Of a stretch of DNA of 64,000 nt, positions 1 through 64,000 are shown piece after piece. How positions within the stretch are numbered: the stretch's first letter is position 1; each line of letters starts with the position of its first letter. Both the position numbers and the translations under genes were made by a program. The DNA is from a virus, in the IMG/VR virus record IMGVR_UViG_3300009285_003054, positions 1 through 64,000 of that record; one strand, written 5' to 3'. The notes beneath the pieces are model-generated. The model did not search any database and was not told the DNA's origin. It saw only the letters and a program-made list of their open reading frames with translations.

Positions 1-206
1 ATTCCTGACTTGATTCCTGACTTGATTCCTGACTTGATCCCCGACTTGATTCCTGACTTGATTCCTGACTTGATCCCAGACTTGATCCCAGACTTGATCC
101 ACGACTTGATCCCCGACTTGATCTCCGACTTGATTCCTGACTTGATCCCCGACTTGATCTCCGACTTGATTCCTGACTTGATTCCCGACTTGATCCCTGA
201 CTTGAA
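1..206 (-). repeat. 12-bp tandem repeat encoding a four-residue protein repeat
   Basis: About 17 copies of a 12-bp unit (minus strand CAAGTCAGGAAT and close variants) run without gaps. The length is an exact multiple of three, and the variation falls mostly at codons 3 and 4 of each unit. This fits a protein repeat kept by selection rather than a DNA-level satellite. The array continues past the left edge. Confidence 0.95.
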
Positions 207-420
207 CCAAGTATACACTGCCTAAACAGCCGGCAAACGGACTGTTTAGGTGGATCCATATCGCTGGTGGCTCAACTCCCGCGCACCGATACGCGCGGGA
301 GATGGCATCTCGACATCGACTGTCGATTGGCTCTGTGGATAGGCCAATGTCCAACCATTTTTGCCTAAAAGTTGGAAGAAGTGCTTCTTGTTCGGGTGTC
401 AAATGTTCAATCTTGGACAT
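1..420 (-). CDS. DUF6745-like repeat protein, partial (runs off left edge)
   Basis: An open minus-strand frame begins with ATG at 420 and is still open at position 1 (140 codons). The start has an AAGGAA ribosome site seven bases upstream and overlaps the end of the next upstream gene (407) by 14 bases, so translation is probably coupled. The N-terminus (MSKIEHLTPEQEALLPTFRQ) and a later STEPID stretch look like the DUF6745 family of phages and bacteria, as I recall it. From about residue 72 the protein becomes tandem four-residue units, Q-V-(R/G/W/V)-(N/D), encoded by the 12-bp repeats. Function is unknown. The opposite-strand frame over the same repeats is a shadow. Confidence 0.8.
   Translation of the reverse strand, partial: MSKIEHLTPEQEALLPTFRQKWLDIGLSTEPIDSRCRDAISRAYRCAGVEPPAIWIHLNSPFAGCLGSVYLVQVRDQVGNQVRNQVGDQVGDQVRNQVGDQVGDQVVDQVWDQVWDQVRNQVRNQVGDQVRNQVRNQVRN
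221..250. repeat. Perfect inverted repeat inside the DUF6745-like gene
   Basis: CCTAAACAG at 221-229 pairs with CTGTTTAGG at 242-250 (9 bp, 12-base loop). A second perfect 9-bp hairpin lies at 276-301 (CTCCCGCGC / GCGCGGGAG, 8-base loop). Neither has a U-tract, and both lie inside coding sequence. They are therefore RNA or DNA folds of unknown role, not clear terminators. Confidence 0.7.
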
Positions 421-700
421 ATTGTATTCCTTCGGGTTTGTATTCTCGCTGCTGGGTGACTGCGTAGTCTCCGGGAGGGAGACTAATAGTTCCATGCTCA
501 GGATGATCGATGTAGGCATCTGCTTGCGCACTGATGAAGACATCGGCACCATCGCGAAAAACATGGGACGAATCACTACTCCTAAGTGCGTGGGCGTGAC
601 CTGTAGCTGTACCACGACGTAGAACTCTATCGTGATGTGGCACTGCCGTATCCGGTATCTTGGTCACCCGCCGGATCAAAATATCTCCTTGTCTGTACAT
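407..700 (-). CDS. Small conserved phage protein (GDxLIRR / GHAHAL type)
   Basis: The protein has 97 residues from the ATG at 700, chosen because AGAAAGGAAA sits just upstream; an in-frame ATG at 724 has no such site. The N-terminal MYRQGDILIRRV, central TGHAHAL and C-terminal DYAVTQQREYKP match a small family common in phages and in bacteria next to DUF6745-type genes, as I recall. The function is not known. It overlaps the following DUF6745-like start by 14 bases, so the two are a translationally coupled pair. Confidence 0.75.
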   Translation of the reverse strand: MYRQGDILIRRVTKIPDTAVPHHDRVLRRGTATGHAHALRSSDSSHVFRDGADVFISAQADAYIDHPEHGTISLPPGDYAVTQQREYKPEGIQYVQD

Positions 701-740
701 GTAATGTTTCCTTTCTATACTCACAGGCTAAGAACTACCG

Positions 741-941
741 CTAACCTTGTTGTACCGGTTCAAACGAACCGTGTGACGCCGCCCGATGCGTAGCTTCCGA
801 TACACCGTCCGGTGAGAAACCACACGCCAATGCCATCATTCGATTCACATCATCCCGAGGATGCCAACTCGAACTTCCATCCGCAAGACCAAGACGTCTT
901 TTCTGCAGAGAGTTCAACTTCACCCACCCACACTCACTCAC
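741..941 (-). pseudogene. C-terminal segment of a gene split by in-frame stops (66 aa)
   Basis: This frame lies directly after the TGA that ends the 942-1481 frame and is in the same phase. It has only a GTG at its very start and no separate ribosome site, because the junction is a run of five GTGA/TGAG tetranucleotides. Residues downstream look like ordinary protein, for example DDVNRMMALACGFSPDGVSEA. The simplest reading is that 741-1631 was one gene that acquired stops or slipped in the tetranucleotide run. Separate translation by re-initiation is possible. Confidence 0.45.
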
Positions 942-1481
942 TCACTCACGGGCGAGTGCGTAGAGCCTCTGCGATGCCAACCGATTTGCTCCAGCCAAGT
1001 TTGTCCCTGGGGGGACCGAGAAACCCGCAGCCAGAGCTTTTACATCCTCTGCCCACCCGAATTGGATGAGGAAAGAGAAGTACCTGGTTGCATGCCACAT
1101 TACTATGCTAGACACATCGTAATCCGTAGTAACTACAGGAAGCATCTGGAATACATCTTTGCGCCACACATCTGCGTCCGGCGGGACATCTTTCTTGAGA
1201 TCAATCCCCACCCCAGTGTCAATCCACGATCTCGTCGTGTCTCGCGCATCAGCAATGATCACGTTGATACTGGCTACTGTGGTGTTGCGCTTGATTACTA
1301 CATCCACGCGGGCGAATCCTGCATGGATGGGTCGCATATCGTCGGACCAGTAGGGATAAACCAGGTATCTGAGTCTGGGATCACCCCCATGCGGACCCGT
1401 ATACAGACCAACCTCCAGCACCCAATCTCTCCCCGTCGCACCCTTGTACTTACCAAACATCAAACTGCTTGGCGGGAACAC
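942..1481 (-). CDS. Hypothetical protein, middle segment of the split frame
   Basis: This is a 179-residue frame with no family I recognise. The first start is a GTG at 1481, and an ATG lies at 1460; neither has a convincing ribosome site. It is in the same phase as the frame before it (1485-1631) and the one after it (741-941), separated only by a TAG and a TGA. The content (mixed beta-rich segments such as RDWVLEVGLYTGP and TVASINVIIADAR) looks like real protein. It could be expressed by coupling to the upstream stop, or be the body of a decayed gene. Confidence 0.5.
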   Translation of the reverse strand: MFPPSSLMFGKYKGATGRDWVLEVGLYTGPHGGDPRLRYLVYPYWSDDMRPIHAGFARVDVVIKRNTTVASINVIIADARDTTRSWIDTGVGIDLKKDVPPDADVWRKDVFQMLPVVTTDYDVSSIVMWHATRYFSFLIQFGWAEDVKALAAGFSVPPGTNLAGANRLASQRLYALARE

Positions 1482-1484
1482 CCA

Positions 1485-1631
1485 CTAGCGTTTTCCAATG
1501 TATCCGGTTATAGTGCTTTGACCGCACACCTTCAGGGGTTCAATTCTACCAAAATGATCAAACACGGTTTGATCATCGAAAATCACAGGGTTCTTAACGA
1601 CATACCTCTCCAAAGACTCAAACCCCTTCAT
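1485..1631 (-). CDS. Short frame opening the left minus-strand operon (48 aa)
   Basis: The ATG at 1631 has an excellent GGAGGAGG ribosome site, and a sigma-70-like promoter lies upstream at 1735-1763, so translation surely starts here. After 48 codons a TAG ends the frame, but the same phase stays open on the other side of that stop for another 179 codons. No family is recognised. It may be a true small protein, or the N-terminus of the split gene covering 741-1631. Confidence 0.6.
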   Translation of the reverse strand: MKGFESLERYVVKNPVIFDDQTVFDHFGRIEPLKVCGQSTITGYIGKR

Positions 1632-1734
1632 TGTAGTAGCCTCCTCCGTTTTTTTGTTTCTGACCACTTGAGCCAACTTTACAGAAATCTCACTTTACTG
1701 AACCGTTAAGTGAATATCTGCAAAGTACAAATAT

Positions 1735-1763
1735 GGTATATCTACTTGCTGCTACAATGTCAA
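1735..1763 (-). promoter_or_regulatory. Sigma-70-like promoter for the left operon
   Basis: On the minus strand TTGACA (1758-1763) is followed after exactly 17 bases by TATACC (1735-1740). It faces the gene starting at 1631, leaving an untranslated leader of roughly 100 bases. It directly follows the end of the gene-free region, where the minus strand has a run of T. Confidence 0.7.
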
Positions 1764-1764
1764 C

Positions 1765-3620
1765 AAAAAAAGAAAACATAGCAAAATCAGTATGCTTCCC
1801 GGTACACACCAACAAGTCACTAATGCAGATAAAGCATGATGGGAGCCATCAATTTAGCAACTCCCCCACCGAACCAAACTTGTGAAAGGAAAAATCGGGA
1901 ACACCAAACGTGGGGTGTATTGGGTACGTTTTCCACCCCTTGTTCCACCCTCGAAGGTCCTGGAGTTAGGATCCCCGGGTGGAGGAAAGCGACCGGGTGT
2001 TTATGCAACATCCGACCAGCGAGCCCTAATTGTAATTATGTTGCCGCCTTGGCCGCTAGCGTGATCATGTTGGGTGACAATGCCCCGTGGTGTTGGTCCT
2101 TCTGATTTGCGCCTAGCGCCGAAATAGCGTGTCGAAGCCTACACCGTGATGTCCACACACTCAACCCTCTTCTCCACCTCTCCACCGCAAGGTGCAACCG
2201 GTGATAACATAGGGATAACAAGGTGTGCATCTGGATATTATAAGACCCGGGAAGAATGCCACTGGCAACCCTGCTTAACTCGCTTTCGAGTTCTGGGAAG
2301 TCCTCTCGCTGACCCTGGGCCAGGCCGCAAGCCCCAGGTTGGACCGTAATCGGAACACCAATCTATGCGGGTGGCGATGCTGTTTTCTCCGTAATAGGGA
2401 AACGCTTTTAATTACGTCCCTCTAATTACGAAACGGGAGTTTTTAAGGTACCTTCGAGCCTATCTCCTGTTAGGACGGGATGGCCAGTCCGACCGGTCTC
2501 GCAATAAACAAAAACGTCTGACCCCCCTTCTCGTGAGGATCCGTGAGGTGTCATTCAATAGTAACCCGGTAGGTGCTCTGATGACAAAGAGCTTCTGGTA
2601 ATCCGGGATAAAAACTGGAAAGGTTCTCGATTCTGTATTCTGCGGGTAGCTACCCCGGAGAGGAGCGGAGACGGACATATGGTAATCCGGACCTGGTTGT
2701 CACTGGGCACCCGACAAAGTCTAGCTAGTCTCCCTTAGAAAAGATACCGGCTACGGTCTCGTCTCGGCTGGAACTAATAGTCAAAACCGCCAGCCTTGTC
2801 ACGTAAGCCTATGCGTGATGAACGTGGTATATGTTCACGGGTGGTAAGAGTAGGAGTAGGGCACTACGAGGTGCTAACTTGATGTTGTATAACAGCATCT
2901 GCAACCTCGGAAGTAGCAGGGACGCCATAGGAGGGATCCCCGCCCGGTTATCGTAGCAGGATACAGCACAACCGCCGTCGAGAACGAAGAATGGCTTAGC
3001 GAGAGCACATGGGGCAGGTACATAGTCCCTCGGGGATCCGTGAGTACCCCAGAAATTCTACTACAGGGAAAACGGAGAAAGAGCGTGACAAACCCGGCTT
3101 AGACACCGCCTGACTTGACAGCAGGCATATGAGATTCCGGTGCCTTTGATAAGGCGAATACGAGGTAGACTTGCTACCAGAATAACTCGAACTAGTTGAT
3201 GGGGTTCGTAACCTAATAGCAAGAGAACCTTCGGGAATCTTCCGGGGAGCATAACTTTCCTTGGCAGGACCCCTAATGGCTACAGCGTTTAGGAGTAGAC
3301 ACACGTAGCCATACCGATACAGCACTCTCTGCAACCAGCAAAGACGGGCAACCTTCACATTCTAGTAAGCAACCCACCCATACCCTTCTCTGATAATCCC
3401 CTTACTCTCTGGGATCCGAGGAGAAGCAAAAGAAGAGTGGACATCCTACTAAGAAGGATAACGTAAAACCGTTACAGAGTGCTTTCTAGGGATCCAGAAA
3501 GGAAAGGGATGGTAAGGGCGGGTTTTGTCTTCCCGGGGATAATAGAGAATCTAATAGGGGATTGACTACTTGTTTAGTATCTTCTGGATCTCTGGTAGGT
3601 ATCGACACCATTTAGTCTAC
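1765..3620. ncRNA. Candidate giant structured RNA in a 1.85-kb gene-free region
   Basis: No frame here has a ribosome site plus believable protein content. Perfect or near-perfect hairpins are packed together, especially 2277-3501. Examples are 2277-2292, 2314-2338, 2575-2592, 2766-2795, 2799-2818, 2881-2899, nested 3017-3048 (GGTAC outside TCCC/GGGA), 3108-3126, 3142-3155, 3164-3178, 3188-3208, 3272-3293, 3443-3459, 3459-3474 and 3482-3501. Large phages are known to carry very large ornate RNAs (GOLLD, ROOL) in such gaps. I cannot assign this one to a class, and the transcribed strand is not certain. A T-run on the minus strand near 1765-1775 could be the 3' end if it is read leftward with its neighbours. 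Confidence 0.55.
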
Positions 3621-4181
3621 TCAAAGGCTGGGGGTCAACCAGCCTTTGCATTTCAACGTGTTCACCGCAATTCCAATCTGGCGGGGGGTGAATTGTTTCT
3701 TGTGCTTCCACATGCACACACGGGTGACTATCTCATCCAGGCTGTCACATGGTTCGTGCTGTGTGATCCAATGTACAGTCACTAGAAGCTCTAGCCCAAA
3801 GGCCGACTCAAAACCTGATATCAGATCTGCCACACGTTCTACCCGGGCCATCGTTTCTGGATGCTGCTGCAGGATGGCTGTGGCATCCTCTATGGCACCG
3901 GGTATTAGATTGATGTGCCCGTCAGGTGCATGCCCTGCATAGCCAGAGACCATGTGGTATTCGATCATATGCATGGCATGCCACAAATTCTTCGTGTTGG
4001 GACCAAGCAATACCTTGTTGAACTTCAGGCGGAGCGGCTCACCAGCTATTTGAAGAAAGTATAGCAACTTGTATACTTCGAGCATGGTCACGAATGGGTC
4101 GAGTAGACCTCTCAGGTATGTGTCCATCAATTTCACCAAGGCAGCTCGTCCAGGCGTCATGGTGGGAACGGACGGTGCCAT
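3621..4181 (-). CDS. Stand-alone DarG C-terminal-domain homologue (candidate anti-DarT)
   Basis: The protein has 186 residues; the start is fixed by AGGAG eight bases before the ATG at 4181. It aligns along its length with the C-terminal half of the DarG antitoxin: MTPGRAALVKLMDTYL, then LEVYKLLYFLQIAGEPLRLK, then an LGPNTKNLWHAM stretch and a GYAG turn, then NLIPGAIEDA, then FGLELLVTVHWI. DarG normally has an N-terminal macrodomain that removes ADP-ribose from DNA; this gene has none. The DarG C-terminal domain is reported to block the DarT toxin directly, by mimicking its DNA substrate. DarTG systems defend bacteria against phages, so an inhibitor of host DarT is the likely role (inference). 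It lies beside the candidate structured RNA. Confidence 0.85.
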   Translation of the reverse strand: MAPSVPTMTPGRAALVKLMDTYLRGLLDPFVTMLEVYKLLYFLQIAGEPLRLKFNKVLLGPNTKNLWHAMHMIEYHMVSGYAGHAPDGHINLIPGAIEDATAILQQHPETMARVERVADLISGFESAFGLELLVTVHWITQHEPCDSLDEIVTRVCMWKHKKQFTPRQIGIAVNTLKCKGWLTPSL

Positions 4182-4280
4182 GTAAGAGGCTCCTGTATGG
4201 GTTTTCCTGCTATTGTACTTCTACTACTATACTTCTATCTTTAGAGGATTGGCTTCGGGGGATAGGGATTGAGAAGGATC

Positions 4281-4320
4281 CTGAAATGGATTGGGTGAGC
4301 CTGAAATGTATTTGGTGAGA
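4281..4320. repeat. Two adjacent 20-bp direct repeats in an intergenic region
   Basis: Units at 4281-4300 and 4301-4320 match at 17 of 20 bases. They lie in the 183-bp gap between the DarG-like gene and the acidic protein gene, upstream of the DarG-like start on the minus strand. This is where an operator or regulator site could be. No clear -35/-10 pair was found in the gap. Confidence 0.6.
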
Positions 4321-4364
4321 ATGTACCTGGCAAGATGGGAGTGGGTTAGGGGGCGACTGTCTGT

Positions 4365-5555
4365 CTACTTGTGGAATTTGAAGACCAAGTTGGCGACCGC
4401 GTCCCGGAGTGCGTCGCCTGCCTCTTTCCAACCTTCACTGTCCACGTACCAGCAGTTGTCGTCTTCACTGTCAAACAAGAAACCTGTGTTCTTCATGACC
4501 TTGCTGGTGAGCAGGGGGTTGAGCTCGGTAAGCTTCTTGCCACCATCAAGGCAGTAGAACACATCGGTGTCTACCTTCTTTTTGGTGTACCCCAGTACCA
4601 CCGGGGCATCCTCATCATCCCCGGAACCAGCACACTCATCCTCATCAGCATCCTCACACTCATCATCCCCGGAACCAGCACACTCATCCTCTTCCGCGTC
4701 ATCGTCATCCTCTTCGGTGGTGGGATCTTCCACCTTGGGTTGCTGCTTGCCAGCGCCCTTGGGCTTGCTGTCAGCCTTGGCTTCCGGAACGTCTACCATC
4801 TTGAGCTGCCCCCAACCAGCCGTCGCTAGCTGATTGTTGAGCTTTAACCAGGCGGTATCCCCGGTGGCTCCTTCGACCAACAGGCTGGTGGTATAGGCCA
4901 GCATCTCAGAAACTTTCCGGAATCCCCACTTGAGATCAGTGTTGATGTCTTTGAACGTCGCCGCCCCATCCTTGGCCCCGGCGTCAACCGCATCCTGCAT
5001 GAGCTTCTTCACTGCCTTGATGGCACTCTTCTGTGCCTTGCTCAGCTCAGCCACTGCCGGGGGGGCCGTCTCCTTCTTGGCCTTGGGCTCCGTCGGGTCC
5101 GGGGTGGTCTCTGCCTGGCCAGCCATGAGATTGACCAGCACTACCTCACACAGCAGTGCCGCGAGGTAGTAGTGCTTGTCCCGGAGCATACCGATGGTCT
5201 TGGACAACCCATCGGCGGTTGGGTTGATCAACCCTTTAAGCAGCAGGTACCCATCCTTCGGGGATCCCACACCCAGCCCCATGGTGGTGCACGCAGTCAT
5301 GATACCCTTCTTGTCCTTGTCCTTGCACAGCGCCTGGATGTGCTCCAGGGTGTAAGCGTCGGCGGGCACTTCGGGGAGCCCATTGGTGTCGGCGTCTTCC
5401 TCCAGCCCATCTTCAATGAGCTTGGCATCCTTAATGACAAAGCATATTTGTCCCACATCTGTTCCCTTCGGGATGACAATCCCTAGCCTCTTGGCCTCCT
5501 GCAGCATTTCCTTTATTTCAGTTGCTGTGGGCTTCTTGGCAGCTGTCTTACTCAT
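4365..5555 (-). CDS. Nested shorter product of the same frame (396 aa)
   Basis: Inside the 534-residue frame an ATG at 5555 has its own AAGGAG ribosome site eight bases upstream and its own promoter at 5638-5666 (TTGACA, 17 bases, TACAAT). The new N-terminus (MSKTAAKKPTATEIKEML) looks like a natural protein start. Both a long and a short form are therefore expected. The short form begins with a helical region, holds the domain shared with 45736-46020, and ends in the acidic duplicated segment plus a final folded part rich in Trp and Phe. Its abundance and acidity would suit a DNA-mimic or accessory role, but that is a guess. Confidence 0.65.
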   Translation of the reverse strand: MSKTAAKKPTATEIKEMLQEAKRLGIVIPKGTDVGQICFVIKDAKLIEDGLEEDADTNGLPEVPADAYTLEHIQALCKDKDKKGIMTACTTMGLGVGSPKDGYLLLKGLINPTADGLSKTIGMLRDKHYYLAALLCEVVLVNLMAGQAETTPDPTEPKAKKETAPPAVAELSKAQKSAIKAVKKLMQDAVDAGAKDGAATFKDINTDLKWGFRKVSEMLAYTTSLLVEGATGDTAWLKLNNQLATAGWGQLKMVDVPEAKADSKPKGAGKQQPKVEDPTTEEDDDDAEEDECAGSGDDECEDADEDECAGSGDDEDAPVVLGYTKKKVDTDVFYCLDGGKKLTELNPLLTSKVMKNTGFLFDSEDDNCWYVDSEGWKEAGDALRDAVANLVFKFHK

Positions 5556-5969
5556 GGTCCATTCTCCTTGCTGTTGTTGTGCTTGGCGTTCTGTTGTTGC
5601 ACCCTCGCCCTGGGCTTTACGCTCACCTGCACCTACCATTGTACCCGATTTGTTTCCGTTTGTCAAGCGATTTTTTTCAGCCGCAATGATTTTCTCGGCT
5701 TCCATCACGTCATCTGCTGGGAAGATACATGCATAAGCACACGTCCACTTTGATCCTACCTGACTACTTCTACCAGTACCTCTTTCCTCTACAGTTTCCA
5801 CTTTAACCGACTTACCATTGAATTTCAAGACCTTGGCCAATGTCCTTTCTCCATTGGGCATTCCGAAGAGAACTCGGTCATCTACCCGCACGTGCTGGGT
5901 TACACAGTGAAATGCATGTTCTGCTGCTTCATGTTGTACGGTTGCTTTGCAGAATGGACATTTGTACAT
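4365..5969 (-). CDS. Zinc-finger N-terminus fused in frame to acidic low-complexity protein
   Basis: One open frame of 534 residues starts at the ATG at 5969 (AAAGGAGC six bases upstream) and is driven by the promoter at 6035-6063. Residues 1-27 hold CPFC...H...C...H, a likely zinc finger, followed by a small beta domain (DRVLFGMPNGER...). The rest is the nested protein starting at 5555, described separately. Near the C-terminus there is a highly acidic stretch with a duplicated DECAGSGDDE-type unit. A 90-residue segment in the middle (from AELSKAQKSAIKAVKK) is a paralogue of the protein at 45736-46020. The function is unknown. The N-terminal part reads like a separate small protein that has no stop of its own. 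Confidence 0.75.
   Translation of the reverse strand: MYKCPFCKATVQHEAAEHAFHCVTQHVRVDDRVLFGMPNGERTLAKVLKFNGKSVKVETVEERGTGRSSQVGSKWTCAYACIFPADDVMEAEKIIAAEKNRLTNGNKSGTMVGAGERKAQGEGATTERQAQQQQGEWTMSKTAAKKPTATEIKEMLQEAKRLGIVIPKGTDVGQICFVIKDAKLIEDGLEEDADTNGLPEVPADAYTLEHIQALCKDKDKKGIMTACTTMGLGVGSPKDGYLLLKGLINPTADGLSKTIGMLRDKHYYLAALLCEVVLVNLMAGQAETTPDPTEPKAKKETAPPAVAELSKAQKSAIKAVKKLMQDAVDAGAKDGAATFKDINTDLKWGFRKVSEMLAYTTSLLVEGATGDTAWLKLNNQLATAGWGQLKMVDVPEAKADSKPKGAGKQQPKVEDPTTEEDDDDAEEDECAGSGDDECEDADEDECAGSGDDEDAPVVLGYTKKKVDTDVFYCLDGGKKLTELNPLLTSKVMKNTGFLFDSEDDNCWYVDSEGWKEAGDALRDAVANLVFKFHK
4605..4690 (-). repeat. Direct repeat encoding duplicated acidic segment
   Basis: A block of about 35 bp around the ggaaccagcacactcatcct motif occurs twice (about 4620 and 4671). 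On the minus strand it encodes two copies of an acidic DECAGSGDDE-type unit. It is a recent in-frame tandem duplication within the acidic gene. Confidence 0.75.
5638..5666 (-). promoter_or_regulatory. Internal sigma-70-like promoter for the nested gene
   Basis: TTGACA at 5661-5666 and TACAAT at 5638-5643 on the minus strand are 17 bases apart. The promoter lies wholly within coding sequence and faces the nested start at 5555. Its -35 context (TCGCTTGACA) matches that of the promoter at 46063-46091, which drives the paralogue of this protein. Confidence 0.7.
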
Positions 5970-6034
5970 TGCATGCTCCTTTGTTACATGGATGTTACAT
6001 GGAATCGTTTTCGGGGTTGCATTATGTGGGATAG

Positions 6035-6063
6035 AGTATAGCAGTAATTCGGGCGGATGTCAA
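6035..6063 (-). promoter_or_regulatory. Sigma-70-like promoter with extended -10
   Basis: TTGACA (6058-6063), 17-base spacer ending in TGC, TATACT (6035-6040) on the minus strand. It faces the gene starting at 5969. The TG one base before the -10 is the extended -10 motif. Confidence 0.8.
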
Positions 6064-6071
6064 GGGAATTC

Positions 6072-6293
6072 TTATTCTGGATCCAAGGCAGTGTGTTCTG
6101 GGCACAAGAGGGTGGCTTGCTTCTGACGCCATACCCAACCTTTCTTTTCTGCTCGTCGCGTGAGAGCATGATCAAATGGGTGAGTAGGTGATGGGGATCT
6201 ACCAGGCGAACACACCAATGTTCGCCTGGAGCACACCACGGGGATAGCGGCTTTGTATGACTGTGGTTCTACGCTCTTCGACACATATCTCAC
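6072..6293 (-). CDS. Small Cys-containing hypothetical protein
   Basis: This is a 73-residue frame starting at a GTG at 6293, seven bases after the previous gene's stop codon begins. AAGGA lies nine bases upstream, within the end of that gene. The C-terminal half (RRAEKKGWVWRQKQATLLCPEH) has the KGW...CPEH pattern seen in many small phage proteins with metal-binding Cys and His. Its function is unknown. It appears to be the last gene of the operon that begins near 16.5 kb. Confidence 0.55.
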   Translation of the reverse strand: MRYVSKSVEPQSYKAAIPVVCSRRTLVCSPGRSPSPTHPFDHALTRRAEKKGWVWRQKQATLLCPEHTALDPE

Positions 6294-6299
6294 TGTGGT

Positions 6300-7205
6300 T
6301 CATCCTTGGTACTTCCAACCAGCAAATATAATCTTTCGACTTGGTGGGATGAATCTAACAAGTGCATTCAATACACCCAAGTCTGCACCCATTCGAGCAG
6401 CAGCAATGGCTGTGCTTTTGATTTTCTTCTCGGATAGCAGCTGATATGCAGCTGCTACCATTCGGCCTTCTTCATCCGATTCAATCCACATCTGCACATT
6501 GGCCCAGAGCTGCTTGAACTCCTCAGGATTTTTTCCATCCTCTAAGCGGGTGATGTTTACCCGCTTAGCTCCGGATATACTCCTCCTAGAGGTAATACCC
6601 GCGAGAAACCGCCATATCGCTAGCTGACACGCTTCTTGGTGCTTTTCCTGGATGCATCCAAAGAGTGTTTTCAGAGCGGCCATCGGGTCAAAGTCTTTGC
6701 TAAATTGTGGAATGATAGCAGTTGTTGTACGTAACACGGCGTCTATTTTAGTTGGGTGAATTGGTCGATACCCCGCGGCCTTGATGGACTCCTGAATCCC
6801 AGCTATGGTAGGCTGGGGGGTTATCAACCCCCAGGATCCGTCCACTGCTTGCTTGGCGTCTACTATTCGGATGTTCGCTCGGAGAGCATCGAGGATCTCG
6901 GGGTCGTCGTGGACTGACACCTTGATTTCTTCTTTGGTGAGGGGTCCCAGCTTCTTGAGGTTACGTGCCCCGCACACAATGAATACAATTGATTCTTCCC
7001 CATGTCTGTTGTGAATGGCTTCTCGGATATCCTCGCGAGGTACCTCGTCAGTCACCATGATGGTGCGTGTTCCGATAATGTTGGTAGAGAACAGGAACAC
7101 AACTGCGGGACTCTGATAACCAAACCCTGCCATTTTGGGAAAATACTGCGATTTTCCCAATTTGGTCGAAGGGTTCTTTGTCTTCTCTTTGGATTTTTTC
7201 ATCAT
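6300..7205 (-). CDS. Hypothetical protein, possibly clamp-loader delta-like
   Basis: The protein has 301 residues and no family I can name with confidence. The first 120 residues alternate strands and helices (QSPAVVFLFSTN, then SIVFIVCGARNLKKLGPLT). The C-terminal 150 residues are helical (MAALKTLFGCIQEKHQEACQLAIWRF). This shape, and a position just downstream of the SbcCD and DnaX-like genes, resembles a HolA-type delta subunit of a DNA polymerase clamp loader, but no diagnostic motif is visible. Treat the function as unknown. Confidence 0.7.
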   Translation of the reverse strand: MMKKSKEKTKNPSTKLGKSQYFPKMAGFGYQSPAVVFLFSTNIIGTRTIMVTDEVPREDIREAIHNRHGEESIVFIVCGARNLKKLGPLTKEEIKVSVHDDPEILDALRANIRIVDAKQAVDGSWGLITPQPTIAGIQESIKAAGYRPIHPTKIDAVLRTTTAIIPQFSKDFDPMAALKTLFGCIQEKHQEACQLAIWRFLAGITSRRSISGAKRVNITRLEDGKNPEEFKQLWANVQMWIESDEEGRMVAAAYQLLSEKKIKSTAIAAARMGADLGVLNALVRFIPPSRKIIFAGWKYQG

Positions 7206-7251
7206 TTGTTGCTCCTATTTGTTAAGCATGGTAATTCTTTATGGTTTTTGA

Positions 7252-9336
7252 TTAGCGCCTTCTGCATTTCATATGCGAAATTCCTGCCGAATCTCTGTAG
7301 ACATGGATATGCTGAGAGAATGCACCGTGTCCACGGATTCCTTCCGAGTGTGAGATAGCAAATATAGACGGGAATTCAATACGTAATTCCGACAAAATGT
7401 CTATCAATGTGTCCCTACCACTATCGTCCAAACCCCCATCGAACTCGTCGAGGAAGAACACGTTCAGTTGGGTTGCTCTCAATTCTCGTTCCGCTAAAAG
7501 TAGGGCTAACGACAAGCGTTTTTTCTCACCTTCAGACAGAGATCCGATTTCAAAACACACACATTTAGGATCTTTCCTATCCGATGCCTCAAATATTATT
7601 TCAGCCTCTCCCGGTGCTAGAGTAAAATTGTACTTAGGTAGCAGATTCTGGATATAGGGTGTTAGCCGAGTCTGAATCTCTGCAAGGATTTGTTGCATCC
7701 TCTCCAAGCGTAGACCCCTATTCCCGAAGGCGTCTACGCAATCGGATAGCATGGTCAGTTTCTTTCGATTCTCCACACCCTTAGCTACTTCCTTTCGTGT
7801 CGTGCGAATCTGCGCACAGAGTTTTTGTATGCGGGAGATCTTTTGTTGTACCGCCAATAGGCGTCTGCTTTCCCTATCCCATTTGGATCGAATGTCATTT
7901 CTTTCCCTAGTTACCCGATCTACCATCCGCTGAGTCTTATCCGGATGGCCTTTAGGTAGATCGGAGATCTCTACCACCAACGCCTCTCTACGGAGGATTC
8001 CCTCTAGGTGTGTTTCTATGTCGGAGATCTCTTTGTCCGTCTGTGCAAGGGTAGTCTGAATCTTCGCGAGATTCCCCACCGGTAGTTGGTCTAGCTCTTT
8101 TTGTAGTCTTTGCTCCTCTTTGAGTTGAAGAATATACTCTTCGAATAGTTTTTGCTCGCGTTGAAGCGGAGTTAACTCCGCTTTCATCTTGTTTCGACCC
8201 TGCTGGAGTGATCCGAGTCGGCTAGGGTTTATGTCACCCCGCAATTTCTGTCGACATGTAGGACACCGATCGAGACCATTGAGAGATTCGATGATCTCTA
8301 TCTGGGCGTCAAGTTTGCTCAACTGTACACGTAAGGCTTTCAACGCGGATTTTCTCTTTTCTACGTTTTCGGGGATTGCGTAACCCGGAATACCTATCAT
8401 AGTGCTTTGCAGTAGCATCTTTTCCAAAACATTTCTGCGACGTAAGTCAGGGATTTTCCCACGCAGGGTATCTCTTTCTCTTCGGAGTTTACGGATCCGT
8501 TCTCGGGTGACATGACCATCTCCATCTTGGAGTCGACTTATCTCTCTTTCTAATTTCTTGCGTCTACGTTGCTTGTCCCGCCTACGCACGGCGGATATAA
8601 GTTTTACCTCTGTTTGAGCGTATTTCTCTTTGAGGTTCTCTACCCTTTGCTGAAGTGCAGAGACTGCACTTCGTATATGATTCAATGAGTCCTCTTGCGC
8701 CAGCTCGGACTCCAATAGCTTGAGGCGGGATGATGTATCTTCTATACCAGTCAATCTCGCTTGGATTCTTTCCCTAAGAGCTTTTATTTTGATCTGGATC
8801 TCATCATAGATGCCTAGTCCATAAGCATCGCTGATATACTTCGCACGGGAGCCCGGTGTACCTGACACCAGGGGGTGGGTCGCACGGTGAGGGAGACATA
8901 CGCTTGAGCAGAATTCCTCAAAGTTTATTCCGATTAGATTGGAAACATATGTCTGAGCTTCAACAGACCGAGTAGGAGATACGGGTTGGGGTTCATCACC
9001 ACGATATACTACTACCCCGTTCTTCTTGCCCTTGATCCCATAGGACTTGCAGACCCTGTATTTGGTATACTCCCCAGCTGTCTCCTCCCGGCGGAAGATG
9101 ATTTCCAGCGTCATCCCTTGCTTGTTGCGGAGTGCAACTCGATTTACTATGCGTTGTGCTCGACCACTCTTAGTGGTCTTCCCATAGAGGATATCGAGAA
9201 TTAGCTCGGTGATATTGGTTTTTCCCGAGCCATTGTGCCCAGTGACCAGGCACAACCCCTGATCTGCTAAGGGGAGGCGAAGACTACCCCAGGTGAGGCC
9301 GTTGTGGACACGTAACTCATCAAGCAGGATGTTCAT
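7252..9336 (-). CDS. SbcC/Rad50-like recombination ATPase (phage gp46 type)
   Basis: This is the ATPase subunit of the SbcCD/Mre11-Rad50 nuclease that processes DNA ends and hairpins in recombination-dependent replication. From the ATG at 9336 it has 694 residues. It shows Walker A GHNGSGKT (33-40), long coiled coils, a zinc-hook CPTC near residue 360, the ABC signature LSEGEKKRL near 605 and Walker B NVFFLDEFD near 635. It is shorter than bacterial SbcC (about 1,050) and close to phage gp46 forms. The start overlaps the DnaX-like stop as ATGA, with GAGGAT upstream, so I prefer it to the ATG at 9360. Its nuclease partner is at 10588-11664, with the clamp loader gene between them. Confidence 0.93.
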   Translation of the reverse strand: MNILLDELRVHNGLTWGSLRLPLADQGLCLVTGHNGSGKTNITELILDILYGKTTKSGRAQRIVNRVALRNKQGMTLEIIFRREETAGEYTKYRVCKSYGIKGKKNGVVVYRGDEPQPVSPTRSVEAQTYVSNLIGINFEEFCSSVCLPHRATHPLVSGTPGSRAKYISDAYGLGIYDEIQIKIKALRERIQARLTGIEDTSSRLKLLESELAQEDSLNHIRSAVSALQQRVENLKEKYAQTEVKLISAVRRRDKQRRRKKLEREISRLQDGDGHVTRERIRKLRRERDTLRGKIPDLRRRNVLEKMLLQSTMIGIPGYAIPENVEKRKSALKALRVQLSKLDAQIEIIESLNGLDRCPTCRQKLRGDINPSRLGSLQQGRNKMKAELTPLQREQKLFEEYILQLKEEQRLQKELDQLPVGNLAKIQTTLAQTDKEISDIETHLEGILRREALVVEISDLPKGHPDKTQRMVDRVTRERNDIRSKWDRESRRLLAVQQKISRIQKLCAQIRTTRKEVAKGVENRKKLTMLSDCVDAFGNRGLRLERMQQILAEIQTRLTPYIQNLLPKYNFTLAPGEAEIIFEASDRKDPKCVCFEIGSLSEGEKKRLSLALLLAERELRATQLNVFFLDEFDGGLDDSGRDTLIDILSELRIEFPSIFAISHSEGIRGHGAFSQHIHVYRDSAGISHMKCRRR

Positions 9337-10556
9337 TCTGCTTGATCCTCTGGCACACATGTGTCCCAGAGTCCGGTGACCACCAGAGTGGTCACCAAAG
9401 ATCCCGGTACAATGAAATTTTTGGCCCTCTCATACTGGCGAGCTAGATACTCACCCCCTCTAATGAGATCAGAGAGGGAGATGCCTTCCATACCCGCATC
9501 GACTCCAGCATCCGCATAAATCCGAAACATGCTGCTCGAGAAGTAGGGATCCACCAGACTTCTCGAAATGATCGCCTTGATTGTCTGATCCCACACTCGG
9601 ATCATTCCACCGAGCAACAAGTGGGCCTCCATACCCGACTTGTTTGCGGTTCGTAATGCTTCTGTTGGGTTTCCTGCCAAGATCTCTCCGATCACGTGCA
9701 TAGCCACTTGGTCGGGGTTTCCTGACTGTACGGAGTCGATGATGGTGGGCAGCATCCTCTTGATATCAACGCCACCCTTCCTTCTCTGCGCGTTTAGGAC
9801 CTGTTCGAGTACAGATATGCTGTCTCGGGGCGTATAATTGCACGCCACAACGATCCGCTTGAGCCACTTGTTGTCTAGTGTGGCATGTTCCTCTTTGACG
9901 ATCTTGGCTAGGCGTTTGCCCAGCTCTGCAAGGGTTGGTGGTCGGATCTTCAGGTGCCCAGCTCGGCATCTTCCTATCAGAGTACTTTTGAGTTTTCCTG
10001 GATCGGTCGTGGAAAGAATCCAGATGGTACTTCCCGCGGGGTCTTCCAACGGTTTGAGCATAGCCTCCTGTGCCTGTGGTGTAAGCCCCTGGGGCTCGTC
10101 CAACAGGATCACTCTACGCTGCCCCGTCATGGTGTGCAGTCTCGATTGCTGTACCAAGCTGCGGACATCATCAATGCCTCGCTCAGACGAGGCATTGATC
10201 TCGATATGTGCAGGGTGGGTAGGTGCGGGATAAGTAGCATACTTTTTGCACGAGTCACACTTCCCACAAGGATCTGCACCGGTCGTTACCCCGATGCAGT
10301 TTATGCGCATACTTATTAGCCGAGCGAAAGATGTCTTTCCTGTCCCTGTCCGCCCTTCGATTAACCATGCCCTCGGGATGCGCTTGGCACTGAACGCATC
10401 CCGTACCACCTCGATTGCAGATGTCTGTCCAGCGAAACTCCGCATATCTCGTGGTCGATACTTGTGAGTTAGGGGAATGCCTTCCTCGGAAGTTTCCTGT
10501 TCCTGTCGAGCCCGCTCCATTATTTTATTTCGTACTGTTACGCTCGGTTTGGCCAC
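9333..10556 (-). CDS. DnaX-like clamp loader gamma/tau subunit
   Basis: This AAA+ ATPase would load a sliding clamp on primed DNA. It has 407 residues, starting at a GTG at 10556 with AAAGGAGG six bases upstream. Visible motifs are LTHKYRPRDMRSFAGQ at the N-terminus (the usual YRP..F.D.VGQ start), Walker A GRTGTGKT (68-75), zinc cysteines in CGKCDSCKK, Walker B VILLDEPQ (usually DEVH), sensor 1 STTDP and an arginine region TLIGRCRAGHL. The C-terminal helical domain is short, as in gamma rather than tau. Phages more often use gp44/gp62-type loaders, so a bacterial-type DnaX is notable. Confidence 0.9.
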   Translation of the reverse strand: MAKPSVTVRNKIMERARQEQETSEEGIPLTHKYRPRDMRSFAGQTSAIEVVRDAFSAKRIPRAWLIEGRTGTGKTSFARLISMRINCIGVTTGADPCGKCDSCKKYATYPAPTHPAHIEINASSERGIDDVRSLVQQSRLHTMTGQRRVILLDEPQGLTPQAQEAMLKPLEDPAGSTIWILSTTDPGKLKSTLIGRCRAGHLKIRPPTLAELGKRLAKIVKEEHATLDNKWLKRIVVACNYTPRDSISVLEQVLNAQRRKGGVDIKRMLPTIIDSVQSGNPDQVAMHVIGEILAGNPTEALRTANKSGMEAHLLLGGMIRVWDQTIKAIISRSLVDPYFSSSMFRIYADAGVDAGMEGISLSDLIRGGEYLARQYERAKNFIVPGSLVTTLVVTGLWDTCVPEDQAE

Positions 10557-10587
10557 GAATACCTCCTTTGGTATATTTACCCAAACT

Positions 10588-11664
10588 TTACTCTGTGTTT
10601 CGTAGTAGGTATGGCTTGACTAGTCGTATGGCAGATCCTGCATCTTCCGGAGTGTAATTCTTTTTGTGTAGTAGCCATGCCCGGAGATCTCTGGATAGAT
10701 TTTGCTTGTGTGCCTGTCGGATCAAATCTTGAGGGGTGTGTCTAGTCGAGGATGACGCTTTCGGTGTGACTTTAACTACCACCCCACAGCTAGAGACATC
10801 TACATTGTTCCGATTAGACCGGAGGTTAACCCACCCTGGGTCTCTGGCGATCCTCTGGATGTCATCTTCTGTGGGGTCTTCCAGATTTATCAAAGGCAGT
10901 ATATCGGAGTGTTGTATAGGGATGAACTCTGGGTGGTGAGGATCGTCAGTGTCTACTAGGAGAACACCTTTTTCCAAAGTTTCCCCGAAGTTCATTTGTA
11001 CCGGGGGCCCAGAATAGTGCGCACCCTTCGCAATTTGTTGACATCGGTGAATATCCCCTAATGCCCAATAAGTCACCTCGGGGATTCTGGGAAAGCGAAT
11101 TCCAGACTTAGTATACTCCCCAGTGGTATCCAGATCCGTTATGGAGCCACGAAACATCTCGTGGCTCGCCACCACAATGGGTGGGGGTTTCTTTGGGAAT
11201 TCATCGCTTACTTGCTTAACCAACAAGGACACTCTTTTATAGAAGAGACGTTCTTTCCCCACAAAGGGGACTAAGAGAAAATGTATACCATCAACGATCA
11301 CGCGGACGGGTTTTATTTCTGCTACGGTGACGTGTGGGATTCGATTTGATGCCTGTAGAATGCTGAGGAAATGTAGTGATGTGTACCCACGCTCTAGTAC
11401 GTCGTGGTTTCCATTGATGATTAGAACACGGATGTCCCAATTGCTTAGCAGACATCTGAGTAGAACGTCACGCTCTTTAGGGTAGACATTCGAGTGCTCG
11501 AATACATCCCCGGCGAGCACTACGGTGGATGCGGCTCGATCCCGAGCCGCATCGAAGATACATTGTAGAGTACTGCTATATCTCCGAAGTTTCTGCTCCA
11601 TACTAACTGTCCGTAGACCCCGAAGCGCTCCAATGTGGATATCTGCTGTGTGGATGAATCGCAT
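10588..11664 (-). CDS. SbcD/Mre11-like nuclease (phage gp47 type)
   Basis: A metallophosphoesterase-fold nuclease of 358 residues, partner of the SbcC-like ATPase. The metal-binding motifs are in order: DIH near residue 8, GDVFEH near 52, GNHD near 85, SHEMF near 165 and GDIHRCQ near 205. The start ATG at 11664 lies two bases after the RecA-like stop codon, implying coupled translation. With SbcC it would resect ends and cut hairpins; the Ser-rich C-terminal 60 residues are not recognised. Confidence 0.92.
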   Translation of the reverse strand: MRFIHTADIHIGALRGLRTVSMEQKLRRYSSTLQCIFDAARDRAASTVVLAGDVFEHSNVYPKERDVLLRCLLSNWDIRVLIINGNHDVLERGYTSLHFLSILQASNRIPHVTVAEIKPVRVIVDGIHFLLVPFVGKERLFYKRVSLLVKQVSDEFPKKPPPIVVASHEMFRGSITDLDTTGEYTKSGIRFPRIPEVTYWALGDIHRCQQIAKGAHYSGPPVQMNFGETLEKGVLLVDTDDPHHPEFIPIQHSDILPLINLEDPTEDDIQRIARDPGWVNLRSNRNNVDVSSCGVVVKVTPKASSSTRHTPQDLIRQAHKQNLSRDLRAWLLHKKNYTPEDAGSAIRLVKPYLLRNTE

Positions 11665-11666
11665 GG

Positions 11667-13070
11667 CTACTCAATATCCTTGGTGAACTCTTTGTATTGT
11701 TCAAATGCCCACCCTGTGGCCATCTGTTGTCTGCAAATGTTGTGCAGGTCTATTAGATATGTTCCGGGGTCATGTGCCTCTTCGTAAACTAGTCTTCGGA
11801 ATTCCACCCATGACATGCTCACTCCGTAGAATTTCTTGGCCTTTTTGTAGACTATTTCTTTTGTATCCCCCACAACAGTCGGAACCTGAACATTAAGGGT
11901 AACCCTTTCTCGACCAACCCATTCTGCCTGTCCAGTCATGCAGAGGAATTGAAACACATCATACGCTCGATCCACCCCCGAGCCACCACCACCGCTCTCT
12001 TTGAAGCAGATTCGACTCCATGTCTGGTCAGTGGCTGATCCTCGTCTTCGATTTTTCTTGAATGCGTGAGCAGCGTATACAAAAAAATCCTTCCCACTGA
12101 GACGCCAAGACTGCTCTATCCGCCTCCCTTTGGCTTTTACTGCCGGTTGTGGCATGCCTGATGAACGCGCAGACATCCATTCGATGGTATCCGAGTGGTG
12201 ATGGAGTGCCGATCCCCCCGTCATGTACTCTGGAGATCCAAAGACCACCCCGGGTTTTACTTTGATATGGTTGGTGAAGAAAAGCACACCACCCTTCCGT
12301 TTAAGCAGTGATCTTACTACATGAAACCCGGTACCAAACATCCGGGCTTGAGCAGCCATCGGGTTGCTGTCGGGGTTATCAGCTAATGATTTAGGGGTAA
12401 GATTGGCTGCGCTATCACAGAAAAACGCAACCTGTGGTGGGCCGGATGTATAATCCGGTAAGGTTTTCAGTACCCATGCCATGAAGCGGAACCAGTCGTC
12501 ACCCGATGGAAAATCCACAAGTTTCAAACAGGGATGGGTCCAGGATTGATTTCTCGCGTCCCATTCCAGTTCTACACCCCACTTTCGGATAGCTACTGCG
12601 CCATATGTCCAGTCTATGGCTGTCTCTGCGTCGAAAACATAGGTTACGATCCTCCTAGCAAGACAGTCACCCATAGACTCAAAGTAATCGGTTGTCTTCC
12701 CTGCGTGGGGATGCCCCGCTTTTGTATGCACCTTCCCTGGTGGGATCCCACCCCCCAGTGCTAAATCAGCCACTAAACATCCGGATGTGACGCATACGGA
12801 TGCGGTCGATACCGTGGCGTCTTCCCGCCTGCCACTGGTTTTGTCCAGAATAGTTAATAGGGTTTTATCCGGTGTCTGCACCTCAGTCGGGGTGTACTGA
12901 TCACATGCGGGTGTCGAGTTGGCTACCCCCCTCATCAATCGACACCCTAACCGTGGGTTACCTAGCTCAAAACATGGTGCGTCAATCCATTTACAGTAAA
13001 TGCAACTTTTTTTCGACTTGTGGGGTTTTCTACCATGGGGAAGGGGGCCTGGCTGATGTGGCTTTAACAT
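11667..13070 (-). CDS. RecA-like recombinase with added N-terminal cysteine cluster
   Basis: The core looks like RecA: Walker A GHPHAGKTT (119-127), a FDAE stretch and a TNHIKVKPGVVFGSPEYMTGG loop matching RecA's INQIR...GSPE...GG region. It would bind single-stranded DNA and pair homologous strands. The first 60 residues carry CIYC, then Cys at 33, 43 and 56, a likely zinc or Fe-S site absent from ordinary RecA. The start is uncertain: I chose the ATG at 13070, which overlaps the upstream gene's stop (ATGTTAA). ATGs at 13091 and 13160 are also in frame. From 13070 it has 467 residues, longer than the usual 350. Confidence 0.85.
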   Translation of the reverse strand: MLKPHQPGPLPHGRKPHKSKKSCIYCKWIDAPCFELGNPRLGCRLMRGVANSTPACDQYTPTEVQTPDKTLLTILDKTSGRREDATVSTASVCVTSGCLVADLALGGGIPPGKVHTKAGHPHAGKTTDYFESMGDCLARRIVTYVFDAETAIDWTYGAVAIRKWGVELEWDARNQSWTHPCLKLVDFPSGDDWFRFMAWVLKTLPDYTSGPPQVAFFCDSAANLTPKSLADNPDSNPMAAQARMFGTGFHVVRSLLKRKGGVLFFTNHIKVKPGVVFGSPEYMTGGSALHHHSDTIEWMSARSSGMPQPAVKAKGRRIEQSWRLSGKDFFVYAAHAFKKNRRRGSATDQTWSRICFKESGGGGSGVDRAYDVFQFLCMTGQAEWVGRERVTLNVQVPTVVGDTKEIVYKKAKKFYGVSMSWVEFRRLVYEEAHDPGTYLIDLHNICRQQMATGWAFEQYKEFTKDIE

Positions 13071-14800
13071 TGTTCTACTCGCTTTCGACATACTGCGCAG
13101 AACAGATACCTTCCCGTTCCACACAGACCGTAAATGGTTGCCGAACCACATTGGGGACACTGGTGCCCGGATGGGGCACTGTGAAATGACGTCAATTCAC
13201 CATCTGCTGTAAAATCAATCCCGGAAATAGACATACACCCGGGCTCTGGGCACTGCAGTACCGGAGTAGGTTTGTATATCAGTCGCATGGGAACCCTCAT
13301 GTGTACTCGAAGATTGTCACATGTGGGTACTTCGGATCCGAAGACCTGATTAATACTGCACCATTCCGTGGTTACTGCAGTCGTCATGCAGTTGCGCCAA
13401 AACAGTCGAAGCACCTTTTCCGGAGAGGTCTTTCCTTCGGCTACGCCATGCAGCATGGCTTCTATTTTGGGTATCATACGTGGGGATGCAGCCGAAGAGA
13501 AGACTCTATTGAGTACCCGCCCTACCAATTCCCCTGTCTGTGATAACCGAAGGGATGAGTCTTCGGTAGTGATGAATCCCGCATCAATTGCCCGTTGCAG
13601 ATTTCGGACAAAGTGCCCGATGTCATTTACTCCAATATCTCTAAGAGTCTTGAGTAGGCTACCTACAGTGTAGGGTGTCTTTTGTGGATCGTGAATCTCT
13701 ACATGTGAGGCGGTAACCAGAGTTTTCTCTGCATCCAACAAATATTGATGCATCTCATCCCAAGAACCCCCACTCTTCGATGTATGTGTCAAAAGTATTT
13801 GTTTCCGATGAATAGAGTGACACCACCGAATTCGTTGACTACTATATGTAGGGTTGGACGACTCCCCCCAACAACGGATGGCTAATTTGCCTACATTCCC
13901 TCTACTCACTTTTCGGATGGCTTCCGGTGCCATTCGCACACAGAGATCCCCATCTCCCTCCGGAAATTCAATGTGCCCCTGTAGATATATGTCTAGCATC
14001 TCCGCATAGGCTGACCCTGGGGAACTATTGCTATGTACCTCTCGCATTACATTGATCATCGAGAATGGGGATTTTTCCCGCATGACAGTTGGCTCATCAT
14101 CTATTGAGACCCGATATTTATTGGTCTCTAGTAGGTGAGCCACCATCTTCGCTCTAATCCGGGTCATCTGCCCAGAGTAGATTGTTTCCCCGGACTCTAG
14201 TGTCACACCCACTCGCCATACCTTTGCCTCGGGGTCTTTACATGTACTCCTAATGTGCTGTTCTTTTTCTGCGAGGATCTGGAGAATCACTCCAATAGTT
14301 CGATTTATGGGGAGATCTTCTGGAGCATGCATGATCTCATGGAGTACAGCTCGACCCTTAACTGCGATCATGCGATCCATAGCTACTCTTACCCAATATG
14401 CCTGTGCCACGGGGAGATCTACTTGTTTGGCGGATGCTATCGCCTTATGCAATCCCCTAACGGTCAAACGCATCAGGCGCACCCGCTTAGCTAGGGGCAA
14501 AGTTTCCTGCATAATAGATGCAAAAAACTCTCCTCGTGGGGTAGGTTCAGTAGCCAAATATACCCGATACTCGCTCATCTTCTGGAGCTGGCGTACTAGC
14601 TCGTGGTCAACTTCCCAGCGGGGGCGCATGGTCTTGATACAGATACCCAACTCGGGATAATCTGGCCAGGCCACTATGTTCGGATCGATGTGAGTTACTC
14701 TCCAGTGTGGAAGTAGTCTGCGGACAACACGGGCGACCCTTTCATCGTCTGTTACAAGAATTTTTTGGCCATGACGACTGTGCTTTGTCTGCTTGGGCAT
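13064..14800 (-). CDS. Divergent type IA topoisomerase homologue lacking the catalytic tyrosine
   Basis: This 578-residue protein follows the TopA layout: a Toprim-like start (QKILVTDDERVARVV), YLATEPTPRGEF in place of the usual ATDxDREGE, an NRTIGVILQILAEKEQHI stretch matching the GRVQ region, PFSMINVMRE matching PFTTSTLQQ, and the RLSQTGELVGRVL...FSSA end of the core. The C-terminus has zinc-ribbon pairs (CPEPGC, CPQCGS, CAVC). The catalytic ITYxRTDS motif reads IEFPEGDG: the tyrosine is Phe (codon TTT), and the Toprim DxD is Glu-Pro-Thr. Normal relaxation by strand cleavage is therefore doubtful. It may bind DNA without cutting. The start has GGAG eight bases upstream. Confidence 0.8.
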   Translation of the reverse strand: MPKQTKHSRHGQKILVTDDERVARVVRRLLPHWRVTHIDPNIVAWPDYPELGICIKTMRPRWEVDHELVRQLQKMSEYRVYLATEPTPRGEFFASIMQETLPLAKRVRLMRLTVRGLHKAIASAKQVDLPVAQAYWVRVAMDRMIAVKGRAVLHEIMHAPEDLPINRTIGVILQILAEKEQHIRSTCKDPEAKVWRVGVTLESGETIYSGQMTRIRAKMVAHLLETNKYRVSIDDEPTVMREKSPFSMINVMREVHSNSSPGSAYAEMLDIYLQGHIEFPEGDGDLCVRMAPEAIRKVSRGNVGKLAIRCWGESSNPTYSSQRIRWCHSIHRKQILLTHTSKSGGSWDEMHQYLLDAEKTLVTASHVEIHDPQKTPYTVGSLLKTLRDIGVNDIGHFVRNLQRAIDAGFITTEDSSLRLSQTGELVGRVLNRVFSSAASPRMIPKIEAMLHGVAEGKTSPEKVLRLFWRNCMTTAVTTEWCSINQVFGSEVPTCDNLRVHMRVPMRLIYKPTPVLQCPEPGCMSISGIDFTADGELTSFHSAPSGHQCPQCGSATIYGLCGTGRYLFCAVCRKRVEQC

Positions 14801-15150
14801 GTTTTGGCTCCATCAAGAGGGCTGGCCACCCTTCGAATTACATCTTCAGTTATAGGATCAAATGACAGGAGTATGTTGTCACAACGGCAACCGTTGTGAT
14901 ATCTCAGTATACGGGGAATTCTCGCTACGGGAATATGGTGGGAATCCTCGGGGGTTATCATTACAATGGTGGGATGTTCTAGTAATGGTGCATTTTCCGA
15001 GAAAACTTGAATATGCCCAGACATCCTTCGATCATCTGGGGATATTATGAGCACTACACAGCAGGGGTACTTTCGGATATACTTCCGAAACCCCCTTGCT
15101 GTGATCCTCCTAGCCACATACATATCGACTGGTGTGGAAGACGAAGACAT
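14752..15150 (-). CDS. Hypothetical protein (132 aa)
   Basis: This frame overlaps the topoisomerase-like start by 49 bases in another phase. It encodes alternating strands and helices (CCVVLIISPDDRRM, HPTIVMITPEDSHH), which suggests a small alpha/beta fold. No family is recognised. The overlap and shared direction place it in the same operon as the topoisomerase homologue and RecA-like gene. Confidence 0.65.
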   Translation of the reverse strand: MSSSSTPVDMYVARRITARGFRKYIRKYPCCVVLIISPDDRRMSGHIQVFSENAPLLEHPTIVMITPEDSHHIPVARIPRILRYHNGCRCDNILLSFDPITEDVIRRVASPLDGAKTCPSRQSTVVMAKKFL

Positions 15151-15168
15151 TCTGGTTGCACCCTTCTC

Positions 15169-16509
15169 TCAATCCAACAGGGTTCTTTTTCGAGCAGCCT
15201 GTGGGATTCTGGTCTTCCGTCCAGAATCTACGGCACTTTTCTTGGTGTTGGCTGACCCCTTTTCTTTAGAGATCTTGCTGCGTTTGGGTTTCCTGGCTGG
15301 GGCATCTTCTTCGTCGCCATCATCCCTGTCTTCCTCGTCATCTTCCTCGTTATCCCACCCGGATTTCTTCCCTTTGGTCTGGGTGTCTTCTTCAATCAAC
15401 TCCGGACGAGGAAGTCCTTCCTCATCGTAGTATCCACAACGGACCAAAGTCTCTTTGAGCTCTTCCCCGCTTATTATGCTGGATGCGATCATCTCATCCA
15501 GTGGAGCAATCGCCGCCGGACGTAGCGTCTTGTATTTGCGGAGTAGCCCTTTTGCTTTGGTAGCGTCCCGTGTTGGTTTCCCATCACTGTCTACCTCCTT
15601 TGCTGTCTGCCGCATCGATGTGATAGTATCCAAGCCGACAGTGGTACCATCAGAGAGCTTGTACTTTCCGTAGACTATCGCTATCTCCTCCCGGGTCAAG
15701 TCGTTTTGAGTAACGTGGATGACAGACCACATCTGATCGGGGCGTTGTGATTTGTCCATGGTGATGCACACATCCCAGCCACCCTCATTCGCGAAGGGGT
15801 TGGACTTCACGGCTCGCGAGAGCCGTTCCATTGCCTGCCATGCAGTGTAGGGGACACCACCCCGATTAACCACACCAACCATTTCCTCGGTGAGCCTCCC
15901 CCCGCGTTTGGCCTGGCGTTTCCGGTCAATTGCATAGAACATAGTTCTACGCGGTGCCCTTGCTTTGAAATCTTCATAGAGTGGATCGGATACAGGAGCC
16001 AATGCAATAGCTTTGCCTAAGTCCAACGACCGTCGAGCAAAACGAGTCGTAGATACGATGCATCGGGCTCGTTTTTTTGCACTGGTGGTGGCCGTCGGGT
16101 TCTTGAGTACCTTGAGTGCTGCCATTATATCGGAAGGAATAGGTATCCCCGAACGTTGAAGATCCTTTGCAGTGAGGACCTCACCCGACTTGTATCCCGC
16201 TTTGGTGATTGGGTCTATGTAGTCTACCAACACCTCGCGGTATGGATCAAAGCGTGGACACATCACAGGGAAGCCCGGTGGTCTGCGTATGGCTTTGGGC
16301 TCTACCCCCCTTTTTCTTGCAAGTGATCTGTTTCTTTTGATCTCGTCGGCATATGCCGCTGCATCCGGAATGACCCAGTACTGCATAAGATCTTGGATGG
16401 TACCAACTGGTCGAAAATTGTGTTCGGTTGCAGTTATCTCGTGATATACAACCTCTTCATCCCACGGGGGCTTCTTACCCGATGCTTTTTTGTCATCAAA
16501 CGATTTCAT
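15169..16509 (-). CDS. Hypothetical DNA-metabolism protein with acidic and basic tail
   Basis: The protein has 446 residues, and the start is supported by AAGGAG before the ATG at 16509. The body is unrecognised; it includes a basic SAKKRARCIVSTTRFARRS stretch and a WSVIHVTQNDLTREE segment. The last 75 residues switch from strongly acidic (EEDDEEDRDDGDEED) to Lys/Arg-rich. An abundant acidic-tailed protein in a replication operon could be the single-strand binding protein, but nothing in the core proves it. Confidence 0.75.
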   Translation of the reverse strand: MKSFDDKKASGKKPPWDEEVVYHEITATEHNFRPVGTIQDLMQYWVIPDAAAYADEIKRNRSLARKRGVEPKAIRRPPGFPVMCPRFDPYREVLVDYIDPITKAGYKSGEVLTAKDLQRSGIPIPSDIMAALKVLKNPTATTSAKKRARCIVSTTRFARRSLDLGKAIALAPVSDPLYEDFKARAPRRTMFYAIDRKRQAKRGGRLTEEMVGVVNRGGVPYTAWQAMERLSRAVKSNPFANEGGWDVCITMDKSQRPDQMWSVIHVTQNDLTREEIAIVYGKYKLSDGTTVGLDTITSMRQTAKEVDSDGKPTRDATKAKGLLRKYKTLRPAAIAPLDEMIASSIISGEELKETLVRCGYYDEEGLPRPELIEEDTQTKGKKSGWDNEEDDEEDRDDGDEEDAPARKPKRSKISKEKGSANTKKSAVDSGRKTRIPQAARKRTLLD

Positions 16510-16573
16510 TTTTAGCTCCTTACCCTATTGTGTGAGGTTTCTGTTTCTTTAGGCAATAGTGCAGTGGCCACCG

Positions 16574-16966
16574 CTAAGTCAAGAGATCAAAAGAAGTACC
16601 AAAACGCGCGTTGTAATCATTGATCAATGCGTTTACTTTATCCCTGATCTCGGTCTCATACCGAGTATTGATATGGGCTATTAACCCCTGCAGCACATTC
16701 GACCAGATAGTGTGATCAAGTGTATCTAGATCGGGACCATCCTCCGGATTGTTTCGATCTGCAGCCGGTCCGAATGCGCTCCCCACTAGTAGAATCAGGG
16801 ATTCTCCCCCCATCGGGATAGTAATGGTTTCCCACACACCACCACCTTCTGCAGGAATACCCAGCGCAGCTAGGGCGGCGGCAAATTTGGTAGGGTTTCC
16901 TGCATACAGCGCGCGGACAAGTGTGTCAATTTCCGTCCGTATGTCGGAATACACAAGTAGTGCCAT
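16574..16966 (-). CDS. Hypothetical protein (130 aa)
   Basis: The start ATG at 16966 shares a base with the sigma-like gene's TAA (TAATG), with AAAGGAGG upstream, so translation is coupled to it. The sequence is mostly helical, with an Ala-rich stretch (FAAALAALGIPAEGG). Family and function are not recognised. Confidence 0.75.
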   Translation of the reverse strand: MALLVYSDIRTEIDTLVRALYAGNPTKFAAALAALGIPAEGGGVWETITIPMGGESLILLVGSAFGPAADRNNPEDGPDLDTLDHTIWSNVLQGLIAHINTRYETEIRDKVNALINDYNARFGTSFDLLT

Positions 16967-18300
16967 TAACTACCTCCTTTGTTATGGTGTTCGATGTTTG
17001 TCCGAATTGCCACTTGGCGTAATCGTTCTGCCAAGATTTGATCAGGCGAACTATTATGCTCCTTGGGTGGGTACATGTTGTATAATCCGTAAACACAACA
17101 TACCACCCGGCATTCGTCCGCCGTAAGAGAGTTCAGTAATGATGGGATCATCCCCCCAGTATTCTCGAGCATCATCTCCTCCGGAGAGGGACTTGGGTCG
17201 GGGACCTTGTCACCTACTCTACCCCCATCCCCTTCGGGGCTAGCGGAGATAGGATCCTCCAGACTGGATGGTCGATTTACATTTACTGATTTGTAAATCG
17301 ACTCGACATCATCATAAGTCATCCCCGCTAGTTTCGCAATGGATATTAAATCCCCAGCAATACCGTTCTGGTGTGCCATTTCCTCAAGTTTTTCATGTTG
17401 CTTCCAGATCCCAGAGGGGACCCTAACAAGGTTAGCTTCGTCCTTTATGGTCAGAAGGATGGCTGCCCGGATCCACCAACGGGCAATACCAGAAATAGCC
17501 TTTCCCTTAAATGGATCAAAATATTCAATAGCTCTTAGTAGCCCATACGTCCCGTGTTGGAAGTTGTCTTCTATTTGCATTGGCGCGCGTCCATAGCGCT
17601 CCGCTATTTGCTGTGTAAGTCTCCCATACGCTAGTGAAATAGCGGTTTGCATTTCGACTACCAGACGCATTCTGTAGCGCACCTGTTGAATTATTCCATA
17701 GAGCGTGGCACGATCCCCGCCAACACGCTGTTCGACCTGTGCTAGTTGTCTTTCCAGTCTGGAAAGACGGTGTAGTATTTGCTGGGATGCCTTACGACTG
17801 TGTGAATGTGACATTTTCTCACGAATACACAGCATCTGATCCATCAACTTACAATAATTTCCCACCGCACGCACGAACGACTTGACTAAAATGCTATATA
17901 CTGCGGGAACAAATGGGAGGTGCTGGTATAGTGATGGAAAGATATCCGAGATATTATCACCCGTGGCGGCTGCATATAAAAACTCATGTCCTGCGGTAAG
18001 TGTTAGTACCCTGTATGCGGGATGACGCGCAGTTCCTTTGTGTCCCCTGTTTTCTAGGGACGTATCTGACTCAATGATAGCACTGTTCCGTAGAATACGT
18101 CCGGCCACCCGGGTGAATGTATCTATCATGAAATGGTTGAAGAATCCTGTATGTGATACGGCATATGCAGAGTCTCGGAGATATGTGAATATCTCGAGAT
18201 ATAGCCACAAAACCACTTCGTGTTTTATTTGAATCTGGTTATAGACTCTGCTTTTTGCTGTTACCCTGCTGACTTTCTTCGTGTATTTTTGAGGCATCAT
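16966..18300 (-). CDS. Sigma-70-family transcription factor with reduced region 4
   Basis: Residues about 225-290 match sigma region 2: a QHGTYGLLRAIEYFDPFKGKA stretch (core-binding 2.1-2.2), then ISGIARWWIRAAILLTI and VRVPSGIW (2.3-2.4, promoter melting and -10 recognition). A region 3-like segment and an acidic linker follow. The expected region 4 helix-turn-helix that reads the -35 is short and degenerate (LTADECRVVCCVYGL, then QILAERLRQVAIRT). The first 200 residues are unrelated to standard sigma. It probably directs host RNA polymerase to a phage gene class. The start overlaps no gene but abuts the divergent start at 18301, with GGGAG five bases upstream lying inside that neighbour. Confidence 0.85.
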   Translation of the reverse strand: MMPQKYTKKVSRVTAKSRVYNQIQIKHEVVLWLYLEIFTYLRDSAYAVSHTGFFNHFMIDTFTRVAGRILRNSAIIESDTSLENRGHKGTARHPAYRVLTLTAGHEFLYAAATGDNISDIFPSLYQHLPFVPAVYSILVKSFVRAVGNYCKLMDQMLCIREKMSHSHSRKASQQILHRLSRLERQLAQVEQRVGGDRATLYGIIQQVRYRMRLVVEMQTAISLAYGRLTQQIAERYGRAPMQIEDNFQHGTYGLLRAIEYFDPFKGKAISGIARWWIRAAILLTIKDEANLVRVPSGIWKQHEKLEEMAHQNGIAGDLISIAKLAGMTYDDVESIYKSVNVNRPSSLEDPISASPEGDGGRVGDKVPDPSPSPEEMMLENTGGMIPSLLNSLTADECRVVCCVYGLYNMYPPKEHNSSPDQILAERLRQVAIRTNIEHHNKGGS

Positions 18301-18981
18301 ATGGCTCCCACTAAGAAAAAAGTATCTCTAAAAGGTTTGCAAAATACTCACATGCCCGCGGGGGCCACCTTACCCAAGCTCACTATCAAGCAAATCGGAC
18401 GATTGACTGAGCGAGACGTGATTAGGCGGGCTGCTGAGACACACGTACAACCCTTTCTGGTGGAAGTTGATACCGACAACATAGGGGTGTACAAGGTGGT
18501 ACATGCCAACACCCTGCATAATACGGTAACCCATACGACTACCATTCTGTTTTACACCCATCCCGGGAATCTACCTGACGACCCCAAGAAACTCAAGGAA
18601 TTATTGAAGGTTCCGAAGGGATCAGAATTGTGGAATGTTCCGGTGTGGGTAACTTGTAACTGTGAATATTTCAAGTTTCATTGCGAAGTGGCCCTGCACA
18701 AGTTTGGGGTCACTGATATCATCTTCAGTGATGGTTCTTACCCGGACTTCACAAACCCCCGAATGGTACCCTACGGTTGTAAGCACATTTACGCACTAGC
18801 GCCTGTGGCAGTAAGTGGGCAGAAGATAGGGAAATCTCTGCAACCGGTTAAATCGGTACACCCCCCAGCAAAGGGGAGACTCCCGCGTCATCTGGAGGAG
18901 CATCTACAGCGCGGGAACAAGGCGGTTCCTACAGCAGAAGAGGTTTCCGAAGCGGCTATGTACGTTCGGAATTTCCTATGA
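18301..18981 (+). CDS. SWIM-type zinc-finger protein
   Basis: The protein has 226 residues from the ATG at 18301 (GAGG seven bases upstream). The centre reads VTCNCEYFKFHCEVAL, and after a variable loop come NPRMVPYGCKHIYAL: a CxCx(n)CxH arrangement as in SWIM zinc fingers, which bind DNA or proteins. This plus-strand gene is surrounded by minus-strand genes and starts exactly where the divergent sigma-like gene starts. No enzymatic motif is visible. Confidence 0.75.
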   Translation: MAPTKKKVSLKGLQNTHMPAGATLPKLTIKQIGRLTERDVIRRAAETHVQPFLVEVDTDNIGVYKVVHANTLHNTVTHTTTILFYTHPGNLPDDPKKLKELLKVPKGSELWNVPVWVTCNCEYFKFHCEVALHKFGVTDIIFSDGSYPDFTNPRMVPYGCKHIYALAPVAVSGQKIGKSLQPVKSVHPPAKGRLPRHLEEHLQRGNKAVPTAEEVSEAAMYVRNFL

Positions 18982-19214
18982 GAGGTTGGATCGACATTAC
19001 ACAGAGGTTTTTAGGTAACCCGAACGCCCCACCCTTTGTGATGCAGGTAATCCGCCTAAGTAACTCCCCTCCCGTATACTCCTGCAAATGGGGATCCCGG
19101 TGCACATTACATGTTGCTCCGTCCACCAGTCGTCGCGTCCTACCCTGTTGTAAGTGGATAATGTTATCGAGTATTTCATCTCTCCCACAATGGGTGGGTT
19201 GCAAACTTCTTTAG
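18978..19214 (+). CDS. Possible small protein overlapping the SWIM gene end
   Basis: A 78-residue frame begins with an ATGA overlap at the previous stop, the coupling pattern used elsewhere in this window. It ends inside the convergent methyltransferase gene (39-base overlap). It has several Cys residues but no family, and codon content gives no strong support. It may be spurious. Confidence 0.3.
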   Translation: MRGWIDITQRFLGNPNAPPFVMQVIRLSNSPPVYSCKWGSRCTLHVAPSTSRRVLPCCKWIMLSSISSLPQWVGCKLL

Positions 19215-20048
19215 AGCTACACCACGGGCTACATCCACCCAAGGGACCCCTATTTTGTCGCTAAACTTGTCTCCGCCTAAGAAGTTTCTCTCTAGCCCAA
19301 TGGCCGCTATCATTGTGGTTCCCGATCCAAGGAAAGGATCGCACACACTACCACCGGGTGGACAAAAGCATTTGATTGCGTCTATGGCGAGTTGGGTACA
19401 AAATCTTGCGGGGTGCCCAACGGCTTCTAGGTAAGGATCATCGTGATTAAACCCAACCGTGTATGCCCACACGGTACCCCGATTGGCTAATCCCAATGAC
19501 TTACCCGACGCTTTTCTTTTCTTACACATCAGACCGTCTCTGCCACGGTTTGATTTCCAGCCGTAAGTACCGTGGCTAGCTGCTTGTGCTACCGCTAGTT
19601 TGTCTATGTACGGATTCCCACCTAACTTCTCAAACCAAAAGAGGTGCTCAAAGTCGTTGCGAAACCTACCAGAGAATGCACCTACTGCACCCGTGCGTTG
19701 GTAGATCATTCTATCCGGGACTCGCAGGCCAACTCGCTCAGCCCAATCGATTCTAACCTTATCTATCACCAAACTTCTCTCTGTTCCAAACCCTTTTCTG
19801 TATTTCCGAATAGGGGAGTCTATTACCATCAGGCACGTACCTCCGGGTTTGAGTCCACGAAGGATATAATCCCCCAACGTCTGATAATCCCGAAGTCCCC
19901 ATTTTACGTTGGCCCCGTAGTCCCTCGCGTCCATGTATGGTGGCGATGTCATGATTAAATCTACTCCACCGATGGACTCTGCTATTTTAAGTGTCTTTTG
20001 GAAGGATGCTTTGTATAATCCGATAATATATCTATCCCACCAAGCCAT
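19176..20048 (-). CDS. DNA methyltransferase (N4-cytosine / N6-adenine type)
   Basis: The catalytic motif TSPPY (residues 34-38) comes before the SAM-binding motif DPFLGSGTT near residue 243, which is the beta-class order for amino-methyltransferases. Motif TSPPY leans to N4-cytosine methylation, but adenine cannot be excluded. HPARFCTQLAID is the usual segment before motif I. The start at 20048 has AAAGGTG six bases upstream; an in-frame ATG at 20069 does not. No restriction nuclease partner is seen, so this is probably an orphan enzyme protecting phage DNA. Confidence 0.9.
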   Translation of the reverse strand: MAWWDRYIIGLYKASFQKTLKIAESIGGVDLIMTSPPYMDARDYGANVKWGLRDYQTLGDYILRGLKPGGTCLMVIDSPIRKYRKGFGTERSLVIDKVRIDWAERVGLRVPDRMIYQRTGAVGAFSGRFRNDFEHLFWFEKLGGNPYIDKLAVAQAASHGTYGWKSNRGRDGLMCKKRKASGKSLGLANRGTVWAYTVGFNHDDPYLEAVGHPARFCTQLAIDAIKCFCPPGGSVCDPFLGSGTTMIAAIGLERNFLGGDKFSDKIGVPWVDVARGVALKKFATHPLWER

Positions 20049-20090
20049 TGTTTCACCTTTGACAATCATAGCACCAAAACGATAGGTATA

Positions 20091-20882
20091 TCAAATATCT
20101 CTCACTCGTTGATACATACGCCAGTTCCATATCGAAGGTAACCCGGAGATATCAGGTAGATAGAAACCAGCAACAAATCCCGGTTTTACCCATTTCCCAA
20201 GCATAGTTACTCGTCCACATTCTTCTAACCTCCACACTGCACCCTCAATGGGATCCAATTCTCCAGAAATTCCGGGAATGTTCTGAGTTGGATTGAAGTC
20301 CCAACTCAATTCTCGGATTTTACTCTCAATGTACGGGATGGTGGCGGGATCACCTACATGGATACAACGCACGTGCTGAACCAATTCCGAACATCTACTC
20401 CATAAGTCCGGTCGAGGTAGTCTTTGTCCCTGATTGTCGAAGATGTCGAACACAACGTATGGGGATGACTCTCGACAAGGTAGCGGGAGTTTTCCTATTT
20501 CACCAATATCCTTGACATGGTACTTTGTACCATGTGCCATGGCGACCCAATCACCCACGACACGCTCCCCTGAAGTAAGCAGGGTTTTGAATCGAGCGCT
20601 CTCTCGTCTAACCCACGCAGCGAACATTTTATGTTGTGGGTGTGGTGATGCGCTCGCCGAGTTTCCAGACCGGGTATATGCCTGGATACTATCACCATCT
20701 CTGGCTACGACACAGCAAGCGCCGTCCACCTTGACATCCACATACACAGAATTCCCGTGTTGGGTTTTTTGTGTCAATTGGTGTGCGTCATCTCTTGAAA
20801 GACTCTCGTCTCCTTTAGGTGCACTAGAACCGGGGAGGTGTGGTATGCTAGCATACCGATAATTTTTATTTTCAGTGACCAT
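20091..20882 (-). CDS. ATP-dependent RNA ligase-family nucleotidyltransferase
   Basis: The ligase motifs are present in order: I, KVDGA with Lys51 as the nucleotide-accepting lysine; III, YVVFDIFDNQG; IV, PIEGAVWRL; and V, LGKWVKPGF. The length (263 residues) and motif spacing fit the Rnl2-like RNA ligases of phages, which seal nicks in tRNA or other RNA after host nuclease attack. The start ATG at 20882 follows the QueD stop by six bases and has AAGGA upstream. Confidence 0.85.
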   Translation of the reverse strand: MVTENKNYRYASIPHLPGSSAPKGDESLSRDDAHQLTQKTQHGNSVYVDVKVDGACCVVARDGDSIQAYTRSGNSASASPHPQHKMFAAWVRRESARFKTLLTSGERVVGDWVAMAHGTKYHVKDIGEIGKLPLPCRESSPYVVFDIFDNQGQRLPRPDLWSRCSELVQHVRCIHVGDPATIPYIESKIRELSWDFNPTQNIPGISGELDPIEGAVWRLEECGRVTMLGKWVKPGFVAGFYLPDISGLPSIWNWRMYQRVRDI

Positions 20883-20890
20883 GTAAATCC

Positions 20891-21475
20891 TTAGTATCTT
20901 GGACTTGGGTATTCCGCTGAGCAATTAGGTGTCTCGTATACGCGGACCCAATCGATCATGAAGAGATTGGCGTATAATTCATCACTGAAGATACGTGGGC
21001 ACACCAAATCATAGATAAAACGCGCCAGATTCTCGGCGCTCGGTGCGTAGGGGAGGATAAATCCGTATTTCCTTTTGGCACCCATACTGGATGCCGGATC
21101 CGGTATGACTAACTGTGCTTCCATTATGAGATCCGTCATGGATCCGGCAGTCGGAATCTCTAGGAGTGGGGGTTTATCTCTTCCCTGACTATACAGTGCT
21201 CGGATGAGTGGATCTCCTTTCTGCAGGATCATTGTGTGATCCCAGTTCTGGTCAATCCAACCACCCAATCGCGTCTTCAGTACACCAAAGTCTATCAATA
21301 CCCCGATGTTATCCAGTGTCTTTCCAGTGACTGCCATTTCAAACGAATATCGGTGGCCGTGCAGTGTGCTACACTTTCCCGGAGTACCGTCTAGGTTCAC
21401 CTGGTCGAGTAAGCGATGACCAGTGTCGGTCTCAGCCACCTTTCGGACAATCTGGAATCTTTTTTTGATATTCAT
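20891..21475 (-). CDS. queD: 6-carboxy-5,6,7,8-tetrahydropterin synthase (QueD)
   Basis: This is the second step from GTP toward the 7-deazaguanine preQ0. Of its 194 residues, the zinc histidines are His20, His39 and His41 (the latter two in CSTLHGH) and the catalytic Cys is Cys35. NIGVLIDFG, NWDHTMIL and APSAENLARF are the other family blocks. It is somewhat longer than typical QueD (120-150) because of an insertion around residues 100-140. It partners with the QueC-like gene (27195) and the DpdA-like gene (29413). FolE and a clear QueE are not in the window. Confidence 0.92.
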   Translation of the reverse strand: MNIKKRFQIVRKVAETDTGHRLLDQVNLDGTPGKCSTLHGHRYSFEMAVTGKTLDNIGVLIDFGVLKTRLGGWIDQNWDHTMILQKGDPLIRALYSQGRDKPPLLEIPTAGSMTDLIMEAQLVIPDPASSMGAKRKYGFILPYAPSAENLARFIYDLVCPRIFSDELYANLFMIDWVRVYETPNCSAEYPSPRY

Positions 21476-21483
21476 TGTACACT

Positions 21484-21645
21484 CTACCCTCTAAATCCGA
21501 TAGTTAGTTTATGTGTTGTCGAATCCACGGATATTTCTTGAGATTCGACCCATACACAGCTCCTAGTACTATCCCTTGACCACCAGACCACCTCATACTG
21601 TATGAATCGCCCCAATCCCCTTACTGTAACGGCTGTTATCTCCAC
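21484..21645 (-). CDS. Small hypothetical phage protein
   Basis: The 53-residue frame from a GTG at 21645 encodes a beta-rich piece (EITAVTVRGLGRFIQYEVVWW...) with the look of a small conserved phage protein. An ATG at 21756 in the same frame would overlap the upstream metallopeptidase by about 100 bases, which seems unlikely. It is placed between that gene and queD. The function is unknown. Confidence 0.5.
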   Translation of the reverse strand: MEITAVTVRGLGRFIQYEVVWWSRDSTRSCVWVESQEISVDSTTHKLTIGFRG

Positions 21646-21652
21646 GAGTATA

Positions 21653-22624
21653 TCATTCCGAAGGATGCTCTTTGATCCATCGGTACATCCCTCGTGGAAC
21701 AGTGCACACCCCCACCCTGCTGCGTGCGGCTTTGTGTAAAGTCCGGGAGGACGCACTGTTTATAACCAGTGCTTCCACCCCATCTTTACTCTTTTTCCTC
21801 TTGAGCTTCGGGCGTACAATCTCATGTTCTTCCTCTGGTTCTTCTTCAGAGTCCCCTGCGTATCGTGCCTCCAATAGTCGATTCATTTTGGCCACTATTG
21901 GCCCCATCTTTGGGTAGCGTTCTGCTTCGTCTGTGAACATTTCGATATCGTGATCCCGTACACACCACACGCCTCTCTCGTTGCGATCACAGTGCATCAG
22001 TTCGTGATCACATAGCCATGTCTTCACTACAGGCTTAACAATCTCCCACACCCCTGCACAGAAAGTAATCTTGAAGTCGTATCCGGTCAAACGTCGGAAT
22101 TCCCCACCCAGTCTCTGGCAGAATCCCCACACCTCCCCCTGTACTCCGAAGGCGGCACCCATCTTGTCGGGCTCGTAGTCCTCCAGTACGAAGAGGATCC
22201 CAGCGTTGGCCAGGTGGTGGTGATACTGTACGATCAGGTCATCTGCCACCTTTCGGACATCCTGCCCTGCCTGCTCGACATTGCCCCCGAAGATTGACGC
22301 CCATGACTTCTGCAGGGTGGGCACCTGCGAGGGGAGCATGATAGGTTTGGCGTCTTCCCCACGTAGATTTCGGAGGTTGACGCGCAAGGTATACTCTCGG
22401 GAGGCAAATACGTCTTTCATTCGACGTAGGGCATCCATATTCCGAGGGTGATCTGGGTAGTAGTAAAACCCATCATTCCCGAAGAATGGATCGTCTTCCC
22501 CGTGGGCTTGGTAGAAGAGCATCCCCAAGTCGGTAGCATCTCCACTATCCAGATTTCCTTTGACATGCCGAAGAATGGGTTTATCTTTCGGTCCAAACGC
22601 GGTCCCCAGTAGAACTTTTTGCAT
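21653..22624 (-). CDS. Putative phage metallopeptidase (HExxH)
   Basis: The protein has 323 residues. Residues 183-225 read DFKITFCAGVWEIV...TWLCDHELMHC, then a WCVRDHDIEMF segment. The HELMH zinc site (His207, Glu208, His211) and the flanking pattern match the 'putative phage metallopeptidase' family. The N-terminal half has a separate domain with a YYYPDHP segment, and the C-terminal 80 residues are charged and likely disordered. The substrate is unknown. AGGAG before the ATG at 22624 supports the start. Confidence 0.75.
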   Translation of the reverse strand: MQKVLLGTAFGPKDKPILRHVKGNLDSGDATDLGMLFYQAHGEDDPFFGNDGFYYYPDHPRNMDALRRMKDVFASREYTLRVNLRNLRGEDAKPIMLPSQVPTLQKSWASIFGGNVEQAGQDVRKVADDLIVQYHHHLANAGILFVLEDYEPDKMGAAFGVQGEVWGFCQRLGGEFRRLTGYDFKITFCAGVWEIVKPVVKTWLCDHELMHCDRNERGVWCVRDHDIEMFTDEAERYPKMGPIVAKMNRLLEARYAGDSEEEPEEEHEIVRPKLKRKKSKDGVEALVINSASSRTLHKAARSRVGVCTVPRGMYRWIKEHPSE

Positions 22625-22632
22625 AGTATCTC

Positions 22633-23697
22633 CTAGAACATGGATTCGATGTTTTCTACTCTGTCGAAAGCGATGTCTGCAAACCCACCATAAGCTTGAA
22701 TATCTTTGATGAGTTTAATGACATGGCGGATGCATTCACAATATTGTTCGGTGACATAATGTAAACATCGGCATCCGCAGATATGCCTATCTGTACAGGT
22801 CAGACACACGCGAGACTCTGGGGTATCGCCGATTTGGATTTCCCGGTGATGGTGGAGTTGGGCTATTGGTCCGAGGCAAAACCTCGGATTAAGTATTTGC
22901 TCCGGGCAGGCATATACAATTCCATCATTGAACGCAGTCATGTGGTGCGTACCCGCACCACACCCTGCTACTAGATTTTCGAATGGATCATACAGTTGTG
23001 GGTACAGTAGTCTGTGTGCTACATTGTCAAACGGAACTAATATTACTCTTTCTTCTCCTGTTAGTAGTCGATGTACCCACCAGTCAACCAGCTCCGTAAG
23101 ATCGTGAAGTCTCTCCTGTAGATCCATCGCGTCTCCATCTGGACGATTTTGGAACTGCCAGTAGATCTTCGAGAAGTTCTTTGCTACCCCCAATACAGAC
23201 CGATATAGCCCTGCGGATGGGGTAATAGTCATTCTGGCAATCATTTCTACAGTTTTGTCATCTGTCATTGTTTGGAATTTTTGAACCTCTTTGGTTACTC
23301 TGTCAAAGGTACCTTCTCCTCTAGACATATCGTTATCATTTTTAGGACCGTCTATAGATATTTGAATTTGATCGAGATGGTTCCTGATGTATGGTGTCAT
23401 TTTCGATAGTAGTGTACCGTTGGTATGCAAGCCATAACGGACTCGAAATTTTCGAGTCCCACGGATCACAGCTTCGATCCACTCTTGATTAAGGAGTGGC
23501 TCCCCTCCAGTGAACGTTACGAAATCCCTTGGAAGACACATGTTCTGCACTGCAAAAATAGCAGTGGTCACCGGAAGAATTGGGTATTGGTGCATCCGAG
23601 TATCCACGCCGGATGATGACGTGGATCCTCTGCCCTGATAGCAGTACGAGCACCTGAGATTGCACTTTGAGGTTACACAGAATTCGACACTGGCCAT
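22633..23697 (-). CDS. Radical SAM enzyme with SPASM-type C-terminus
   Basis: The Fe-S motif CNLRCSYC lies at residues 12-19, then FTGGEPLL (SAM binding) and QISIDGP. The C-terminus carries cysteines in GCGAG, YACPEQ, and CLTCTDRHICGCRC, the SPASM arrangement that holds extra Fe-S clusters. Such enzymes modify peptides or other large substrates by radical chemistry. It is not QueE, which lacks SPASM and is shorter. It heads a group with two GNAT-like paralogues and an aminopropyltransferase-fold gene, so the substrate may be a modified base or polyamine-like side chain (inference). Confidence 0.88.
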   Translation of the reverse strand: MASVEFCVTSKCNLRCSYCYQGRGSTSSSGVDTRMHQYPILPVTTAIFAVQNMCLPRDFVTFTGGEPLLNQEWIEAVIRGTRKFRVRYGLHTNGTLLSKMTPYIRNHLDQIQISIDGPKNDNDMSRGEGTFDRVTKEVQKFQTMTDDKTVEMIARMTITPSAGLYRSVLGVAKNFSKIYWQFQNRPDGDAMDLQERLHDLTELVDWWVHRLLTGEERVILVPFDNVAHRLLYPQLYDPFENLVAGCGAGTHHMTAFNDGIVYACPEQILNPRFCLGPIAQLHHHREIQIGDTPESRVCLTCTDRHICGCRCLHYVTEQYCECIRHVIKLIKDIQAYGGFADIAFDRVENIESMF

Positions 23698-23748
23698 TAA
23701 TTACACCTTGTGGAAGTGTTATTTGTCCGACGGTTCTATCGAAACTCT

Positions 23749-24852
23749 CTATCTGGTCACATCGCCACTCCACCGAAGCCCTGGGATAGGGATTGTTCGA
23801 TCAGTGAATGCTTCTTTGTACTTATCCACAGATGCGTCCCAATTTGCTGCGATATCAACCACTCCTACTGGTGGGTATTCCATTGAGAATGCGCAGTCTA
23901 CAAACCGAATGAAAAGGTTAGGGACAATAGACAACCCCCGCAGGTCTGGTCTTTGTTTTGACATAACCAGCTCCAGGTTGGCTGCCATTTCCCGTGTGCT
24001 ATTTGTTTGGTAGCATTTTGGCATTGGCATTAATGTACCTCCAGCAAAACCAACTACCTCGCCACTAGGGAGTTTAGCGGTAACTGCTATCCCATAGCCA
24101 GCTCGAAGACATGGCAACAGCTGTGTCCCCAGATATATCTCGAAATCTGCTAGTGCTTGTGCTCTACAGAGTGTGGGACATTGGTAGAGTACCGGGAAGT
24201 CTACTGCTCTCTCAGGTGCCAAACCCATGAGTTCTTGGTATACCCGAGCATTCTCGGGTTCCCACCGATCCAAGAAATCGGGGAGTACTTCATGAGCATA
24301 TCCGGATGCGTTGGTGTAGTACGAAGTGTCATGTGTGGAAATATGCCCCGGCACATTTGAGTAGTATCCTACTTTTTTAGATTTCTCCCCATACACATGG
24401 GAAATATAGTCGAATCCCCGACTTTTAAGGGTGGTGCGTACCCAACTTTCTGTGTCTAACGGTCGATCGATCACGTGGGTTTTCCATCCATCTGAGACAC
24501 GCACCATCCCAAACTCGCTCCAAGGAACGTTCTCTGGAAGAAATCGCTCGAGGAGAAATTCGTTTTCGTATGTAAAAGTGGATACGCATGGTATCGTCTG
24601 AAAGGACGGGGTTCTACCTGCATCTATATCTTCAGACAATCCCACTCTCTCTACATCCTCCTGAATCGGACAAAACCATGTTTTGTCCGATTCATAGATG
24701 TAGAATTTTCGCATGCTCTTTCCACACAATGACAGAGGCAAGCCGGAAATCATTAGATCTATTGCTTGATCAAGCCCAAATTTGATCCCGCTGTACCAAG
24801 GGACAACGTCACGAAACCACGACAAAGGTTGATCTGTCATCTGAAATGCCAT
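23749..24852 (-). CDS. GNAT-like protein, paralogue 1
   Basis: This 367-residue protein is clearly related to the next gene (24853-25914). Shared blocks include (E/N)(S/P)D(K/E)(T/S)WFCPI near the start, VPW(S/D)(E/Q)FG in the middle and a shared (I/D)(P/V)PGLR ending. The C-terminal 130 residues look like a GNAT acyltransferase: an AVTAKLPSGEVVGFAGG strand pair, ELVMSKQRPDLRGLSIVPNL in the place of the acyl-CoA loop, and NWDASVDKYKEAF at the end. The N-terminal 200 residues are unrecognised. The start directly follows the upstream paralogue's TAA, with GGAG eight bases before. Confidence 0.7.
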   Translation of the reverse strand: MAFQMTDQPLSWFRDVVPWYSGIKFGLDQAIDLMISGLPLSLCGKSMRKFYIYESDKTWFCPIQEDVERVGLSEDIDAGRTPSFQTIPCVSTFTYENEFLLERFLPENVPWSEFGMVRVSDGWKTHVIDRPLDTESWVRTTLKSRGFDYISHVYGEKSKKVGYYSNVPGHISTHDTSYYTNASGYAHEVLPDFLDRWEPENARVYQELMGLAPERAVDFPVLYQCPTLCRAQALADFEIYLGTQLLPCLRAGYGIAVTAKLPSGEVVGFAGGTLMPMPKCYQTNSTREMAANLELVMSKQRPDLRGLSIVPNLFIRFVDCAFSMEYPPVGVVDIAANWDASVDKYKEAFTDRTIPIPGLRWSGDVTR

Positions 24853-25914
24853 TTACACAACTCCTTTCATACGGAGACCCGGGACATCAACCACTCGAGG
24901 GCGAAATGCCATTTTGTACTTGTCCAATCTCGTGTCGAAACTGGTCCCTAATGCCACGGCGGGCATATGCAGTTTCCAGAAGACATACTCAAACATCCGA
25001 AGAAAGAGCATTGGAACCAAGCCAAAGCTCCGGTACTTTTCTGATTTATTGGTCACCACCAGTTCGGTGGCAACGATACCCGGTCTATATTCTGATCCGT
25101 TATCTGTGTAAACGTTGTAACACCGTGCTGCTCTGGCGTACCTACACATGAGCATACCAACAGGATTACGCCCGTCACTGTACCTTACAGCAAAGGCACA
25201 CCCCCGTGTTAGCTCTGGCAGAAACGAGTGGTAAAAGTAAAGTTTGGGGTAAGTAGCGTCGGCAAAAAGAGACTCTCCTGACACAGCTTGTGGTAATCCG
25301 TCATCTATTCCTACAAGCGACGAGCTATTGGCTTTTTGACACCAGTATGATGTTAGGCTCGGAAGGAGTTGGTAGAATGTCTCCACTACTACTTCAGGTT
25401 TAGTGACCACATCCCACTGTAGCTCATTGGATCGACACCCATACACGCGGGATCGATAGTTCCCTCGGATGTGCTTGCTGACCCATTCGCAAAATGTGAT
25501 TTCTTGTCTTTCAGTTGGATTGTCTACTACAAGTTGTCGCCACCCAGTTGGGGTATACTCCAGCCCAAACTGGTCCCAGGGTATGTCCGGACGAACAAAC
25601 CATTCAAGGATGCTGTCATATGTCCCCTCGAAGTAGATCAGGCGCACTACCGGGATTATCTGCGCTCTTCCGGTGGTGTACATTTGTCCAATCTCTACTG
25701 TAGTGAAGATTGGACAAAACCATGACTCATCCGGGTTGAAAAGGTAGTATTTCTCCATGCCCGGATCCAACGGTTGCGTTTCCAGTCCGTACGCTATATC
25801 ATACACCAGTTTAGTCTGCAGAAACTCACCCATCTCGACGGTTTTGTCAAGTAGGCATTTTGAGAACCACGGGAGTGCCGATTCTGTTTTCTGAAACATA
25901 CTTTTACCTGTCAT
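24853..25914 (-). CDS. GNAT-like protein, paralogue 2
   Basis: The protein has 353 residues from the ATG at 25914, which overlaps the aminopropyltransferase stop as ATGA. It matches the downstream paralogue throughout, including SWFCPI, RSRVYG, ELVVTNKSEKYRSFGLVPML and SFDTRLDKYKMAF. The C-terminal third has the strand-helix order of GNAT acyltransferases; no acetyl-CoA loop can be proven by eye. Tandem divergence suggests two sequential or alternative acceptor substrates. The two genes are translated as a coupled chain with the neighbouring enzyme. Confidence 0.7.
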   Translation of the reverse strand: MTGKSMFQKTESALPWFSKCLLDKTVEMGEFLQTKLVYDIAYGLETQPLDPGMEKYYLFNPDESWFCPIFTTVEIGQMYTTGRAQIIPVVRLIYFEGTYDSILEWFVRPDIPWDQFGLEYTPTGWRQLVVDNPTERQEITFCEWVSKHIRGNYRSRVYGCRSNELQWDVVTKPEVVVETFYQLLPSLTSYWCQKANSSSLVGIDDGLPQAVSGESLFADATYPKLYFYHSFLPELTRGCAFAVRYSDGRNPVGMLMCRYARAARCYNVYTDNGSEYRPGIVATELVVTNKSEKYRSFGLVPMLFLRMFEYVFWKLHMPAVALGTSFDTRLDKYKMAFRPRVVDVPGLRMKGVV

Positions 25915-26684
25915 AGACAAACTCGAGTAAAATGGTAGAATGTCCAAAGTGACTCCGTGTCTACTAATACATCACCCCCTTTAAGCCACGTGCTATTCAG
26001 CAGCCGCACTGCCTCGGTGACTGTGTCCTTCCCTTGGATGCCAGCATACCCGACCTGTGCACAGAATATCCCATCCGATTTTAGAAGTAAAGCTACATCG
26101 TTGAAAAACTCCTTACTGAAGACTGCACACGGGTCACCGTCTGGCTCTGATAGGTCATATACAATTCCTGAGAAGCGCGTTGGTGTTAGGTAGATGTTTT
26201 TGACTACTTCTCGAACGTCACCATTAATCAGATTCACCCTCTTGGGGATTGCATCATCTGTGAAGACACCACCGGTTTCACCCTCGTCACCATCAGGTTG
26301 GTTCTGATATGTCCACCATTCCGGCATGTGATCTTTGGCCAACTTTTGAACATGTGGATCGATATCCACACCTGTTACATGACCCCACCCTGCATCCAGC
26401 AGTATCCGTATTGCTGCCCCGGGACCTGTGCCTAGAACTAATACGTGCTTCTCAGCCCGGTCAACCACACATAGTAGCGGCTTTACCAATGCCGAGTGGT
26501 AAGCATCTATTACCCTAGAGTTACTCTGCTCCCTTCCGTTGATCACCAACACTTTGTCACCACCTGTGGTGACAAAGATACCCACCTCGTTATGTACATC
26601 AGTGCTCCCATAGGAAAGCACTTGTTTCACGTCGAAGTGATGTCCCTGTCCGTCAGGGAACTCTACTGTGTATCGCAGCCCCAT
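25911..26684 (-). CDS. Spermidine synthase-fold aminopropyltransferase-like enzyme
   Basis: The 257 residues follow the polyamine aminopropyltransferase plan: an N-terminal beta domain with DKVLVINGREQSN, then YHSALVKPL (the usual YHE..vH.p region), the nucleotide loop VLVLGTGPGAAIRILL, VTGVDIDPHV, a VNLINGDVREVV stretch and the YDLSEPDGDP substrate segment. These enzymes move an aminopropyl group from decarboxylated SAM to an amine. YDLSEPDG replaces the typical D-x-x-D-P, so the acceptor may differ. AAGGAGG precedes the ATG at 26684. It is coupled to the GNAT-like pair. Confidence 0.82.
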   Translation of the reverse strand: MGLRYTVEFPDGQGHHFDVKQVLSYGSTDVHNEVGIFVTTGGDKVLVINGREQSNSRVIDAYHSALVKPLLCVVDRAEKHVLVLGTGPGAAIRILLDAGWGHVTGVDIDPHVQKLAKDHMPEWWTYQNQPDGDEGETGGVFTDDAIPKRVNLINGDVREVVKNIYLTPTRFSGIVYDLSEPDGDPCAVFSKEFFNDVALLLKSDGIFCAQVGYAGIQGKDTVTEAVRLLNSTWLKGGDVLVDTESLWTFYHFTRVCL

Positions 26685-26696
26685 AAATCCTCCTTG

Positions 26697-27188
26697 TTAT
26701 CGCAATAACATGCGATCTTCGGCTTGTGCGCAGGCCAAAAACGTTTTGGCCATGGCCATGATCACATGCCGCATTTCTGGCGGTGCTTCAATATACGCAT
26801 TCACATATACGTGATACGACTCTCTGGGGCAGTCGACTATATACTGCTGCTTACCCACGACTATGTGGTAAGCAGCTCGGAGGATCTCTGTTTTCTGCTT
26901 GAGGAACTCCGGAGTTACCTCGGGATAGCAAAATCGTTGTGCGAGCCCCTCCAGTAATTGGTGAGTACGAGAGTCTTGTTCTGCCAGAGTGCAACCACAC
27001 GACCGGCAATGTTGACAGATGTACCACAGGCAAGTCTGACACTGTTCGATCGCTCGAAAGAGTTTCGAGCACGACCAACAGGTATGAAACTCTTCACAGA
27101 AGTTATGCCCAGCACGCTCCCGTCGACATGTAGTGTTGGGTGTATCTATGGTGGCTTCGTGATCCAATAACCTTTCGAGGTAATGCAT
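26697..27188 (-). CDS. Cysteine-rich zinc-binding hypothetical protein
   Basis: The protein has 163 residues. Residues 20-70 carry many Cys and His in pairs (HTCWSC, CQTCLWYICQHC, CGCTL), fitting two or more zinc knuckles or a RING-like cross-brace. The C-terminal 90 residues are helical, with no recognised motif. It sits between the QueC-like and aminopropyltransferase genes in one operon, seven bases after the QueC-like stop. It may be a scaffold or nucleic-acid binder for the modification enzymes, but this is a guess. Confidence 0.72.
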   Translation of the reverse strand: MHYLERLLDHEATIDTPNTTCRRERAGHNFCEEFHTCWSCSKLFRAIEQCQTCLWYICQHCRSCGCTLAEQDSRTHQLLEGLAQRFCYPEVTPEFLKQKTEILRAAYHIVVGKQQYIVDCPRESYHVYVNAYIEAPPEMRHVIMAMAKTFLACAQAEDRMLLR

Positions 27189-27194
27189 CCTTGG

Positions 27195-28226
27195 TTATTC
27201 TCCCTTTTTTTCTGGTTTGAACATTTTATATACTCCGCTAGCGTATACTGCAAGGGGATGAGTAGTATGCGAAAGCTGCTGTACTAGCTCCCTTGCTAGA
27301 CGATTGGTGTACTCGCTAAGAGGATCAATAGTGCAAAGAAGAAGAGGATCTTCAATGCCAGCAGCGTGGAATCCCTTCTCCCGAAGTACTGTGGCAGGGT
27401 TGTCAGCAATGGGTGGCCATGCTCCGTTGTAGTCGGTGTGGGTGTACCGGAGCATTTGGAAGTAGTAGTCACCCATGTCGTGCAGTGCTATGACTTCCTC
27501 CGCCTTGGTCATGTGCATGAGCGGAGTAACGATACGAATGCGTCCGCCATGGAAAACCTCACGCCCAGGCTCCGCAGATTGGCTGTCATAATAGGAATCC
27601 ACAAATCCGATATGCTTGTCACCTCCGAGAGCAACACTGGCCGCCAACTCGAATGACCGGATGAAACCCTCCCGACAATCTGGATACCCGCTGTAGTCGG
27701 CTTCGCAGACTCCGGTCCAGATCTCAGAACACCCGAGGTTGGCGGCCAGTGCCACCGCTGCTGAGAGGAAAATCAGGTTGCGTCCCGGTACGAAGCTGTC
27801 TGGGAGACTGGGATCAAAATGGCTGGGGGCATTTCCGACTGTGTTACCCCGGTGTTTCTTTCTGACGGGAAAAGTAGCGTACCCTCCCAGCAAGTGGTAT
27901 TGTGGTTTCCTGTCGAAGTGGGTATTATGTGTGGTATCGATCAGTGTCGAAGTAGTGGTGATCTGTCCGAGGAAGCTCATGTCGAGTAGATACCAGCGCT
28001 TTTCGGCAGCCAAGACATGTGCCATTTTAGCGCCATTGGCGATGACTTGCGTCACGTACTCATCGGTTAACAGCTGTGCTAGTAACACCTCACGCAAATG
28101 CTTTTGCCCGTAATAGACCGACATGCAATAAATGTTCTCGGGTCCGTATTTCTTTAGGGCCATGGCTAGACAGGTAGTCGAGTCCTGACCGCCAGACAGA
28201 CATACAAGCGCTTTCGTTTTTCCCAT
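27195..28226 (-). CDS. queC: QueC-like preQ0 synthase variant without zinc cysteines
   Basis: QueC turns 7-carboxy-7-deazaguanine into preQ0 with ATP and ammonia. The PP-loop SGGQDSTT lies at residues 11-18, VPGRNLIFLSAAVALA and TGVCEADYSGYPDCR match the family, and AGIEDPLL lies near the C-terminus. Two features are odd. It has 343 residues rather than about 230, mostly through an insertion of roughly 70 residues after the first third. Also, the C-terminal four-cysteine zinc site is replaced by a YNGAWPPIADNPATVL stretch with no cysteine. The start is set by AAGAGG before the ATG at 28226. The product may be preQ0 or a relative. Confidence 0.85.
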   Translation of the reverse strand: MGKTKALVCLSGGQDSTTCLAMALKKYGPENIYCMSVYYGQKHLREVLLAQLLTDEYVTQVIANGAKMAHVLAAEKRWYLLDMSFLGQITTTSTLIDTTHNTHFDRKPQYHLLGGYATFPVRKKHRGNTVGNAPSHFDPSLPDSFVPGRNLIFLSAAVALAANLGCSEIWTGVCEADYSGYPDCREGFIRSFELAASVALGGDKHIGFVDSYYDSQSAEPGREVFHGGRIRIVTPLMHMTKAEEVIALHDMGDYYFQMLRYTHTDYNGAWPPIADNPATVLREKGFHAAGIEDPLLLCTIDPLSEYTNRLARELVQQLSHTTHPLAVYASGVYKMFKPEKKGE

Positions 28227-28322
28227 GTTTACCTCTTGTTTGGAGTCTTTCTACAGTTACTTCTGCTTTACCCTTCCCTACCACAGACCATACCAGGGGA
28301 GGTAGTCCATGCGGGTCGGGTG

Positions 28323-28592
28323 ATGCTTGACAGTATCTATCCTGACTGGAGCGTAACTGACACTATTGATCGTCTTCAGAATGAGTTCACCCATGAGGAA
28401 TGGGAAAGTGTCCCCCTCGAGCAGGGTCCGGGGTGGTACCTGGGGAAGCATTATACCGTACTGTTGATGCCAGCCGGGGGCACTGTGTCCCATGTGCCGA
28501 TCCACACTATGCATGTGTGGAACAACCACCTCATAGGCGAGACGTTCAACTGGGCTGTCAATGCCCCCACCAGAATGGACCTTCGAGAGTAG
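28323..28592 (+). CDS. Hypothetical protein (89 aa)
   Basis: This plus-strand frame has an ATG at 28323, preceded by GTG and a weak G-rich site; the open frame continues to 28236. The protein reads as one small alpha/beta domain (WYLGKHYTVLLMPAGG, HTMHVWNNHLIGE). The longer frame on the opposite strand overlaps it, but is composed of repeats and lacks a good start. The family is unknown. It lies just before the coiled-coil gene at 28644. Confidence 0.5.
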   Translation: MLDSIYPDWSVTDTIDRLQNEFTHEEWESVPLEQGPGWYLGKHYTVLLMPAGGTVSHVPIHTMHVWNNHLIGETFNWAVNAPTRMDLRE

Positions 28593-28599
28593 CCACTCC

Positions 28600-28634
28600 C
28601 CCATCCACAACACAAGCCCCATCCACAACACAAG
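28600..28634. repeat. Tandem 17-bp repeat before a ribosome binding site
   Basis: CCCATCCACAACACAAG occurs at 28600-28616 and again at 28618-28634. The second copy ends in the AAGGAG ribosome site of the gene starting at 28644. It may be a duplicated leader or operator. Confidence 0.8.
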
Positions 28635-28643
28635 GAGACTACC

Positions 28644-29033
28644 ATGACGAAGAAGAAACCCCAGAAACAGAAAGTGTCTGAGAATTCCCTTGTTACCCTG
28701 AGCGAGGTACTCGCTCAGGTCCATGCAGACCAGCGGGTCAAAAGGGGCTACAGCCAAGGGCTACTCTTGGCTGTAGATACTCGAATTCCGAGAGGGGATA
28801 CTTTGGCGCAGCTAGCCAACATTATACATCACCACAATCGGTTGGTAGCCCAACTAGGCGGTTGGTCGGGGATGCCTCTCACTAATGACGAAGCGGATGC
28901 GTGTGTTAAGTTGGTAGAACACATGCGGAAAGATCTGAATAAATTGCTATCCCCTATTCAAAAGGAGATCCAATCCCTGGCCGAGAATATTCAAAAGGAG
29001 ATCCACTCCATTGCCAAGAAGATGGCCATGTAG
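28644..29033 (+). CDS. Hypothetical protein with C-terminal coiled coil (129 aa)
   Basis: The start has AAGGAG eight bases upstream. The N-terminus is Lys-rich (MTKKKPQKQK). The middle is helical, and the last 40 residues contain a duplicated amphipathic unit, (I)QKEIQSLAEN / IQKEIHSIAKK, which should form a coiled coil. With its upstream neighbour it forms a short plus-strand island inside the minus-strand half. Its function is unknown. Confidence 0.7.
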   Translation: MTKKKPQKQKVSENSLVTLSEVLAQVHADQRVKRGYSQGLLLAVDTRIPRGDTLAQLANIIHHHNRLVAQLGGWSGMPLTNDEADACVKLVEHMRKDLNKLLSPIQKEIQSLAENIQKEIHSIAKKMAM

Positions 29034-29083
29034 GTAGAGAATCGGATACAACACGAGCAATTTCCCTTCCTGTGTACATCCCA

Positions 29084-29416
29084 CTATCCACTCCTATCCA
29101 CCTGTCGAAGCAACTCCAGCTCTACCACAGTAGAAATCCCCGGGCATTCCCTATTATATTCAAACTCAGTCACCATTTTAGTGGTGTACCCACGCGCTCT
29201 CGATTCAAAGTATGCTGCTGCCGCACCAACCCCTAGAAAGGGTAGCGGATCTAAATCCCGCTGGATGTTTCTAACAAATTCATCTGTTTCAGGGGTGGAT
29301 GTATAAACAGCTTCCACCCGAGTGGTTACCCTGATCATCACCCCAGATGGTTCGTACAGTGGGTTACTTTTCTTTGCCGTGGATGGAAGCAACCGAAGGC
29401 GTCTTGACTGATTCAT
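29084..29416 (-). CDS. Hypothetical protein coupled to the DpdA-like gene
   Basis: This is a 110-residue frame whose ATG overlaps the DpdA-like stop (ATGA at 29413-29416), so it is made from the same message. The N-terminus is basic (SRRLRLLPSTAKK). The rest mixes strands and helices, with a GVGAAAAYFESRARG stretch. No family is recognised. The tight coupling suggests that it works with the transglycosylase. Confidence 0.7.
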   Translation of the reverse strand: MNQSRRLRLLPSTAKKSNPLYEPSGVMIRVTTRVEAVYTSTPETDEFVRNIQRDLDPLPFLGVGAAAAYFESRARGYTTKMVTEFEYNRECPGISTVVELELLRQVDRSG

Positions 29417-31383
29417 TTCCGACCGCCTTTCTTAACTGATCTCTTCAATCTCTTCCGCTTATACCGAGAACCCTGCCTCTTGTGCTTGAGGATGTTTTTT
29501 GCTTCCATCTCAGCATCAGTTACCAGGACTACCTCACCTATTCGTTCCCTCTTAGGCAGTGCTACACCATGCTGGACACAGAACAACCTTCGGGACTTGT
29601 TGTCTTTCAACTTGGCTAAGTCATCTCGTAAATCAGATGAGGCGTCTGTACCGGCACCGTCTGCTTCCCAGGACGTGCAGTATTGCTCTACCGCACGTCG
29701 ATAATCTACCTTTCCTAGGGAACGGTATTTGTACCGTTTCCTGGCCTTCTTGCGTTCCAACATTCTCTTCCGACCTTTAGTCGGTGGGTAGCATGTGAGC
29801 CCTAGCTCCAGAATCTCCTCGGGAGCTAGGTAGTTCGGGAGGGTGGTCTTCAGTAGACTAGGGAAGCTCTCTCCATTCATGAAGATGTTAGTGGCCCCGA
29901 TCTGCGAGAGAGGGTCATCCGCTTTCTCACCCTTCTTTCCGGGAAGGATGCTGTGAATCTGCCCCCCATTCCCCTGCTTCTCATAAACGAACAACATCTT
30001 GTGTTGTTCGAGAGCTGCGTCCATGTCTCCGTGAATACACTGTTCAATGAAGTCAATGATGAAATGTGCCCCGGAGTTGGTGGCATACGCCGCCTCATCC
30101 CGATACTGTTCCTCTGACATTGTGGCTGCGTTAGCTGCCCACATCTCAGTCATGCGGAGAGTTATCCAGATGTTGTGCCACCCTAGAAGTGTGTATAGTC
30201 TATAGCGTGACGGAAGTGTGAAGATATCCCATGTGGGAATACACCGGCATACCGGGCAGGAACATGGTAGAGGTGCCCCGATCACTGGAGCGACCTTACG
30301 GTTTATGTACTCCTGTTTGTTGCGCTCCCTTCCCATCGGGAAGGTGATCAGTTCACCTGACGGGAGTAGCGTCAGGTAACGATTATAACGGATACCCTGC
30401 ATCCACTGTGTGGAATCCACTGTAAATCGATCAATGTATCGCCCCAACCAAGCAAATGCCGGGATACGATGGGCCCCGGACATTGCAAAGAGATGCAGAT
30501 GTTGGTATGCTCGTTTGTAGCGTACATCCCCAGATCCGGTTCGTACCTTCCGGGTCTTCAACCAGGATGCGTTGGTAGTAGCATCTGCTTTGGTGGCATA
30601 GGATTTCTCTGGCCACGGTGCTTCTTTCAATGTCAAGATGCAATTTCGGAGGAGACTCAACTCCATCCAGTTTCCAGAGCCAATGCCCCACCCGTCCCAG
30701 TGGTTAAACTTCCCATCTCCTGATACCACTTTGAGAAAATTTCGAGCCTGTGCTATGTCAAATCCGTGAATCACGTTGAACAGCTTGACATCTGGCCCTC
30801 GAAGCTGTTCAAACACATCATTGTTGTGCGCTTGTGCAAGCGCACAAGCGTGGACTATCTTGTTCGATGCCTGGTCTACCTCCCGTGGTGGGATGTCTAG
30901 TGCCATTCCTATGTGAGCCCCTTTGTTGAAGTAACGAATGACATCTTCTGGTGGAATGTATGTAGTCTTTCCGGTATAAAGCTGTGCCCCACCAGAATCC
31001 CCGATGACCTCTAACCCAGACTTGTTCCATGTGATCATATCTTGGATTTGGATGCCTGGTCGGGCGCGTTCCATATCCCTTAACGACGCTTTGTCATTGA
31101 CGTTGTGTGCCGATACCAACACACTATTAAGCATTTTCCTCCCTACGGTGTCATCTTCGTAGGGAGAGAGATCTACCACCTCGTCCCACTCAGACATCTT
31201 CGGATAATCTTTGGGTTCCCAGACTATCAGGATTTCACGATCAGGAAAACGTGCAAATGTCACTTCTTTGCGGGGGATCTCGGCTTCCCATCCGTAGAGT
31301 AACCCGGTACGTTTCCAGCGGATATAAATCCGCATGGTAGTGATAGATCTTGGCCAACCGGCACTAGGTACCCACTCCAACAT
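29413..31383 (-). CDS. dpdA: DpdA-like DNA guanine transglycosylase (TGT superfamily)
   Basis: Proteins of this family swap guanine in DNA for a 7-deazaguanine, using the chemistry of tRNA-guanine transglycosylase. Of 656 residues, GDSGGAQ at 128-134 is the TGT active-site block with the general acid Asp129. DSTQWMQG near residue 327 is in the place of the second, nucleophilic Asp. The CSCPVCRC stretch near 382-389 with a later His fits the zinc site. The Lys/Arg-rich C-terminal tail could bind DNA. It starts at 31383 in a TAATG overlap with the upstream nuclease, with AGAGG before it. Together with QueD and QueC it points to deazaguanine in the phage DNA. Confidence 0.87.
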   Translation of the reverse strand: MLEWVPSAGWPRSITTMRIYIRWKRTGLLYGWEAEIPRKEVTFARFPDREILIVWEPKDYPKMSEWDEVVDLSPYEDDTVGRKMLNSVLVSAHNVNDKASLRDMERARPGIQIQDMITWNKSGLEVIGDSGGAQLYTGKTTYIPPEDVIRYFNKGAHIGMALDIPPREVDQASNKIVHACALAQAHNNDVFEQLRGPDVKLFNVIHGFDIAQARNFLKVVSGDGKFNHWDGWGIGSGNWMELSLLRNCILTLKEAPWPEKSYATKADATTNASWLKTRKVRTGSGDVRYKRAYQHLHLFAMSGAHRIPAFAWLGRYIDRFTVDSTQWMQGIRYNRYLTLLPSGELITFPMGRERNKQEYINRKVAPVIGAPLPCSCPVCRCIPTWDIFTLPSRYRLYTLLGWHNIWITLRMTEMWAANAATMSEEQYRDEAAYATNSGAHFIIDFIEQCIHGDMDAALEQHKMLFVYEKQGNGGQIHSILPGKKGEKADDPLSQIGATNIFMNGESFPSLLKTTLPNYLAPEEILELGLTCYPPTKGRKRMLERKKARKRYKYRSLGKVDYRRAVEQYCTSWEADGAGTDASSDLRDDLAKLKDNKSRRLFCVQHGVALPKRERIGEVVLVTDAEMEAKNILKHKRQGSRYKRKRLKRSVKKGGRK

Positions 31384-32333
31384 TACGACCTCTTTCCTTG
31401 CAGTTTGGCTACAATTTCATCCCGGGATGGGGAGAAACATACCTCGACCCATGGACACCAACGCCAGTATTCATCGCAAGCATCCGCTCGGACATTACAG
31501 TGGCCTGGGGGTAGTATCCCTTTACTTATCCTTCGCATAGTATTTGGTACGGTTTTCTCTAATCGGGCTAACCCACCGCGCTTAATCTTGCGGAAAAATG
31601 GGGTCCAATTCCTGATCCGGGGATTGTCACGTGGGATATATATCATCATCACACCCGCACACTCTCCCGGAGGAAGCACTGCGGGTTTATCCCAGAGAAT
31701 TCTCCCACGATGGTGTTTCAGTGTGGACTTCCCCCGTTTACGTACCGCACAGTACCCACAATTGAAAAACTCTCCATATACGGATACCTGGTCCAGATGT
31801 TCCTCGAATGGCCCATCCTTTACAACCCGGGTTTGCCTCCCTAACGACACCGATTTTATCTCCAATGCAAGGTAGTCGTACCCCCAGGGTGTAGGTATGA
31901 TTCCATCGCAATGTCCATACTCCCCACCATCAATCCCGATCAGTGGGTTGGGATGGACCAGGCTATACTCAATATATTCCGGCATCTGCCCACAGCATAC
32001 CCGTGGACTTAGACAATTGAGCCATATTTTTTTGCAATCCTTGCACTCCCAGGAACCGTATAGTAAACCATGGTACCCAAGGAAGGCTTGGACCGTTGCA
32101 TGTGCGGCAGTGCCCATATTGGTGTAAAGTAAAGATTCGAGTCGCCACTCTTCAGTCGGCGGCGAATGCGACTTACTTACCCACGTGGTCAACGCTATGT
32201 CCCGGGGGCAGATACCCCCGGATGACGCGCGAAACTCAGCGCGATGGTGCATTGGCCAACCCTTCCCGCGTTCGTCCATTTCGAGGAACGCTGTTGACAC
32301 TACTTTCCGAATACGGGCGATGCCACTACTCAT
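31383..32333 (-). CDS. Cas4/RecB-like PD-(D/E)XK nuclease with cysteine cluster
   Basis: The 316 residues contain the nuclease core GHCDGIIP, then LALEIKSVS, then EEHLDQVSVYGEFF, matching motifs II, III and the QxxxY motif of RecB/Cas4 nucleases. An early ICPRDI Cys and a late group (HCNVRADACDEYWRWCPWVEVC) resemble the split Fe-S site of Cas4 and AddB. An extra zinc-like pair (CKDCKK, CCGQ) is in the middle. It would cut or trim DNA ends. It is coupled by TAATG to the DpdA-like gene. The start has GGAAGGG seven bases upstream. Confidence 0.85.
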   Translation of the reverse strand: MSSGIARIRKVVSTAFLEMDERGKGWPMHHRAEFRASSGGICPRDIALTTWVSKSHSPPTEEWRLESLLYTNMGTAAHATVQAFLGYHGLLYGSWECKDCKKIWLNCLSPRVCCGQMPEYIEYSLVHPNPLIGIDGGEYGHCDGIIPTPWGYDYLALEIKSVSLGRQTRVVKDGPFEEHLDQVSVYGEFFNCGYCAVRKRGKSTLKHHRGRILWDKPAVLPPGECAGVMMIYIPRDNPRIRNWTPFFRKIKRGGLARLEKTVPNTMRRISKGILPPGHCNVRADACDEYWRWCPWVEVCFSPSRDEIVAKLQGKRS

Positions 32334-32390
32334 ACAGAAACCCTTCCGAGGACTAAAGGTCTACCACTGCTAGAGATGTCAGGAGTTCAA

Positions 32391-33386
32391 ATGATGCCTT
32401 CCCATCTGTATGATCCCGAAGTACCCGCTGCAATGTTGCGGGTGCTGAAAGCCAACGGGATCAAGTATCGCGAGAAGACTGATTTTATCTACGTGCAGTG
32501 CCCCTTCCACAAGGGCGAGAGCCTCGGGTATTGGTTGTCCAAAAGTGGAAAGATTGGGAAGTGTTGGAAGTGTGAACATCATGCGGGTTGGAATGATTAT
32601 GCCAAGGCCGCCGGGTTGTGCAAAGCAAGAATCCCGAAGATTGAGAAAGATACCGAAGATGACTATTCCCTGGGGTATCTGTACCAAGCTTTAGATGGGG
32701 CGCACGGATCAGATAATGTGGATCTTCCGGAGATGGAACTACCCCATGGTATAACCAAGTGGAGTCAACCTTGGCGACATTTGCGTCGTCGGTTCCTTCT
32801 GGAGATCGGTGTGTTCCGGTGGTACGATGACGCCAGTCGTTACTATCGCATACTGTTCCCCATCACCATGGGCGGAGTTTTGGTTGGGTACCAAGCTGGG
32901 CGTGGCGACTACACACAGAGATACCCAAAGCATGACCCAAAGTATCGGGCGTCACTCAAACTCCCTAGCCCTAAGGGATTCTTCGGAATGGATCAAGTTC
33001 ATGCAGAAAAACTTCAGGTACTGGTACTAGTAGAGGGTGTGTATGACTGTCTACGGCTGTGGCAGCATCATATCCCGGCTATTGCCAATCTGGGATCGGA
33101 TTCTGTGTGGAACCCCAGCAAAGCACAGATGCTGATTGGTTTGCCCGAGCTACGGTGTCTAGTGTCGGCACTAGACTGGGATTCCGCCGGAGAAAAGGCC
33201 CATGCACGGGTAATAGAGGATCTTAGGGAAAGTGACATTCGTGTGGTACGTGCTGCTCTACCAAAGAAGAAAGATGGGTATCACGATGTTGGAAGTGCAC
33301 CATACGGTTGGGTACGCTCATTTCGAGAGGATCTTAAAGGACTCGGTCTCGCTAATGGGTGGACCCCAGATCCATTCACAGTATGA
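32391..33386 (+). CDS. DnaG-like primase (zinc finger plus Toprim)
   Basis: The protein has 331 residues from the ATG at 32391, chosen because AGGAG sits five bases before it; the ATG at 32376 lacks one. CPFH near residue 37 and CWKC with CEHH about 24 residues later form the CHC2-like zinc site. The Toprim core shows VLVLVEGVYDCL with the catalytic Glu, then SALDWDSAGEKA with the DxD. It makes RNA primers for replication. It opens the plus-strand half of the window, 57 bases from the divergent nuclease gene, and no helicase domain is attached. Confidence 0.88.
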   Translation: MMPSHLYDPEVPAAMLRVLKANGIKYREKTDFIYVQCPFHKGESLGYWLSKSGKIGKCWKCEHHAGWNDYAKAAGLCKARIPKIEKDTEDDYSLGYLYQALDGAHGSDNVDLPEMELPHGITKWSQPWRHLRRRFLLEIGVFRWYDDASRYYRILFPITMGGVLVGYQAGRGDYTQRYPKHDPKYRASLKLPSPKGFFGMDQVHAEKLQVLVLVEGVYDCLRLWQHHIPAIANLGSDSVWNPSKAQMLIGLPELRCLVSALDWDSAGEKAHARVIEDLRESDIRVVRAALPKKKDGYHDVGSAPYGWVRSFREDLKGLGLANGWTPDPFTV

Positions 33387-33692
33387 ATGGCAACTTTATG
33401 TGTGACTAATGATTGTCGATTCCCTAAGAAGTAGCGGCTGATTAGATTACGGAGTCTAGGTATATATTACCTGGACAGATGAGCAGAGTTCGGTTTGAGT
33501 AGTAGTGTGTGGGATTATAACCGTGTATGATTCCAGTTACGAATACACCACACCGAGATCCCGTGAAGTGTTAGTCGTCTGTTAATTCTTCGTCCTGCTC
33601 CAGGCTTGTAATCTAGTAGTATCTTACAGATGTTTTATAGTGGTCTGCGTGAGCTGGTCTGGATATAATCCGGAGAAGACTGGAGGTGTCAA
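33387..33692. other. 306-bp intergenic region with local RNA structure
   Basis: No gene is seen. GTGTAT/ATACAC can pair around position 33,540, flanked by an outer GTGTG/CACAC pair, suggesting a stem on either strand. A TATAAT at 33664-33669 lies 24 bases before the next start but has no good -35. This may be a leader or small RNA; nothing more can be supported. Confidence 0.35.
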
Positions 33693-34073
33693 ATGGATGT
33701 AACTTCTGTGGAGGTGTTCGAGTGGCTACCCAAAATCGGGTCATTAGCTTTGGTCATTCCGATGCTGCTCTGGGCAAAGGGGATGATCGAATCACTGATA
33801 AAAGAAGATCGGGCTGGAAAACAACAATTAAGCGATCGGCTACTGGAGATGATTCAGAACTCAGTCGAGGGAGTACGCTCCGATGTCAACGGCGCAATTT
33901 CGTCATTACGTCAAGATATCGAACAAATAGAGGAGAAGCAACATGCGTCAGAGCGCAAGGTGTCTGGGCATCTGATCGAAGTCAACCACCGAATGGACCT
34001 ACTGGATACCAAGCTAGGCCCAATCCTAGACAGCGGGGATGTGCGGAACAGACGGCTTGGGAAACCCGAGTAG
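33693..34073 (+). CDS. Membrane-anchored coiled-coil protein
   Basis: The protein has 126 residues, with GGAGG six bases before the ATG. Residues about 13-30 form one membrane segment (IGSLALVIPMLLWAKGM). Residues 35-110 form a long charged amphipathic helix (SVEGVRSDVNGAISSLRQDIEQIEEK). This layout resembles lysis accessory proteins such as spanins and XhlA-like proteins, or other membrane-tethered phage proteins. It is followed two bases later by a tiny membrane protein. No endolysin lies nearby, so lysis is only a possibility. Confidence 0.65.
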   Translation: MDVTSVEVFEWLPKIGSLALVIPMLLWAKGMIESLIKEDRAGKQQLSDRLLEMIQNSVEGVRSDVNGAISSLRQDIEQIEEKQHASERKVSGHLIEVNHRMDLLDTKLGPILDSGDVRNRRLGKPE

Positions 34074-34075
34074 TC

Positions 34076-34174
34076 ATGCTAGTAATGACTGCTGGGGCGG
34101 CCACTAGACTGGCTTCGTTAGTGTGGTATGTGACTACTGTATTGTCTGTGTTCCTACTGTTCTGGTGGGTGTAG
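34076..34174 (+). CDS. Tiny single-pass membrane protein (32 aa)
   Basis: An ATG two bases after the upstream stop opens a 32-codon frame that is nearly all hydrophobic after residue 12 (RLASLVWYVTTVLSVFLLFW). It looks like a complete small membrane peptide. It is too short for standard gene calling. With the preceding membrane coiled-coil protein it could form a holin/spanin-type pair, but no direct proof is visible. Confidence 0.5.
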   Translation: MLVMTAGAATRLASLVWYVTTVLSVFLLFWWV

Positions 34175-34179
34175 AGCAT

Positions 34180-34674
34180 CTATTTCAGGGGATGGGCGTA
34201 TTGCACCACACTAAACCCATTTACTACTGCTCGTATAGCATTTCTGATACGGCGCCCCACAACACTGGGATCTCTCCTACAGATTCCATCCGAAAACACC
34301 AAGCATAGCACACCAACCCTAGCATACTCCCGCTTTAAGTAGAGTGCCTCGGGTATAGTATGATACTTCCCAAACCCAAACACCTCAACTACTAGGAGTG
34401 GTAAGCCAAAATCTTCCCAACCATAGGCGAAATCAGGATGTTTTCGCCACGGTCGTTTAGGATCAGGAAGTTTGTATTCCATATACCGCTTGCGGAACCT
34501 CCCCCCGCAGGGATGGAATAGGGGGACGTAGAGATCTCGTCTTCCCACCAAGCAAACCAACCCGGGAATTGCTAGATCTACCACAGCTTGCTCACTTTTA
34601 TTAGGGAGCCCGTGTCGGTTATACCAGCGTGCGCCTCGATGATACCTGCGTCTTTTGTGTCTAGGTGCTGTCAT
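34180..34674 (-). CDS. PD-(D/E)XK-like endonuclease candidate
   Basis: This is a 164-residue minus-strand gene among plus-strand genes. The N-terminus is very basic (HKRRRYHRGARWYNRHG). A core of HPDFAYGW...LLVVEVFGFGKYH followed by YLKREYARVGVLCLVF resembles the PDx(n)ExK order of small phage and restriction-type nucleases, although the usual Lys after Glu is not in place. The start ATG at 34674 overlaps the divergent resolvase ATG in one CATG; an in-frame ATG at 34719 is the alternative. Confidence 0.6.
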   Translation of the reverse strand: MTAPRHKRRRYHRGARWYNRHGLPNKSEQAVVDLAIPGLVCLVGRRDLYVPLFHPCGGRFRKRYMEYKLPDPKRPWRKHPDFAYGWEDFGLPLLVVEVFGFGKYHTIPEALYLKREYARVGVLCLVFSDGICRRDPSVVGRRIRNAIRAVVNGFSVVQYAHPLK

Positions 34675-35179
34675 GTCCACACTTCGAGTACTCTCTATTG
34701 ACCCCGGAAAGTCTAACACGTGGTATACCTGCTGGGAAGGGAGGAAGTTAGTTCATTCGGGGAGGTTTGAGACTCCGAGTACCCTCCGTGAGATATCCTC
34801 GCTGTGCTTTCATCAGGAGGTAAAAGTGTTGTTTTCTCGAATGAAGATGCAGTCCGAGGACCATCTTGTGTTAGAGAGGTACATGCACCGAGCGGGTAGT
34901 GGTGGGAATGTATCCGAGATTATGGGGGCTATCATTTGGACGCTGGCCACACTGGCTATTTCCGCAGGTATAGCGGTGTACATGTACACCGCTTCAGCCC
35001 ATAAGAACTCCTACAGGCGGTTTCATACAGCTCTGTACCCCCAAGGGATCCTAAAGAGAATAGGGCAGATACATGGGACATTTCACCCCCGGTTGGGTCG
35101 GACAGATCCCTGTGAGCACGTAATTGACGCCGGGACTTTGGGTGTGTATCACATCCTCAAGCATTCCGAGAAGATTTAG
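34673..35179 (+). CDS. RuvC-like Holliday junction resolvase
   Basis: The protein has 168 residues. The RNase H-fold pattern is VLSIDPGKSNT near residue 6-16 (first Asp), LVLERY near 70 (Glu) and HVIDAGTLG near 150 (last acidic residue), as in RuvC and phage resolvases. It would cut branched DNA before packaging. AGGTG lies six bases before the ATG at 34673, inside the divergent neighbour. Confidence 0.8.
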   Translation: MSTLRVLSIDPGKSNTWYTCWEGRKLVHSGRFETPSTLREISSLCFHQEVKVLFSRMKMQSEDHLVLERYMHRAGSGGNVSEIMGAIIWTLATLAISAGIAVYMYTASAHKNSYRRFHTALYPQGILKRIGQIHGTFHPRLGRTDPCEHVIDAGTLGVYHILKHSEKI

Positions 35180-35188
35180 GAGTATAGA

Positions 35189-35845
35189 ATGGTAGATCAG
35201 GTCACTCGGGCGACACATACTTCTTTGCGGAAGGTCTTTAAGGTAGAACTTGTAGACGTAGGTACACTCTCCAAGGTCATCCACACGTGGGATAATGAGG
35301 TACCTGGGTATACCCGTGTCGGCATACTGGACCTAAAGCGAGGGGATCTGTTTCGTGTAGTGGATAATGATTGCACTCCTGAGTGTGGGGGTCGTCTCCA
35401 CGAGTTACATGAAAATGGTATGTTTATCTATCGAGCAGACAGTGATGGGGTGGCCATGCCACCCCCTGCCGAATCCGTGGTGCAGCTCACACCTGTCTTC
35501 TTTGTGAGTCCGCCATACACACCAGACAACGGGAAATTGTTCGAGGTGTTCCCATATGCAGCTGACAAATCTTGGTTTGGGTTACTGTTACCAAGTTTCG
35601 ATATCAGAGCTACCATCAATGTTTCTTTAGAAGATATTCAACAAATCCGACCTATGTGCTGCGATCGTGCTAAAAGTGGTGTGGTAGTCTATCGGCATTT
35701 ATTCACTGTGGGACTACGTCTCCCCGGATGGTGCATAAATGTCAATCAGTCCGGAATCCCTGCCGGAATCCCTGGTGGGGAACTAGAGGGAGTTCAATAC
35801 TGTCCATACTGTGGGGAAAAACTCCCAGATGTGGAGTGTGGCTAG
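35189..35845 (+). CDS. Hypothetical protein with C-terminal zinc ribbon
   Basis: The protein has 218 residues. The body is beta-rich and contains ECGGRL near residue 66. The C-terminus has YCPYCGEKL, half of a zinc ribbon whose other cysteines may be MCCD near 150. No known family is seen. It follows the resolvase by nine bases and precedes another Cys-containing protein. Confidence 0.65.
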   Translation: MVDQVTRATHTSLRKVFKVELVDVGTLSKVIHTWDNEVPGYTRVGILDLKRGDLFRVVDNDCTPECGGRLHELHENGMFIYRADSDGVAMPPPAESVVQLTPVFFVSPPYTPDNGKLFEVFPYAADKSWFGLLLPSFDIRATINVSLEDIQQIRPMCCDRAKSGVVVYRHLFTVGLRLPGWCINVNQSGIPAGIPGGELEGVQYCPYCGEKLPDVECG

Positions 35846-35849
35846 CCGA

Positions 35850-36599
35850 ATGACACATATCATTAATCGTAACCTGCTACCTGCTGCGCGTGCAGCAGGT
35901 ACTCGTGTATTACAGCGCTACCAGTTGCAGTTAAGGAGTCAATCCCTAGAAACCGATTTGGAATCACTCATCGGGGTATATTTTACAGCCCCTGTAGATT
36001 TCCGTAGGATCATCGAGAAGGTTTTTGAGATTCTGGGTTTGGTAGAAGTAATTAGTGCACTCAAGACATCCACACATATAATGGGCCTTACACATGCTTG
36101 TGGTGTGCTACACACCGTAGTAGTTTCTCCATGTGCAGATAAGGGTTGTCGCTTCCACAAGCATAACCAAAAAGAGAGTCTTAACTGCCTATTGGTATAC
36201 TCAAGGGGGAATCCGTTGGGTGTTAATCAGATTGCAGAGTTTCTGGGGGAGCCCAATGTAAAAGAGATTATCAAAGCCGCAGTTCAAAAGATGCGGCATG
36301 CGTCGATCAACGCAGCCAAGACCATAGCGGAGCTGAATGAGGATTTTGTGTTCCTTCACAACCTACGAGTATGTGGAAAGTGTGAGAGAAGGATAAAATC
36401 TAAACCGTATAAAGTGATCGACGGGGTGGCTTTTTGCTCCGAGCACTGTACTACTGTTTCCCCACCTGAGCATACACTACTAGAGGCCCGTACCGGAATA
36501 TGTGCAGCTACCCTGCTGCAGTGGGTGCGAGAAAACTATACAACAACTGCTGCCGCAGCGCAAGCCATGGGTGTCCCCGAGGCGATTCTGCGAGCATAA
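35850..36599 (+). CDS. Hypothetical protein with zinc-binding C-terminus
   Basis: The 249 residues run from the ATG at 35850, four bases after the previous stop; an earlier ATG at 35811 would overlap that gene. It is mostly helical. Cysteines are in CADKGCRFH near residue 94 and in CGKCERR...FCSEHC near 190, the latter a likely zinc finger. The last 40 residues could be a helix-turn-helix (WVRENYTTTAAAAQAMGV). It may be a DNA-binding regulator, not proven. Confidence 0.65.
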   Translation: MTHIINRNLLPAARAAGTRVLQRYQLQLRSQSLETDLESLIGVYFTAPVDFRRIIEKVFEILGLVEVISALKTSTHIMGLTHACGVLHTVVVSPCADKGCRFHKHNQKESLNCLLVYSRGNPLGVNQIAEFLGEPNVKEIIKAAVQKMRHASINAAKTIAELNEDFVFLHNLRVCGKCERRIKSKPYKVIDGVAFCSEHCTTVSPPEHTLLEARTGICAATLLQWVRENYTTTAAAAQAMGVPEAILRA

Positions 36600-36621
36600 G
36601 GGATCACAAAAGGAGTAAAAC

Positions 36622-37701
36622 ATGGAAGAACGTACACAGATGGGTATTGCTGGACGAATCCACCGCATGACCACTGTAAGTGATCGGATCGGAGAGCGGC
36701 TGCAGGCAAAGATGAACGATCGTGTCGGAGCCCGCCCTGACCTGTACTTGGGAGACTACCGAATGGCAGGTGCCAATCTGGCCACCGTCGCCATTGGCTA
36801 CAACCACGCGGATTACGGAACCCCCACTACATCGGAACTCTCAGAGTTTGTGATCAAAGCCAGTCTTGGAAGGCTCCGACCCCACGAGGCCACCCGCAGA
36901 GACAACTCAGGACGGAACACCATCACCCTCAACGTGGTGCACCAACGACCCTTCTCCCCCTTCTCCGAGATGCAGAGTCAACTTGCCCCCCTTGGAGGCA
37001 AACGGTATCTGCATGCGCAGACTAACGATGTCTGGGAGCTGGAAGATCAGGGTGGGTCCCCTATCGTCTACCGGGTTGCTGAAGAGAATCTCTCGGAAGT
37101 GCTCAGCCAGATGACCGGGCAGCTCATTCACCCCAGCACCACCCGGGTGGCATACACCGACAACGAAGGGACCCCTTACCCCTCCGCTGGAACACAAGTG
37201 AAGTTCTTTGGGATCGATGGACATGCCAGGTTGGCTACTGTAATGTCCGAGCCGGATCGCGAAGGCAACATGCACATCACAGGGGAGCAGTGTCCCCCAC
37301 GAATCCATGTCAACTCCGTAACTGAGGTATTCCGCACCGCCGAGTTGGATGGGGTGGTGCAGGACAAGCTGGAGAAGTACTTTGCAGAGATGTTCGGAGA
37401 CGCGCAGTACGCCAAGGATCTCGTCCGCCAAGCATCACCACAACCCCAGGTGGGTACCGGTGAGCAGTTGGTAGCGTTTCTGACTGACGGGGGGCTGTAC
37501 GATGTCAACGCAGCTACCATCGCGTTGGACAACATGAAGCGTACCCCCGGACAAGTCCACAGGCTGGGTCCGCAGAACGCATCGAGTATGGTGTTGGCGG
37601 CATACAACGGAAACGGCTTCGAGTGGGAAGTGGATACCGACGAAGCCGTGAAGGCATTGCAGGGTGGCAAGCAGACAAACAACCCTTTCGTACAGCAGTA
37701 G
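36622..37701 (+). CDS. Hypothetical protein, zero-frame product of a frameshift candidate
   Basis: The protein has 359 residues, with AAAAGGAG before the ATG. It has an unusually clean codon pattern and no recognised domain. Segments such as TLNVVHQRPFSPFSEMQ and GTQVKFFGIDGHARLATV suggest a beta-rich fold. Near its end lies a CCCTTTC slippery heptamer in the right phase with a downstream stem. A -1 shift there would extend it into the next frame (37690-37979), giving about 452 residues. Confidence 0.8.
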   Translation: MEERTQMGIAGRIHRMTTVSDRIGERLQAKMNDRVGARPDLYLGDYRMAGANLATVAIGYNHADYGTPTTSELSEFVIKASLGRLRPHEATRRDNSGRNTITLNVVHQRPFSPFSEMQSQLAPLGGKRYLHAQTNDVWELEDQGGSPIVYRVAEENLSEVLSQMTGQLIHPSTTRVAYTDNEGTPYPSAGTQVKFFGIDGHARLATVMSEPDREGNMHITGEQCPPRIHVNSVTEVFRTAELDGVVQDKLEKYFAEMFGDAQYAKDLVRQASPQPQVGTGEQLVAFLTDGGLYDVNAATIALDNMKRTPGQVHRLGPQNASSMVLAAYNGNGFEWEVDTDEAVKALQGGKQTNNPFVQQ

Positions 37702-37719
37702 CTCGGAAGAAAACCGAGC
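37683..37719 (+). promoter_or_regulatory. Candidate -1 programmed ribosomal frameshift site
   Basis: CCCTTTC (37683-37689) is phased C-CCT-TTC in the zero frame, the X-XXY-YYZ pattern for -1 slippage. After 11 bases a perfect 6-bp stem follows (GCTCGG 37701-37706 / CCGAGC 37714-37719, 7-base loop). The zero frame stops at 37699-37701. The -1 frame is open to 37979 and has no convincing start of its own. Confidence 0.6.
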
Positions 37720-37979
37720 CAATCCCGGTACCCTGGGTAGAATACGGGCATAAGTTCCATGTGTACAGTGACCCAGAGATACCTCCGAACACCATGCAGA
37801 GAATCGTGAAGAAGGTATACGATGTGGTTCAAGATGACTGTGAAATCAGAGTAGAGACCGATCGGAGTGGTATGGCCTACGTCGACGTTGTTGCCAATGG
37901 CCGCAAATACTCCGGGGACTTCCACCTTCGATCAGATAAGCAAGCCAAATACTTCCAACTCACTCCCGCCAAATCGTAA
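37690..37979 (+). CDS. -1 frame extension of the preceding gene (about 96 codons)
   Basis: Past the slippery site this frame encodes RTAVARKKTEPIPV, then WVEYGHKFHVYSD, a helical IVKKVYDVVQDD stretch and VDVVANGRKYSGDF, which reads as one small folded domain. No ATG with a ribosome site opens it: the open frame reaches back to 37623 only by overlapping the upstream gene, and the first ATG past the junction falls inside the domain. Expression as a frameshift fusion is therefore the best explanation. A rare-start separate gene is the alternative. Confidence 0.55.
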
Positions 37980-38001
37980 CCCAGCACCCCTTCTTTTTTG
38001 C

Positions 38002-38030
38002 TTGACATCCTGTTGCCTTCATGCTATACT
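38002..38030 (+). promoter_or_regulatory. Consensus-like sigma-70 promoter with extended -10
   Basis: TTGACA (38002-38007), 17-base spacer ending in TGC, TATACT (38025-38030). It is the clearest plus-strand promoter in the window. It drives the gene at 38077, with a leader of about 40 bases. Confidence 0.85.
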
Positions 38031-38076
38031 GACCTGGACAGTGCGCAAAAGTAAACCTCTAAAGAAAGGGACGAGG

Positions 38077-38706
38077 ATGAAGAGCAAGACCATGGCATCC
38101 ACAAAGGCAAAGGTAGACGCAGAAGTTGAGACGTTCGTGGAGGAAAACTATGAGACCATTGTGAGGCTTTTGGCCAAAAAACAGGCTAAACACCAGCGAG
38201 CACTCGCACGCCCATCTCTACGTCTGTTACTGGCTGAGCGGTTTGCGAAGTACTACATAGGCGCAGAGGATTATGTCGCGTGGGATGCAGAGGGTGGTGT
38301 AGGGGGTTGGATTCATCGTCCTTCCGCCAGAGCAGCACGCGCAAATGGAGCTACTCGAGTACATGCCACCCGGTACCGAAGCCCCTCTGATGGAGAGTCC
38401 TACCCCATCCTTACTAAAGAGGATGCGTTGAGAGCGCGTGCTACCTTGTCTTTTGGATGCGACGAGAGACCTGTTAGGGTGTGCAAGTCCATGGGGGCTA
38501 TCCACATGTTGACGACCATTTCCAATGCTACCCCCCAGACAGTGGACGCCCTCGAGGATTGGTGGCACACCTGTGAGGGAACACCCTGGGCGGACATGGG
38601 AGTATCTGTGGATGTGAAGTCAGACAACATGATAGAGACTGGCGAGATCGAAATCTCTATCTCCTACATTGCGAAAGAGAGTGTCCTCACGCCTGACCAG
38701 CTCTAA
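38077..38706 (+). CDS. Hypothetical protein (209 aa)
   Basis: The start ATG at 38077 has AAAGGG seven bases upstream and lies just after the promoter at 38002-38030; an ATG at 38092 is also possible. The N-terminus is Lys-rich and helical (VETFVEENYETIVRLLAKKQAKHQ). The centre holds GCDERPVRVCKS. No known family is recognised. Having its own strong promoter suggests high or early expression. Confidence 0.75.
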   Translation: MKSKTMASTKAKVDAEVETFVEENYETIVRLLAKKQAKHQRALARPSLRLLLAERFAKYYIGAEDYVAWDAEGGVGGWIHRPSARAARANGATRVHATRYRSPSDGESYPILTKEDALRARATLSFGCDERPVRVCKSMGAIHMLTTISNATPQTVDALEDWWHTCEGTPWADMGVSVDVKSDNMIETGEIEISISYIAKESVLTPDQL

Positions 38707-38800
38707 TCCCCCATCCTCCAACAACACGCTAGTCATCTCCTCAACAGTTATACTTTGCTTGTTTTCTCACCATCTCTACCCACATAATGGTTACTATTTC

Positions 38801-39283
38801 ATGGACCCCCGAGACTTGTTCCACGCCAGTGGTCAGCAACGTCTATCCGGCACTACCCGCGCGTTGCTGTTGGTAGCCGCCACGTCCCTAGAGAGCCATA
38901 TTCTCTTTCGTAAGCTACCCCCTGCTGTGCAGACGCATGTGGGGCGCAGAGTCCAGCGGATGGCATTAGATGGTCAAGCTGTCACATTGTTTGATACCGA
39001 GCTGGTGGTACAAAATCCACCCCCTCCAGAGGTTACTAATCCTTGGAAATGGCGTGCTACTAGACCAGTCCTACGCACACTACGGGTCCCACGTTTCGCA
39101 CTGGAGTGCGACTTAGTCTGGGTAGCGTATACCACCCGGGATCTCTCTTTGGTGGATGTATGTGACTTGGTACGCACATTGCGAGTGTACGCCGGGGTAG
39201 ATAACCTAATCAGCTTTGTAGGGGAAAAAGGGGTAGACGCTCTTTCAGCAATCATCCAGAACACCCTTCCGAGGATATCATGA
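38801..39283 (+). CDS. Hypothetical protein (160 aa)
   Basis: This frame begins at the ATG at 38801; an upstream extension to 38669 overlaps the previous gene and looks non-coding. The ribosome site is weak. The sequence is helical at the start (GTTRALLLVAATSLESHILF) and beta-rich later. It is coupled to the next gene by an ATGA overlap. Family unknown. Confidence 0.6.
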   Translation: MDPRDLFHASGQQRLSGTTRALLLVAATSLESHILFRKLPPAVQTHVGRRVQRMALDGQAVTLFDTELVVQNPPPPEVTNPWKWRATRPVLRTLRVPRFALECDLVWVAYTTRDLSLVDVCDLVRTLRVYAGVDNLISFVGEKGVDALSAIIQNTLPRIS

Positions 39284-39705
39284 AAACAAAGGTAACCATG
39301 AGTCGTATTAGCCGAATAATCAATAAATACAGGTTACAAGCAGATTTCGTAGGCCCACAAGGGAAAGCGTATCACAAGCAACTATTGGATGGTGTCTTTC
39401 GGATTCCTGTCAAACGTGTACGGGAGTGGATCCAAACCCAGAACGACGGAGATCCCAGCCGTGGATACAAGCTGCTCATGGACGGCACGGAGTTAGAAGA
39501 TACTGATAGTGTCCCAGTAGGAAGTCGGCTCGTAGAATGGTCGGTAGACAAGGGTAGACGATTCAGTTATCAGGTTTTAGTGGGGAGGAAAGGGGTCAAG
39601 TATCTGGGGGGGAGAAAAGGGTTGTATCGGGATAGTACTGCACATAAGCCTATTGCGATGTGGATCGACAGGCATCCTGGGGGAGTTCACCGTTCCCGCG
39701 AATGA
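39280..39705 (+). CDS. Basic hypothetical protein (141 aa)
   Basis: The ATG overlaps the preceding stop (ATGA). The protein is rich in Lys and Arg with a helical N-terminus (ISRIINKYRLQ) and a beta-like C-terminal half (RRFSYQVLVGRKGVKYLGG). Its charge would allow nucleic-acid binding, but no motif confirms this. Confidence 0.6.
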   Translation: MKTKVTMSRISRIINKYRLQADFVGPQGKAYHKQLLDGVFRIPVKRVREWIQTQNDGDPSRGYKLLMDGTELEDTDSVPVGSRLVEWSVDKGRRFSYQVLVGRKGVKYLGGRKGLYRDSTAHKPIAMWIDRHPGGVHRSRE

Positions 39706-39729
39706 AGGTTCCTACAACGGAGGATACCC

Positions 39730-41031
39730 ATGCTGCCGATAGAAACAGTTAAAATCAGACGCCTTTTCCGAAATATGCTTAGGGATCTAGGTACTGCATT
39801 AGAAAGGTCATCAGAGGACTATGCGACACTTCTGAACATACAACATGTGGTAGAGGTAGTAGGCGGGATACTAAATGTCGAAGTGCCAGCTAGTCTCTTA
39901 ACCCCACCAGAACGAGTGTCCGATCGCACACTGTCGCTAAAGACAGCTACATTTAATGAGATGGTAGCAGATGCTGTCGCTTGGCACTACTTGCAGTTGC
40001 GGATGTCGGAAGATCTAGAGAACGACAAAGCACTATCGTTCAAACACTCAAAAACTTCAACAAAAACCGAGTTAGATCGTTGGCTGATGCGGCGCTTCAA
40101 CCTGGAACACTATGAGGCCCGATCAGTAAGTAATAGCGCAGGGGAAGAACGTGCGTGCGATGCTGGGAGTGATGGTATCCGCTGGTTGAAACGTACACCT
40201 GCACCACGATTCTCTGATTATCCTGATCTGGAGCAGATGCGTAACGATTGGTTGGCTAAACTAGAAGCAGCTGGGAAAGGAGATAATCCGGGGAAGGCAC
40301 CGGTAGACAAACCGAAACCCAAGGATACTACCCCGGAGCAATCCGAACTGATAACCACATATGTGCTGACCCTTCGACCGCTGATGTCAGCTGCGCTCCC
40401 TCCTGGATTCATAACCACCGGGAATCGCACAGGGTACCCATTCGGAACCGTCACTTACCCCGATTCATTACCCCGTAAAACCGCCAAGGATCTGGGGTTG
40501 CTGCAAGTGATATCCTCCGAGGATCTAAGGGCGTATATAGAGTTCTACCTCGAGGAAAAGGTCCCATCGGAGTATCTCCAGACGTATGTCGACGAGGCTG
40601 ATACCCTACCCACGCTACTCCAAAATGTTCGAGACTACTTGCGGGATCACTGGGCCTTGCTTACTGATGATATCACATTGAGTATGGTATACAAGATAGC
40701 CAGAGATATGGTGAGTGGAAAGTCCGCAAAAACACTCCCTGTAAAGTCACCGCCTCTACCACTAGCTCAACTCAAGATGGCACCTGGTGTAAGGTTGGTT
40801 GTAGTAACTCCTTTCCATATTCGGCCAAGAGTGAATGATCCTGGTGCCTACGTCTATGTTCCGCACAAATTTGTCAAGCAAGACAGAGATACTCGGATTG
40901 CACCGGGAATCGAGGCTACATACTTGGGGTGGGACCCCCTCTCCACACGGTTTCAACTCCAAATAGATGGGATCGACAGTATGGTTCGGCTCCCAGGTAG
41001 TGTACGGGTATTTCGACTGAGTGAGGAGTAG
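39730..41031 (+). CDS. Hypothetical protein (433 aa)
   Basis: The two ends look like folded domains, helical at the N-terminus and beta-rich at the C-terminus (VRLVVVTPFHIRPRVNDPGAY). They are joined by a Lys/Pro/Asp-rich linker near residues 185-205. No family is recognised. Its stop directly abuts the start of the metalloprotease gene, so they are probably co-translated. Confidence 0.7.
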   Translation: MLPIETVKIRRLFRNMLRDLGTALERSSEDYATLLNIQHVVEVVGGILNVEVPASLLTPPERVSDRTLSLKTATFNEMVADAVAWHYLQLRMSEDLENDKALSFKHSKTSTKTELDRWLMRRFNLEHYEARSVSNSAGEERACDAGSDGIRWLKRTPAPRFSDYPDLEQMRNDWLAKLEAAGKGDNPGKAPVDKPKPKDTTPEQSELITTYVLTLRPLMSAALPPGFITTGNRTGYPFGTVTYPDSLPRKTAKDLGLLQVISSEDLRAYIEFYLEEKVPSEYLQTYVDEADTLPTLLQNVRDYLRDHWALLTDDITLSMVYKIARDMVSGKSAKTLPVKSPPLPLAQLKMAPGVRLVVVTPFHIRPRVNDPGAYVYVPHKFVKQDRDTRIAPGIEATYLGWDPLSTRFQLQIDGIDSMVRLPGSVRVFRLSEE

Positions 41032-42120
41032 ATGCAGAAAGTACCACCAGAACAAAGTGTAGCTCAGACGCTCTTCATCGACCTCTTAAAGTCCCCAAGT
41101 ATGGCGGCATTTGACAGCCCCAAAGATGTGTGGGGAGTAGAGAGATTACAAGCCATGCGTTCGGTGGAGGCATTACATACTCTGCTGCAACCTCCTGTAC
41201 GGATTGTCATCCCCCCAGCCTCCGAAGAACTGCATCATCTGGCGGGTTTGCAAGGGAAATTCGATGTGCTATGGAAAGGACACTTCAAACTCTACTACCG
41301 CAAGGTATATTCTTGGATAACGATCGAGGAGCACCTGAGCAAACTGATGGGGATCTTGACTCAATGTGAGCAACGTTGTGTCGACGTAGGTGTACGCTTC
41401 CGAAACACCATTCCTTGTTATGTGCAACTCCAAATCAAGGGCGGACACGCCGGAGTACTGGCGCATTACATTTATATGCAAGGATATGGCGCACTTGTTT
41501 TCTCGTTGAAATCGCTGGATCGTGCGGATACCTTGAACACAGTAATCCACGAAACGGCACATTACATCCATCACAACTGGATTCCGGGAGGTTATAACAA
41601 CCCCGTAATCGTAGAAGGGTATGAAAATCATAAGTTGGATGAGGATACTGGAGGATCTCGCACCAAACGCTCGATTGATATGTTGGAGAAAATCAAGGCG
41701 GATTATCTACTAGCTGTTAAACAGTGGTTCAAACACCACGACCCTGGTGGGATGTTGGTTCGTAGTAAACATGGTAGTAAGACATTTTTCCCGGATTTTG
41801 TGTACATCCCTAGTGGTGGTAGGGATCAACTTCCTGCGATAGGTTATATGACAGCGTTCAGTGACGGTGGGCGTATTCTACTCGAGTTCCAGCGTAGAAT
41901 CGATGACTACAACAAGGATGCAATCCAGCTGCAGAGGGGTGAAGATGTCACGTATCTTCGTGATTGGCTGAGCACTTGGGTACCATCAGACTATGCGAAG
42001 ACCAACGTGATGGAGTGGTTTGCGGAGGTGTTTACTGCGTGCGCGTTACACCCGCAGACTGTTGATTCGAAAGTGTTAGCGTGGCTGGAGAAAGTGTTGA
42101 AGCAGGTACCCACCAAGTGA
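41032..42120 (+). CDS. Zinc metalloprotease-like protein (HExxH)
   Basis: The protein has 362 residues starting at the base after the upstream stop, with AGGAG close before. HETAHYIHH at residues 172-180 is an HExxH zinc site. NVMEWFAEVFTACALHP, about 160 residues later, carries Glu residues able to be the third ligand, as in gluzincin-like folds. Toxin-like or structural proteases of this size occur in large phages. The substrate is unknown, and no signal peptide is seen. Confidence 0.72.
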   Translation: MQKVPPEQSVAQTLFIDLLKSPSMAAFDSPKDVWGVERLQAMRSVEALHTLLQPPVRIVIPPASEELHHLAGLQGKFDVLWKGHFKLYYRKVYSWITIEEHLSKLMGILTQCEQRCVDVGVRFRNTIPCYVQLQIKGGHAGVLAHYIYMQGYGALVFSLKSLDRADTLNTVIHETAHYIHHNWIPGGYNNPVIVEGYENHKLDEDTGGSRTKRSIDMLEKIKADYLLAVKQWFKHHDPGGMLVRSKHGSKTFFPDFVYIPSGGRDQLPAIGYMTAFSDGGRILLEFQRRIDDYNKDAIQLQRGEDVTYLRDWLSTWVPSDYAKTNVMEWFAEVFTACALHPQTVDSKVLAWLEKVLKQVPTK

Positions 42121-42141
42121 GAGTATAAACCCCCGATACCA

Positions 42142-42381
42142 TCAGATCTTCGTAAGCTTCTTCCCATCCCACTTGATCCCCATTTGCGCAAGGATTTTAC
42201 CCGGATCACTACTCGACAGGTCAATGGCTTCTTTCATCGCCATCTTCTGGTAGTCCGGCTTCCACTTGAGCATGGCCAGACCGACTTGTTTGGCCACCGG
42301 ACCCCGGTGACACAGGGAATACCCGTAGGTTGCGTGGGGCACAATGATGCCAAGCGGTTATAAATAGCTGAATGGTTGCAT
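42142..42381 (-). pseudogene. Small gene interrupted by TAA after seven codons
   Basis: On the minus strand AGAGGAAAC precedes an ATG at 42381. The frame reads seven codons (MQPFSYL), meets TAA, then stays open in the same phase for 72 more codons to 42142. The body (VPHATYGYSLCHRGPVAKQV...) looks like real protein but otherwise has only a GTG at 42342 without a good ribosome site. It is either a nonsense-broken gene or a leader peptide followed by re-initiation. Confidence 0.5.
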
Positions 42382-42408
42382 GTTTCCTCTGGGTAGGTAT
42401 TTGGGGGA

Positions 42409-42843
42409 TTACGGGGTGGGGGTGACCAAGGGGTGCCTAAACTCGGCCCCCAAGTCCTGCAGATCTGCCAGGAAGCCTTCCCGGTACTGCGGCAGGATAG
42501 CCACCAGAGCAGGCTTCATATCGATAGGGTATGGCTGATTGAAGAAGTCGATGCATTCCTTCAACCCCAACCCCCAACGCACTATACCTACCTTCTTATC
42601 CTCTTCTGGCTGATGAGAGTGAGAGGAATACATCCGAAGGAGTTTGATCGCTTTGACCGGCTTGGTAAGCAGCCGACCATCATCATCGTATCCCAGAGGG
42701 ATACTTAGCAATGTCGGGTACTTAGCCTTAACCAACAGGCCCAACCGAATGAACACCAGCTCATTGAAGGTAACGTTCTCAACCCTGGCATCCTGTAGCA
42801 TAGCTGCTACAACCGAATCTGCTATCTCTACGGTCACTCTCAT
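42409..42843 (-). CDS. Hypothetical protein (144 aa)
   Basis: The start at 42843 is supported by AAAGGAG; an in-frame ATG at 42912 lies in repeat-like sequence. It begins MRVTVEIADSVVAAMLQDARVENVTFNELVFIRLGLL, which could be a small ribbon-helix-helix type DNA-binding start. The C-terminal half is unrecognised. The gene is in a short minus-strand group driven by the promoter at 43218-43246. Confidence 0.65.
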   Translation of the reverse strand: MRVTVEIADSVVAAMLQDARVENVTFNELVFIRLGLLVKAKYPTLLSIPLGYDDDGRLLTKPVKAIKLLRMYSSHSHQPEEDKKVGIVRWGLGLKECIDFFNQPYPIDMKPALVAILPQYREGFLADLQDLGAEFRHPLVTPTP

Positions 42844-42925
42844 TCCTTCTCCTTTGTGCAGCCTCTTCTTGATTTCCGAAGATTGCCATATTGCCACACC
42901 GTATTGCCACATTTGATCCGGGGAT

Positions 42926-43150
42926 TTAGGGAATTAGCTGTGTGCCACAAAGCTGGCACCATAGCTGATAATCCATCCCGCGCTGCGACCCGTATTCTAC
43001 AGTATCCGTGTGCAAGCACTCCCCTGGACTTGGAAACTGTGCCGGAATCTTTACACCACAGATCTGACATTGAAGATCCTCTAGACCTCCGGGGTACTGC
43101 TGTAGTACCACGGTGTTAGTGTGTTGACAATTATCATTGCACTGGCCCAT
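42926..43150 (-). CDS. Small zinc-ribbon protein (74 aa)
   Basis: Cysteine and histidine pairs are spaced as in two zinc knuckles: CNDNCQH, CQICG, CLHTD and CQLCG. The ATG at 43150 has AAAGG nine bases before it and is preferred to the ATG at 43159, which touches the same site. The promoter at 43218-43246 lies just upstream. It is probably a small regulator or partner protein. Confidence 0.7.
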   Translation of the reverse strand: MGQCNDNCQHTNTVVLQQYPGGLEDLQCQICGVKIPAQFPSPGECLHTDTVEYGSQRGMDYQLWCQLCGTQLIP

Positions 43151-43217
43151 CTTGGTCATCCTTTACTTTTACTTTTTGTTCCAAAAAAAAAACAGTCTAC
43201 GTTGCTTTAGAGTTTCA

Positions 43218-43246
43218 AGTGTAGCACGGATTCAGTTTCCTGTCAA
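43218..43246 (-). promoter_or_regulatory. Sigma-70-like promoter with extended -10
   Basis: On the minus strand TTGACA (43241-43246), a 17-base spacer ending in TGC, and TACACT (43218-43223). It faces the zinc-ribbon gene at 43150 and the genes after it. Confidence 0.75.
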
Positions 43247-43272
43247 GGGTAATTTTTTTAGGGATGTTAACT

Positions 43273-44076
43273 ATGCAGAAAACCAGTACTAAGGTCAAGA
43301 CTTACTCCAGTATCCGAGGAAACAAAGGAAGGCCATCCCCGCAAGAAGAGCTAGTCAGAAAAGAACGGATGTTCCGACAAGATCCTACCAATATGTCGAT
43401 GGTAGACAAGTTACGTCTTGCTCGGAAATTGGCTGCCGAAGGGAAATCATCCAAGTTCATAGTCAGAAAGACCACCCTTATCTTAGAGGAAGCAAAGGCC
43501 ATTCGCGCGGCGGTACGTGGGGTTGAACTCCGCTCGAATCACATTCAGATCCTCAGGAGGAGTCTGCAGAAGATCACACAAGATCTTATTCCTCTAGCGG
43601 AGGCAGCCTACCAGGACTCACCTACTGGGTATAATGCCTCGGCTATTACCTCATTGTCTTCCGAGGCACGCTGTACTATTTCGGATATAGAGAATCTACA
43701 GCAACCCGAAACAACTGCACTAGAGATCATCCAGAACATCTTCCAACCGTTCTTAGCCGCAGTCATGAGAGAAACGGTTATGGAGGCTCGGAAAGCCAGA
43801 ACCGATAGTAGAGCTGTCTGCCCTTCGAGAGCCGCAGAGATAGCGGTTGACAGTGCTTTCAAAAAGATGAATTTGAGTCTTGGGGTAGCGTACAAGGGGC
43901 TCTATGCAGAATTCACAGAGAAACTCGGGATAGTCCTCAAATGCGACTTGCAGGAACTGCGTAACATGGCTACCAATGGGCGTAAAGTGGCTATGGATAA
44001 CAGTGATTCTGTGGACTCAGGCTCTAATGAACGGAGACCCTGGGAGGATGACAAGAGTTTTGAGTACGATACCTAA
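43273..44076 (+). CDS. Hypothetical helical protein with possible helix-turn-helix
   Basis: The protein has 267 residues from the ATG at 43273 (AGGG nine bases upstream); the ATG at 43264 is too close to that site. Residues 45-80 (DKLRLARKLAAEGKSSKFIVRKTTLILEE) could be a helix-turn-helix. The rest is helical and charged. Its place upstream of the terminase would suit a small terminase subunit, but three kilobases and minus-strand genes lie between. The function is unknown. It overlaps the next gene by about 29 bases. Confidence 0.65.
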   Translation: MQKTSTKVKTYSSIRGNKGRPSPQEELVRKERMFRQDPTNMSMVDKLRLARKLAAEGKSSKFIVRKTTLILEEAKAIRAAVRGVELRSNHIQILRRSLQKITQDLIPLAEAAYQDSPTGYNASAITSLSSEARCTISDIENLQQPETTALEIIQNIFQPFLAAVMRETVMEARKARTDSRAVCPSRAAEIAVDSAFKKMNLSLGVAYKGLYAEFTEKLGIVLKCDLQELRNMATNGRKVAMDNSDSVDSGSNERRPWEDDKSFEYDT

Positions 44077-44920
44077 GCTATCCCCTATCCGAAAGATCTA
44101 CTGGGAATTTGTCCGGGAGCGCAATCGAATCTTCGAGAAGAGAAGACAAGGGTGTACCTGGCCCTGGACATCTGACAGAGTATTGCAACAATATCGATTC
44201 ACCAATACTTATCGTTGGCTAGACCGTACAAGCCAGTACTTACTGCTTTTGCAAGAAAAAGCCCCACCCCGCGCCAAGATCCATGTAACTCTGTTATTCA
44301 AGCTTTTCAACTCGATAGACACCTGGGCAAATGTCTTGCGGGAGTTTCGCGATCCCCGCGACTACGACCCAGAGAGATGCGCCAACGCACTGGATAGTTA
44401 TGCACACTCCGGAAGGTGCATCTTCAGTGGGGCATATCTTATCCCGCCTATCCCATCCCTGGTCAAACCCGGAGAATCCAAAGCACGGGCTTACTGCCGC
44501 TTGGTACCCCTGTTGTCAGATGTGGTCAATCAGCACACCGTATCACACTGTGACATTTCGGTGATGTACCAAGCACTGCGTGAGCAACCTGGGATGGGGG
44601 ATTTCATGGCTATGCAATTGGCCACCGATCTTTCCTATGGGGTACCCGAGAAGATCTTGGATATGGGGGAGTTTGTAGTACCCGGTCCAGGTGCTATTCG
44701 TGGTGCGTACAAACTAGTGAGAAAGACAGTGTCGTCCGAGGGTACTGCGGATTTGATTCTGGAGCTATTTGAACAACAACTGCAACTTTGGCCACGGGGG
44801 TATGCTACCAACTATCCTTTGAATCTCTTCGGTATCCCGCTCTACGCCATGGACATCCAGAATACACTCTGTGAATTCGATAAGTACTGTCGGGTAGCCA
44901 GACACGAGCTAAGTGGGTGA
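44048..44920 (+). CDS. HMUDK-helical / aGPT-pyrophosphorylase family protein (thymine hypermodification)
   Basis: The 290 residues follow this family closely: IRKIYWEFVRERNRIFEKR, WPWTSDRVLQQYRFTNTYR, LLFKLFNSIDTWANVL, FSGAYLIPP, GMGDFMAMQLATDLSYG, EFVVPGPGA and a closing IQNTLCEFDKYCRVARHE. Relatives are the helical domain of 5-hydroxymethyl-dUMP DNA kinases and the predicted glutamyl/putrescinyl-thymine pyrophosphorylases, which act in building hypermodified thymine in phage DNA. No P-loop kinase domain is attached, so it probably acts after the kinase step or with a partner. The exact clade is not decided. The start is uncertain; the ATG at 44048 overlaps the previous gene. Confidence 0.82.
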   Translation: MTRVLSTIPKLSPIRKIYWEFVRERNRIFEKRRQGCTWPWTSDRVLQQYRFTNTYRWLDRTSQYLLLLQEKAPPRAKIHVTLLFKLFNSIDTWANVLREFRDPRDYDPERCANALDSYAHSGRCIFSGAYLIPPIPSLVKPGESKARAYCRLVPLLSDVVNQHTVSHCDISVMYQALREQPGMGDFMAMQLATDLSYGVPEKILDMGEFVVPGPGAIRGAYKLVRKTVSSEGTADLILELFEQQLQLWPRGYATNYPLNLFGIPLYAMDIQNTLCEFDKYCRVARHELSG

Positions 44921-45032
44921 GATAGCAGAACAAGGATGAAGCGAAAATACCCAAATCCTGGGAGTATTATAGGAAGTCGAAAACTTCCAGGGGTAAGGTT
45001 TCCTAAGTATCTTCTAGACAGAAAGGAAATTT

Positions 45033-45620
45033 ATGGCTAAGCGAATAACAATGGAGTACTTTGAGAAATACGCGCAAGGGATGCACTATTGTGAGGGTGG
45101 TGCAGAGCTGTATTTTGGCCCACAGGATGCTATCGCGATCCGGGACATCTGTGAGACTGTCTTCGGACTGCACATAATACGTATCCTGGACGCGGGAAGT
45201 GCCAATGGGTTCTCCACACACCTACTACGAAATCTAGGAATGGACGCAGTTGGGATTGAAATATGCCCCGAGATGCATGCTCAAACCCTGGAGTGTGTTC
45301 GACCCTACAACATTCTCGGGTCCATCACCAAGCTACCATTTGCACCCAATTCTTTCGATGTAGTGTGGACATCGGCACTCACATATCTCCCTACCCGAAA
45401 ACAGGTTCAGCAAGCACTCAAGGAGTTTGCTCGAGTGGGTGATTATCTGATTGCTTGGTTATTGACTGAGGACGAGGCACAGAAACGTAATGTCTACGAT
45501 GCATATGCCAACATCCGAATGACGTGTAGTGGGTGGGTTGCTGAGATTGAGAGATCAGGGCTTTGGGTGGAGGATGTAGCAAACCGAAAGTATGGGATGG
45601 TATTCCGGAGGAAAGCGTAG
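45033..45620 (+). CDS. Class I SAM-dependent methyltransferase
   Basis: The protein has 195 residues, with AAAGGAAA before the ATG. The SAM loop is ILDAGSANGFST near residue 50, then the acidic strand end AVGIEICPEM, and LPFAPNSFDVVWTSALTYLP as motifs IV-V. No DNA-specific NPPY motif is present, so small molecules, modified bases or proteins are possible substrates. It lies about 110 bases after the hypermodification-family gene. Confidence 0.8.
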   Translation: MAKRITMEYFEKYAQGMHYCEGGAELYFGPQDAIAIRDICETVFGLHIIRILDAGSANGFSTHLLRNLGMDAVGIEICPEMHAQTLECVRPYNILGSITKLPFAPNSFDVVWTSALTYLPTRKQVQQALKEFARVGDYLIAWLLTEDEAQKRNVYDAYANIRMTCSGWVAEIERSGLWVEDVANRKYGMVFRRKA

Positions 45621-45735
45621 ATGCTTATTTGGACATGCGGATTTGGTCAGGCGGGTGTGTTCTTGCGAATCCGAAGTACACGTGCCGCTCGGTAATACAT
45701 TTGACTTCATCTTGTCCTCCGAAGCTATATACCTG

Positions 45736-46020
45736 TCAGTGGGGGAGGGTAACCGCGACGCATCTTTTCCATCCGGCATTAGCCAGTGTGTTGTTGTCAA
45801 CCAGCCAGTGTACGTCGGTACGTGATACCTGCCCCAGAACACTCTGCGCGAAACGCATGATATCCAGAGGCTCATGCAGTCCCCAGTGCAGATGGGTATT
45901 AAGCTCCAATAGATCCTGCCTTCCCGCTCTGGTACCTTTGGTAATGATCGTTTCAAAGACGGCCTTGACACTCTTCACCGCACGTTTCTGCGCTGCGGTG
46001 AGGGGAAGTACGTTACTCAT
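45736..46020 (-). CDS. Paralogue of the middle domain of the acidic protein (94 aa)
   Basis: It begins MSNVLPLTAAQKRAVKSVKA and continues with LLELNTHLHWGLHEPLDIM and NNTLANAGWKRCVAV. It aligns over nearly all its length with the segment from AELSKAQKSAIKAVKK to NNQLATAGWGQLKMV of the protein at 4365-5969. The start is fixed by AAAGGAG before the ATG at 46020, and a near-perfect promoter lies at 46063-46091. It is a lone copy of one domain from a larger protein. The function is unknown. Confidence 0.8.
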   Translation of the reverse strand: MSNVLPLTAAQKRAVKSVKAVFETIITKGTRAGRQDLLELNTHLHWGLHEPLDIMRFAQSVLGQVSRTDVHWLVDNNTLANAGWKRCVAVTLPH

Positions 46021-46062
46021 GATTTTCTCCTTTCGGGTTCTTAAAGCAAAGGGTACCTCTTT

Positions 46063-46091
46063 ATTATAGCACATTAGAAGCCAGATGTCAA
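46063..46091 (-). promoter_or_regulatory. Perfect-consensus sigma-70 promoter with extended -10
   Basis: TTGACA (46086-46091), 17-base spacer ending in TGC, TATAAT (46063-46068) on the minus strand. It drives the 94-residue gene at 46020. The bases before the -35 (TCGCTTGACA) are the same as at 5661-5666, ahead of the paralogue. Confidence 0.9.
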
Positions 46092-46284
46092 GCGAAAAAT
46101 TAACCACATGCACACAGGAGACAAGAATGCCGGTAACAGGATATTCTCAAACAGTCTCTATGGACCTCTAAATGCAATGGCGACAGGAGTTCATAGAACA
46201 TGTGTGAGGGGTAATAGGTACACACGATCCACGACTGGCTACAACCCCGGATTGGGCGTGTGCTCTTGCTGATCCAAGCTGTTC

Positions 46285-46719
46285 TCAACGTACTTGGAAC
46301 AGTCTAGTACGCTGACCTGGTCGTATGATATCAGTCACTAAGATAGCCACTCCTGGGTTGGCTGCGTGTACTGCATCAATAATGCGGCCATCTTGTGGCA
46401 CCAGGATTGCCGTACTGTAGCATGCGGGAACCTGGATGGATCCATCAGGTAGTCTAATAGCTTGCACATCGATAGATACGGGATGCAAGCTCGGGCCATC
46501 GAGGACATCGACCACAAACGGACCCGGGATCGCCCGCTGGATCGAAAGCAAGCGTGAATCTGCAAGTTCTACAAAATCTACAAAACCAGCGGAGCGCCAC
46601 GCGGGCCAGCCTGCGTCGTCACCATCTGGCGCAGTAGGAACTTTGAGGAAGTCTACCTCGAGCCCATCTGGGGCTCGATCGAGGTCATCGCAGATGAAGC
46701 CCCCGTCTGGTTGACGCAT
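46285..46719 (-). CDS. Possible hypothetical protein (144 aa)
   Basis: The frame from the ATG at 46719 reads like real protein (FVDFVELADSRLLSIQRAIPG, VSIDVQAIRLPDGSIQV, GVAILVTDIIRPGQ). It has no good ribosome site, and the open frame extends to 46905 with a TTG. It would be divergent from the gene at 46740. No family is seen. Confidence 0.45.
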   Translation of the reverse strand: MRQPDGGFICDDLDRAPDGLEVDFLKVPTAPDGDDAGWPAWRSAGFVDFVELADSRLLSIQRAIPGPFVVDVLDGPSLHPVSIDVQAIRLPDGSIQVPACYSTAILVPQDGRIIDAVHAANPGVAILVTDIIRPGQRTRLFQVR

Positions 46720-46739
46720 ACCCGAAAGGGGGACACAAA

Positions 46740-47015
46740 ATGGAACAAGACTGGCAGAACGTGCCCACCCAACAGCTGCGGCAAACCGCAGGACAATTAC
46801 TCCCAGAGTATTCGGTGTGTGTCCTTTCGGGCAGTCTCGATCGTCATCACCGTAATCAACGCTTTTATTCAGAGTATAAATTGCGTCCCAGTTGTGAAAC
46901 CCCAAAAGAACCGGGAACGCAGGGTGGCTCCCCTGGCTTTATCTCCGGGGTGAAGACGAGCGGGTGTATGGCTGTTGCGGGGTATGTAACCCCCGCAACA
47001 GCGACAGCGAAATGA
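46740..47015 (+). CDS. Possible hypothetical protein (91 aa)
   Basis: The ATG has a strong AAAGGGGG site seven bases upstream. The sequence (MEQDWQNVPTQQLRQTAGQL...) has a helical start and a Gly/Pro/Ser-rich end. It overlaps the extension of the minus-strand frame at 46285-46905; at most one of them uses the region 46740-46905. No family is recognised. Confidence 0.45.
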   Translation: MEQDWQNVPTQQLRQTAGQLLPEYSVCVLSGSLDRHHRNQRFYSEYKLRPSCETPKEPGTQGGSPGFISGVKTSGCMAVAGYVTPATATAK

Positions 47016-47039
47016 CAAAGATTAATCATTTGACACCCT

Positions 47040-47222
47040 CTAAGTTTTTTTGATAAGTTCAGGTTTCACTAACTCGAGCCACTTCTTACGAACCTCCGCC
47101 AGAACATCGAATCGCGCTTTCGTCTCGGCGATAAAGATTCCTGAGTTTTCATTGTTCAGCTTACATACCGCCAATCGTGACCGATTAAGCTGATCCTCAA
47201 ACCATAAGAGGAATTCATTCAT
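47040..47222 (-). CDS. Small helical hypothetical protein (60 aa)
   Basis: GGAGG lies six bases before the ATG at 47222, a strong start. The protein is one or two helices (LLWFEDQLNRSRLAVCKL, FDVLAEVRKKWLELVKPELI). It is divergent from the terminase gene, which starts 134 bases away. The function is unknown. Confidence 0.7.
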   Translation of the reverse strand: MNEFLLWFEDQLNRSRLAVCKLNNENSGIFIAETKARFDVLAEVRKKWLELVKPELIKKT

Positions 47223-47355
47223 CACCCACCTCCATTTTACCCGTCTGTGTTGTTAGGCGAAAAAGTCTGTATCTATCATCTGTACTTGTCTTTAGTGTTT
47301 CTTTGAAAGGGTAGCTTATACTTACTAAATCCAACAAATATTCTGGATCTACTAG

Positions 47356-49914
47356 ATGAACTCACCGTGTGTCCTACCTACCGATGTTGATCCAAAGCGT
47401 ATACTCCATGTAGTATACAATTCCTTGAGTATCAACGAGTTACAGCAGCTCTACGATCGATGTGGGAGATCTACCAAAGCCATGCGTATTTGCTTGGGAA
47501 TTCGGGGGGTAGTCTCAAGCAAAAAGCTCAGTAGGGACCTCTATGACAAAGGGGTCCTGCTCCATCCCGATGATATGCTTGACCAGAGGCTAGGGGTGGC
47601 GGGTAAGACTCGATTGGAACTGAGCAAATACGCTGTATTCGATTTGGGGGATGGCTTTGACCCTGAGTCGATGATGGAAGATGCCATCGATTCTGATCTT
47701 GATCCATCCGTGTTCTCTGACATGGACATCCGAGAACTAGACAACCCCCCTAATTTCTTCGAGTACGTCACCGGAAGGAAATACCTCAACACCACGATCT
47801 TCCCGAGACAGTTCCAGATTCAGCTTGGATTTTTTGAAGAATTTTGTCCGTGGTGTAGTGACAAAGAATTTGTCAAAGACATCCATCTATCACCCTATCC
47901 TTCAGAGGATGGTATACATCGGAGACCATGGACTAACGATGAAATCCTTAGCAAAGTAACCCTCTACCAACACGGCAAGTGTCCAAAGTGTAAGCGTACA
48001 TACATTGACGCTTTCAATGACCCTAGACAACCTCATCGTTTCCCCAAGGAAGTGGACGCTTGCATTGGGCAGCGGGGTGGAAAAACCCGCATGACCGAAC
48101 ACATGATGTCGTACAACGAGACACGCTTCCACCTGCTTTCCCCCTCGCCACAGCAATTCTTCGGAGAAGACGCCACCCAGAAGTTCTCAGCTATCTATAC
48201 CGCCCTGGAGATGACACAAGCGCAAGACACTCTTTGGGGGGCATACCATCTTCGGGTATTGGCTGCTCCGTGGTGGCACAACTACCACAAATGGTTGGAT
48301 CATCATGGCAAACGACTAGGAGTAGAACTCTATCGTATCAAAGAGACATACCATTTCTATGCGAACACATTGCTCCATAGTGTCCTACGTCCCCCATTTG
48401 CGAAGAAGATGCGAGGCCGAACATCCTTTGATGGTGGCATAGATGAGATTGGTATGTTCGCAAAAAGGGAGGGGAGCATCGTTGCAAATGCCGACGAAGT
48501 CCACAAATCTATCGGCAACAGCTTGATGACACTCCGGGGGAAAGCGGATCAGCTTCTCCGGAGAGGGGTATTGGGTGTTCCCGCACCCGCACTCTTCTGC
48601 ATTTCATCTCCGTGGGAACTCCTTGATAAGATTATGACACTGGTACGGACAGTTGACAAAGATCCTACCCGAGTAGCATACCACTATCCCACTTGGGATT
48701 TCAACCCAAATCTTCATCGAGATGATCCACAGATGGAAGCCGAGTTTCTCAACGATCCGGTGGCAGCAGAGAGAGACTTCGGAGCTATCCCCCCTTTTGC
48801 GAAAGATCCGTTCCACCCAGTTCCCGATGCAATTGATTACCTGGAGGTTCCCGCACTCCACCAAGTGTTCATCCAGCAGATTAAGTATTGCACCACAAAG
48901 AGCGGAAAGCGTTTGGTTTATGCCGTGCCTCTGCGTATGCAATCCGATCATGTTACACCCAGATTGCTATGCTTGGACGCTGGTGAGTCCGATAACTCAT
49001 TTGCATTGACTCTCTGGAGATTGGTGGATTTACCTGCTCCACCGGCAGACACCATGGCTGAGTCAGACGACGATGACGACGATGACGAGGATATCCGGGT
49101 GGTAATGGCGGCGATAGCAGCAGAGAAACACACGAAAGTACCTGGTGATGAGCATCGTGGCAGAGTTACTTACATGCAGCTCGACGGGGCTATTGAGGTA
49201 CAACCCTTTGTAAACGAAAGTGGATACCAGTATAGGGTGTCTTTCTCAAAGATGTGGAAGTACTGTATTGAACCCATCATTCGGGCATTCAATCTGGTGG
49301 GGGTTATTGGGGACCGGTGGAACATCACACAGATTATGAACTCAATTGAAGAGTTAGGGGTATACACCGAACAATACAGCTTGGTGTGGTCGGATTTCCT
49401 TGCATTCAAAGAGAAGACCAGTGCCCGCGAACTCCGACTCCCATCCCCCGAACGACCATTTACGGATGTCTACACAGACTACGACAAAGCTGTCCGTGGA
49501 GCACCGATTCTACATTTAGTCGTACAGTACAAGACTGTACGCCAAGTAGGGCGTACAGTTACCAAACCACCCAGCGGTACGGATGATCTTTACCGTACTA
49601 TGGTATTAGCACATCGGTTTGCCTTCAGTGAGAAGGCAGTCAAAGAGATTGACGGGAGGGAAATAAGCTTTTTCGAGCTGCTCCATCGTGAAGGAAAGAT
49701 GGAGCGAGTAAACCGCGCAGTTTCAGTTATCATGTTGCATGGTGGGAGTGGTAGCTCATCCCCAATGGCACAGGTGGGTGGTGGATTTACCCGGCTAGGT
49801 GGGTACGTTTCGAGGGGTGGTGCAGCTGGGGGGGTTACCGGTGGGAACTCATACTCTAACGTTGCCACCCACGGTGGGAAGGGTGGGGACAGTCCTAGTA
49901 CGCGGAGACAATGA
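47356..49914 (+). CDS. terL: Terminase large subunit with zinc-finger insertion
   Basis: This is the packaging motor and headful or site-specific nuclease. Of 852 residues, a Walker A-like IGQRGGKTRM lies near residue 238 and a Walker B-like SFDGGIDEIGMF near 360. The nuclease domain begins with RLLCLDAGESDNSF near 535. Two Cys pairs (FCPWC, KCPKC) before the ATPase core make a zinc insertion unusual for terminases. An acidic stretch of Asp near 575 sits inside the nuclease domain, and the C-terminus is Gly/Ser-rich. Gene order (terminase, portal, protease, scaffold, capsid) supports the call. Confidence 0.85.
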   Translation: MNSPCVLPTDVDPKRILHVVYNSLSINELQQLYDRCGRSTKAMRICLGIRGVVSSKKLSRDLYDKGVLLHPDDMLDQRLGVAGKTRLELSKYAVFDLGDGFDPESMMEDAIDSDLDPSVFSDMDIRELDNPPNFFEYVTGRKYLNTTIFPRQFQIQLGFFEEFCPWCSDKEFVKDIHLSPYPSEDGIHRRPWTNDEILSKVTLYQHGKCPKCKRTYIDAFNDPRQPHRFPKEVDACIGQRGGKTRMTEHMMSYNETRFHLLSPSPQQFFGEDATQKFSAIYTALEMTQAQDTLWGAYHLRVLAAPWWHNYHKWLDHHGKRLGVELYRIKETYHFYANTLLHSVLRPPFAKKMRGRTSFDGGIDEIGMFAKREGSIVANADEVHKSIGNSLMTLRGKADQLLRRGVLGVPAPALFCISSPWELLDKIMTLVRTVDKDPTRVAYHYPTWDFNPNLHRDDPQMEAEFLNDPVAAERDFGAIPPFAKDPFHPVPDAIDYLEVPALHQVFIQQIKYCTTKSGKRLVYAVPLRMQSDHVTPRLLCLDAGESDNSFALTLWRLVDLPAPPADTMAESDDDDDDDEDIRVVMAAIAAEKHTKVPGDEHRGRVTYMQLDGAIEVQPFVNESGYQYRVSFSKMWKYCIEPIIRAFNLVGVIGDRWNITQIMNSIEELGVYTEQYSLVWSDFLAFKEKTSARELRLPSPERPFTDVYTDYDKAVRGAPILHLVVQYKTVRQVGRTVTKPPSGTDDLYRTMVLAHRFAFSEKAVKEIDGREISFFELLHREGKMERVNRAVSVIMLHGGSGSSSPMAQVGGGFTRLGGYVSRGGAAGGVTGGNSYSNVATHGGKGGDSPSTRRQ

Positions 49915-50255
49915 TGAACCTTCGACGAACGCAGCAACTCTTGACCCAATCTGAACAGCTAATCTCTCCCATTGGGAATGCCCTAGCCTCGGGAGGTATG
50001 CGTTTAGCTGGTGTGGATATCCAAGGGGGGTTGGCTGATCGCTTCATGGCGCATAACAGCGTACTCGGGGTAGGGGCAATTCTCCAGCCATCTGGAATGG
50101 GGGTCCCTGGGGAAATTCGAGCACATACCTGCCCCCGTTGTAAACGTCCGTCTTCGTTAGTCCGTCTGGCAAGCGGGGCTAATGTACGCTACTGTGAAAA
50201 CGGATGTCGTTATGCCATCCCCCTCCCGGGGGTGGATTTGATCAAAAACAACTAG
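49911..50255 (+). CDS. Small zinc-ribbon structural-operon protein
   Basis: The ATG overlaps the terminase stop (ATGA), so the protein is co-translated with it. Of 114 residues, the C-terminal part has TCPRCKRP and YCENGCRY, a four-cysteine zinc ribbon. The N-terminal part is helical. Its role between terminase and portal is unknown; it may assist packaging. Confidence 0.7.
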   Translation: MMNLRRTQQLLTQSEQLISPIGNALASGGMRLAGVDIQGGLADRFMAHNSVLGVGAILQPSGMGVPGEIRAHTCPRCKRPSSLVRLASGANVRYCENGCRYAIPLPGVDLIKNN

Positions 50256-50270
50256 TAGGATTGGTGTACT

Positions 50271-50615
50271 ATGCACATTAAAGCAACAATTCAACGTTAT
50301 CGTAGGATCCTTGCGGCCGCATCTACGTGGGTAGGTATCAAACAGATTATCGGAGATACCAAGAAGCAGTATCCACCAGAACTCGTCCGTGCGTGTAAAA
50401 GAGTCAAAAGCATCGCACCCAATGCTCTTGTGAAGATGCAGAAGAATGGCGTACAGTTAGCCATCCCCAAAACGAATGAAGACCCCGATGGGGAAGAAGC
50501 CGCCGCAGCGTTCATGATGAACAAGGGAAAATTAGTGTATGAAGGTGTGGCAGCAAGTGACGAGAAAATCAATGGGACTACATTCGTAGTCCATATGATG
50601 ATCTCGCAGTATTAA
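50271..50615 (+). CDS. Hypothetical protein (114 aa)
   Basis: The N-terminus is basic and helical (IKATIQRYRRILAAASTWVG). The middle is Lys-rich, and the end has beta character (GTTFVVHMMISQY). It lies between terminase and portal. No family is recognised. Confidence 0.6.
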   Translation: MHIKATIQRYRRILAAASTWVGIKQIIGDTKKQYPPELVRACKRVKSIAPNALVKMQKNGVQLAIPKTNEDPDGEEAAAAFMMNKGKLVYEGVAASDEKINGTTFVVHMMISQY

Positions 50616-50672
50616 TTAGCACCCTACTTACACCACTCGCCTATACTATACCCACCATAATCTCGGTGATCT

Positions 50673-53225
50673 ATGTTCAAGACATACGACCAGGACAAAT
50701 CCGGGCAACCCCTAGCTGGTCAGCCAGTGTCTGGTCTAGTGCGTACTGGAATTGTACATCATCGTGACTCCACACCTGCGTCCAGACCACCCACATCCCG
50801 TACACCATCTATCCGAACTGCTTCTACATCATCCTCCAGTAGCAGTGGGGGTGGTGGGTACGGGGTAGAGCGCTATAACCCCGCATTTGATCGTCTGGAT
50901 GAGGGGAGTGTAGTAGAAGACTGGATTCCCCGCGATCAACCAGGGATTAACAAGATGCTCCGGATGATCTACCTACGGGATGAGGTAGGTGGTCCGATGG
51001 TAGACATCTACAAAGAGATGGCATGGTCGGACTACGATCTGTTGGGGATGGAAGACAAAGAAATGCTCAGACCGTATGAGGATACGGCACGGTCGATGGA
51101 CTTCCTCTCAGTCCTCCCAGAGGTATCTTCCGAGGATCTGGTAATCGGACGGAGCATCAGCTCACTCCTTTGGGATGATACCAAAGGGATCTTTGTGGGA
51201 ATGGTGCCCCACGACCCTGATTTTTGTCGAATAACACCCATGCCTATCTTTGGGCATGACCCAATGGTTGACTTACGGGCGTCCCCAGGGTGGAAAGCGT
51301 TTGCTGACTCTGATGATGAGCGAGTAGTAGACGTAAGATCCACGCTGCCTCCCCGGATTATGGAGACCCTCTCTAATTCCGGATTCATCCCGTTGGATCC
51401 GATTAACACTGCCTTCATTCGGCGCCGTTGTGGTAGTTACGATCATGTAGGGACCTCAATTTACTCCCGCCTAGTGAACTTCATAGCCATCCAGAAAGCG
51501 TTGTTAGACACTACAGTAGTAAGTCTCAGACGGCGTGCAGCCGGAGTACTCCACATCATTGCCGGAGATGAGAGATGGGAGCCAACGCAAGAAGAACTCT
51601 CTGCTCTAGCAGGGATGTGGATGCAGGCCGAAGAGGACCAGGGTGGTGGGATTGTCGCTACCCGAAGTGGGGTTCAAGCAGATCGGGGGGCATCGGCTCA
51701 AGGGGATGCCTGGAAACTTTCGGACGAGTGGGCTTTTCTCTCCGAGGGGAAGATGCGGGCATTAGGAGTGTCAGACGCATTCTTAAGCGGAGAGAGCACG
51801 TTCTGCGTGGTTGGAAGTACACTGATTCTGACGAAGGATGGGCTGAAACGGATTGATTCCTTGGCTGATCGATCAAACGGGGATCACCAACACCTAAGAG
51901 TTCAAGTACAATCTCGGGATGGGCTTGGCTGGACGAGCCAATGGCACTACAACGGAGAAAAGCCTACTCTGATCTTGCATTTGGATAATGGCGCATCAAT
52001 CGAATGCACCTACAATCACAAAATCCTAACAGCATCTCTGGAGTATGTTGAAGCGGGCGAACTGCTTCCAGGGGACAGCGTACGAACATTTGATGGTGGG
52101 TATGGTTACGCCGTTATTACCCAGGTCATGGACAACGGGATCAAACCGGTTTACGATCTGACCATGGAAAAAGGATTTGAACCTGCGTTTGTGGCCAACG
52201 GGTTGGTCATCCATAACTCGAATATGGAAATGGCTTTGTCAGTTTTTCTGGAACGACTCCGTGGATTCCGTGAACACCTCACCAACCAGTTCATCTACCG
52301 TAGAATCTTTCACACCATCGCGAGGGCACATGGGTTCGTCCGTCCGGAAAAGAATACGCCCCACGGTAGAAGACAAGCTGCACTAATGCCCACCCGAGAG
52401 GCCATGAAAATCGATCCTACTCGGTTGATCGTTCCGGAGTTGCGGTGGCATAAGAGTTTGCACCCGGTGGGGGATGAGTCATACCTTACCATCCTTGATC
52501 GTATGAAAGAGGCTGGCTTACCGGTTACCCTGGAGCATTACGCATCAGCGGGAGGATTCAACCTTCGCCGGGCGATGACCATGCTGGACACTGATGTTAA
52601 GATGCGTGAGAAGCTCAAAGATTGGGTATCCGCCACCGGTGGGGGTGGGATGGGGATGGGTGGCTCCGAAGGAGGATCTGAGGGGGAAGATAGTGACGAA
52701 GGGGGAGGTGGCCCATCCATCTTCGGGAAAGTCCGATACCCATTGTCAGGGATCACCAAACGAAGTGAATTACGCACGGCTGCTCCCAGAGTGGTAGGAG
52801 AAATCCCCATCTGGGATCGCACCAACAAGTTCTGTGGTCTGTCGAAGCGGGAAGCGCAACAGGCGATGGAGAAGGTTATCCCCTGTATCCTCCGGGATGG
52901 GGGGAGACCCCCTACCAAGCAATTACTACTCGCATCTGGTTTGACGGGGCGGAAGGCGTCAGCTTTCCATTACTTACTTACCCGGACAGGACTCACACCT
53001 GAGTATGCAATGCCAGAAAAAGTGCAGATTAGTATTACAGAACACTTGGCCACCCGGACTAATAGGAAGACTGCACTTCAGGAGGTTCAAGCGTTGGCTA
53101 GATGTGCAAAAGCACAATCAACCTCCTCCCGGAAGAGCGACTCATTGGGCAGTCGAATCAGAGGACCTGAATTAACCCAACGTGAGTTTCTCACTGGACA
53201 CATTGAGAAAGAGATTCCGAAATGA
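50673..53225 (+). CDS. Portal protein interrupted by a mini-intein
   Basis: The 850-residue translation contains a 138-residue intein (separate entry), leaving a 712-residue portal. The first 70 residues are Ser/Thr/Pro-rich and flexible. The body has the portal-like YDLLGMEDKEM start and, after the intein, an SNMEMALSVFLERLRGFREHL segment. The joined sequence LSGESTF-SNMEMAL matches the conserved portal clip/stem motif. A Gly/Glu-rich linker is near residue 655. It sits between terminase and protease, as expected. The ribosome site at 50673 is weak. Confidence 0.85.
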   Translation: MFKTYDQDKSGQPLAGQPVSGLVRTGIVHHRDSTPASRPPTSRTPSIRTASTSSSSSSGGGGYGVERYNPAFDRLDEGSVVEDWIPRDQPGINKMLRMIYLRDEVGGPMVDIYKEMAWSDYDLLGMEDKEMLRPYEDTARSMDFLSVLPEVSSEDLVIGRSISSLLWDDTKGIFVGMVPHDPDFCRITPMPIFGHDPMVDLRASPGWKAFADSDDERVVDVRSTLPPRIMETLSNSGFIPLDPINTAFIRRRCGSYDHVGTSIYSRLVNFIAIQKALLDTTVVSLRRRAAGVLHIIAGDERWEPTQEELSALAGMWMQAEEDQGGGIVATRSGVQADRGASAQGDAWKLSDEWAFLSEGKMRALGVSDAFLSGESTFCVVGSTLILTKDGLKRIDSLADRSNGDHQHLRVQVQSRDGLGWTSQWHYNGEKPTLILHLDNGASIECTYNHKILTASLEYVEAGELLPGDSVRTFDGGYGYAVITQVMDNGIKPVYDLTMEKGFEPAFVANGLVIHNSNMEMALSVFLERLRGFREHLTNQFIYRRIFHTIARAHGFVRPEKNTPHGRRQAALMPTREAMKIDPTRLIVPELRWHKSLHPVGDESYLTILDRMKEAGLPVTLEHYASAGGFNLRRAMTMLDTDVKMREKLKDWVSATGGGGMGMGGSEGGSEGEDSDEGGGGPSIFGKVRYPLSGITKRSELRTAAPRVVGEIPIWDRTNKFCGLSKREAQQAMEKVIPCILRDGGRPPTKQLLLASGLTGRKASAFHYLLTRTGLTPEYAMPEKVQISITEHLATRTNRKTALQEVQALARCAKAQSTSSRKSDSLGSRIRGPELTQREFLTGHIEKEIPK
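51804..52217 (+). other. Mini-intein (no homing endonuclease) in the portal gene
   Basis: Splicing block A begins with Cys1 (CVVGSTLILTKDG), block B is SIECTYNHKILT, and blocks F/G are KPVYDLTMEKGFEPAFVANG then LVIHN, followed by Ser+1. All catalytic residues are present (Cys1, block B Thr and His, penultimate His, terminal Asn, Ser+1). At 138 residues there is no room for an endonuclease, so it can splice but not home. It sits in the highly conserved portal motif, typical of inteins. Confidence 0.92.
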
Positions 53226-53258
53226 GTAACCCACTCGATATCGCATACCGAGGAACAC

Positions 53259-54272
53259 ATGATTAGCAAGAGACAGCCACTACAACACCACCAACTCCGA
53301 AGTGCAGTGGCCCAGCGCCTATCCGACGAAACCGGTATATCTGCCGTATCCTCACTCCGATTCCTGGACCAGATGAGTCCTTTCCAGCCGGACTCGCGGT
53401 TTCGGAATACCAATTTGCATCTATTAACCAAAGACTTGGCGCAGTGGTATCGAACAGCCAAGAAAGATCCGGATGAGAAAGACGATGCCCCAAAGGAGAA
53501 ACCTCCGAAGATTGAGGGTAAGGATATTGACAAACTGCTGGATGAGTCCAGTGGTGGCACGGAGGAAAAGAATCCCCCAGAGTTCCTGAAAGAACGGGAA
53601 ACTGACCGACATCCGGAGGAGGTGGAGGGTATCTCCCGTGCAATCGACAAGCTCCGGGCTGCCATCCGCACTACAGACAGGTCAATGTACCTCAAGCTCC
53701 ACTCTGTATTCGGAAGATTGGAGAAGGATCTCTTCCAGTTGGCTGAAGCTTTGAAGGAATCTCCCCACCCCCGTCCTTCGGGGCAGGTAGAGGCAGCACT
53801 GCAACAGAACGTTCGGGACGTTCTAGGGAGAATCACATCCAACGTGGGAGTGCTCCGACAGGCTCTGGCAGAGTATCCGGATGTTGCAGGAGAAGTAACA
53901 CATGTCGTGGACGCGGTCGGACTTTCCGACAACGCTACAGATGATGTCATACCTAAGCAAGATGGGGTATCCGGTAAGTTCAACAACCGGATGCTGGTGC
54001 ATCTCAAGAGCCTCTGGCCCGATGGATCGCAAGCAGAAGATCTTGCTGCCGTTCTGGGAGTAAGCAAGGAGAATGCCATTCAGGCCCTAAGTACCTTCGA
54101 GCAGAAGGGGATGATCCTCTACGTCCCTGATGGCCGCTACTGTCTGTCCCCACGGGGATACACCATGATGCAACGCTTCAATGTAATCGCTCGGATGTGT
54201 ATTCAAGCAGAATCGAATAGAAGGACCAGTGCCGTTGGGTCATTGAAATCCCGAACGTTCAAAAGGACGTGA
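53259..54272 (+). CDS. Hypothetical structural-operon protein with winged-helix end
   Basis: The protein has 337 residues, with GAGGAA before the ATG. Residues 65-125 are highly charged and probably disordered. The middle is helical (ISRAIDKLRAAIRTTDRS). The last 100 residues resemble a winged helix (SQAEDLAAVLGVSKENAIQAL, EQKGMILYVPDGRYCLSPRG). It lies between portal and protease. It may be a portal-associated or scaffold-type factor, but this is unproven. Confidence 0.65.
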   Translation: MISKRQPLQHHQLRSAVAQRLSDETGISAVSSLRFLDQMSPFQPDSRFRNTNLHLLTKDLAQWYRTAKKDPDEKDDAPKEKPPKIEGKDIDKLLDESSGGTEEKNPPEFLKERETDRHPEEVEGISRAIDKLRAAIRTTDRSMYLKLHSVFGRLEKDLFQLAEALKESPHPRPSGQVEAALQQNVRDVLGRITSNVGVLRQALAEYPDVAGEVTHVVDAVGLSDNATDDVIPKQDGVSGKFNNRMLVHLKSLWPDGSQAEDLAAVLGVSKENAIQALSTFEQKGMILYVPDGRYCLSPRGYTMMQRFNVIARMCIQAESNRRTSAVGSLKSRTFKRT

Positions 54273-54275
54273 GCT

Positions 54276-55208
54276 ATGTCTCTCATAGTCAGAACCAACT
54301 ATCTCCGCACTGGTGAAGTTCTCTCCCTTAACCACCGTGGGAGGACCTTAGACTCCGAGCGGATGTTCATCACCGCCCGTGCGGAGCCTACTCCCTGGGA
54401 TCCCGGTGTCATCCTCCAAGGGCATAAAACCGTGGAGAGTTACCTCTCTACTCCGGGTGCATTGGAGCGGACTGCATCTTCGATGGGGAAGAAGAGTGGA
54501 TTCACCCCGCACATGATTCTTGCTACTCGGTCGATCAGGGGTGGTATTGATCGACAGAAGATTGATCTCTCTTTCCTCCCCGATGCGGCACGGGCGTATC
54601 AGATCTCTGCGGATCCACGGGACTACGTCTTTGTCTCACTCCCTATTGTGACTGCGGGGATTCCGAATCGCAATATGGATTCGTTCACCCACAAAGAGCT
54701 GACTCGTTTCTCTCCGATTCTGGGGCGGGTGGTGTACAAGAGTTTTTTAGCAAAACCGTGCCACAAGGATCATCAGAATTCCGATCCGACCAAAGCCAAA
54801 GGTATCCATCTGGACGCTACCTTCCGAAAGTATCACGTCCAACCGGGAGCTCTAGGGTACGACGCTCAAACCGATCCGGTAGATCTCTGGAAGGTCCGCA
54901 TTCTCACAGGGTGGTGTCGGCAGAAGGATCCTCAACTGGTGCAGGCTATCATTCGGAGAGAGCGTACTGGCTATTCGATGGGTGCGTTAATCGACTACGC
55001 GCTCTGTTCAATTTGTGGGAATGTAACCACCCCGAAGCCTTGCAGTCATGTAGCCGCCGGAAAGGGTAAGGTGCTCCGTGGAGCACTGGTGTATGACCGG
55101 GTATACGGTGTCAATTACGTCGAAACATCTAACTTAGGCGAGGAGCCGGCTGACCCAGATGCTTGGGAAGAGGATGCTATCTGGTCGGTAGGAAGGGAAG
55201 CAGCATGA
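54276..55208 (+). CDS. Capsid maturation (prohead) protease
   Basis: This 310-residue protein matches the phage head protease group: DYVFVSLPIVTAGIPNRN, then a CHKDHQ His motif, KGIHLDATF, and the Ser motif RTGYSMGALI, followed by CSICGN and CSHV which could hold a zinc. It would cleave scaffold and capsid proteins during head maturation. The position directly before the acidic scaffold-like and capsid genes agrees. Confidence 0.8.
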   Translation: MSLIVRTNYLRTGEVLSLNHRGRTLDSERMFITARAEPTPWDPGVILQGHKTVESYLSTPGALERTASSMGKKSGFTPHMILATRSIRGGIDRQKIDLSFLPDAARAYQISADPRDYVFVSLPIVTAGIPNRNMDSFTHKELTRFSPILGRVVYKSFLAKPCHKDHQNSDPTKAKGIHLDATFRKYHVQPGALGYDAQTDPVDLWKVRILTGWCRQKDPQLVQAIIRRERTGYSMGALIDYALCSICGNVTTPKPCSHVAAGKGKVLRGALVYDRVYGVNYVETSNLGEEPADPDAWEEDAIWSVGREAA

Positions 55209-55768
55209 ACATCATCGCACAGACAGTACTTCGATTGGCTGCAGCTGCAGCTTCATCCCACGGAAATAAAAAACCTAAAAAGAGCCCCTTTGACAAGTCA
55301 ATCGAAGGGAAGAAGTTCAAGAATCCCAAGTCCGGTAGGATGGTGAAGTTTGAGTCTCTTCCCTCAGAAGAGCAGAAGAAGATTCGAGCCGTATACTCAA
55401 AGCATTACAAAGCTTCGGGTGGATCTCACCCGATTGCGAAGAAGTTGTTCGATGGTTGGCACAACCAAGACCCGGTGCAACAACATCCCAAAGTAGGTGC
55501 GTGGCCGGTAACAAAGGGGGGTAAGTATGATGACGACGGGTTTGGTAACACACTTAGAACATTCTCAACTAGCCGTGGTATGTACAGCATCGTCCAAGGG
55601 ACTGGACATGAACTTTTCTTTCACCCCAAAGGTGCTGAGACTAGGATGTTTCTTAGCACAATCAATGGTATGAATCACGCCCGTAAGCTTGCAGGCAAAC
55701 ATTACGATATGTTAGAGAAACAAAAGAATAGATATATGTTAGATGACCAAAAAAAGAAACCCGATTGA
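55205..55768 (+). CDS. Hypothetical protein (187 aa) coupled to the protease
   Basis: The ATG at 55205 overlaps the protease stop (ATGA). The start is Ala-rich (LRLAAAAASSHGNKK) and the rest is basic, with GFGNTLRTFSTSRGMYSIV in the middle. No family is recognised. It may be a small head protein processed by the protease. Confidence 0.6.
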   Translation: MNIIAQTVLRLAAAAASSHGNKKPKKSPFDKSIEGKKFKNPKSGRMVKFESLPSEEQKKIRAVYSKHYKASGGSHPIAKKLFDGWHNQDPVQQHPKVGAWPVTKGGKYDDDGFGNTLRTFSTSRGMYSIVQGTGHELFFHPKGAETRMFLSTINGMNHARKLAGKHYDMLEKQKNRYMLDDQKKKPD

Positions 55769-55873
55769 GTCTTATTAACTCCTCGGGCCGTGCATCAGTC
55801 TCTCATCTAGCCTCTCGTAATCGATTCTGCATGGCTACATCAGCCTCTCGAACACTAACTTATAGGAACCGTT

Positions 55874-58375
55874 ATGGCAAAGACTCAAGTCGGAAAGAAA
55901 ACCCTGAAGGAACGTCTAGCAGAACAGGAACGACGCAATACCAATCTCCGAACCGCAGATGTCGATCCGGATACCACAGAGGATGATCCATCAACGGATG
56001 ACGATGATGACGAAGACGAGGGAGGTACCACCACAGGAGAGGGCTTCGACGACAGCGCCCCTCTAGATGACCCCGGAGACGAATCCCCAGATGATGATGA
56101 TGACGAGGGTGAAGATCTGGATGCCTTCGACCTGGATGACATGGGTGGCGCAAACACCGATGACGGGTCGGATGATGATGAGGGTGATGACGCAGACGCA
56201 TCCGATCTGGAGATCACCCACGACGATGACTCCGGAGACATGGACATCCACCACGAAGGTGGCGATGATGATGACGAAGAGGGTGATGATACCTCGGCGG
56301 ATCTCAATGATGACGATGACCTCCCTGGCGGAGATGACGATCTTGACGAAGAGTGCGACGACACAGACGCATCCGATCTGGAAATCACGCATGATGAAGA
56401 GACCGGAGATATGGACATCCACCACGAAGGGGATGATGACGAGGGTGATGACGCCAAAGCCTGGGTGGACACCAACATTGTGGCCGGTATGCTGACAGCT
56501 CATCTTCGTGACAATACCCCGAAGACCCAGGAAGCGGCAGTAACAGTCCTGCGGGAAGCCCACCTTCCGGGTGGAGCCGAGGTGGTGAAGTCTCTCTCCA
56601 CCCGGCAGTTTGCAAAGTTGGACTCCCTGCTGGCGCCTGTGTACTCTTCCGGCAGTCAGGCACTGCGGGATGTCCGAGCGGCGCAGTCCAGGATGAAGAC
56701 TATTCAGCAGCGGGCTGCTGCTGCTGGAGACCCTGACCGGGCGGCCAAGATCGAGAAGCAGTTCCAAACGGCGATCCAGGCCGATCTGGAAGAGGTGGAT
56801 TATCGCTTTGATGCACCATCCTGGCTGACCTTCCGTGCAGCCGCATGGGTTCAAGCAGAGATGGAGATCCAGGCCGATGGGGAAGGCGACGATACAGGGG
56901 TCAATGACGGCTCTGGGGATGACCTTGACGATGACGATGATGACGATGATGACGACGACATGCCACCGGATGCAGGAGTGGATACCACCGCTTCCAGCAG
57001 TGCCATTCTGGCCAGTGTCACCGATCAGTTGGTACAGAGCAAGTTCACCAGGAAAGCAGCCAAGATCCTGGTGAATGCATCGACGGCAGATGCCCTGGAG
57101 GCGGCTCGCGTGGTAAGTCGATTGGTCCGCTCCGGAAAAGCTGGCATAGCTGCACAGATGGTGGCTGAGCTACGGCAGGCCGGGTACAACGTTGACCCGG
57201 ATGTCAAGCCTACAGTCATGGATCCCTCCCAGCCCATTACCCCCGGAGCACCCAACCGCATGATGGGGCCTCCGCCGGATTCCGGATCTTCCTACGGCAT
57301 GAGCGAAGAGGATGCCAACAAGGTCTGCACCACCCTGGGGTGTTCAAAGGAAGCCTTGGCATGGGTAGCCAAGCCACCGAAGAACATGACTAGTCCCAAC
57401 GCCCGATGGTCATGCTATACTGAGATGTGTGGTGAGGGACCCACCAAGGATATGTCAGTGGACGAGGTGAAAGCCTACCTGTCCAAGAAGGCTATCGCCG
57501 TGCATGCGGTGTACTTGGCTGACTTGGACGCCCTCCGCCAGGCCAATGTTGGGAAAGATGATATCTCGATGGAGCTTTGGGATGCCCAGGGGCAGGATCC
57601 TTACTGGAACATCACGGTGGGTGGAGATCCAGTTGGGCGAATCCGCCTGTCCCGTCAAGCCAATCCTGATATCATCCGCAACGTCTTCACATCAGAGACT
57701 TACGCAGATGGCTTCCGGCAAGCTTGCGCTGACTACGGACCCATTCCTGCGCTTGAGACAGTGCGGGCTGATGTGTTCGCAACCACATTCAATGAATCCG
57801 ATGTGGCCATGCGCGCACAGGAACGGGTTGCCGGGGTGGCTGACAAGATGATGGATGAGCGGGTCAACCGCAGGGTCCATGATCTCATCGACCTGGCATT
57901 GCTGGCCAACACAGAGTTTGAGCGCAATATCTCGAAGGTACCCAACCCCCTGAAGTGGTCGTTACATGAGCGACTGGCTGCAGCAGGGGTAGTCAATCCG
58001 ATCGCCGTGTACGAGGACGCACTGTCATTCCAGATCGAAGCAGGTGTGAATGACAAAGACGAGCCGGTCTACGAACCAGTCCTGGGCACATACCTCAAGC
58101 TGGTATTTGCTCGCGCCGAAGAGCTGTCCAAGATGCCACCGGAGGCACTTCAGTTCATTGCTCGAGAAATCATTCAGCACCCTGTGGAAATACGCACAGC
58201 GTCTATACTTCCGGAATCATCTGAAACCCTCCGGGAACGACTGGCCAGAGTAAGTATCCCTGTCGTCGGAATGGGCTTCGGGGAAGATCCAGGGGTACAT
58301 CCCAGCAACTCGGGAGTGAACGCAGATGTCCTGCGCGAAGCTCTACGGCATGCCCGAACCCGTAACCGTGGATAA
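55874..58375 (+). CDS. Large acidic protein, probable scaffold or head-core protein
   Basis: The protein has 833 residues. Residues 25-195 are dominated by Asp and Glu, with two copies of a (D/T)DASDLEITHD...GDMDIHHEG unit. After a helical region around 195-300 and a second short Asp-rich run near 355, a folded part follows (SEEDANKVCTTLGCSKEALAW, NVFTSETYADGFRQACADYGP). The lack of enzyme motifs, the acidity and the place between protease and capsid genes fit a head-core scaffold. That is inference from position. Confidence 0.65.
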   Translation: MAKTQVGKKTLKERLAEQERRNTNLRTADVDPDTTEDDPSTDDDDDEDEGGTTTGEGFDDSAPLDDPGDESPDDDDDEGEDLDAFDLDDMGGANTDDGSDDDEGDDADASDLEITHDDDSGDMDIHHEGGDDDDEEGDDTSADLNDDDDLPGGDDDLDEECDDTDASDLEITHDEETGDMDIHHEGDDDEGDDAKAWVDTNIVAGMLTAHLRDNTPKTQEAAVTVLREAHLPGGAEVVKSLSTRQFAKLDSLLAPVYSSGSQALRDVRAAQSRMKTIQQRAAAAGDPDRAAKIEKQFQTAIQADLEEVDYRFDAPSWLTFRAAAWVQAEMEIQADGEGDDTGVNDGSGDDLDDDDDDDDDDDMPPDAGVDTTASSSAILASVTDQLVQSKFTRKAAKILVNASTADALEAARVVSRLVRSGKAGIAAQMVAELRQAGYNVDPDVKPTVMDPSQPITPGAPNRMMGPPPDSGSSYGMSEEDANKVCTTLGCSKEALAWVAKPPKNMTSPNARWSCYTEMCGEGPTKDMSVDEVKAYLSKKAIAVHAVYLADLDALRQANVGKDDISMELWDAQGQDPYWNITVGGDPVGRIRLSRQANPDIIRNVFTSETYADGFRQACADYGPIPALETVRADVFATTFNESDVAMRAQERVAGVADKMMDERVNRRVHDLIDLALLANTEFERNISKVPNPLKWSLHERLAAAGVVNPIAVYEDALSFQIEAGVNDKDEPVYEPVLGTYLKLVFARAEELSKMPPEALQFIAREIIQHPVEIRTASILPESSETLRERLARVSIPVVGMGFGEDPGVHPSNSGVNADVLREALRHARTRNRG
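56189..56450 (+). repeat. Internal duplication in the acidic protein
   Basis: A unit of about 75-80 bp with GACGCATCCGATCTGG near its start is present at about 56194 and again at about 56366. The copies differ mostly at third codon positions. They encode the duplicated acidic segment and indicate an old in-frame duplication. Confidence 0.75.
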
Positions 58376-58409
58376 TCTCTAGCTTTGGTAGTTTTTGCTT
58401 GCTAACACA

Positions 58410-58444
58410 GCCTGATGACTGACTAACGCCAGTCATCAGGCTTT
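58410..58444 (+). terminator. Strong hairpin between scaffold-like and downstream genes
   Basis: A perfect 12-bp stem (GCCTGATGACTG 58410-58421 / CAGTCATCAGGC 58430-58441) with an 8-base loop is followed by TTT. The U-tract is short, so termination may be partial. It could also protect RNA ends for the downstream gene. Confidence 0.7.
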
Positions 58445-58481
58445 ACACAGATGCTTCACACAGAAAGAAGAGGGAAACGAT

Positions 58482-59234
58482 ATGGCTATTGACACCAAGT
58501 ATACGATGGGCTCGTATGAGTACGAACGACCCCGTGCATCCACCGCATCTTTCACCGAGGAGGGGATGTTGGCGGTGCGCTCGATGAACGCTATCACAGG
58601 AGAAGAGGAAGCCACCCACTGCACCGTGGCTGGCAGCTTGATTCCTCTCGGATTCACCAAGCTGGACACAATCTCCCCGGCGGCTGTGGAAGTGATTCAG
58701 GAAGATGGTCTCGAAGTCCCGGCGTCCGCCGATTCTGACGGAGATTACCACGTCACACTGAACTACGATGCGGTGACCAGTGCATTGAACGCCAATGGTG
58801 ACGTAGCTGTGTACAACGTTACCGGGAGCGCGTGGCTGACACTGGGGGCCGCCATTGCAGACGGCACGTTCACTCTCAGTGACGGTGCCAACGGTATCCT
58901 GGAGTTCCACAGCGCCCAAGCGGGCATTGTGATCAACGTTGTCTACCGCCGAACACTGTCAGCCCATGATCGGGACATGAAGTATCAGCAACGCCATGTC
59001 AATGCCGGGGCCCAAGACCTCCTGGATGTGGTGGGGATCATCGCAGGTGAAGGACAGATCTACACCGATCAGTACGATGTTCACGTCGGAAACTGGACCA
59101 CAGGAACTCTCACCACTGGACCACTCGGAACCCTGACCATGGGTGGTGGTGGAACCGATGTGTCTTCCTGGATGCGCGTGATCAAGACCCCAAGCGCCGA
59201 CAACCCCAAGTTGGGCATCGCTTTCCGCCTCTGA
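58482..59234 (+). CDS. Probable capsid decoration or virion protein
   Basis: The protein has 250 residues with a good ribosome site and clean codon pattern. It is beta-rich and poor in Cys (GDYHVTLNYDAV, GDVAVYNVTGSAWLTLG), and ends in a Gly/Thr-rich beta segment. It lies between the scaffold-like and major capsid genes and behind a strong hairpin, the usual place for a head decoration protein. No specific family is identified. Confidence 0.6.
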   Translation: MAIDTKYTMGSYEYERPRASTASFTEEGMLAVRSMNAITGEEEATHCTVAGSLIPLGFTKLDTISPAAVEVIQEDGLEVPASADSDGDYHVTLNYDAVTSALNANGDVAVYNVTGSAWLTLGAAIADGTFTLSDGANGILEFHSAQAGIVINVVYRRTLSAHDRDMKYQQRHVNAGAQDLLDVVGIIAGEGQIYTDQYDVHVGNWTTGTLTTGPLGTLTMGGGGTDVSSWMRVIKTPSADNPKLGIAFRL

Positions 59235-59303
59235 TAACCGCTGCTAGAGCAGATAATCAGAGGAAGCATTACTAACCCACCCCAACCATGGGGAAGGCAA
59301 CAC

Positions 59304-59825
59304 ATGAGTCTCTCCGGTATTGTAGGCATTCTGATCACAGCACAACGCAGTCTCTTGCGTGAAGGTCGGAACCAAGATGCAACACATCTTGGTTCCACCG
59401 TAGCGCACTTGCTGGATCACGCCCTGGAACATCCAGAGGTGGCATCTCTGCCGGGGGAGAATCCCGATCCAACAGTAGCCAGCGTGTACGAGTTGGCGCA
59501 ACACCCTGCAGTCTCTCTTGCCGTGCGGACGGCAGGGTCGGGTAATCGCCCGACCAAAGCCCAATGGAGGCAAATCCGCCGTGAGATCAATATGCACCCA
59601 CCACGAATGAAGCGGTGGCTCTGCTGCTCCAAACCTGAGAAGCGGAAAACACGGAAAGGTACGGTAGTCTGGGGTGCGGTATGCAAATATCGAACATCCA
59701 GCGGCAAAGCCAAAGGCACATTGATGGGGTCGTGGGTGACACTCTCCCGTAATGGAAATGTGAAACCCCGTGAGGTTAGCATCAATGGGAAGCGTATGAA
59801 GTTTTGTACCGGGGCCATGAAGTAA
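59304..59825 (+). CDS. Hypothetical protein (173 aa)
   Basis: The N-terminal 80 residues are helical (GIVGILITAQRSLLREG). The C-terminal part is basic, with CCSKPEKRK and VCKYRTSSGKAKG. No family is seen. It lies 40 bases before the major capsid gene. Confidence 0.6.
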   Translation: MSLSGIVGILITAQRSLLREGRNQDATHLGSTVAHLLDHALEHPEVASLPGENPDPTVASVYELAQHPAVSLAVRTAGSGNRPTKAQWRQIRREINMHPPRMKRWLCCSKPEKRKTRKGTVVWGAVCKYRTSSGKAKGTLMGSWVTLSRNGNVKPREVSINGKRMKFCTGAMK

Positions 59826-59865
59826 GACCTTCTCGAGAAATCACCGACAAAAAAGAGAGGTATGT

Positions 59866-61086
59866 ATGGGATACGCACAAACCAACCCCCACGGGGCATT
59901 CACAGGAAAGAAAAGCCATCTGGTGCTGTCCGGTCGTCCGGACTCTCCAGTCCTATCAGAAGCACGTAACTGGGGACGTACTCGAACTGGATCCGTTCAG
60001 ATGTCAGGATCTGGTAAACGACCCTCTGCCATCGAACTGGATCGCGGCAGAGGCGAACGACTGTTCGGGCAGAACGGGGAGATCAATGCCAGTAACAAAG
60101 TCGAGCTGTTGGCCAAGATCCGAGATCTGGTCAATGGCAATCAGCCCAGCAAGGGTGGTGCAGATCGGCTGTTCGAGCGTCGCACCACCACCGAGTACGA
60201 TCAGCATCTCAAGACCAAGTACGAAGATGCCCTAAGGATTGCTCGCAGTGACCGAACCGGTCAGGGTTTCATGGTCCTCGGTGAGGTGCTCGGCGACGAA
60301 GTCTATGAGACACTGGGGAGGGAGGGCTTCGCTCGCAACTGCCTCATGGTCCGTGACCTCGGCGACAAGGAAATCGGACGTGTCCGGGTCCGCAAAAAGG
60401 ATGTCGTGGCGCAGATCTCCACAACCAATATCAACACCAATCGGGTCATGGTCCGACAATACTGGGTTTATCCCAGTGAGTACTATATCACAGCATACAT
60501 TTCCCTTGAGGAAAAAGAAATTGCCCAGGCTGGAACCGAACTGTTGGACGACAAGTATCAGGATGCGCTCGAACAGGTCATGGTCCGGGAAGATCAACAT
60601 ATACGGAATGAATTCGATTCAACCGTCGGTGTGTTCAACCCGCTCCTGACATTCAATGCGTTCACACCGCTGTTCTTCTCCCAGGGGAAGATCAACGTCG
60701 ACCACTGGGGAATCCCATGTACCCGTGCGATCCTGGCGTGGGATATCTGGAATGACATCAGCGCCGAGCCAGAGTTTGCAAACTGGTTTGATCCCGTGAC
60801 CAAACATGAACTGATCCTGGATGGGAAAATCGGTTCATTGATGGATGTTCAGCTCATCACTGACGGTCTGAGATACGACACATTGCGCGTGCTGCAGGAT
60901 GGTGAGATCTACTTCCTGGGCCCGCAGATTGCAGTGGGTACCATCACCCAGCGCCGACCATTGCAGGCAGAACCAACCAACCGCTACAACTTTGGTCAGC
61001 CCGAACGCGGTTGGTATATGTTCCAGATCCAGGGGAATGCGGTATTTCCTCGGGCCGTGTCCAAGGCAGTCAGAATCTCGTCATGA
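59866..61086 (+). CDS. Major capsid protein
   Basis: The protein has 406 residues. The N-terminal 60 are Gly/Ser/Arg-rich and may be removed. The body has an EDALRIARSDRTGQGFMVLGEVL start, a long beta/alpha mix and an IAVGTITQRRPLQAEP segment near the end. Gene order, length, even codon use and a strong terminator after it support the HK97-fold major capsid protein. No single diagnostic motif proves the fold by eye. Confidence 0.75.
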   Translation: MGYAQTNPHGAFTGKKSHLVLSGRPDSPVLSEARNWGRTRTGSVQMSGSGKRPSAIELDRGRGERLFGQNGEINASNKVELLAKIRDLVNGNQPSKGGADRLFERRTTTEYDQHLKTKYEDALRIARSDRTGQGFMVLGEVLGDEVYETLGREGFARNCLMVRDLGDKEIGRVRVRKKDVVAQISTTNINTNRVMVRQYWVYPSEYYITAYISLEEKEIAQAGTELLDDKYQDALEQVMVREDQHIRNEFDSTVGVFNPLLTFNAFTPLFFSQGKINVDHWGIPCTRAILAWDIWNDISAEPEFANWFDPVTKHELILDGKIGSLMDVQLITDGLRYDTLRVLQDGEIYFLGPQIAVGTITQRRPLQAEPTNRYNFGQPERGWYMFQIQGNAVFPRAVSKAVRISS

Positions 61087-61148
61087 GAGTTCTTCGGGTG
61101 ATTGAGTTGAGCTGACAAGAGCGGTTCACCCAACCTCTTGATCGAGTA

Positions 61149-61186
61149 TGGGATGTCTTCTCCCAGGGGACATCCCATTTTTATTT
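61149..61186 (+). terminator. Rho-independent terminator after the major capsid gene
   Basis: TGGGATGTC (61149-61157) pairs perfectly with GACATCCCA (61169-61177), with an 11-base loop, followed by TTTTTATTT. It is a clear intrinsic terminator. Confidence 0.9.
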
Positions 61187-61207
61187 CCAAAGTGGAGATA
61201 CACACAC

Positions 61208-61582
61208 GTGACCATAGCAACTCTCGGCATTTCTGCCGTCTATCATGAAACCGGTGATTTCATTGAAGTGATAACCACGTTATACGATACTGACGGTGAG
61301 CCAGTAGACCCTACAGAGATTCAATCATGCGATGTGTCTCTTCGCAAAGGGGGTGCTACTATTGCAGATGTCACAGGGTTGGATCGATTTTGTGCCGATG
61401 AGAATCTGGCGTTCACTGTAGTGTTCAATCGCCCCCTGGTCAATCGAGGATTACGTGCGCGTGCTGTATTTGTAGACACCACCGATAGGCAATGGGTTAA
61501 GAGTGTAGCAGTTACGACGGGAACATACTCCAACTCCGAAGGTGACTTGGGAGACAATCGTCCTAACATCCTGGAAACCTAA
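61208..61582 (+). CDS. Small virion-type protein (124 aa)
   Basis: It starts at GTG 61208 with GGAG 11 bases upstream, just after the terminator. It is beta-rich (DFIEVITTLYDTDGEPVDP, CDVSLRKGGATIADV, RARAVFVDTTDRQWV), an immunoglobulin-like or head-tail connector look. Its stop overlaps the next start (TAATG). Confidence 0.6.
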   Translation: MTIATLGISAVYHETGDFIEVITTLYDTDGEPVDPTEIQSCDVSLRKGGATIADVTGLDRFCADENLAFTVVFNRPLVNRGLRARAVFVDTTDRQWVKSVAVTTGTYSNSEGDLGDNRPNILET

Positions 61583-62781
61583 TGGAAAATCCACCAATAT
61601 CTCCGAACGATATACAGCCACAACCTGTTGCTATCGAGGCGTCCCCATATCATACCGGATTGCAGTGGCTCACCGAGCTGATCTTCCCATCTTTCTTAGG
61701 TGGCATCATCGGACGTTGGTTACTAGCCAAGCTGTTCGACAAACTCAAAGGTTTAGGACTACTCCCCCCTAAGTTTTTCAAGTGGCTGTATCGAAGGATG
61801 CCCCCCGAAGATGTGATGAAAAACACACAGAAGCATACCCACTCTATTCGAGCCTGTTTTGCACGGAATTCCGTGCAACTGGGGGTAACCTCTGCTATTG
61901 AGAGAATCCCACTCACGTCACCCGAAGATATGGAAGCACTGGGGTACTTACGAAGGTTTTTCACCGGTATACCCCGGCTCCCTACCCGGGTGGCCTTAGC
62001 GTCTGTTGAGGATGCTGAGATCTTCGAGAAGGTGGAGTCTACCCGGGAGGCAGCAGGTAGACTCAGTGGTCCGCTAGGAGGGAAAAAACTTCCACGCGGC
62101 ATCTCGGAAGATGGCAAACCAATATGGTCCGAGGTAATATCTGAGTACGCTCCGCAAATTACCGGCCTTGGGGGTGGGGACAGATTTCGTGAGTGGGCAA
62201 CAGCTATCCTTATTTACCAGCAGACTTGCTTCGAACAGAGTATATCCCCTTGGAATCCAGGGGTTGCGTCGTTATCTCCTTCTCCAGGAGAAGGAGAAAG
62301 CAAACGAGCACGTCTAGTGAAGACACTAAATCTAGCAACCAAGTTAGGGCTAGCCAAAGCGAGGAGGATATGTGGGAGTCTCCGTAATGACTATGGACTG
62401 AACTTTCCTACGAAGGCTAGTGTGCATACCGCAAAATACATCCCAGGACATGACATTCTCTGGATTTCGGCTGTTTATCAAACCTCTTTGCCACCAGGTA
62501 GCAAAGAGAGGTCGAACATTAATAGTGCATTATTGGGGAAATGGGGTTTCGTAAAAGGCGGCGGATCCTCTAAAAAGATCCTCCTCTCAGGGGGCAAGTC
62601 TGGGTATCTCGTTGATTTTTGGTCCGAGAAAGGACAGACTTTCCTCCGCTTGGTCATCCCTATTACCCGGGCCAATGCATTCCTTCTAATCCAGGATCGA
62701 ATTCAGGACATTCCCGAACTAGAGCGGCGACTCCAATCCGTGGTGAAACGCTGGTGGCGGGGTGGGTATGAATTCAAATAG
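61582..62781 (+). CDS. Hypothetical protein with hydrophobic N-terminal segment
   Basis: The 399 residues start in a TAATG overlap with the previous gene. Residues 24-58 are hydrophobic and may be one membrane or buried helix (WLTELIFPSFLGGIIGRWLL). The C-terminal 100 residues are mixed alpha/beta (YLVDFWSEKGQTFLRLVIPI). No family is known. Its location suggests a virion-associated or assembly role. Confidence 0.6.
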   Translation: MENPPISPNDIQPQPVAIEASPYHTGLQWLTELIFPSFLGGIIGRWLLAKLFDKLKGLGLLPPKFFKWLYRRMPPEDVMKNTQKHTHSIRACFARNSVQLGVTSAIERIPLTSPEDMEALGYLRRFFTGIPRLPTRVALASVEDAEIFEKVESTREAAGRLSGPLGGKKLPRGISEDGKPIWSEVISEYAPQITGLGGGDRFREWATAILIYQQTCFEQSISPWNPGVASLSPSPGEGESKRARLVKTLNLATKLGLAKARRICGSLRNDYGLNFPTKASVHTAKYIPGHDILWISAVYQTSLPPGSKERSNINSALLGKWGFVKGGGSSKKILLSGGKSGYLVDFWSEKGQTFLRLVIPITRANAFLLIQDRIQDIPELERRLQSVVKRWWRGGYEFK

Positions 62782-62808
62782 AAATAGGTCTTTCCCAAAG
62801 GAGCTGTG

Positions 62809-63246
62809 ATGTTGGCAGCATATAACGGTAGGATATCTTTTCTGATCCCCGAAGACACTGCTCTGGATCCGTTAGGAATCGAGGACAATCTGGAATCGGT
62901 ATTGGAAGTACTGGAGCCACGTCTGATTTTCATCAACTTTGGGTCCGAGACCGTCGAATTGACCATCACCCGCACGGTCAACTTAGGTGTATCCGCAGAC
63001 CCAGAGGACACTGGCAGTGTCACAGAAACGTTAGTGGATGGGCATGCTTTGGCATCGGGGGATTCCTATACATACACTCCGAATTTTCACTCACTGGTCG
63101 TATCCGAAACAACCCCATCCATCACACATTACGCTGCATTTGATGGCACGGGGACCACAACAGACAACGTGGTCCAGCTGTTTGTTTCGGGATGGGTGGA
63201 GGAAACCACCCGCAGTAACCTTCTCAATTACACCCGGCCTGCGTAG
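62809..63246 (+). CDS. Small beta-rich virion-type protein (145 aa)
   Basis: AAGGAG precedes the ATG at 62809. Strand-rich sequence (PRLIFINFGSETVELTITRTV, DSYTYTPNFHSLVVSE) resembles the beta-sandwich accessory proteins of heads and tails. No family is recognised. Confidence 0.6.
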   Translation: MLAAYNGRISFLIPEDTALDPLGIEDNLESVLEVLEPRLIFINFGSETVELTITRTVNLGVSADPEDTGSVTETLVDGHALASGDSYTYTPNFHSLVVSETTPSITHYAAFDGTGTTTDNVVQLFVSGWVEETTRSNLLNYTRPA

Positions 63247-63255
63247 GAGAATTCC

Positions 63256-64000
63256 ATGATAACCGAGAAGCAACAATCACCAGATCTTTCACCACCCCTG
63301 TTCCTCCGGAAACTCGCATTGACGGGTGTAGCCGCTTTAGATAGTATGAATCCCGAGGATCACCCGACTCTGCGATCGGCTGTGGCACTACACTGGGTAG
63401 ACACATATGACGCTGCGATGCAGCGGGTGGCGTTGGTGACACTAGATGGAAAACACGGGAAGATTACTCCCGAATATCAAAAGGAGCAGATCTCACTACA
63501 GCGCCGACTCCAAGCGCAAGTGACTGCATTGGCACATTGTGCAGTGGCGCTCCGTACATTCCGAGGATACAATGTCGGCGATCTCCCTGGGTACCTGGAT
63601 GCGTGTTCCGGGGAGGTCAACAACATACTGGATCGAATGGACCTCGCAGTGGGGCATACTTCCGCCAGCGCAGTAGAAATCCGAACTGCTGCGTCTGCTG
63701 GGGAAGGTACCCTCCGCGACGTGCTCACAGACATCCTAGAAAGTGCACACAAGCAACGTAGTAACTTTGCGAAGGTGTATACAATCCCTGCAGCGTTCCG
63801 GGGAGCATTGCGGCATGATGCTGGTGTCAAAGAGTTACAGGGGATTGTACCGCCAATCAGTGGGCCTCAGAAGCGTGCGGCCCAACGAGTATTCGACTCG
63901 GAGGGACTGGACGCATTTATGCCGACTATTCAGTCTAAGGATCTGACTGCGGTATATCTCCGTGCAATTGAGACATACCGAAACAACCTCAAGAATGGCA
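63256..64000 (+). CDS. Helical structural-operon protein, partial (runs off right edge)
   Basis: An ATG at 63256 with AGGAG before it opens a frame with no stop up to 64000 (248 codons). The protein is helical (LALTGVAALDSMNPEDH, QISLQRRLQAQVTALAH) with no recognised motif. It follows the beta-rich small gene by nine bases and belongs to the same virion operon. Confidence 0.65.
   Translation, partial: MITEKQQSPDLSPPLFLRKLALTGVAALDSMNPEDHPTLRSAVALHWVDTYDAAMQRVALVTLDGKHGKITPEYQKEQISLQRRLQAQVTALAHCAVALRTFRGYNVGDLPGYLDACSGEVNNILDRMDLAVGHTSASAVEIRTAASAGEGTLRDVLTDILESAHKQRSNFAKVYTIPAAFRGALRHDAGVKELQGIVPPISGPQKRAAQRVFDSEGLDAFMPTIQSKDLTAVYLRAIETYRNNLKNG

Follow-up and report, generated by a model that had tools for sequence, protein, structure and literature searches.

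The question raised by this locus is whether a phage gene corresponding only to the DarT-binding half of the antitoxin DarG could act as a direct inhibitor of DarT. The window, that is, the whole stretch of 64,000 nucleotides that was analysed, belongs to a virus record of 176,803 bases, and the gene lies at positions 3621-4181, where the earlier note had placed it; the strand, unstated there, is minus. The gene and its upstream region comprise the following features:

3621..4181, minus strand: gene of the stand-alone DarG C-terminal (DarT-binding) domain, protein P0001, assigned from the open reading frame and its translation, profile matches and fold.
4190..4194, minus strand: ribosome-binding site AGGAG, 8 nt 5' of the P0001 ATG, read from the minus-strand sequence.
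4182..4364, minus strand: gap upstream of the P0001 gene, the expected place of the macrodomain, free of remnants by sequence and tblastn.
4365..5969, minus strand: upstream neighbour, a 534-aa protein with no recognised family in Pfam or PHROG.

The open reading frame is intact, with an ATG start and 186 codons, and its GC content (0.52), GC3 (0.60) and codon use fall inside the spread seen across the remaining genes of the phage, so that it does not have the look of a chimeric insert. At the extreme left end of the record, an in-frame tandem repeat of DLIP units was observed at window positions 10-225.

According to both sequence and predicted fold, P0001 is a homologue of the DarG C-terminal domain. 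It was matched by the PADLOC DarG profile (135.5 bits, E 6.9e-40, profile positions 157-327 of 329) and by the NCBIfam profile antitoxin_DarG (NF048014; E 2.6e-39, positions 162-338 of 338), in the latter case with a score, again 135.5 bits, that falls below the full-length cut-off of 250. These matches span residues 4 to about 178 of the 186 and lie in the C-terminal half of the profile only, in agreement with the earlier note, which had described a match to the DarT-binding half of DarG along the length of the gene. The sole significant sequence match in the PDB was 7yk3_B, the DarG fragment of the M. tuberculosis DarT-DarG complex (1e-10 with the single sequence, 3e-40 with the family profile), and profile searches of Pfam and PHROGs returned no family. 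Identity to bacterial DarG C-terminal domains is 55-60% for many of them, with a maximum of 60%, and the domains in this range adjoin darT in bacteria; L048, L049 and L051, Synechocystis pSYSG and Paracoccus pBEN are among the closest bacterial relatives. Furthermore, the domain start 'VPxMTPGRAAL' is kept directly behind the N-terminus, as if the protein had been cut at the interdomain linker. The AlphaFold2 model, built from a 61-row alignment, reached a pLDDT of 92 and a pTM of 0.89 with all helices and strands predicted at high confidence, and a Foldseek search of the PDB with this model gave 7yk3_B (TM 0.82, E 6.2e-9) and 7yk3_D (TM 0.81) and nothing significant beyond these DarG chains; the same model had no significant match in BFVD. 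A Panacea/SocA-like antitoxin domain was also considered and rejected, as the Pfam match was absent and the model resembled a phage Panacea protein only weakly and without significance (E 0.6).

P0001 nevertheless falls short of a complete DarG: the macrodomain and the darT partner were both looked for and are both absent. In the whole 176,803-base record, which may be incomplete, we found no macrodomain (PF01661), no DarT, either with PF14487 or with a DarT protein query, and no NADAR domain (PF08719), and tblastn of six DarG macrodomains and of DarT sequences against the window returned nothing at 1e-3. The lack of a macrodomain, also pointed out in the earlier note, thus holds both for the gene and for the record. 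The gene that precedes that of P0001 (4365-5969) encodes neither DarT nor a macrodomain but an unrelated protein of 534 aa, and the 183-base gap between the two differs from the close spacing of darT and darG in the operons of nearly all relatives. The next gene considered (6300-7205) also has no recognised family. Two artefacts were rejected: truncation of a darTG module by the contig end, as the sequence from 4182 onward, the upstream side on which darT and the macrodomain would sit, is occupied by intact phage genes, and a frameshifted macrodomain remnant upstream of the gene, of which tblastn gave no sign at 1e-3.

Several features identify the carrier of the gene:

7252..9360, minus strand: Rad50/SbcC-like ATPase (Pfam SMC_N, AAA_23), in the same minus-strand gene series as P0001.
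47356..49914, plus strand: terminase large subunit (phrog_17415, E 2.5e-100).
50673..53225, plus strand: portal protein (phrog_16240, E 1.1e-98).

Primase and sigma factor genes are also present in the record and, together with the terminase and portal genes, indicate a tailed phage. The terminase is 28% identical to those of large myovirus-type phages such as vB_PpuM-Voja-6. Searches for close relatives through the terminase, neighbour and clamp-loader genes gave no useful ones, and a portal scan returned one 52-kb contig (L159; 69% portal identity). Both the DarG domain and the neighbour 4365-5969 are absent from this contig, which probably does not span the P0001 part of the genome; no relative of this phage covering the P0001 locus was found by these scans. 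QueD-, QueE- and QueC-like genes were observed at window positions 20891-21475, 22633-23697 and 27195-28226, respectively, and from these the phage may make 7-deazaguanine-modified DNA.

Among viruses, the homologues that we found are organised differently. A single-sequence scan of IMG/VR with P0001 gave no relative. With profiles, two scans recovered 38 loci; each of them has a macrodomain and 37 have darT, the remaining one beginning at a contig edge. In 50,697 annotated phage records the only relative was that of Thermus phage phiMa, a full darTG, and in a published survey of viral structures DarG was matched on its macrodomain only (PMC12487901). As IMG/VR, the annotated phages, BFVD and this survey gave no other case, the stand-alone DarG C-terminal domain in a phage is unique among the records searched, from which records very near the window were possibly left out. 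Pairing with darT or a macrodomain gene in relatives, which the earlier note regarded as evidence against an anti-DarT role, is therefore general among the viral homologues but is not seen in this phage.

In addition, P0001 differs from its relatives above all in one segment of the domain:

3918..4007, minus strand: codons 59-88, the DarG signature segment, usually YGPYAENLRHVLNAIEGHLVSGYADGGDAPDK and here LGPNTKNLWHAMHMIEYHMVSGYAGHAPDG (alignments A1 and A2).

The DarG signature GPYAENLRH...EGH...GY.DG is not kept, and P0001 has GPNTKNLWH...EYH...GYA--GH instead. In 119 close homologues, 72 positions show conservation of 90% or more; P0001 breaks 11 of them, of which eight lie within residues 59-88. 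With correction for scanning, i.e. counting any window of 30 residues, 22 of 5000 shuffles clustered at least as strongly. The changes include Y62N, at a position occupied by Y or F in 137/137 homologues, G75Y (G in 134/137) and deletion of the near-universal 'DG' pair (D in 116/119), together with A63T and D84H and, at less conserved positions, E64K and R67W. Many other invariants are kept (R12, A13, Y22, E35, K38, L39, Q44, G60, P61, H68, E74, G123, E125, G129, W138 and W158). The alignment with DarG proteins, which the earlier note had proposed as a check, upholds membership of the family but not conservation of its signature. Acidic residues have been lost and the net charge of P0001 is 0 (17 D+E, 17 K+R), compared with a mean of -2.1. 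In a tree of 138 domains, P0001 falls inside the main DarG group, at an approximate place away from the bacterial stand-alone copies, and its end branch is long, at 1.22 where the median is 0.29. An analysis of covariation across 111 DarT/DarG pairs, meant to locate the contact surface, was discarded because the top scores were close to those of shuffled pairings.

The domain also stands alone in bacteria. In Latescibacterota it is found in type I restriction-modification loci, directly after or close behind hsdS, where neither darT nor a macrodomain lies in the vicinity, and two gammaproteobacterial loci have a related arrangement (HsdM and the small genes of these loci were named by eye, with no family search):

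L053 (Latescibacterota), 2679-4606: domain at 3968-4606, directly after hsdS.
L115 (Latescibacterota), 2651-4663: domain directly after hsdS.
L149 (Latescibacterota), 7344-14883: domain at 8735-9331, directly after hsdS.
L150 (Latescibacterota, 6.5-Mb contig), 7207-8878: domain at 8306-8878, directly after hsdS.
L148 (Latescibacterota), 9224-9841: type I restriction-modification locus of like kind.
L074 (Gammaproteobacteria), 1767-7787: NADAR-HsdS fusion, then the domain gene with a 4-base overlap, then HsdR.
L151 (Gammaproteobacteria, more distant domain), 286-8724, minus strand: HsdM, HsdS, IrrE-like gene, small gene, domain, HsdR.

L151 is apparently an independent case of the stand-alone domain. 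Pfam DarT was not detected in the assemblies of L053, L074 and L115, which are incomplete MAGs. Unlike the phage protein, the bacterial stand-alone copies keep the DarG signature in the alignment. Complete darTG has been described within a type I restriction-modification operon of EPEC (PMC12255303), and we also found it within such operons in Meiothermus and on Synechocystis plasmids; the copies that stand alone in bacteria may accordingly have arisen by reduction of darTG modules. Orphan DarG was also observed in bacteria, at four loci (L083, L092, L102 and L124) with a full-length or split darG and no recognisable intact darT, two of which (L102 and L124) have a stop codon between the macrodomain and the C-terminal domain. 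P0001, the stand-alone domains of Latescibacterota, L074 and L151 take separate places in the tree, single-gene placements that are not all well supported, and this pattern suggests, from sequence relationships, a repeated separation of the domain from DarTG. A broader and doubtful view would treat the DarG C-terminal domain as a mobile inhibitory module. It would have left DarTG several times, for phage anti-defence and for bacterial type I operons, in the latter to act on something other than its own DarT, and the phage protein would have been retargeted through residues 59-88.

Taking these data together, we hold with moderate confidence that the best explanation of P0001 is a direct anti-DarT inhibitor, as judged from its sequence, its model and the analogy with DarG, since the isolated C-terminal domain of EPEC DarG neutralises DarT (PMC7003065). 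This fragment (aa 127-330) counteracted DarT in vivo without hydrolase activity, and the C-terminal domain is the main DarT-binding part, accounting for most of the two-hybrid interaction (PMC7003065); it has been described as a mimic of negatively charged ssDNA in the DarT active site, and ICP1 AdfB shows that phages are under selection to block DarT by direct binding (PMC11481870). According to the proposed mechanism, the domain would have been captured from a bacterial DarTG2, with nothing of darG retained except what lies downstream of the interdomain linker. P0001 would be made in infection and act as a stoichiometric inhibitor: it would bind DarT that the host, or a rival prophage, has made or set free, and mask the DNA-binding site of the toxin, so that the thymidines of replicating phage DNA might escape ADP-ribosylation; as the macrodomain is missing, the protein should be unable to remove ADP-ribose. 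We infer here that the diverged protein still binds a DarT, that the host has DarT and that infected cells express the gene. The anti-DarT role put forward in the earlier note accordingly keeps part of its basis, namely the DarT-binding half standing alone with neither macrodomain nor DarT, and the fold, and loses another part to the rewritten signature segment and to the stand-alone copies found also in bacteria. The zero net charge and the lost acidic residues are not expected under ssDNA mimicry and count against DarT inhibition, as do the changes at near-fixed signature positions and the long branch; given this mimicry, the acidic-residue loss could mean a different DarT, a new target or a lost function.

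Because P0001 has lost nearly invariant DarG positions, both retargeting and decay have to be weighed. It is unlikely, but worth considering, that P0001 no longer acts on DarT2 and has instead become an inhibitor or modulator of some other enzyme, such as another toxin or a type I restriction-modification complex. The copies placed after hsdS and in type I operons (L053, L115, L148-L150, L074 and L151) would fit such a change of target, as would the three assemblies with stand-alone copies and no Pfam DarT, together with the lost signature residues of P0001, and since bacterial type I operons carry the domain without DarT, the stand-alone state alone is no proof of phage counter-defence. However, complete darTG also occupies type I operons and the bacterial copies are possibly its remnants, and these copies, moreover, retain the signature. 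Known DNA-mimic anti-restriction proteins are acidic, which P0001 is not. That P0001 is instead a decaying remnant of a darTG module of a phage ancestor, with no present function, seems to us quite improbable; such an origin would agree with the lost near-invariant residues, the long branch and the full darG genes of all the other viral homologues found, but it has to account for a 186-codon open frame with a good ribosome-binding site, secondary structure predicted throughout at high confidence, the survival of most core invariants and an upstream region in which tblastn detected no vestige of darT or macrodomain. Scarless loss of two genes with one clean domain kept is also less parsimonious than selected capture. 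Finally, an unusual phage toxin-antitoxin pair, whose toxin would be encoded by another neighbour gene or be a DarT that has diverged beyond recognition, appears highly improbable: the neighbours 4365-5969 and 6300-7205 offer candidates in that they have no recognised family, but neither the Pfam profile nor the protein query found DarT in the whole record, and the gap and the unrelated gene upstream do not resemble a darT-darG operon.

If P0001 does inhibit DarT, the phage would disarm a defence with no more of the host antitoxin than its binding half, and the protein would offer a direct test of whether DarT binding alone suffices for phage protection. Its rewritten signature would then reveal DarG residues that are dispensable or that set DarT specificity. 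If DarT is not the target, the DarG domain would have a second one, as the type I restriction operon copies also hint.

Compared with known systems, P0001 is closest to DarG2 of DarTG2 (NF048014; PADLOC PDLC02990; 7yk3 B/D), with which it shares the C-terminal domain over its whole length, in sequence (55-60%) and in fold; it differs in having neither the N-terminal macrodomain, the DNA ADP-ribosyl glycohydrolase, nor an adjoining darT, in being carried by a phage and in its rewritten segment 59-88. Complete phage and prophage modules, in phiMa (MH673674, phiMa_38/39) and 37 IMG/VR contigs, have a homologous C-terminal domain but also include darT and the macrodomain, whereas P0001 is the domain alone, and viral macrodomain proteins are the converse case, as they have the macrodomain half of DarG and not the DarT-binding region (PMC12487901). 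The phage anti-DarT factors AdfA and AdfB are phage-encoded without a DarT of their own, a feature that P0001 shares. AdfB (Gp145 of phage ICP1) is, like P0001, a small phage protein without a macrodomain and is presumed to bind DarT directly, but this 'antitoxin mimic' of 77 aa is less than 15% similar to DarG and is taken as independently evolved, whereas P0001 is a true DarG homologue (PMC11481870). AdfA of RB69/T4-like phages is likewise thought to act directly, as P0001 would in the best reading, and differs from it in that its similarity to DarG is described as low (LeRoux et al. 2022, as cited in PMC11481870). On the best reading, and by analogy, P0001 would thus act like the second mechanism of DarG and like AdfB; phage antitoxin mimics directed at DarT are already known from AdfB, and what would be new is a phage anti-toxin factor built from the host antitoxin's own binding domain.

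Follow-up and report, generated by a model that had tools for sequence, protein, structure and literature searches.

A 176,803-base virus record encodes four neighbouring enzymes, which raise the question of what they build together and on which molecule. The window analysed here comprises bases 1-64000 of this record, and a DNA search with bases 20000-32000 returned no close match in a phage collection. The first-pass annotation described a radical SAM/SPASM enzyme, two GNAT-like paralogues and an aminopropyltransferase-like enzyme. It suggested that they decorate a modified base with a polyamine, in the manner of thymine hypermodification, or make a separate peptide-derived product. The cassette is best read as one that builds the side chain of a DNA base, and the chances are about even that the genes form a variable module for tailoring within a phage 7-deazaguanine operon.

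The ORF list contains all four neighbouring ORFs, in a row at 26684-22633 on the minus strand. From right to left, these are a spermidine-synthase-fold (SpeE-like) enzyme of 257 aa (25911-26684; PF01564, E 6e-14), paralogue A (24853-25914), paralogue B (23749-24852) and a radical SAM enzyme with a complete SPASM domain (22633-23697). The paralogue A ORF is listed as 24853-25947, reaching a TTG at 25947, and the ATG at 25914 is its likelier start. This start overlaps the stop of the SpeE-like gene in an ATGA junction, and paralogue A abuts paralogue B (TAA directly followed by ATG). The description of the genes as mostly joined is true of these two of the three junctions only, because a 51-nt gap separates paralogue B from the radical SAM gene.

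The boundaries drawn in that description clip a longer operon, which can be read directly from the sequence and whose genes are all on the minus strand. At its right end is a TGT/DpdA-like transglycosylase (29413-31383), whose C-terminal region is long; it is assigned by a weak TgtA-type HMM match, by its motifs and by the TGT of L104, a related phage. It is followed by a small ORF (29084-29416) that overlaps the TGT stop in ATGA and has no family match, a QueC homologue of 343 aa (27195-28226; PF06508, E 1e-40), and a Cys-rich, zinc-ribbon-like protein of 163 aa, also with no family match (26697-27188). The SpeE-like enzyme, paralogues A and B and the SPASM enzyme come next. The left end is made up of a PhageMetallopep protein (21653-22624; PF18894, E 2e-19; L104 homologue, E 1e-97) and QueD, the 6-carboxytetrahydropterin synthase (20891-21475; PF01242, E 9e-23; phrog_2389).

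Outside the window, the same record encodes QueE (125132-125920) and FolE (158634-159542), and homologues of FolE, QueD, QueE and QueC as well as TGT are all present. In alignment, QueC keeps the four catalytic motifs SGGxDS, YGQxHxxE, VPGRN and YPDC (motif definitions in PMC13329287) and lacks the C-terminal zinc Cys motif C(x)8CxxCxxC, its Cys residues being replaced. The QueC homologues of Iggy, ART and RHph_I36 likewise lack this motif, which is missing in 46 of 94 viral QueC loci, a set biased by the zinc-less query. Loci L013, L014 and L015 and the gene at 27195-28226 represent a phage QueC group with the catalytic motifs and without the zinc Cys motif, enzymes that might halt at 7-amido-7-deazaguanine. 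Together, FolE, QueD, QueE and this QueC would be enough to supply 7-carboxy- and then 7-amido- or 7-cyano-7-deazaguanine, which TGT would exchange into nucleic acid. A preQ1-type amine is not obviously available, because QueF was not found in the record. The known phage 7-deazaguanine DNA modification (FolE/QueD/QueE/QueC/DpdA) thus has its four synthesis enzymes and a TGT here, with QueC, QueD and TGT on the flanks of the cassette. The present system differs in the additional SpeE-fold, paralogue-pair and SPASM genes, in the missing zinc Cys motif of QueC and in the placement of its genes at three genome places.

The TGT keeps DSGGxQ and (S/V)DS, the family's DSGG and aspartate motifs, together with the zinc site CxCPxC...H, and shares all three with large-phage TGTs. 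Since a CxCxxC...H zinc site is seen in tRNA enzymes and the TGT matches the TgtA-type HMM weakly, the cassette might decorate tRNA, or another RNA, and not DNA. However, phage TGT homologues accompanied by preQ0 genes act on DNA where tested (PMC6884629), and an RNA target is judged distinctly unlikely.

The SpeE-like protein is a genuine relative of the spermidine synthases at the level of fold. It can be aligned to them across most of its length, and nearly all of the 24 distinct PDB sequences that it matches are spermidine synthases or other aminopropyltransferases. The fold named in the first-pass annotation was correct, but its active site is at odds with aminopropyl transfer. When the protein is compared to 80 bacterial homologues, the dcSAM-recognising Asp of GGGDGG is Pro (P88), a position occupied by Asp in 79 homologues and by Glu in one. 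N49 and V58 are found where all 80 homologues have D, and S64 where 73 have E and seven have D. The protein is also shorter (257 aa, against a median of 311) and has a shortened C-terminus. The general base D177, Y62, H63 and the residues for the SAM ribose and adenine are kept. Replacing the GGGDGG Asp by Ile in Datura SPDS1, with no other change, rendered aminopropyl transfer undetectable and conferred SAM-dependent methyl transfer, and the same replacement in Arabidopsis SPDS1 conferred some methyl transfer while aminopropyl activity was retained (PMC3725402). Methyl transfer fits the SpeE-like protein better, because its dcSAM Asp is Pro and these plant mutants gain methyl transfer, and we predict that the protein is a SAM- rather than dcSAM-dependent alkyl or methyl transferase. 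Plant putrescine N-methyltransferase is similar in its SpeE fold, its replaced dcSAM Asp (Ile there, Pro here) and its retained general-base Asp, and is of independent origin.

Aminopropyl or polyamine transfer is unlikely because of this D-to-P change and because SpeD was not found in the record. The same residues bear on whether the SpeE-like protein is an ordinary auxiliary of polyamine synthesis that supplies spermidine to package DNA, and unconnected to the rest of the cassette. This would suit its clear family membership at fold level, but the loss of the dcSAM Asp and of other (near-)invariant acidic residues of the 80 homologues, the shortened C-terminus and the missing SpeD make such a role very unlikely.

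Paralogues A and B are 25% identical (E 4e-27), and the paralogy of the pair is real. The GNAT-like label is less secure, as the matches to that fold are weak and come from the L104 relative only. Neither A nor B matches a family profile, apart from one meaningless PHROG match (E 0.25). The C-terminal half of the L104 paralogue matches the GNAT families PF13480 (Acetyltransf_6, E 0.0015) and PF00583 (Acetyltransf_1, E 0.1), both below the curated cut-offs. A low-confidence model of this C-terminal domain (pLDDT 49) had no significant Foldseek match, with GNATs scattered low in the lists, and the AlphaFold2 model of full-length paralogue A was poorer still, with a pLDDT of 34. Shallow hhalign comparison of A and B with six cellular Acetyltransf_6 proteins and the phage protein encoded at 118086 gave nothing. 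A GNAT/FemABX-like fold is a plausible candidate for both proteins. Scans with the paralogue alignment recovered the L104 protein alone among viral contigs and nothing from GTDB genomes, and tblastn with paralogue A found none in phages and plasmids.

The radical SAM/SPASM enzyme is what it was first said to be (PF04055, E 8e-15). Its CX3CX2C motif occupies residues 12-19, and its SPASM pattern is complete (CX9-15GX4C ... CX2CX5CX3C ... C). The best NCBIfam model is TIGR04084, below cut-off. In phages, tblastn gave weak matches only, with 22-25% identity among the matches listed. The protein is similar (E 1e-15) to a SPASM radical SAM protein of the Campylobacter phage CC_R7 (L011, 4560-9086), whose gene begins ~2.6 kb beyond a QueE gene. 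A RaSEA-type radical SAM enzyme was considered and rejected, there being no TIGR01210 match in the record.

The closest NCBIfam models are mostly peptide-modifying, and several peptide maturases are among the best. This would suit a cassette that is a passive passenger of a queuosine-type operon and makes a separate product, such as a small metabolite or a peptide modified by the radical SAM enzyme. The Cys-rich 163-aa protein encoded two genes upstream of paralogue A and the rarity of cassette linkage to QueC/TGT would agree with this. On the other hand, nothing resembling a RiPP precursor gene was recognised, the 163-aa protein has the look of a zinc ribbon with CxxC motifs, and L104 keeps a paralogue beside QueC/TGT though other genes there have been exchanged. 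A separate product is considered unlikely.

Thymine (5hmdU) hypermodification with a polyamine was the other route proposed. One gene recalls it, at 43976-44920 on the plus strand, whose product has the HMUDK helical domain (PF18723, E 2e-61) and is 29% identical to the SN1 homologue. This gene stands alone beside a SAM methyltransferase gene (45033-45620, plus strand). The record is possibly incomplete, and within it no PF00303 match to a thymidylate-synthase-type hydroxymethylase was found, a motif scan of the called ORFs found no P-loop kinase near the HMUDK-like gene, and a single SN1 query found no aGPT2 homologue. The cassette radical SAM enzyme could not be aligned with that of SN1 (a yuavirus) beyond the Cys motif, and the HMUDK-like gene is absent from the syntenic place in L104. 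The likeness to M6/SN1-type thymine hypermodification is therefore confined to a radical SAM enzyme in a base-modification setting and one HMUDK-helical gene. The link to this pathway is poorly supported, and thymine as the substrate is most improbable; the lone HMUDK helical-domain gene possibly represents a different use of the domain.

L104 is a fragmentary record of 51,995 bases. It and this phage have >25 genes in common, mostly in the same order, and the two TGTs are 51% identical. Between QueC and the metallopeptidase, which is the conserved right-hand edge of the slot in L104, the L104 record encodes a second QueC-like gene, an ORF, one paralogue and a B12-type ribonucleotide reductase. 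Within this fragment, a SpeE search gave nothing and a SPASM radical SAM gene was not found (phmmer with the window proteins, E 1e-3). The slot is variable and the paralogue family is its shared part, because L104 keeps a paralogue and has other genes there. Elsewhere, the cassette was found in 0 of 160 other viral QueC/TGT loci, and a regular expression for the full SPASM pattern likewise matched in none of them. No homologues of the cassette SpeE or of A/B were seen in other QueC or TGT loci. IMG/VR single-protein scans with the paralogue, SpeE, radical SAM and QueC gave nothing, and tblastn with SpeE in phages found none. Linkage to dpdA-type genes, raised in the first-pass annotation, thus exists here, where the cassette lies between QueC/TGT and QueD, and is mostly absent in other phages, with the syntenic L104 keeping its paralogue beside QueC/TGT. 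The link of SpeE and SPASM to 7-deazaguanine rests on one genome, because neither was found in the L104 fragment or in the 160 loci.

Several other features of the two records were observed. L104 has an adjacent pair of QueC-family genes (11997-13516), one with an intact zinc motif and the other divergent. Outside the window, an Acetyltransf_6 protein (genome 118086-119453) adjoins a methyltransferase fusion protein (genome 119456-121408) whose C-terminal domain looks similar, and a homologue of this fusion is found directly upstream of TGT in L104 (8013-9746). The pair at 118086-121408 is a candidate second tailoring site. The neighbouring DNA polymerase A gene (genome 121401-124499, outside the window) has an N-terminal uracil-DNA-glycosylase domain by Pfam. 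An intein splicing domain is present in an 850-aa protein (50673-53225, plus strand), whose L104 homologue ORF is ~150 aa shorter. The phage also encodes a tmRNA (genome 65379-65790, plus strand, outside the window) with the tag ANNTKHYASEPARMVA.

Tailoring of a 7-deazaguanine is favoured because the cassette lies between QueC/TGT and QueD on the same strand with short junctions, the pathway is complete in the record, and the thymine route lacks its key enzymes. The paralogue kept between QueC and the metallopeptidase in L104, its contact with PF13480/PF00583, and the SpeE fold with an altered coenzyme site also argue for it. ArcS/RaSEA provides a precedent, in which a 7-deazaguanine first receives an amino acid and a radical SAM step follows (PMC11298593). 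The likeness is conceptual, since this record has a SPASM-type enzyme instead of a TIGR01210 match.

In the proposed mechanism, the cassette would elaborate the 7-substituent of the deazaguanine, either as the free base or once it has been inserted. The SpeE-fold enzyme would use SAM to alkylate, most simply methylate, an amine. If the two paralogues are GNAT/FemABX-like, they would place one or two groups, acyl or aminoacyl, on an amine, and the SPASM enzyme would form or rearrange a C-C or C-heteroatom bond in the side chain. The acceptor, the order of these steps and DNA as the target are proposed on the same footing. Further tailoring of phage 7-deazaguanine is known from DpdM, a dPreQ1 methyltransferase, and DpdN, a formyltransferase. 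The likeness to these enzymes is by description only, and QueF for preQ1 was not found here.

Tentatively, the product may be a hypermodified 7-deazaguanine of a new kind in the phage DNA. A SpeE-fold alkyltransferase using SAM, a pair of acyl/aminoacyl transferases and a SPASM radical SAM enzyme would make its side chain, and the genes in this slot of the operon would be exchanged from one related phage to another. This combination of four enzymes is not known to have been described before. The likely role of such a base is to shield phage DNA from restriction. The phage 7-deazaguanines considered here have only small groups at position 7 (amido, cyano, aminomethyl, methyl- or formyl-aminomethyl, amidine and carboxy). 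If the proposal is true, purine DNA modification would reach a complexity so far known for pyrimidines, and a SpeE-fold alkyltransferase would join the enzymes of nucleic-acid modification. The operon is a concrete object for testing multi-enzyme tailoring.

Follow-up and report, generated by a model that had tools for sequence, protein, structure and literature searches.

C-terminal extensions made by -1 frameshifting are known in gene 10 of T7 and T3 and in other phages, and the occurrence of Ig-like domains both in-frame and out-of-frame has been explained by chance landing (PMC5009743). The extended virion proteins of T7 (gene 10A/10B), T3, A2 and A118/A500 are minority products of a -1 shift near the stop, by which the phage protein gains a C-terminal domain (PMC5009743). 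In the lambda G/GT tail assembly chaperones the -1 frameshift is likewise placed toward the 3' end of the gene, as is the one proposed here. In E. coli, C_CC.U_UU.C is a high-level frameshift motif, H_HH.U_UU.Y is an efficient class, and stimulatory structures mostly start 5-8 nt downstream (PMC4066793); the usual spacer range is given as 5-8 or 5-9 nt (PMC4066793, PMC5009743).

The present locus plausibly represents a further example of such frameshift extension, as judged from its sequence, rather than a new kind of mechanism. It differs from the T7 10A/10B group in that the protein being extended is no known capsid or tail protein, the searches made gave no Ig-like match for the extension, and the locus is known from sequence alone, so that both products are predicted. 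Its gene order, as far as seen, differs from that of lambda G/GT, and no chaperone or tape-measure profile match was obtained for the gene or for the neighbours tested. The window, i.e., the whole stretch of DNA analysed, comprises bases 1-64000 of a virus record of 176,803 bases. A terminase gene (47356-49914) and a portal gene (50673-53225) in the window both match phage profiles, indicating a tailed phage, and the terminase and primase have distant kin in large phages of Pseudomonas, Achromobacter, Vibrio, Rhizobium and others. The elements of the locus are as follows.

36610-36615, + strand: Shine-Dalgarno sequence AAGGAG of the zero-frame gene, read in the sequence (duplex energy -8.2 kcal/mol)
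36622-37701, + strand: zero-frame gene, 359 aa, ATG start, a divergent member of a PHROG 17573-like family
37683-37689, + strand: slippery heptamer C_CCT_TTC in X_XXY_YYZ phase, read in the sequence
37689-37979, + strand: -1 frame extension of 96 codons plus TAA (37977-37979), indicated by coding score, fold and the lack of a start with a Shine-Dalgarno sequence
37690-37700, + strand: 11-nt spacer, read in the sequence
37699-37701, + strand: zero-frame stop TAG, read in the sequence
37701-37719, + strand: predicted stem-loop with a perfect 6-bp stem and a 7-nt loop (-8.7 kcal/mol)
37724-37737, + strand: second small hairpin just past the stem, predicted only

Two side observations were made on other large genes of the record. 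The portal ORF (850 aa) matches, besides the portal profile, part of the terminase profile phrog_17415 with its residues 378-490; an insert common to portal and terminase genes, e.g., an intein, would explain this. Four large ORFs of 857-1195 aa (L003:1908-4688 minus, L003:12885-16124 minus, L005:3362-6949 and L005:9662-12235 minus) gave no PHROG match at 0.001.

The initial annotation had proposed a CCCTTTC heptamer in the correct phase, a perfect GC-rich 6-bp stem after 11 bases, a zero frame ending at the stem, and a -1 frame open for about 96 codons, and all of these were confirmed. The heptamer lies in phase five codons ahead of the zero-frame stop, and the stem is formed by GCTCGG (37701-37706) and CCGAGC (37714-37719), its first base being the G of the TAG. 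Product lengths, previously given as 359 and about 452 residues, were recomputed as 359 and 452 aa. In-phase heptamers of the C_CCT_TTC type occur once per 527 codons in the record; the chance of finding one is about 1% in the last five codons and about 13% over the full 71-codon overlap of the two frames. Folding of the 51 nt past the heptamer was more stable than that of 197 out of 200 shuffled versions (z -2.6). However, about 12% of random coding points in the record have a stem that reaches -9 kcal/mol or better at a spacer of 4-12, and by itself the stem is therefore only weak evidence; a narrower estimate of 0.33%, counting exactly this kind of perfect stem, defined the structure too narrowly, and the 12% was used instead. 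The 11-nt spacer, over the usual length, and the shortness of the stem were counted against frameshifting. Two further candidates were rejected: an upstream internal Shine-Dalgarno-like stimulator (-7.7 kcal/mol), which is matched by 24% of background points, and transcriptional slippage, as the site has no homopolymer of sufficient length.

The -1 frame is clearly coding. With codon log-odds derived from a training set of 93 large ORFs of the record, 37704-37976 scored 0.167 bits per codon, as compared with 0.123 +/- 0.081 for real genes and a wrong-frame 99th percentile of 0.024, in agreement with the earlier description of this stretch as protein-like. The claim that it has no good start of its own held as well, since no start with a convincing Shine-Dalgarno sequence was found: the candidates GTG 37623, GTG 37761, ATG 37794 and ATC/ATT have duplex energies of -2.5 to -4.0 kcal/mol, the medians being -4.1 for random 20-mers and -7.0 for genes. 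GTG 37824 is the sole start with a better value (-6.2 kcal/mol), but it lies within the predicted domain. Folded alone without an alignment (98 residues), the extension is predicted to form a compact b-a-b-b-b core with a pLDDT of about 80 (74-85 over residues 21-80), and in the 452-aa form it would constitute a basic C-terminal domain of 96 residues (pI 9.0). Structural comparison with Foldseek and VIA-align frequently returned HPF/YfiA-type proteins (E 0.004-0.03, Z up to 6.0), interspersed with unrelated rows that scored equally well; no Ig-like fold was among the structural matches listed. The b-a-b-b-b(-a) order of the HPF/YfiA ribosome-hibernation fold is similar to that of the predicted extension, and HPF or protein Y accounts for many of the weak structural matches, but the scores are too low to tell kinship from a shared arrangement, and there was no sequence match. 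We therefore take an HPF-like nature of this modelled domain as a lead only.

The 359-aa protein itself gave no match at E <= 1 in a direct PHROG profile search, and its predicted fold has a mean pLDDT of 44. Its link to PHROG 17573 consists of a profile-profile comparison, in which a profile of eight distant proteins matched the core at 96.5% probability over about residues 30-270, plus a weak HMM match (E 0.002). The family occurs in large phages such as GR7B, Yoloswag, NCTB and Voja-6, in which the core is alignable with that of the window protein; unlike the window gene, its members have neither the C-terminal region nor a frameshift. These distant proteins stop near residue 270 of the window protein, before the C-terminal region, and no heptamer is found near the ends of their genes. 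The family gene adjoins a head-tail connector gene in four phages, coming after it in several, and because of this position the 359-aa protein probably has a role in virion morphogenesis.

Relatives closer than these proved scarce. Single-protein scans of IMG/VR with the 359-aa protein, the extension, the primase and TerL gave no confirmed relative, GTDB scans found none, and tblastn against phage records found nothing for the 359-aa part, the extension or the protein of G001, described below. A TerL alignment scan of IMG/VR yielded 67 loci including one close kin, L014 (G001), a 52-kb contig with a TerL identity of 59%; alignment scans with the 359-aa protein plus its upstream neighbour found G001 again. 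The G001 gene is 44% identical to the window gene and forms a single frame of 427 aa. In this one close relative the heptamer is absent and there is no frame change: G001 reads on as ...DNSPFGKLVEK... where the window phage has ...TNNPF and then changes frame, the N-x-P-F motif being common to both. The upstream neighbour (35811-36599, 262 aa) adjoins the same gene in G001, where it is 40% identical; it contains CxxC-type cysteine pairs and matched nothing in PHROG and Pfam searches.

Taken together, the coding usage, the lack of a start with a Shine-Dalgarno sequence, the foldable domain and the in-frame tail of G001 at the same point provide good support for the -1 frame as a translated C-terminal continuation. 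This part of the original proposal, a programmed -1 frameshift giving an extended protein, thus stands; programmed slippage is the best explanation only, as G001 has neither heptamer nor frame change. We consider it reasonably probable that the C-terminal add-on is reached via -1 frameshifting. We infer the slippage and its rate, the role of the stem and the functions suggested here for domain and protein. The majority of ribosomes would terminate at TAG 37699-37701 to give the 359-aa protein, while in a minority the tRNA-Pro paired with CCU and the tRNA-Phe paired with UUC would slip by -1 to CCC UUU, possibly aided by the downstream stem-loop, and these ribosomes would continue to 37976 to yield a 452-aa form with the compact C-terminal domain. 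A more elaborate proposal, in which C_CCU_UUY slippage at two or more genes would add an HPF-like, possibly ribosome- or RNA-binding domain to a minority of morphogenesis-protein copies, is very doubtful.

The absence of the heptamer from G001 and, near their gene ends, from the distant family members was counted against frameshifting. A different history is that a single base dropped out, during assembly or in the phage itself, and a once continuous gene is now split over two frames. If AAC CCC TTT CGT loses one C, precisely the observed AACAACCCTTTCGT results and the heptamer arises as a by-product, so the heptamer is not fully independent evidence. Moreover, the G001 gene lies in one frame, with its tail following N-S-P-F, and the record is a metagenome contig for which the IMG/VR scans found no second sequence of the same species. 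However, when one-base losses were simulated in the normal genes of the record, 2.0% of the cases had an in-phase heptamer <=30 nt from the new stop and 7.7-8.6% had one at some position in the overlap, and losses from runs of 4 or more placed a heptamer at the deletion point in 3.2%. Among the listed gene ends, no other seems broken without a heptamer, so there is no sign that indels are frequent. No homology was detected between the G001 tail and the extension of the window phage (local score 19, as compared with a shuffle mean of 22), so G001 is not proof that the ancestor of the window tail was in frame. The simulations and the stem frequency of about 12% together favor frameshifting, and such a base loss appears rather unlikely; we keep our preference for frameshifting modest, and do not rate the loss lower, because a single metagenome contig carries an appreciable prior for an indel.

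Less likely still is an independent small gene in the -1 frame with an internal start (GTG 37623, GTG 37761, ATG 37794 or a rare ATC/ATT), perhaps termination-coupled at 37701. The coding signal amounts to 3.5 bits at 37683-37721, about 1 bit (nearly neutral) at 37722-37793 and 11.6 bits past 37794; this distribution was counted against frameshifting. In favor of a separate gene, the strongest stretch comes after ATG 37794, and termination-coupled starts need less of a Shine-Dalgarno sequence. Nevertheless, the duplex energies given above place the candidate starts at or below the random level, the better GTG 37824 is inside the predicted domain, and a start at ATG 37794 would lose the first predicted strand (residues 25-29). 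That the arrangement is due to chance and the -1 frame is untranslated is extremely improbable: although in-phase sites combining a heptamer with an open frame are no commoner than out-of-phase ones, the codon usage exceeds the 99th percentile of wrong frames and the sequence is foldable.

A scan of the whole record by the stem rule given above gave 8 in-phase candidates, as compared with 5 and 6 in two out-of-phase controls. There is thus no overall excess of such sites across the record, which was counted against frameshifting; the best of the 8 were the 37683 locus and one other. Of the gene ends listed, just two run on into a coding -1 frame that has no nearby start or a distant one at most; both carry C_CCT_TTY. 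A second startless -1 candidate was observed as follows.

L003:5365-6150 (record 89365-90150), minus strand: -1 candidate with heptamer C_CCT_TTT at L003 5392-5386 (record 89392-89386)

This site has a 6-nt spacer and, in the scan, a predicted stem of -12.9 kcal/mol; its -1 frame is open for 226 codons beyond the stop, the first start being a TTG 36 codons on without a Shine-Dalgarno sequence. The stretch ahead of the TTG scores -0.04, i.e., not coding, and the site may therefore be an ordinary gap.

If the proposed frameshifting is real, the window phage would provide a frameshift-added C-terminal domain in a phage gene other than the tail-chaperone and coat genes in which this is usually seen. 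One phage would then add a domain by frameshifting where a relative has its tail in frame, which is the pattern proposed for Ig-like domains (PMC5009743). The locus would also be a caution that gene callers overlook such extensions in large uncultured phages.

Follow-up and report, generated by a model that had tools for sequence, protein, structure and literature searches.

Phages in which a protein of the Pfam family PF18723 (HMUDK_hel) is encoded, the "5-hmdU DNA kinase, helical domain" that was earlier named aGPT-Pplase1, are the closest described counterparts of the locus reported here. In the Yuavirus phages M6 and SN1, which have the 5-hmdU kinase/5-NedU pathway, the same full-length Pfam family is represented by a stand-alone helical protein of ~300 aa, flanked by a PF18748 kinase, a dUMP hydroxymethylase, an amino acid:DNA transferase, and PLP and radical SAM enzymes. 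In Brevibacterium phage LuckyBarnes and related IMG/VR contigs, the protein adjoins a thymidylate synthase (TS)-like hydroxymethylase together with TAGT glycosyltransferases or a PF18751-type kinase.

The window, that is, the whole stretch of DNA that was analyzed, covers positions 1-64000 of a virus record that is 176,803 bases long. A preliminary description of the window had noted an HMUDK_hel gene beside a deazaguanine set and had proposed that hypermodified thymine is a second modified base of this genome. As described below, the HMUDK_hel gene is intact and the deazaguanine set is real; the proposed second base finds no support in the record.

An intact HMUDK_hel protein

The HMUDK_hel gene and the nearby genes referred to below are as follows:

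43264-44076, plus strand, gene 5' of HMUDK_hel, from the ORF list, with a 29-base overlap with the HMUDK_hel start
44048-44920, plus strand, HMUDK_hel/aGPT-Pplase1-family protein of 290 aa, predicted helix-hairpin-helix (HhH) DNA-glycosylase-like fold
45033-45620, plus strand, SAM-dependent methyltransferase (Methyltransf_11 type, E=5.4e-13, assigned to the protein by sequence)
47356-49914, plus strand, terminase large subunit (tblastn E=4e-71)

The ORF at 44048-44920 is an intact member of the HMUDK_hel family, with a match far beyond chance, and the preliminary assignment is thereby confirmed. The protein matches PF18723 with an E-value of 1.7e-61 and 208.5 bits, as compared to a curated cut-off of 25 bits, over profile positions 2-280 of 281. 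It also matches phrog_2396 (E=1.6e-46), and no second domain was found with Pfam. Starting from an alternative ATG at 43976, the ORF would encode 314 aa. The gene is present in one copy in the 176.8-kb record. A tblastn search of GenBank gave at least 143 phages with relatives, all at 35% identity or less; the best matches were to LuckyBarnes and Microbacterium phages, followed by the Yuavirus phages. A single-protein search of IMG/VR revealed no close relatives, and a search of bacterial genomes gave zero confirmed relatives.

When the window protein is aligned with 32 relatives from IMG/VR (33 sequences in total), there are 14 invariant positions, and the window protein keeps every one: R25, R56, D59, K145, F186, D194, G213, P214, G215, G219, L274, C275, E276, and K279. 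The AlphaFold2 model built from this alignment is nearly all helix (pLDDT 86.5, pTM 0.85), and the fold is predicted to be of the HhH DNA-glycosylase type. The top match among solved structures, by VIA-align, is PUGT (PDB 8z2n) with a Z of 11.8, a value of ~12 being suggestive only for a mostly helical model, and the next matches are the HhH DNA glycosylases AGOG, Mag1, archaeal Ogg, and OGG1 (Z of 7-9). Foldseek searches of the model against the PDB gave insignificant E-values. Among the viral models in BFVD, structural matches were obtained to the 5-hmdU DNA kinase of Bacillus phage SP10, to a phiW-14 protein, and to a protein of Nodularia phage kac68; the 637 aa length of the SP10 kinase would be expected if the helical module is fused to the kinase there. 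At the sequence level, no relative was detected among solved structures (only RadA noise, E of 0.24), and profile-profile comparison with six ADDT-type proteins was insignificant.

The segment QPGMGDFMAMQ is similar to the HhH motif found in the HhH glycosylases. Aligned by eye with Nth, the HhH-like P181-G-M-G presumably places Phe186 at the position of Nth Lys120 and the GPG of residues 213-215 near the Asp site. Read by eye in the same register, the invariant Asp194 sits away from the position of the glycosylase catalytic Asp. Since this by-eye register puts an invariant Phe at the catalytic Lys site and GPG in the Asp region, we doubt that the protein has glycosylase activity.

Genomic company of HMUDK_hel relatives

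The gene contexts of relatives were collected from 39 IMG/VR loci, found by searching with the window and LuckyBarnes proteins. A TS-superfamily gene (PF00303) is present in 37 of the 39 records, although several loci are near-duplicates and the counts are thus not fully independent; the two records that lack it are fragments of 4.1 and 5.9 kb. Six of the seven GenBank phages tested also carry the gene. In the 35 loci where both were called, the HMUDK_hel and TS genes are co-stranded and lie a median of 384 bp apart. An Asp at the third position ahead of the catalytic Cys, where Escherichia coli ThyA has Leu, has been described as a hallmark of T4 dCMP hydroxymethylase, and the Trp83 and Asn/Asp criteria for hydroxymethylase signatures come from the same source (PMC6400193). 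The TS proteins of 30/39 relatives have this Asp, the solvent-gating Trp83 (E. coli ThyA) is lost in 39/39, and 38/39 retain Asn177, which determines dUMP specificity. By these residues, the TS-superfamily proteins near HMUDK_hel look like hydroxymethylases.

The sole Asp at the Asn177 position was observed in the TS-superfamily enzyme of Microbacterium phage GreenIvy (L010:5013-5768), which carries HMUDK_hel and glycosyltransferases too. This substitution leads us to predict a dCMP hydroxymethylase and a 5hmC-based hypermodification in GreenIvy, and the HMUDK_hel family may also serve cytosine.

The enzymes downstream of the hydroxymethylase fall into two branches. Members of two glycosyltransferase groups occur in 25 of 46 loci, and all three glycosyltransferases tested from these groups match PF20691 (TAGT). 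A P-loop kinase occurs in about a dozen of the 46, either of the PF18748 family or of PF18751 with ADDT and PLP genes. With either a P-loop kinase or a glycosyltransferase of the TET-associated kind as the downstream enzyme, PF18723 is not kinase-specific; rather, it tracks hydroxymethylpyrimidine pathways of both branches, including the one predicted dCMP case. The tie to 5-hydroxymethylpyrimidine pathways drawn in the preliminary description therefore stands, on the TS-superfamily gene counts given above; given the glycosyltransferase pairings and the predicted dCMP hydroxymethylase, membership of the family is not in itself a pointer to amino- or polyamine-bearing thymines.

A phylogenetic tree places the window protein in a clade of 15 rows (support 100/99) that also holds kac68, LuckyBarnes, the Microbacterium phages, and some of the IMG/VR loci in the range L015 to L028. 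Both the kinase and glycosyltransferase branches are found in this clade. The idea that the clade is kinase-free was ruled out, as a divergent PF18751-type kinase, together with ADDT and PLP genes, is found in L021, L026, and L028.

The usual partners are absent from the record

The preliminary description had found no kinase and no hydroxymethylase in the window, and both are missing from the whole 176.8-kb record as well. When the full record was searched in six frames for these families, there was no match to PF00303 (TS/hydroxymethylase), Thy1 (ThyX), the Tet_JBP oxygenase, the HMUDK_HMUD1 kinase PF18748, TAGT PF20691, or ADDT PF18724. Likewise, Pfam scans of the 144 called proteins gave none of these families and no 2-oxoglutarate oxygenase. 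Nothing in the record matched profiles made from the TS (37 phage sequences), kinase, second kinase, ADDT, PLP, and glycosyltransferase proteins of the relatives, profiles of PNK and of PF18751-type kinases among them. The PF00303 model still detects the divergent Microbacterium phage enzymes, and a highly divergent hydroxymethylase or transferase could escape homology searches. HMUDK_hel in this phage is thus an orphan module without its usual partners.

The full-genome search for a dUMP hydroxymethylase and a 5-hmdU kinase, which had been suggested as a check of the hypermodified thymine proposal, found neither; this is the genomic half of the outcome that had been named as counting against it. 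Enzymes of either downstream branch were not found in the record, and the proposal is not upheld. A second modified base may still be made, but the genes of this phage do not demonstrate one.

The completeness of the record bears on these searches, and its two ends carry the same repeat:

1-203, no strand, 12-bp tandem array (GACTTGATYCCY type), also at the other record end (176731-176803)

The repeat occurs as an array only at the two record ends. The simplest reading is that a circular or permuted genome was broken within the array. The record is probably nearly closed with little missing, and an unassembled piece is possible.

Deazaguanine genes and phage kinship

The genes of the deazaguanine set, and others that lie among them, are listed below:

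20891-21475, minus strand, QueD/PTPS (PF01242, E=8.6e-23, assigned to the protein by sequence)
22633-23697, minus strand, radical SAM protein with a C-terminal Cys cluster, SPASM-like (PF04055, E=8.3e-15; phrog_1802)
25911-26684, minus strand, spermidine-synthase-like protein within the deazaguanine cluster (PF01564, E=5.9e-14)
27195-28226, minus strand, QueC, 7-cyano-7-deazaguanine synthase (PF06508, E=1.4e-40)
29413-31383, minus strand, TGT/DpdA-like protein, candidate deazaguanine transglycosylase (weak PF01702 match, below the cut-off)
record 125132-125848, QueE-like radical SAM protein (CNLHCRWC motif)
record 158652-159122, FolE (PF01227)

The preliminary description was right about this set, with QueC, QueD, and the TGT/DpdA-like protein in the window and the QueE-like protein and FolE elsewhere, so that the preQ0 synthesis genes FolE, QueD, QueE-like, and QueC are all in the record. 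The radical SAM protein at 22633-23697, with its SPASM-like C-terminal Cys cluster, is not the QueE candidate. The TGT/DpdA-like protein is homologous to annotated TGT proteins of phages GR7B and Motura; a single-protein search of IMG/VR with it gave no close relatives. As its PF01702 score is below the cut-off, DpdA function is likely, not proved. The gene has a primase and a Cas4-like exonuclease beside it, the homologue in Peetri has the same two kinds of neighbor, and the NCTB and GR7B homologues have a primase nearby. Deazaguanine probably replaces part of the guanines of this phage. The cluster at 20091-28226 also encodes two paralogues (23749-24852 and 24853-25947) that are 30% identical and, at 20091-20882, an RNA-ligase-like protein; structure prediction of the paralogues (23749-25947) gave an unusable pLDDT of 34. 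It is possible that the cluster tailors a 7-deazaguanine. Two N6/N4 DNA methyltransferases (PF01555) were also noted, at 19176-20048 in the window and at L004:2923-3705, and plain methylation is therefore likely as well.

The terminase ties the phage to the jumbo-type phages Voja-6, NCTB, PaBG, and RHph_I42. HMUDK_hel is absent from the related jumbo-type phages NCTB, PaBG, Motura, GR7B, Peetri, and RHph_I42, which suggests that the gene was probably acquired by transfer in this lineage. Next to HMUDK_hel, the overlapping gene at 43264-44076 has no PHROG match, and the methyltransferase at 45033-45620 lies 112 bases 3' on the same strand with one weak phage match. This methyltransferase is the nearest candidate partner of HMUDK_hel, a pairing that is a guess.

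Elsewhere in the record, a DNA polymerase A at 121401-124499 has an N-terminal uracil-DNA-glycosylase (UDG) domain (PF03167, E=2e-23). As a marker of 5-hmU phages the UDG-PolA fusion was ruled out, there being no UDG match in the loci of the relatives. The record also encodes a dCTP-deaminase-like protein at 114777-115646, yet thymidylate synthase and ThyX were not found in it.

What the orphan module might do

Our current, tentative hypothesis, put at a little under an even chance, is that HMUDK_hel is a base-flipping module of the HhH-glycosylase fold whose partners are absent here and which has been redeployed beside another enzyme. In the relatives, the protein would bind DNA, flip out the 5-hydroxymethylpyrimidine made by the neighboring TS-like hydroxymethylase, and present the flipped base to a transferase, either a 5-hmdU kinase of the P-loop type or a glycosyltransferase associated with TET; we infer base flipping and presentation from the fold prediction and the gene neighborhoods. 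In this phage, the orphan would most likely serve as the base-flipping, DNA-binding partner of another phage enzyme, as suggested by the absence of the usual partners. Candidates for the substitute partner are the deazaguanine tailoring genes and the SAM methyltransferase next to HMUDK_hel, and the choice between them is a guess. The dCTP deaminase would fit a dUMP-directed pathway and counts against redeployment. A further reading, to which we give about one chance in four and which dispenses with any hydroxymethylpyrimidine, is that the orphan was recruited to another, undescribed DNA-base tailoring reaction, in which case the family label would be wrong for an entire orphan subgroup, the Nodularia phages among them.

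It seems rather unlikely that the phage makes a 5-hmU- or 5-hydroxymethylcytosine-derived base through an unrecognisably divergent or host-supplied hydroxymethylase and an unrecognised transferase, with HMUDK_hel serving that pathway; the preliminary description would then be essentially correct. The very strong linkage of HMUDK_hel to hydroxymethylases, the retention of all 14 invariants, and the presence of a UDG-PolA fusion and a dCTP deaminase, two proteins that touch uracil metabolism, would agree with such a pathway. However, the record gave no PF00303, Thy1, Tet_JBP, HMUDK_HMUD1, ADDT, or TAGT match, even though the PF00303 model reaches the divergent Microbacterium enzymes, the phage profile from 37 relatives finds nothing, and the UDG domain is unmatched among proteins of the hydroxymethylase-bearing relatives' loci. 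A role in superinfection exclusion, where the orphan would recognise, and perhaps excise, hydroxymethylated or hypermodified bases in the DNA of a competing phage, seems improbable to us. We know of no phage example. The predicted glycosylase-like fold and the lack of a modified-pyrimidine pathway of the phage's own to protect would suit this role, and bacteria do have a base-excision defence against modified-base phages in Brig1-3; however, the fold of Brig3 is AAG-like and mixed alpha/beta, unlike that of HMUDK_hel (PMC13160076). Moreover, Phe186 and GPG occupy, in the by-eye register, the sites of the catalytic Lys and Asp, with Asp194 elsewhere. The least probable reading is that HMUDK_hel is a relic, decaying or neutral, of an ancestral pathway that lost its other genes. 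Every known partner gene is indeed missing, and transfer is probable given the related jumbo-type phages without the gene. Against decay, the full-length frame is intact and all invariants are kept despite <35% identity to any relative, which decay would not preserve, and the GC content by codon position resembles that of neighboring genes.

Comparison with known systems

The best solved fold match, PUGT, is the 5-PmdU (5-phosphomethyl-dU) glycinyltransferase gp46 of phage PaMx11 (PDB 8z2n/8z2m). It aligns with residues 16-284 of the window protein at an rmsd of 3.7 over 217 aligned residues with 11% identity; unlike the HMUDK_hel protein, PUGT belongs to the related ADDT/aGPT transferases. 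Homologues of the enzymes that flank HMUDK_hel in the Yuavirus phages were not found in the record. LuckyBarnes and the related IMG/VR contigs are the nearest GenBank relatives (32% identity) and share the 15-row clade, yet the window phage is without the hydroxymethylase, glycosyltransferases, and kinase that adjoin the gene there.

A second orphan was found in the Nodularia phages. The complete 145.4-kb genome of kac68 (Ravarandavirus) encodes an HMUDK_hel protein (E=3.6e-61) that is identical in vB_NpeS-2AV2, and has no TS/hydroxymethylase, HMUDK kinase, TAGT, or ADDT. Thus kac68, like the window phage, has HMUDK_hel without hydroxymethylase or transferases. The two phages differ in that kac68 encodes ThyX and lacks QueC, whereas ThyX is missing from the window phage, which carries the deazaguanine set. 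In the tree, their HMUDK_hel proteins pair up on long branches, a weakly supported grouping (82/75). Besides HMUDK_hel, the two phages have in common only a DnaX-like protein and, marginally, a match to a protein annotated as intein-containing, and with so few shared genes no common substitute partner emerged. One window protein, probably that of 50673-53225, matches the intein splicing domain PF14890 (E=1.8e-6), and 50673-53225 weakly matches the intein-containing RNR of kac68.

The name of PF18723 invites its reading as evidence for a 5-hmdU kinase or hypermodified thymine. At least two phage lineages carry HMUDK_hel without any of the pathway branches, and caution is warranted, as an HMUDK_hel gene alone is insufficient for calling a second modified base. 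Set beside the Yuavirus and LuckyBarnes systems, the window phage and the isolated Nodularia phages provide two compact cases in which the activity of the module can be considered apart from its usual partners.
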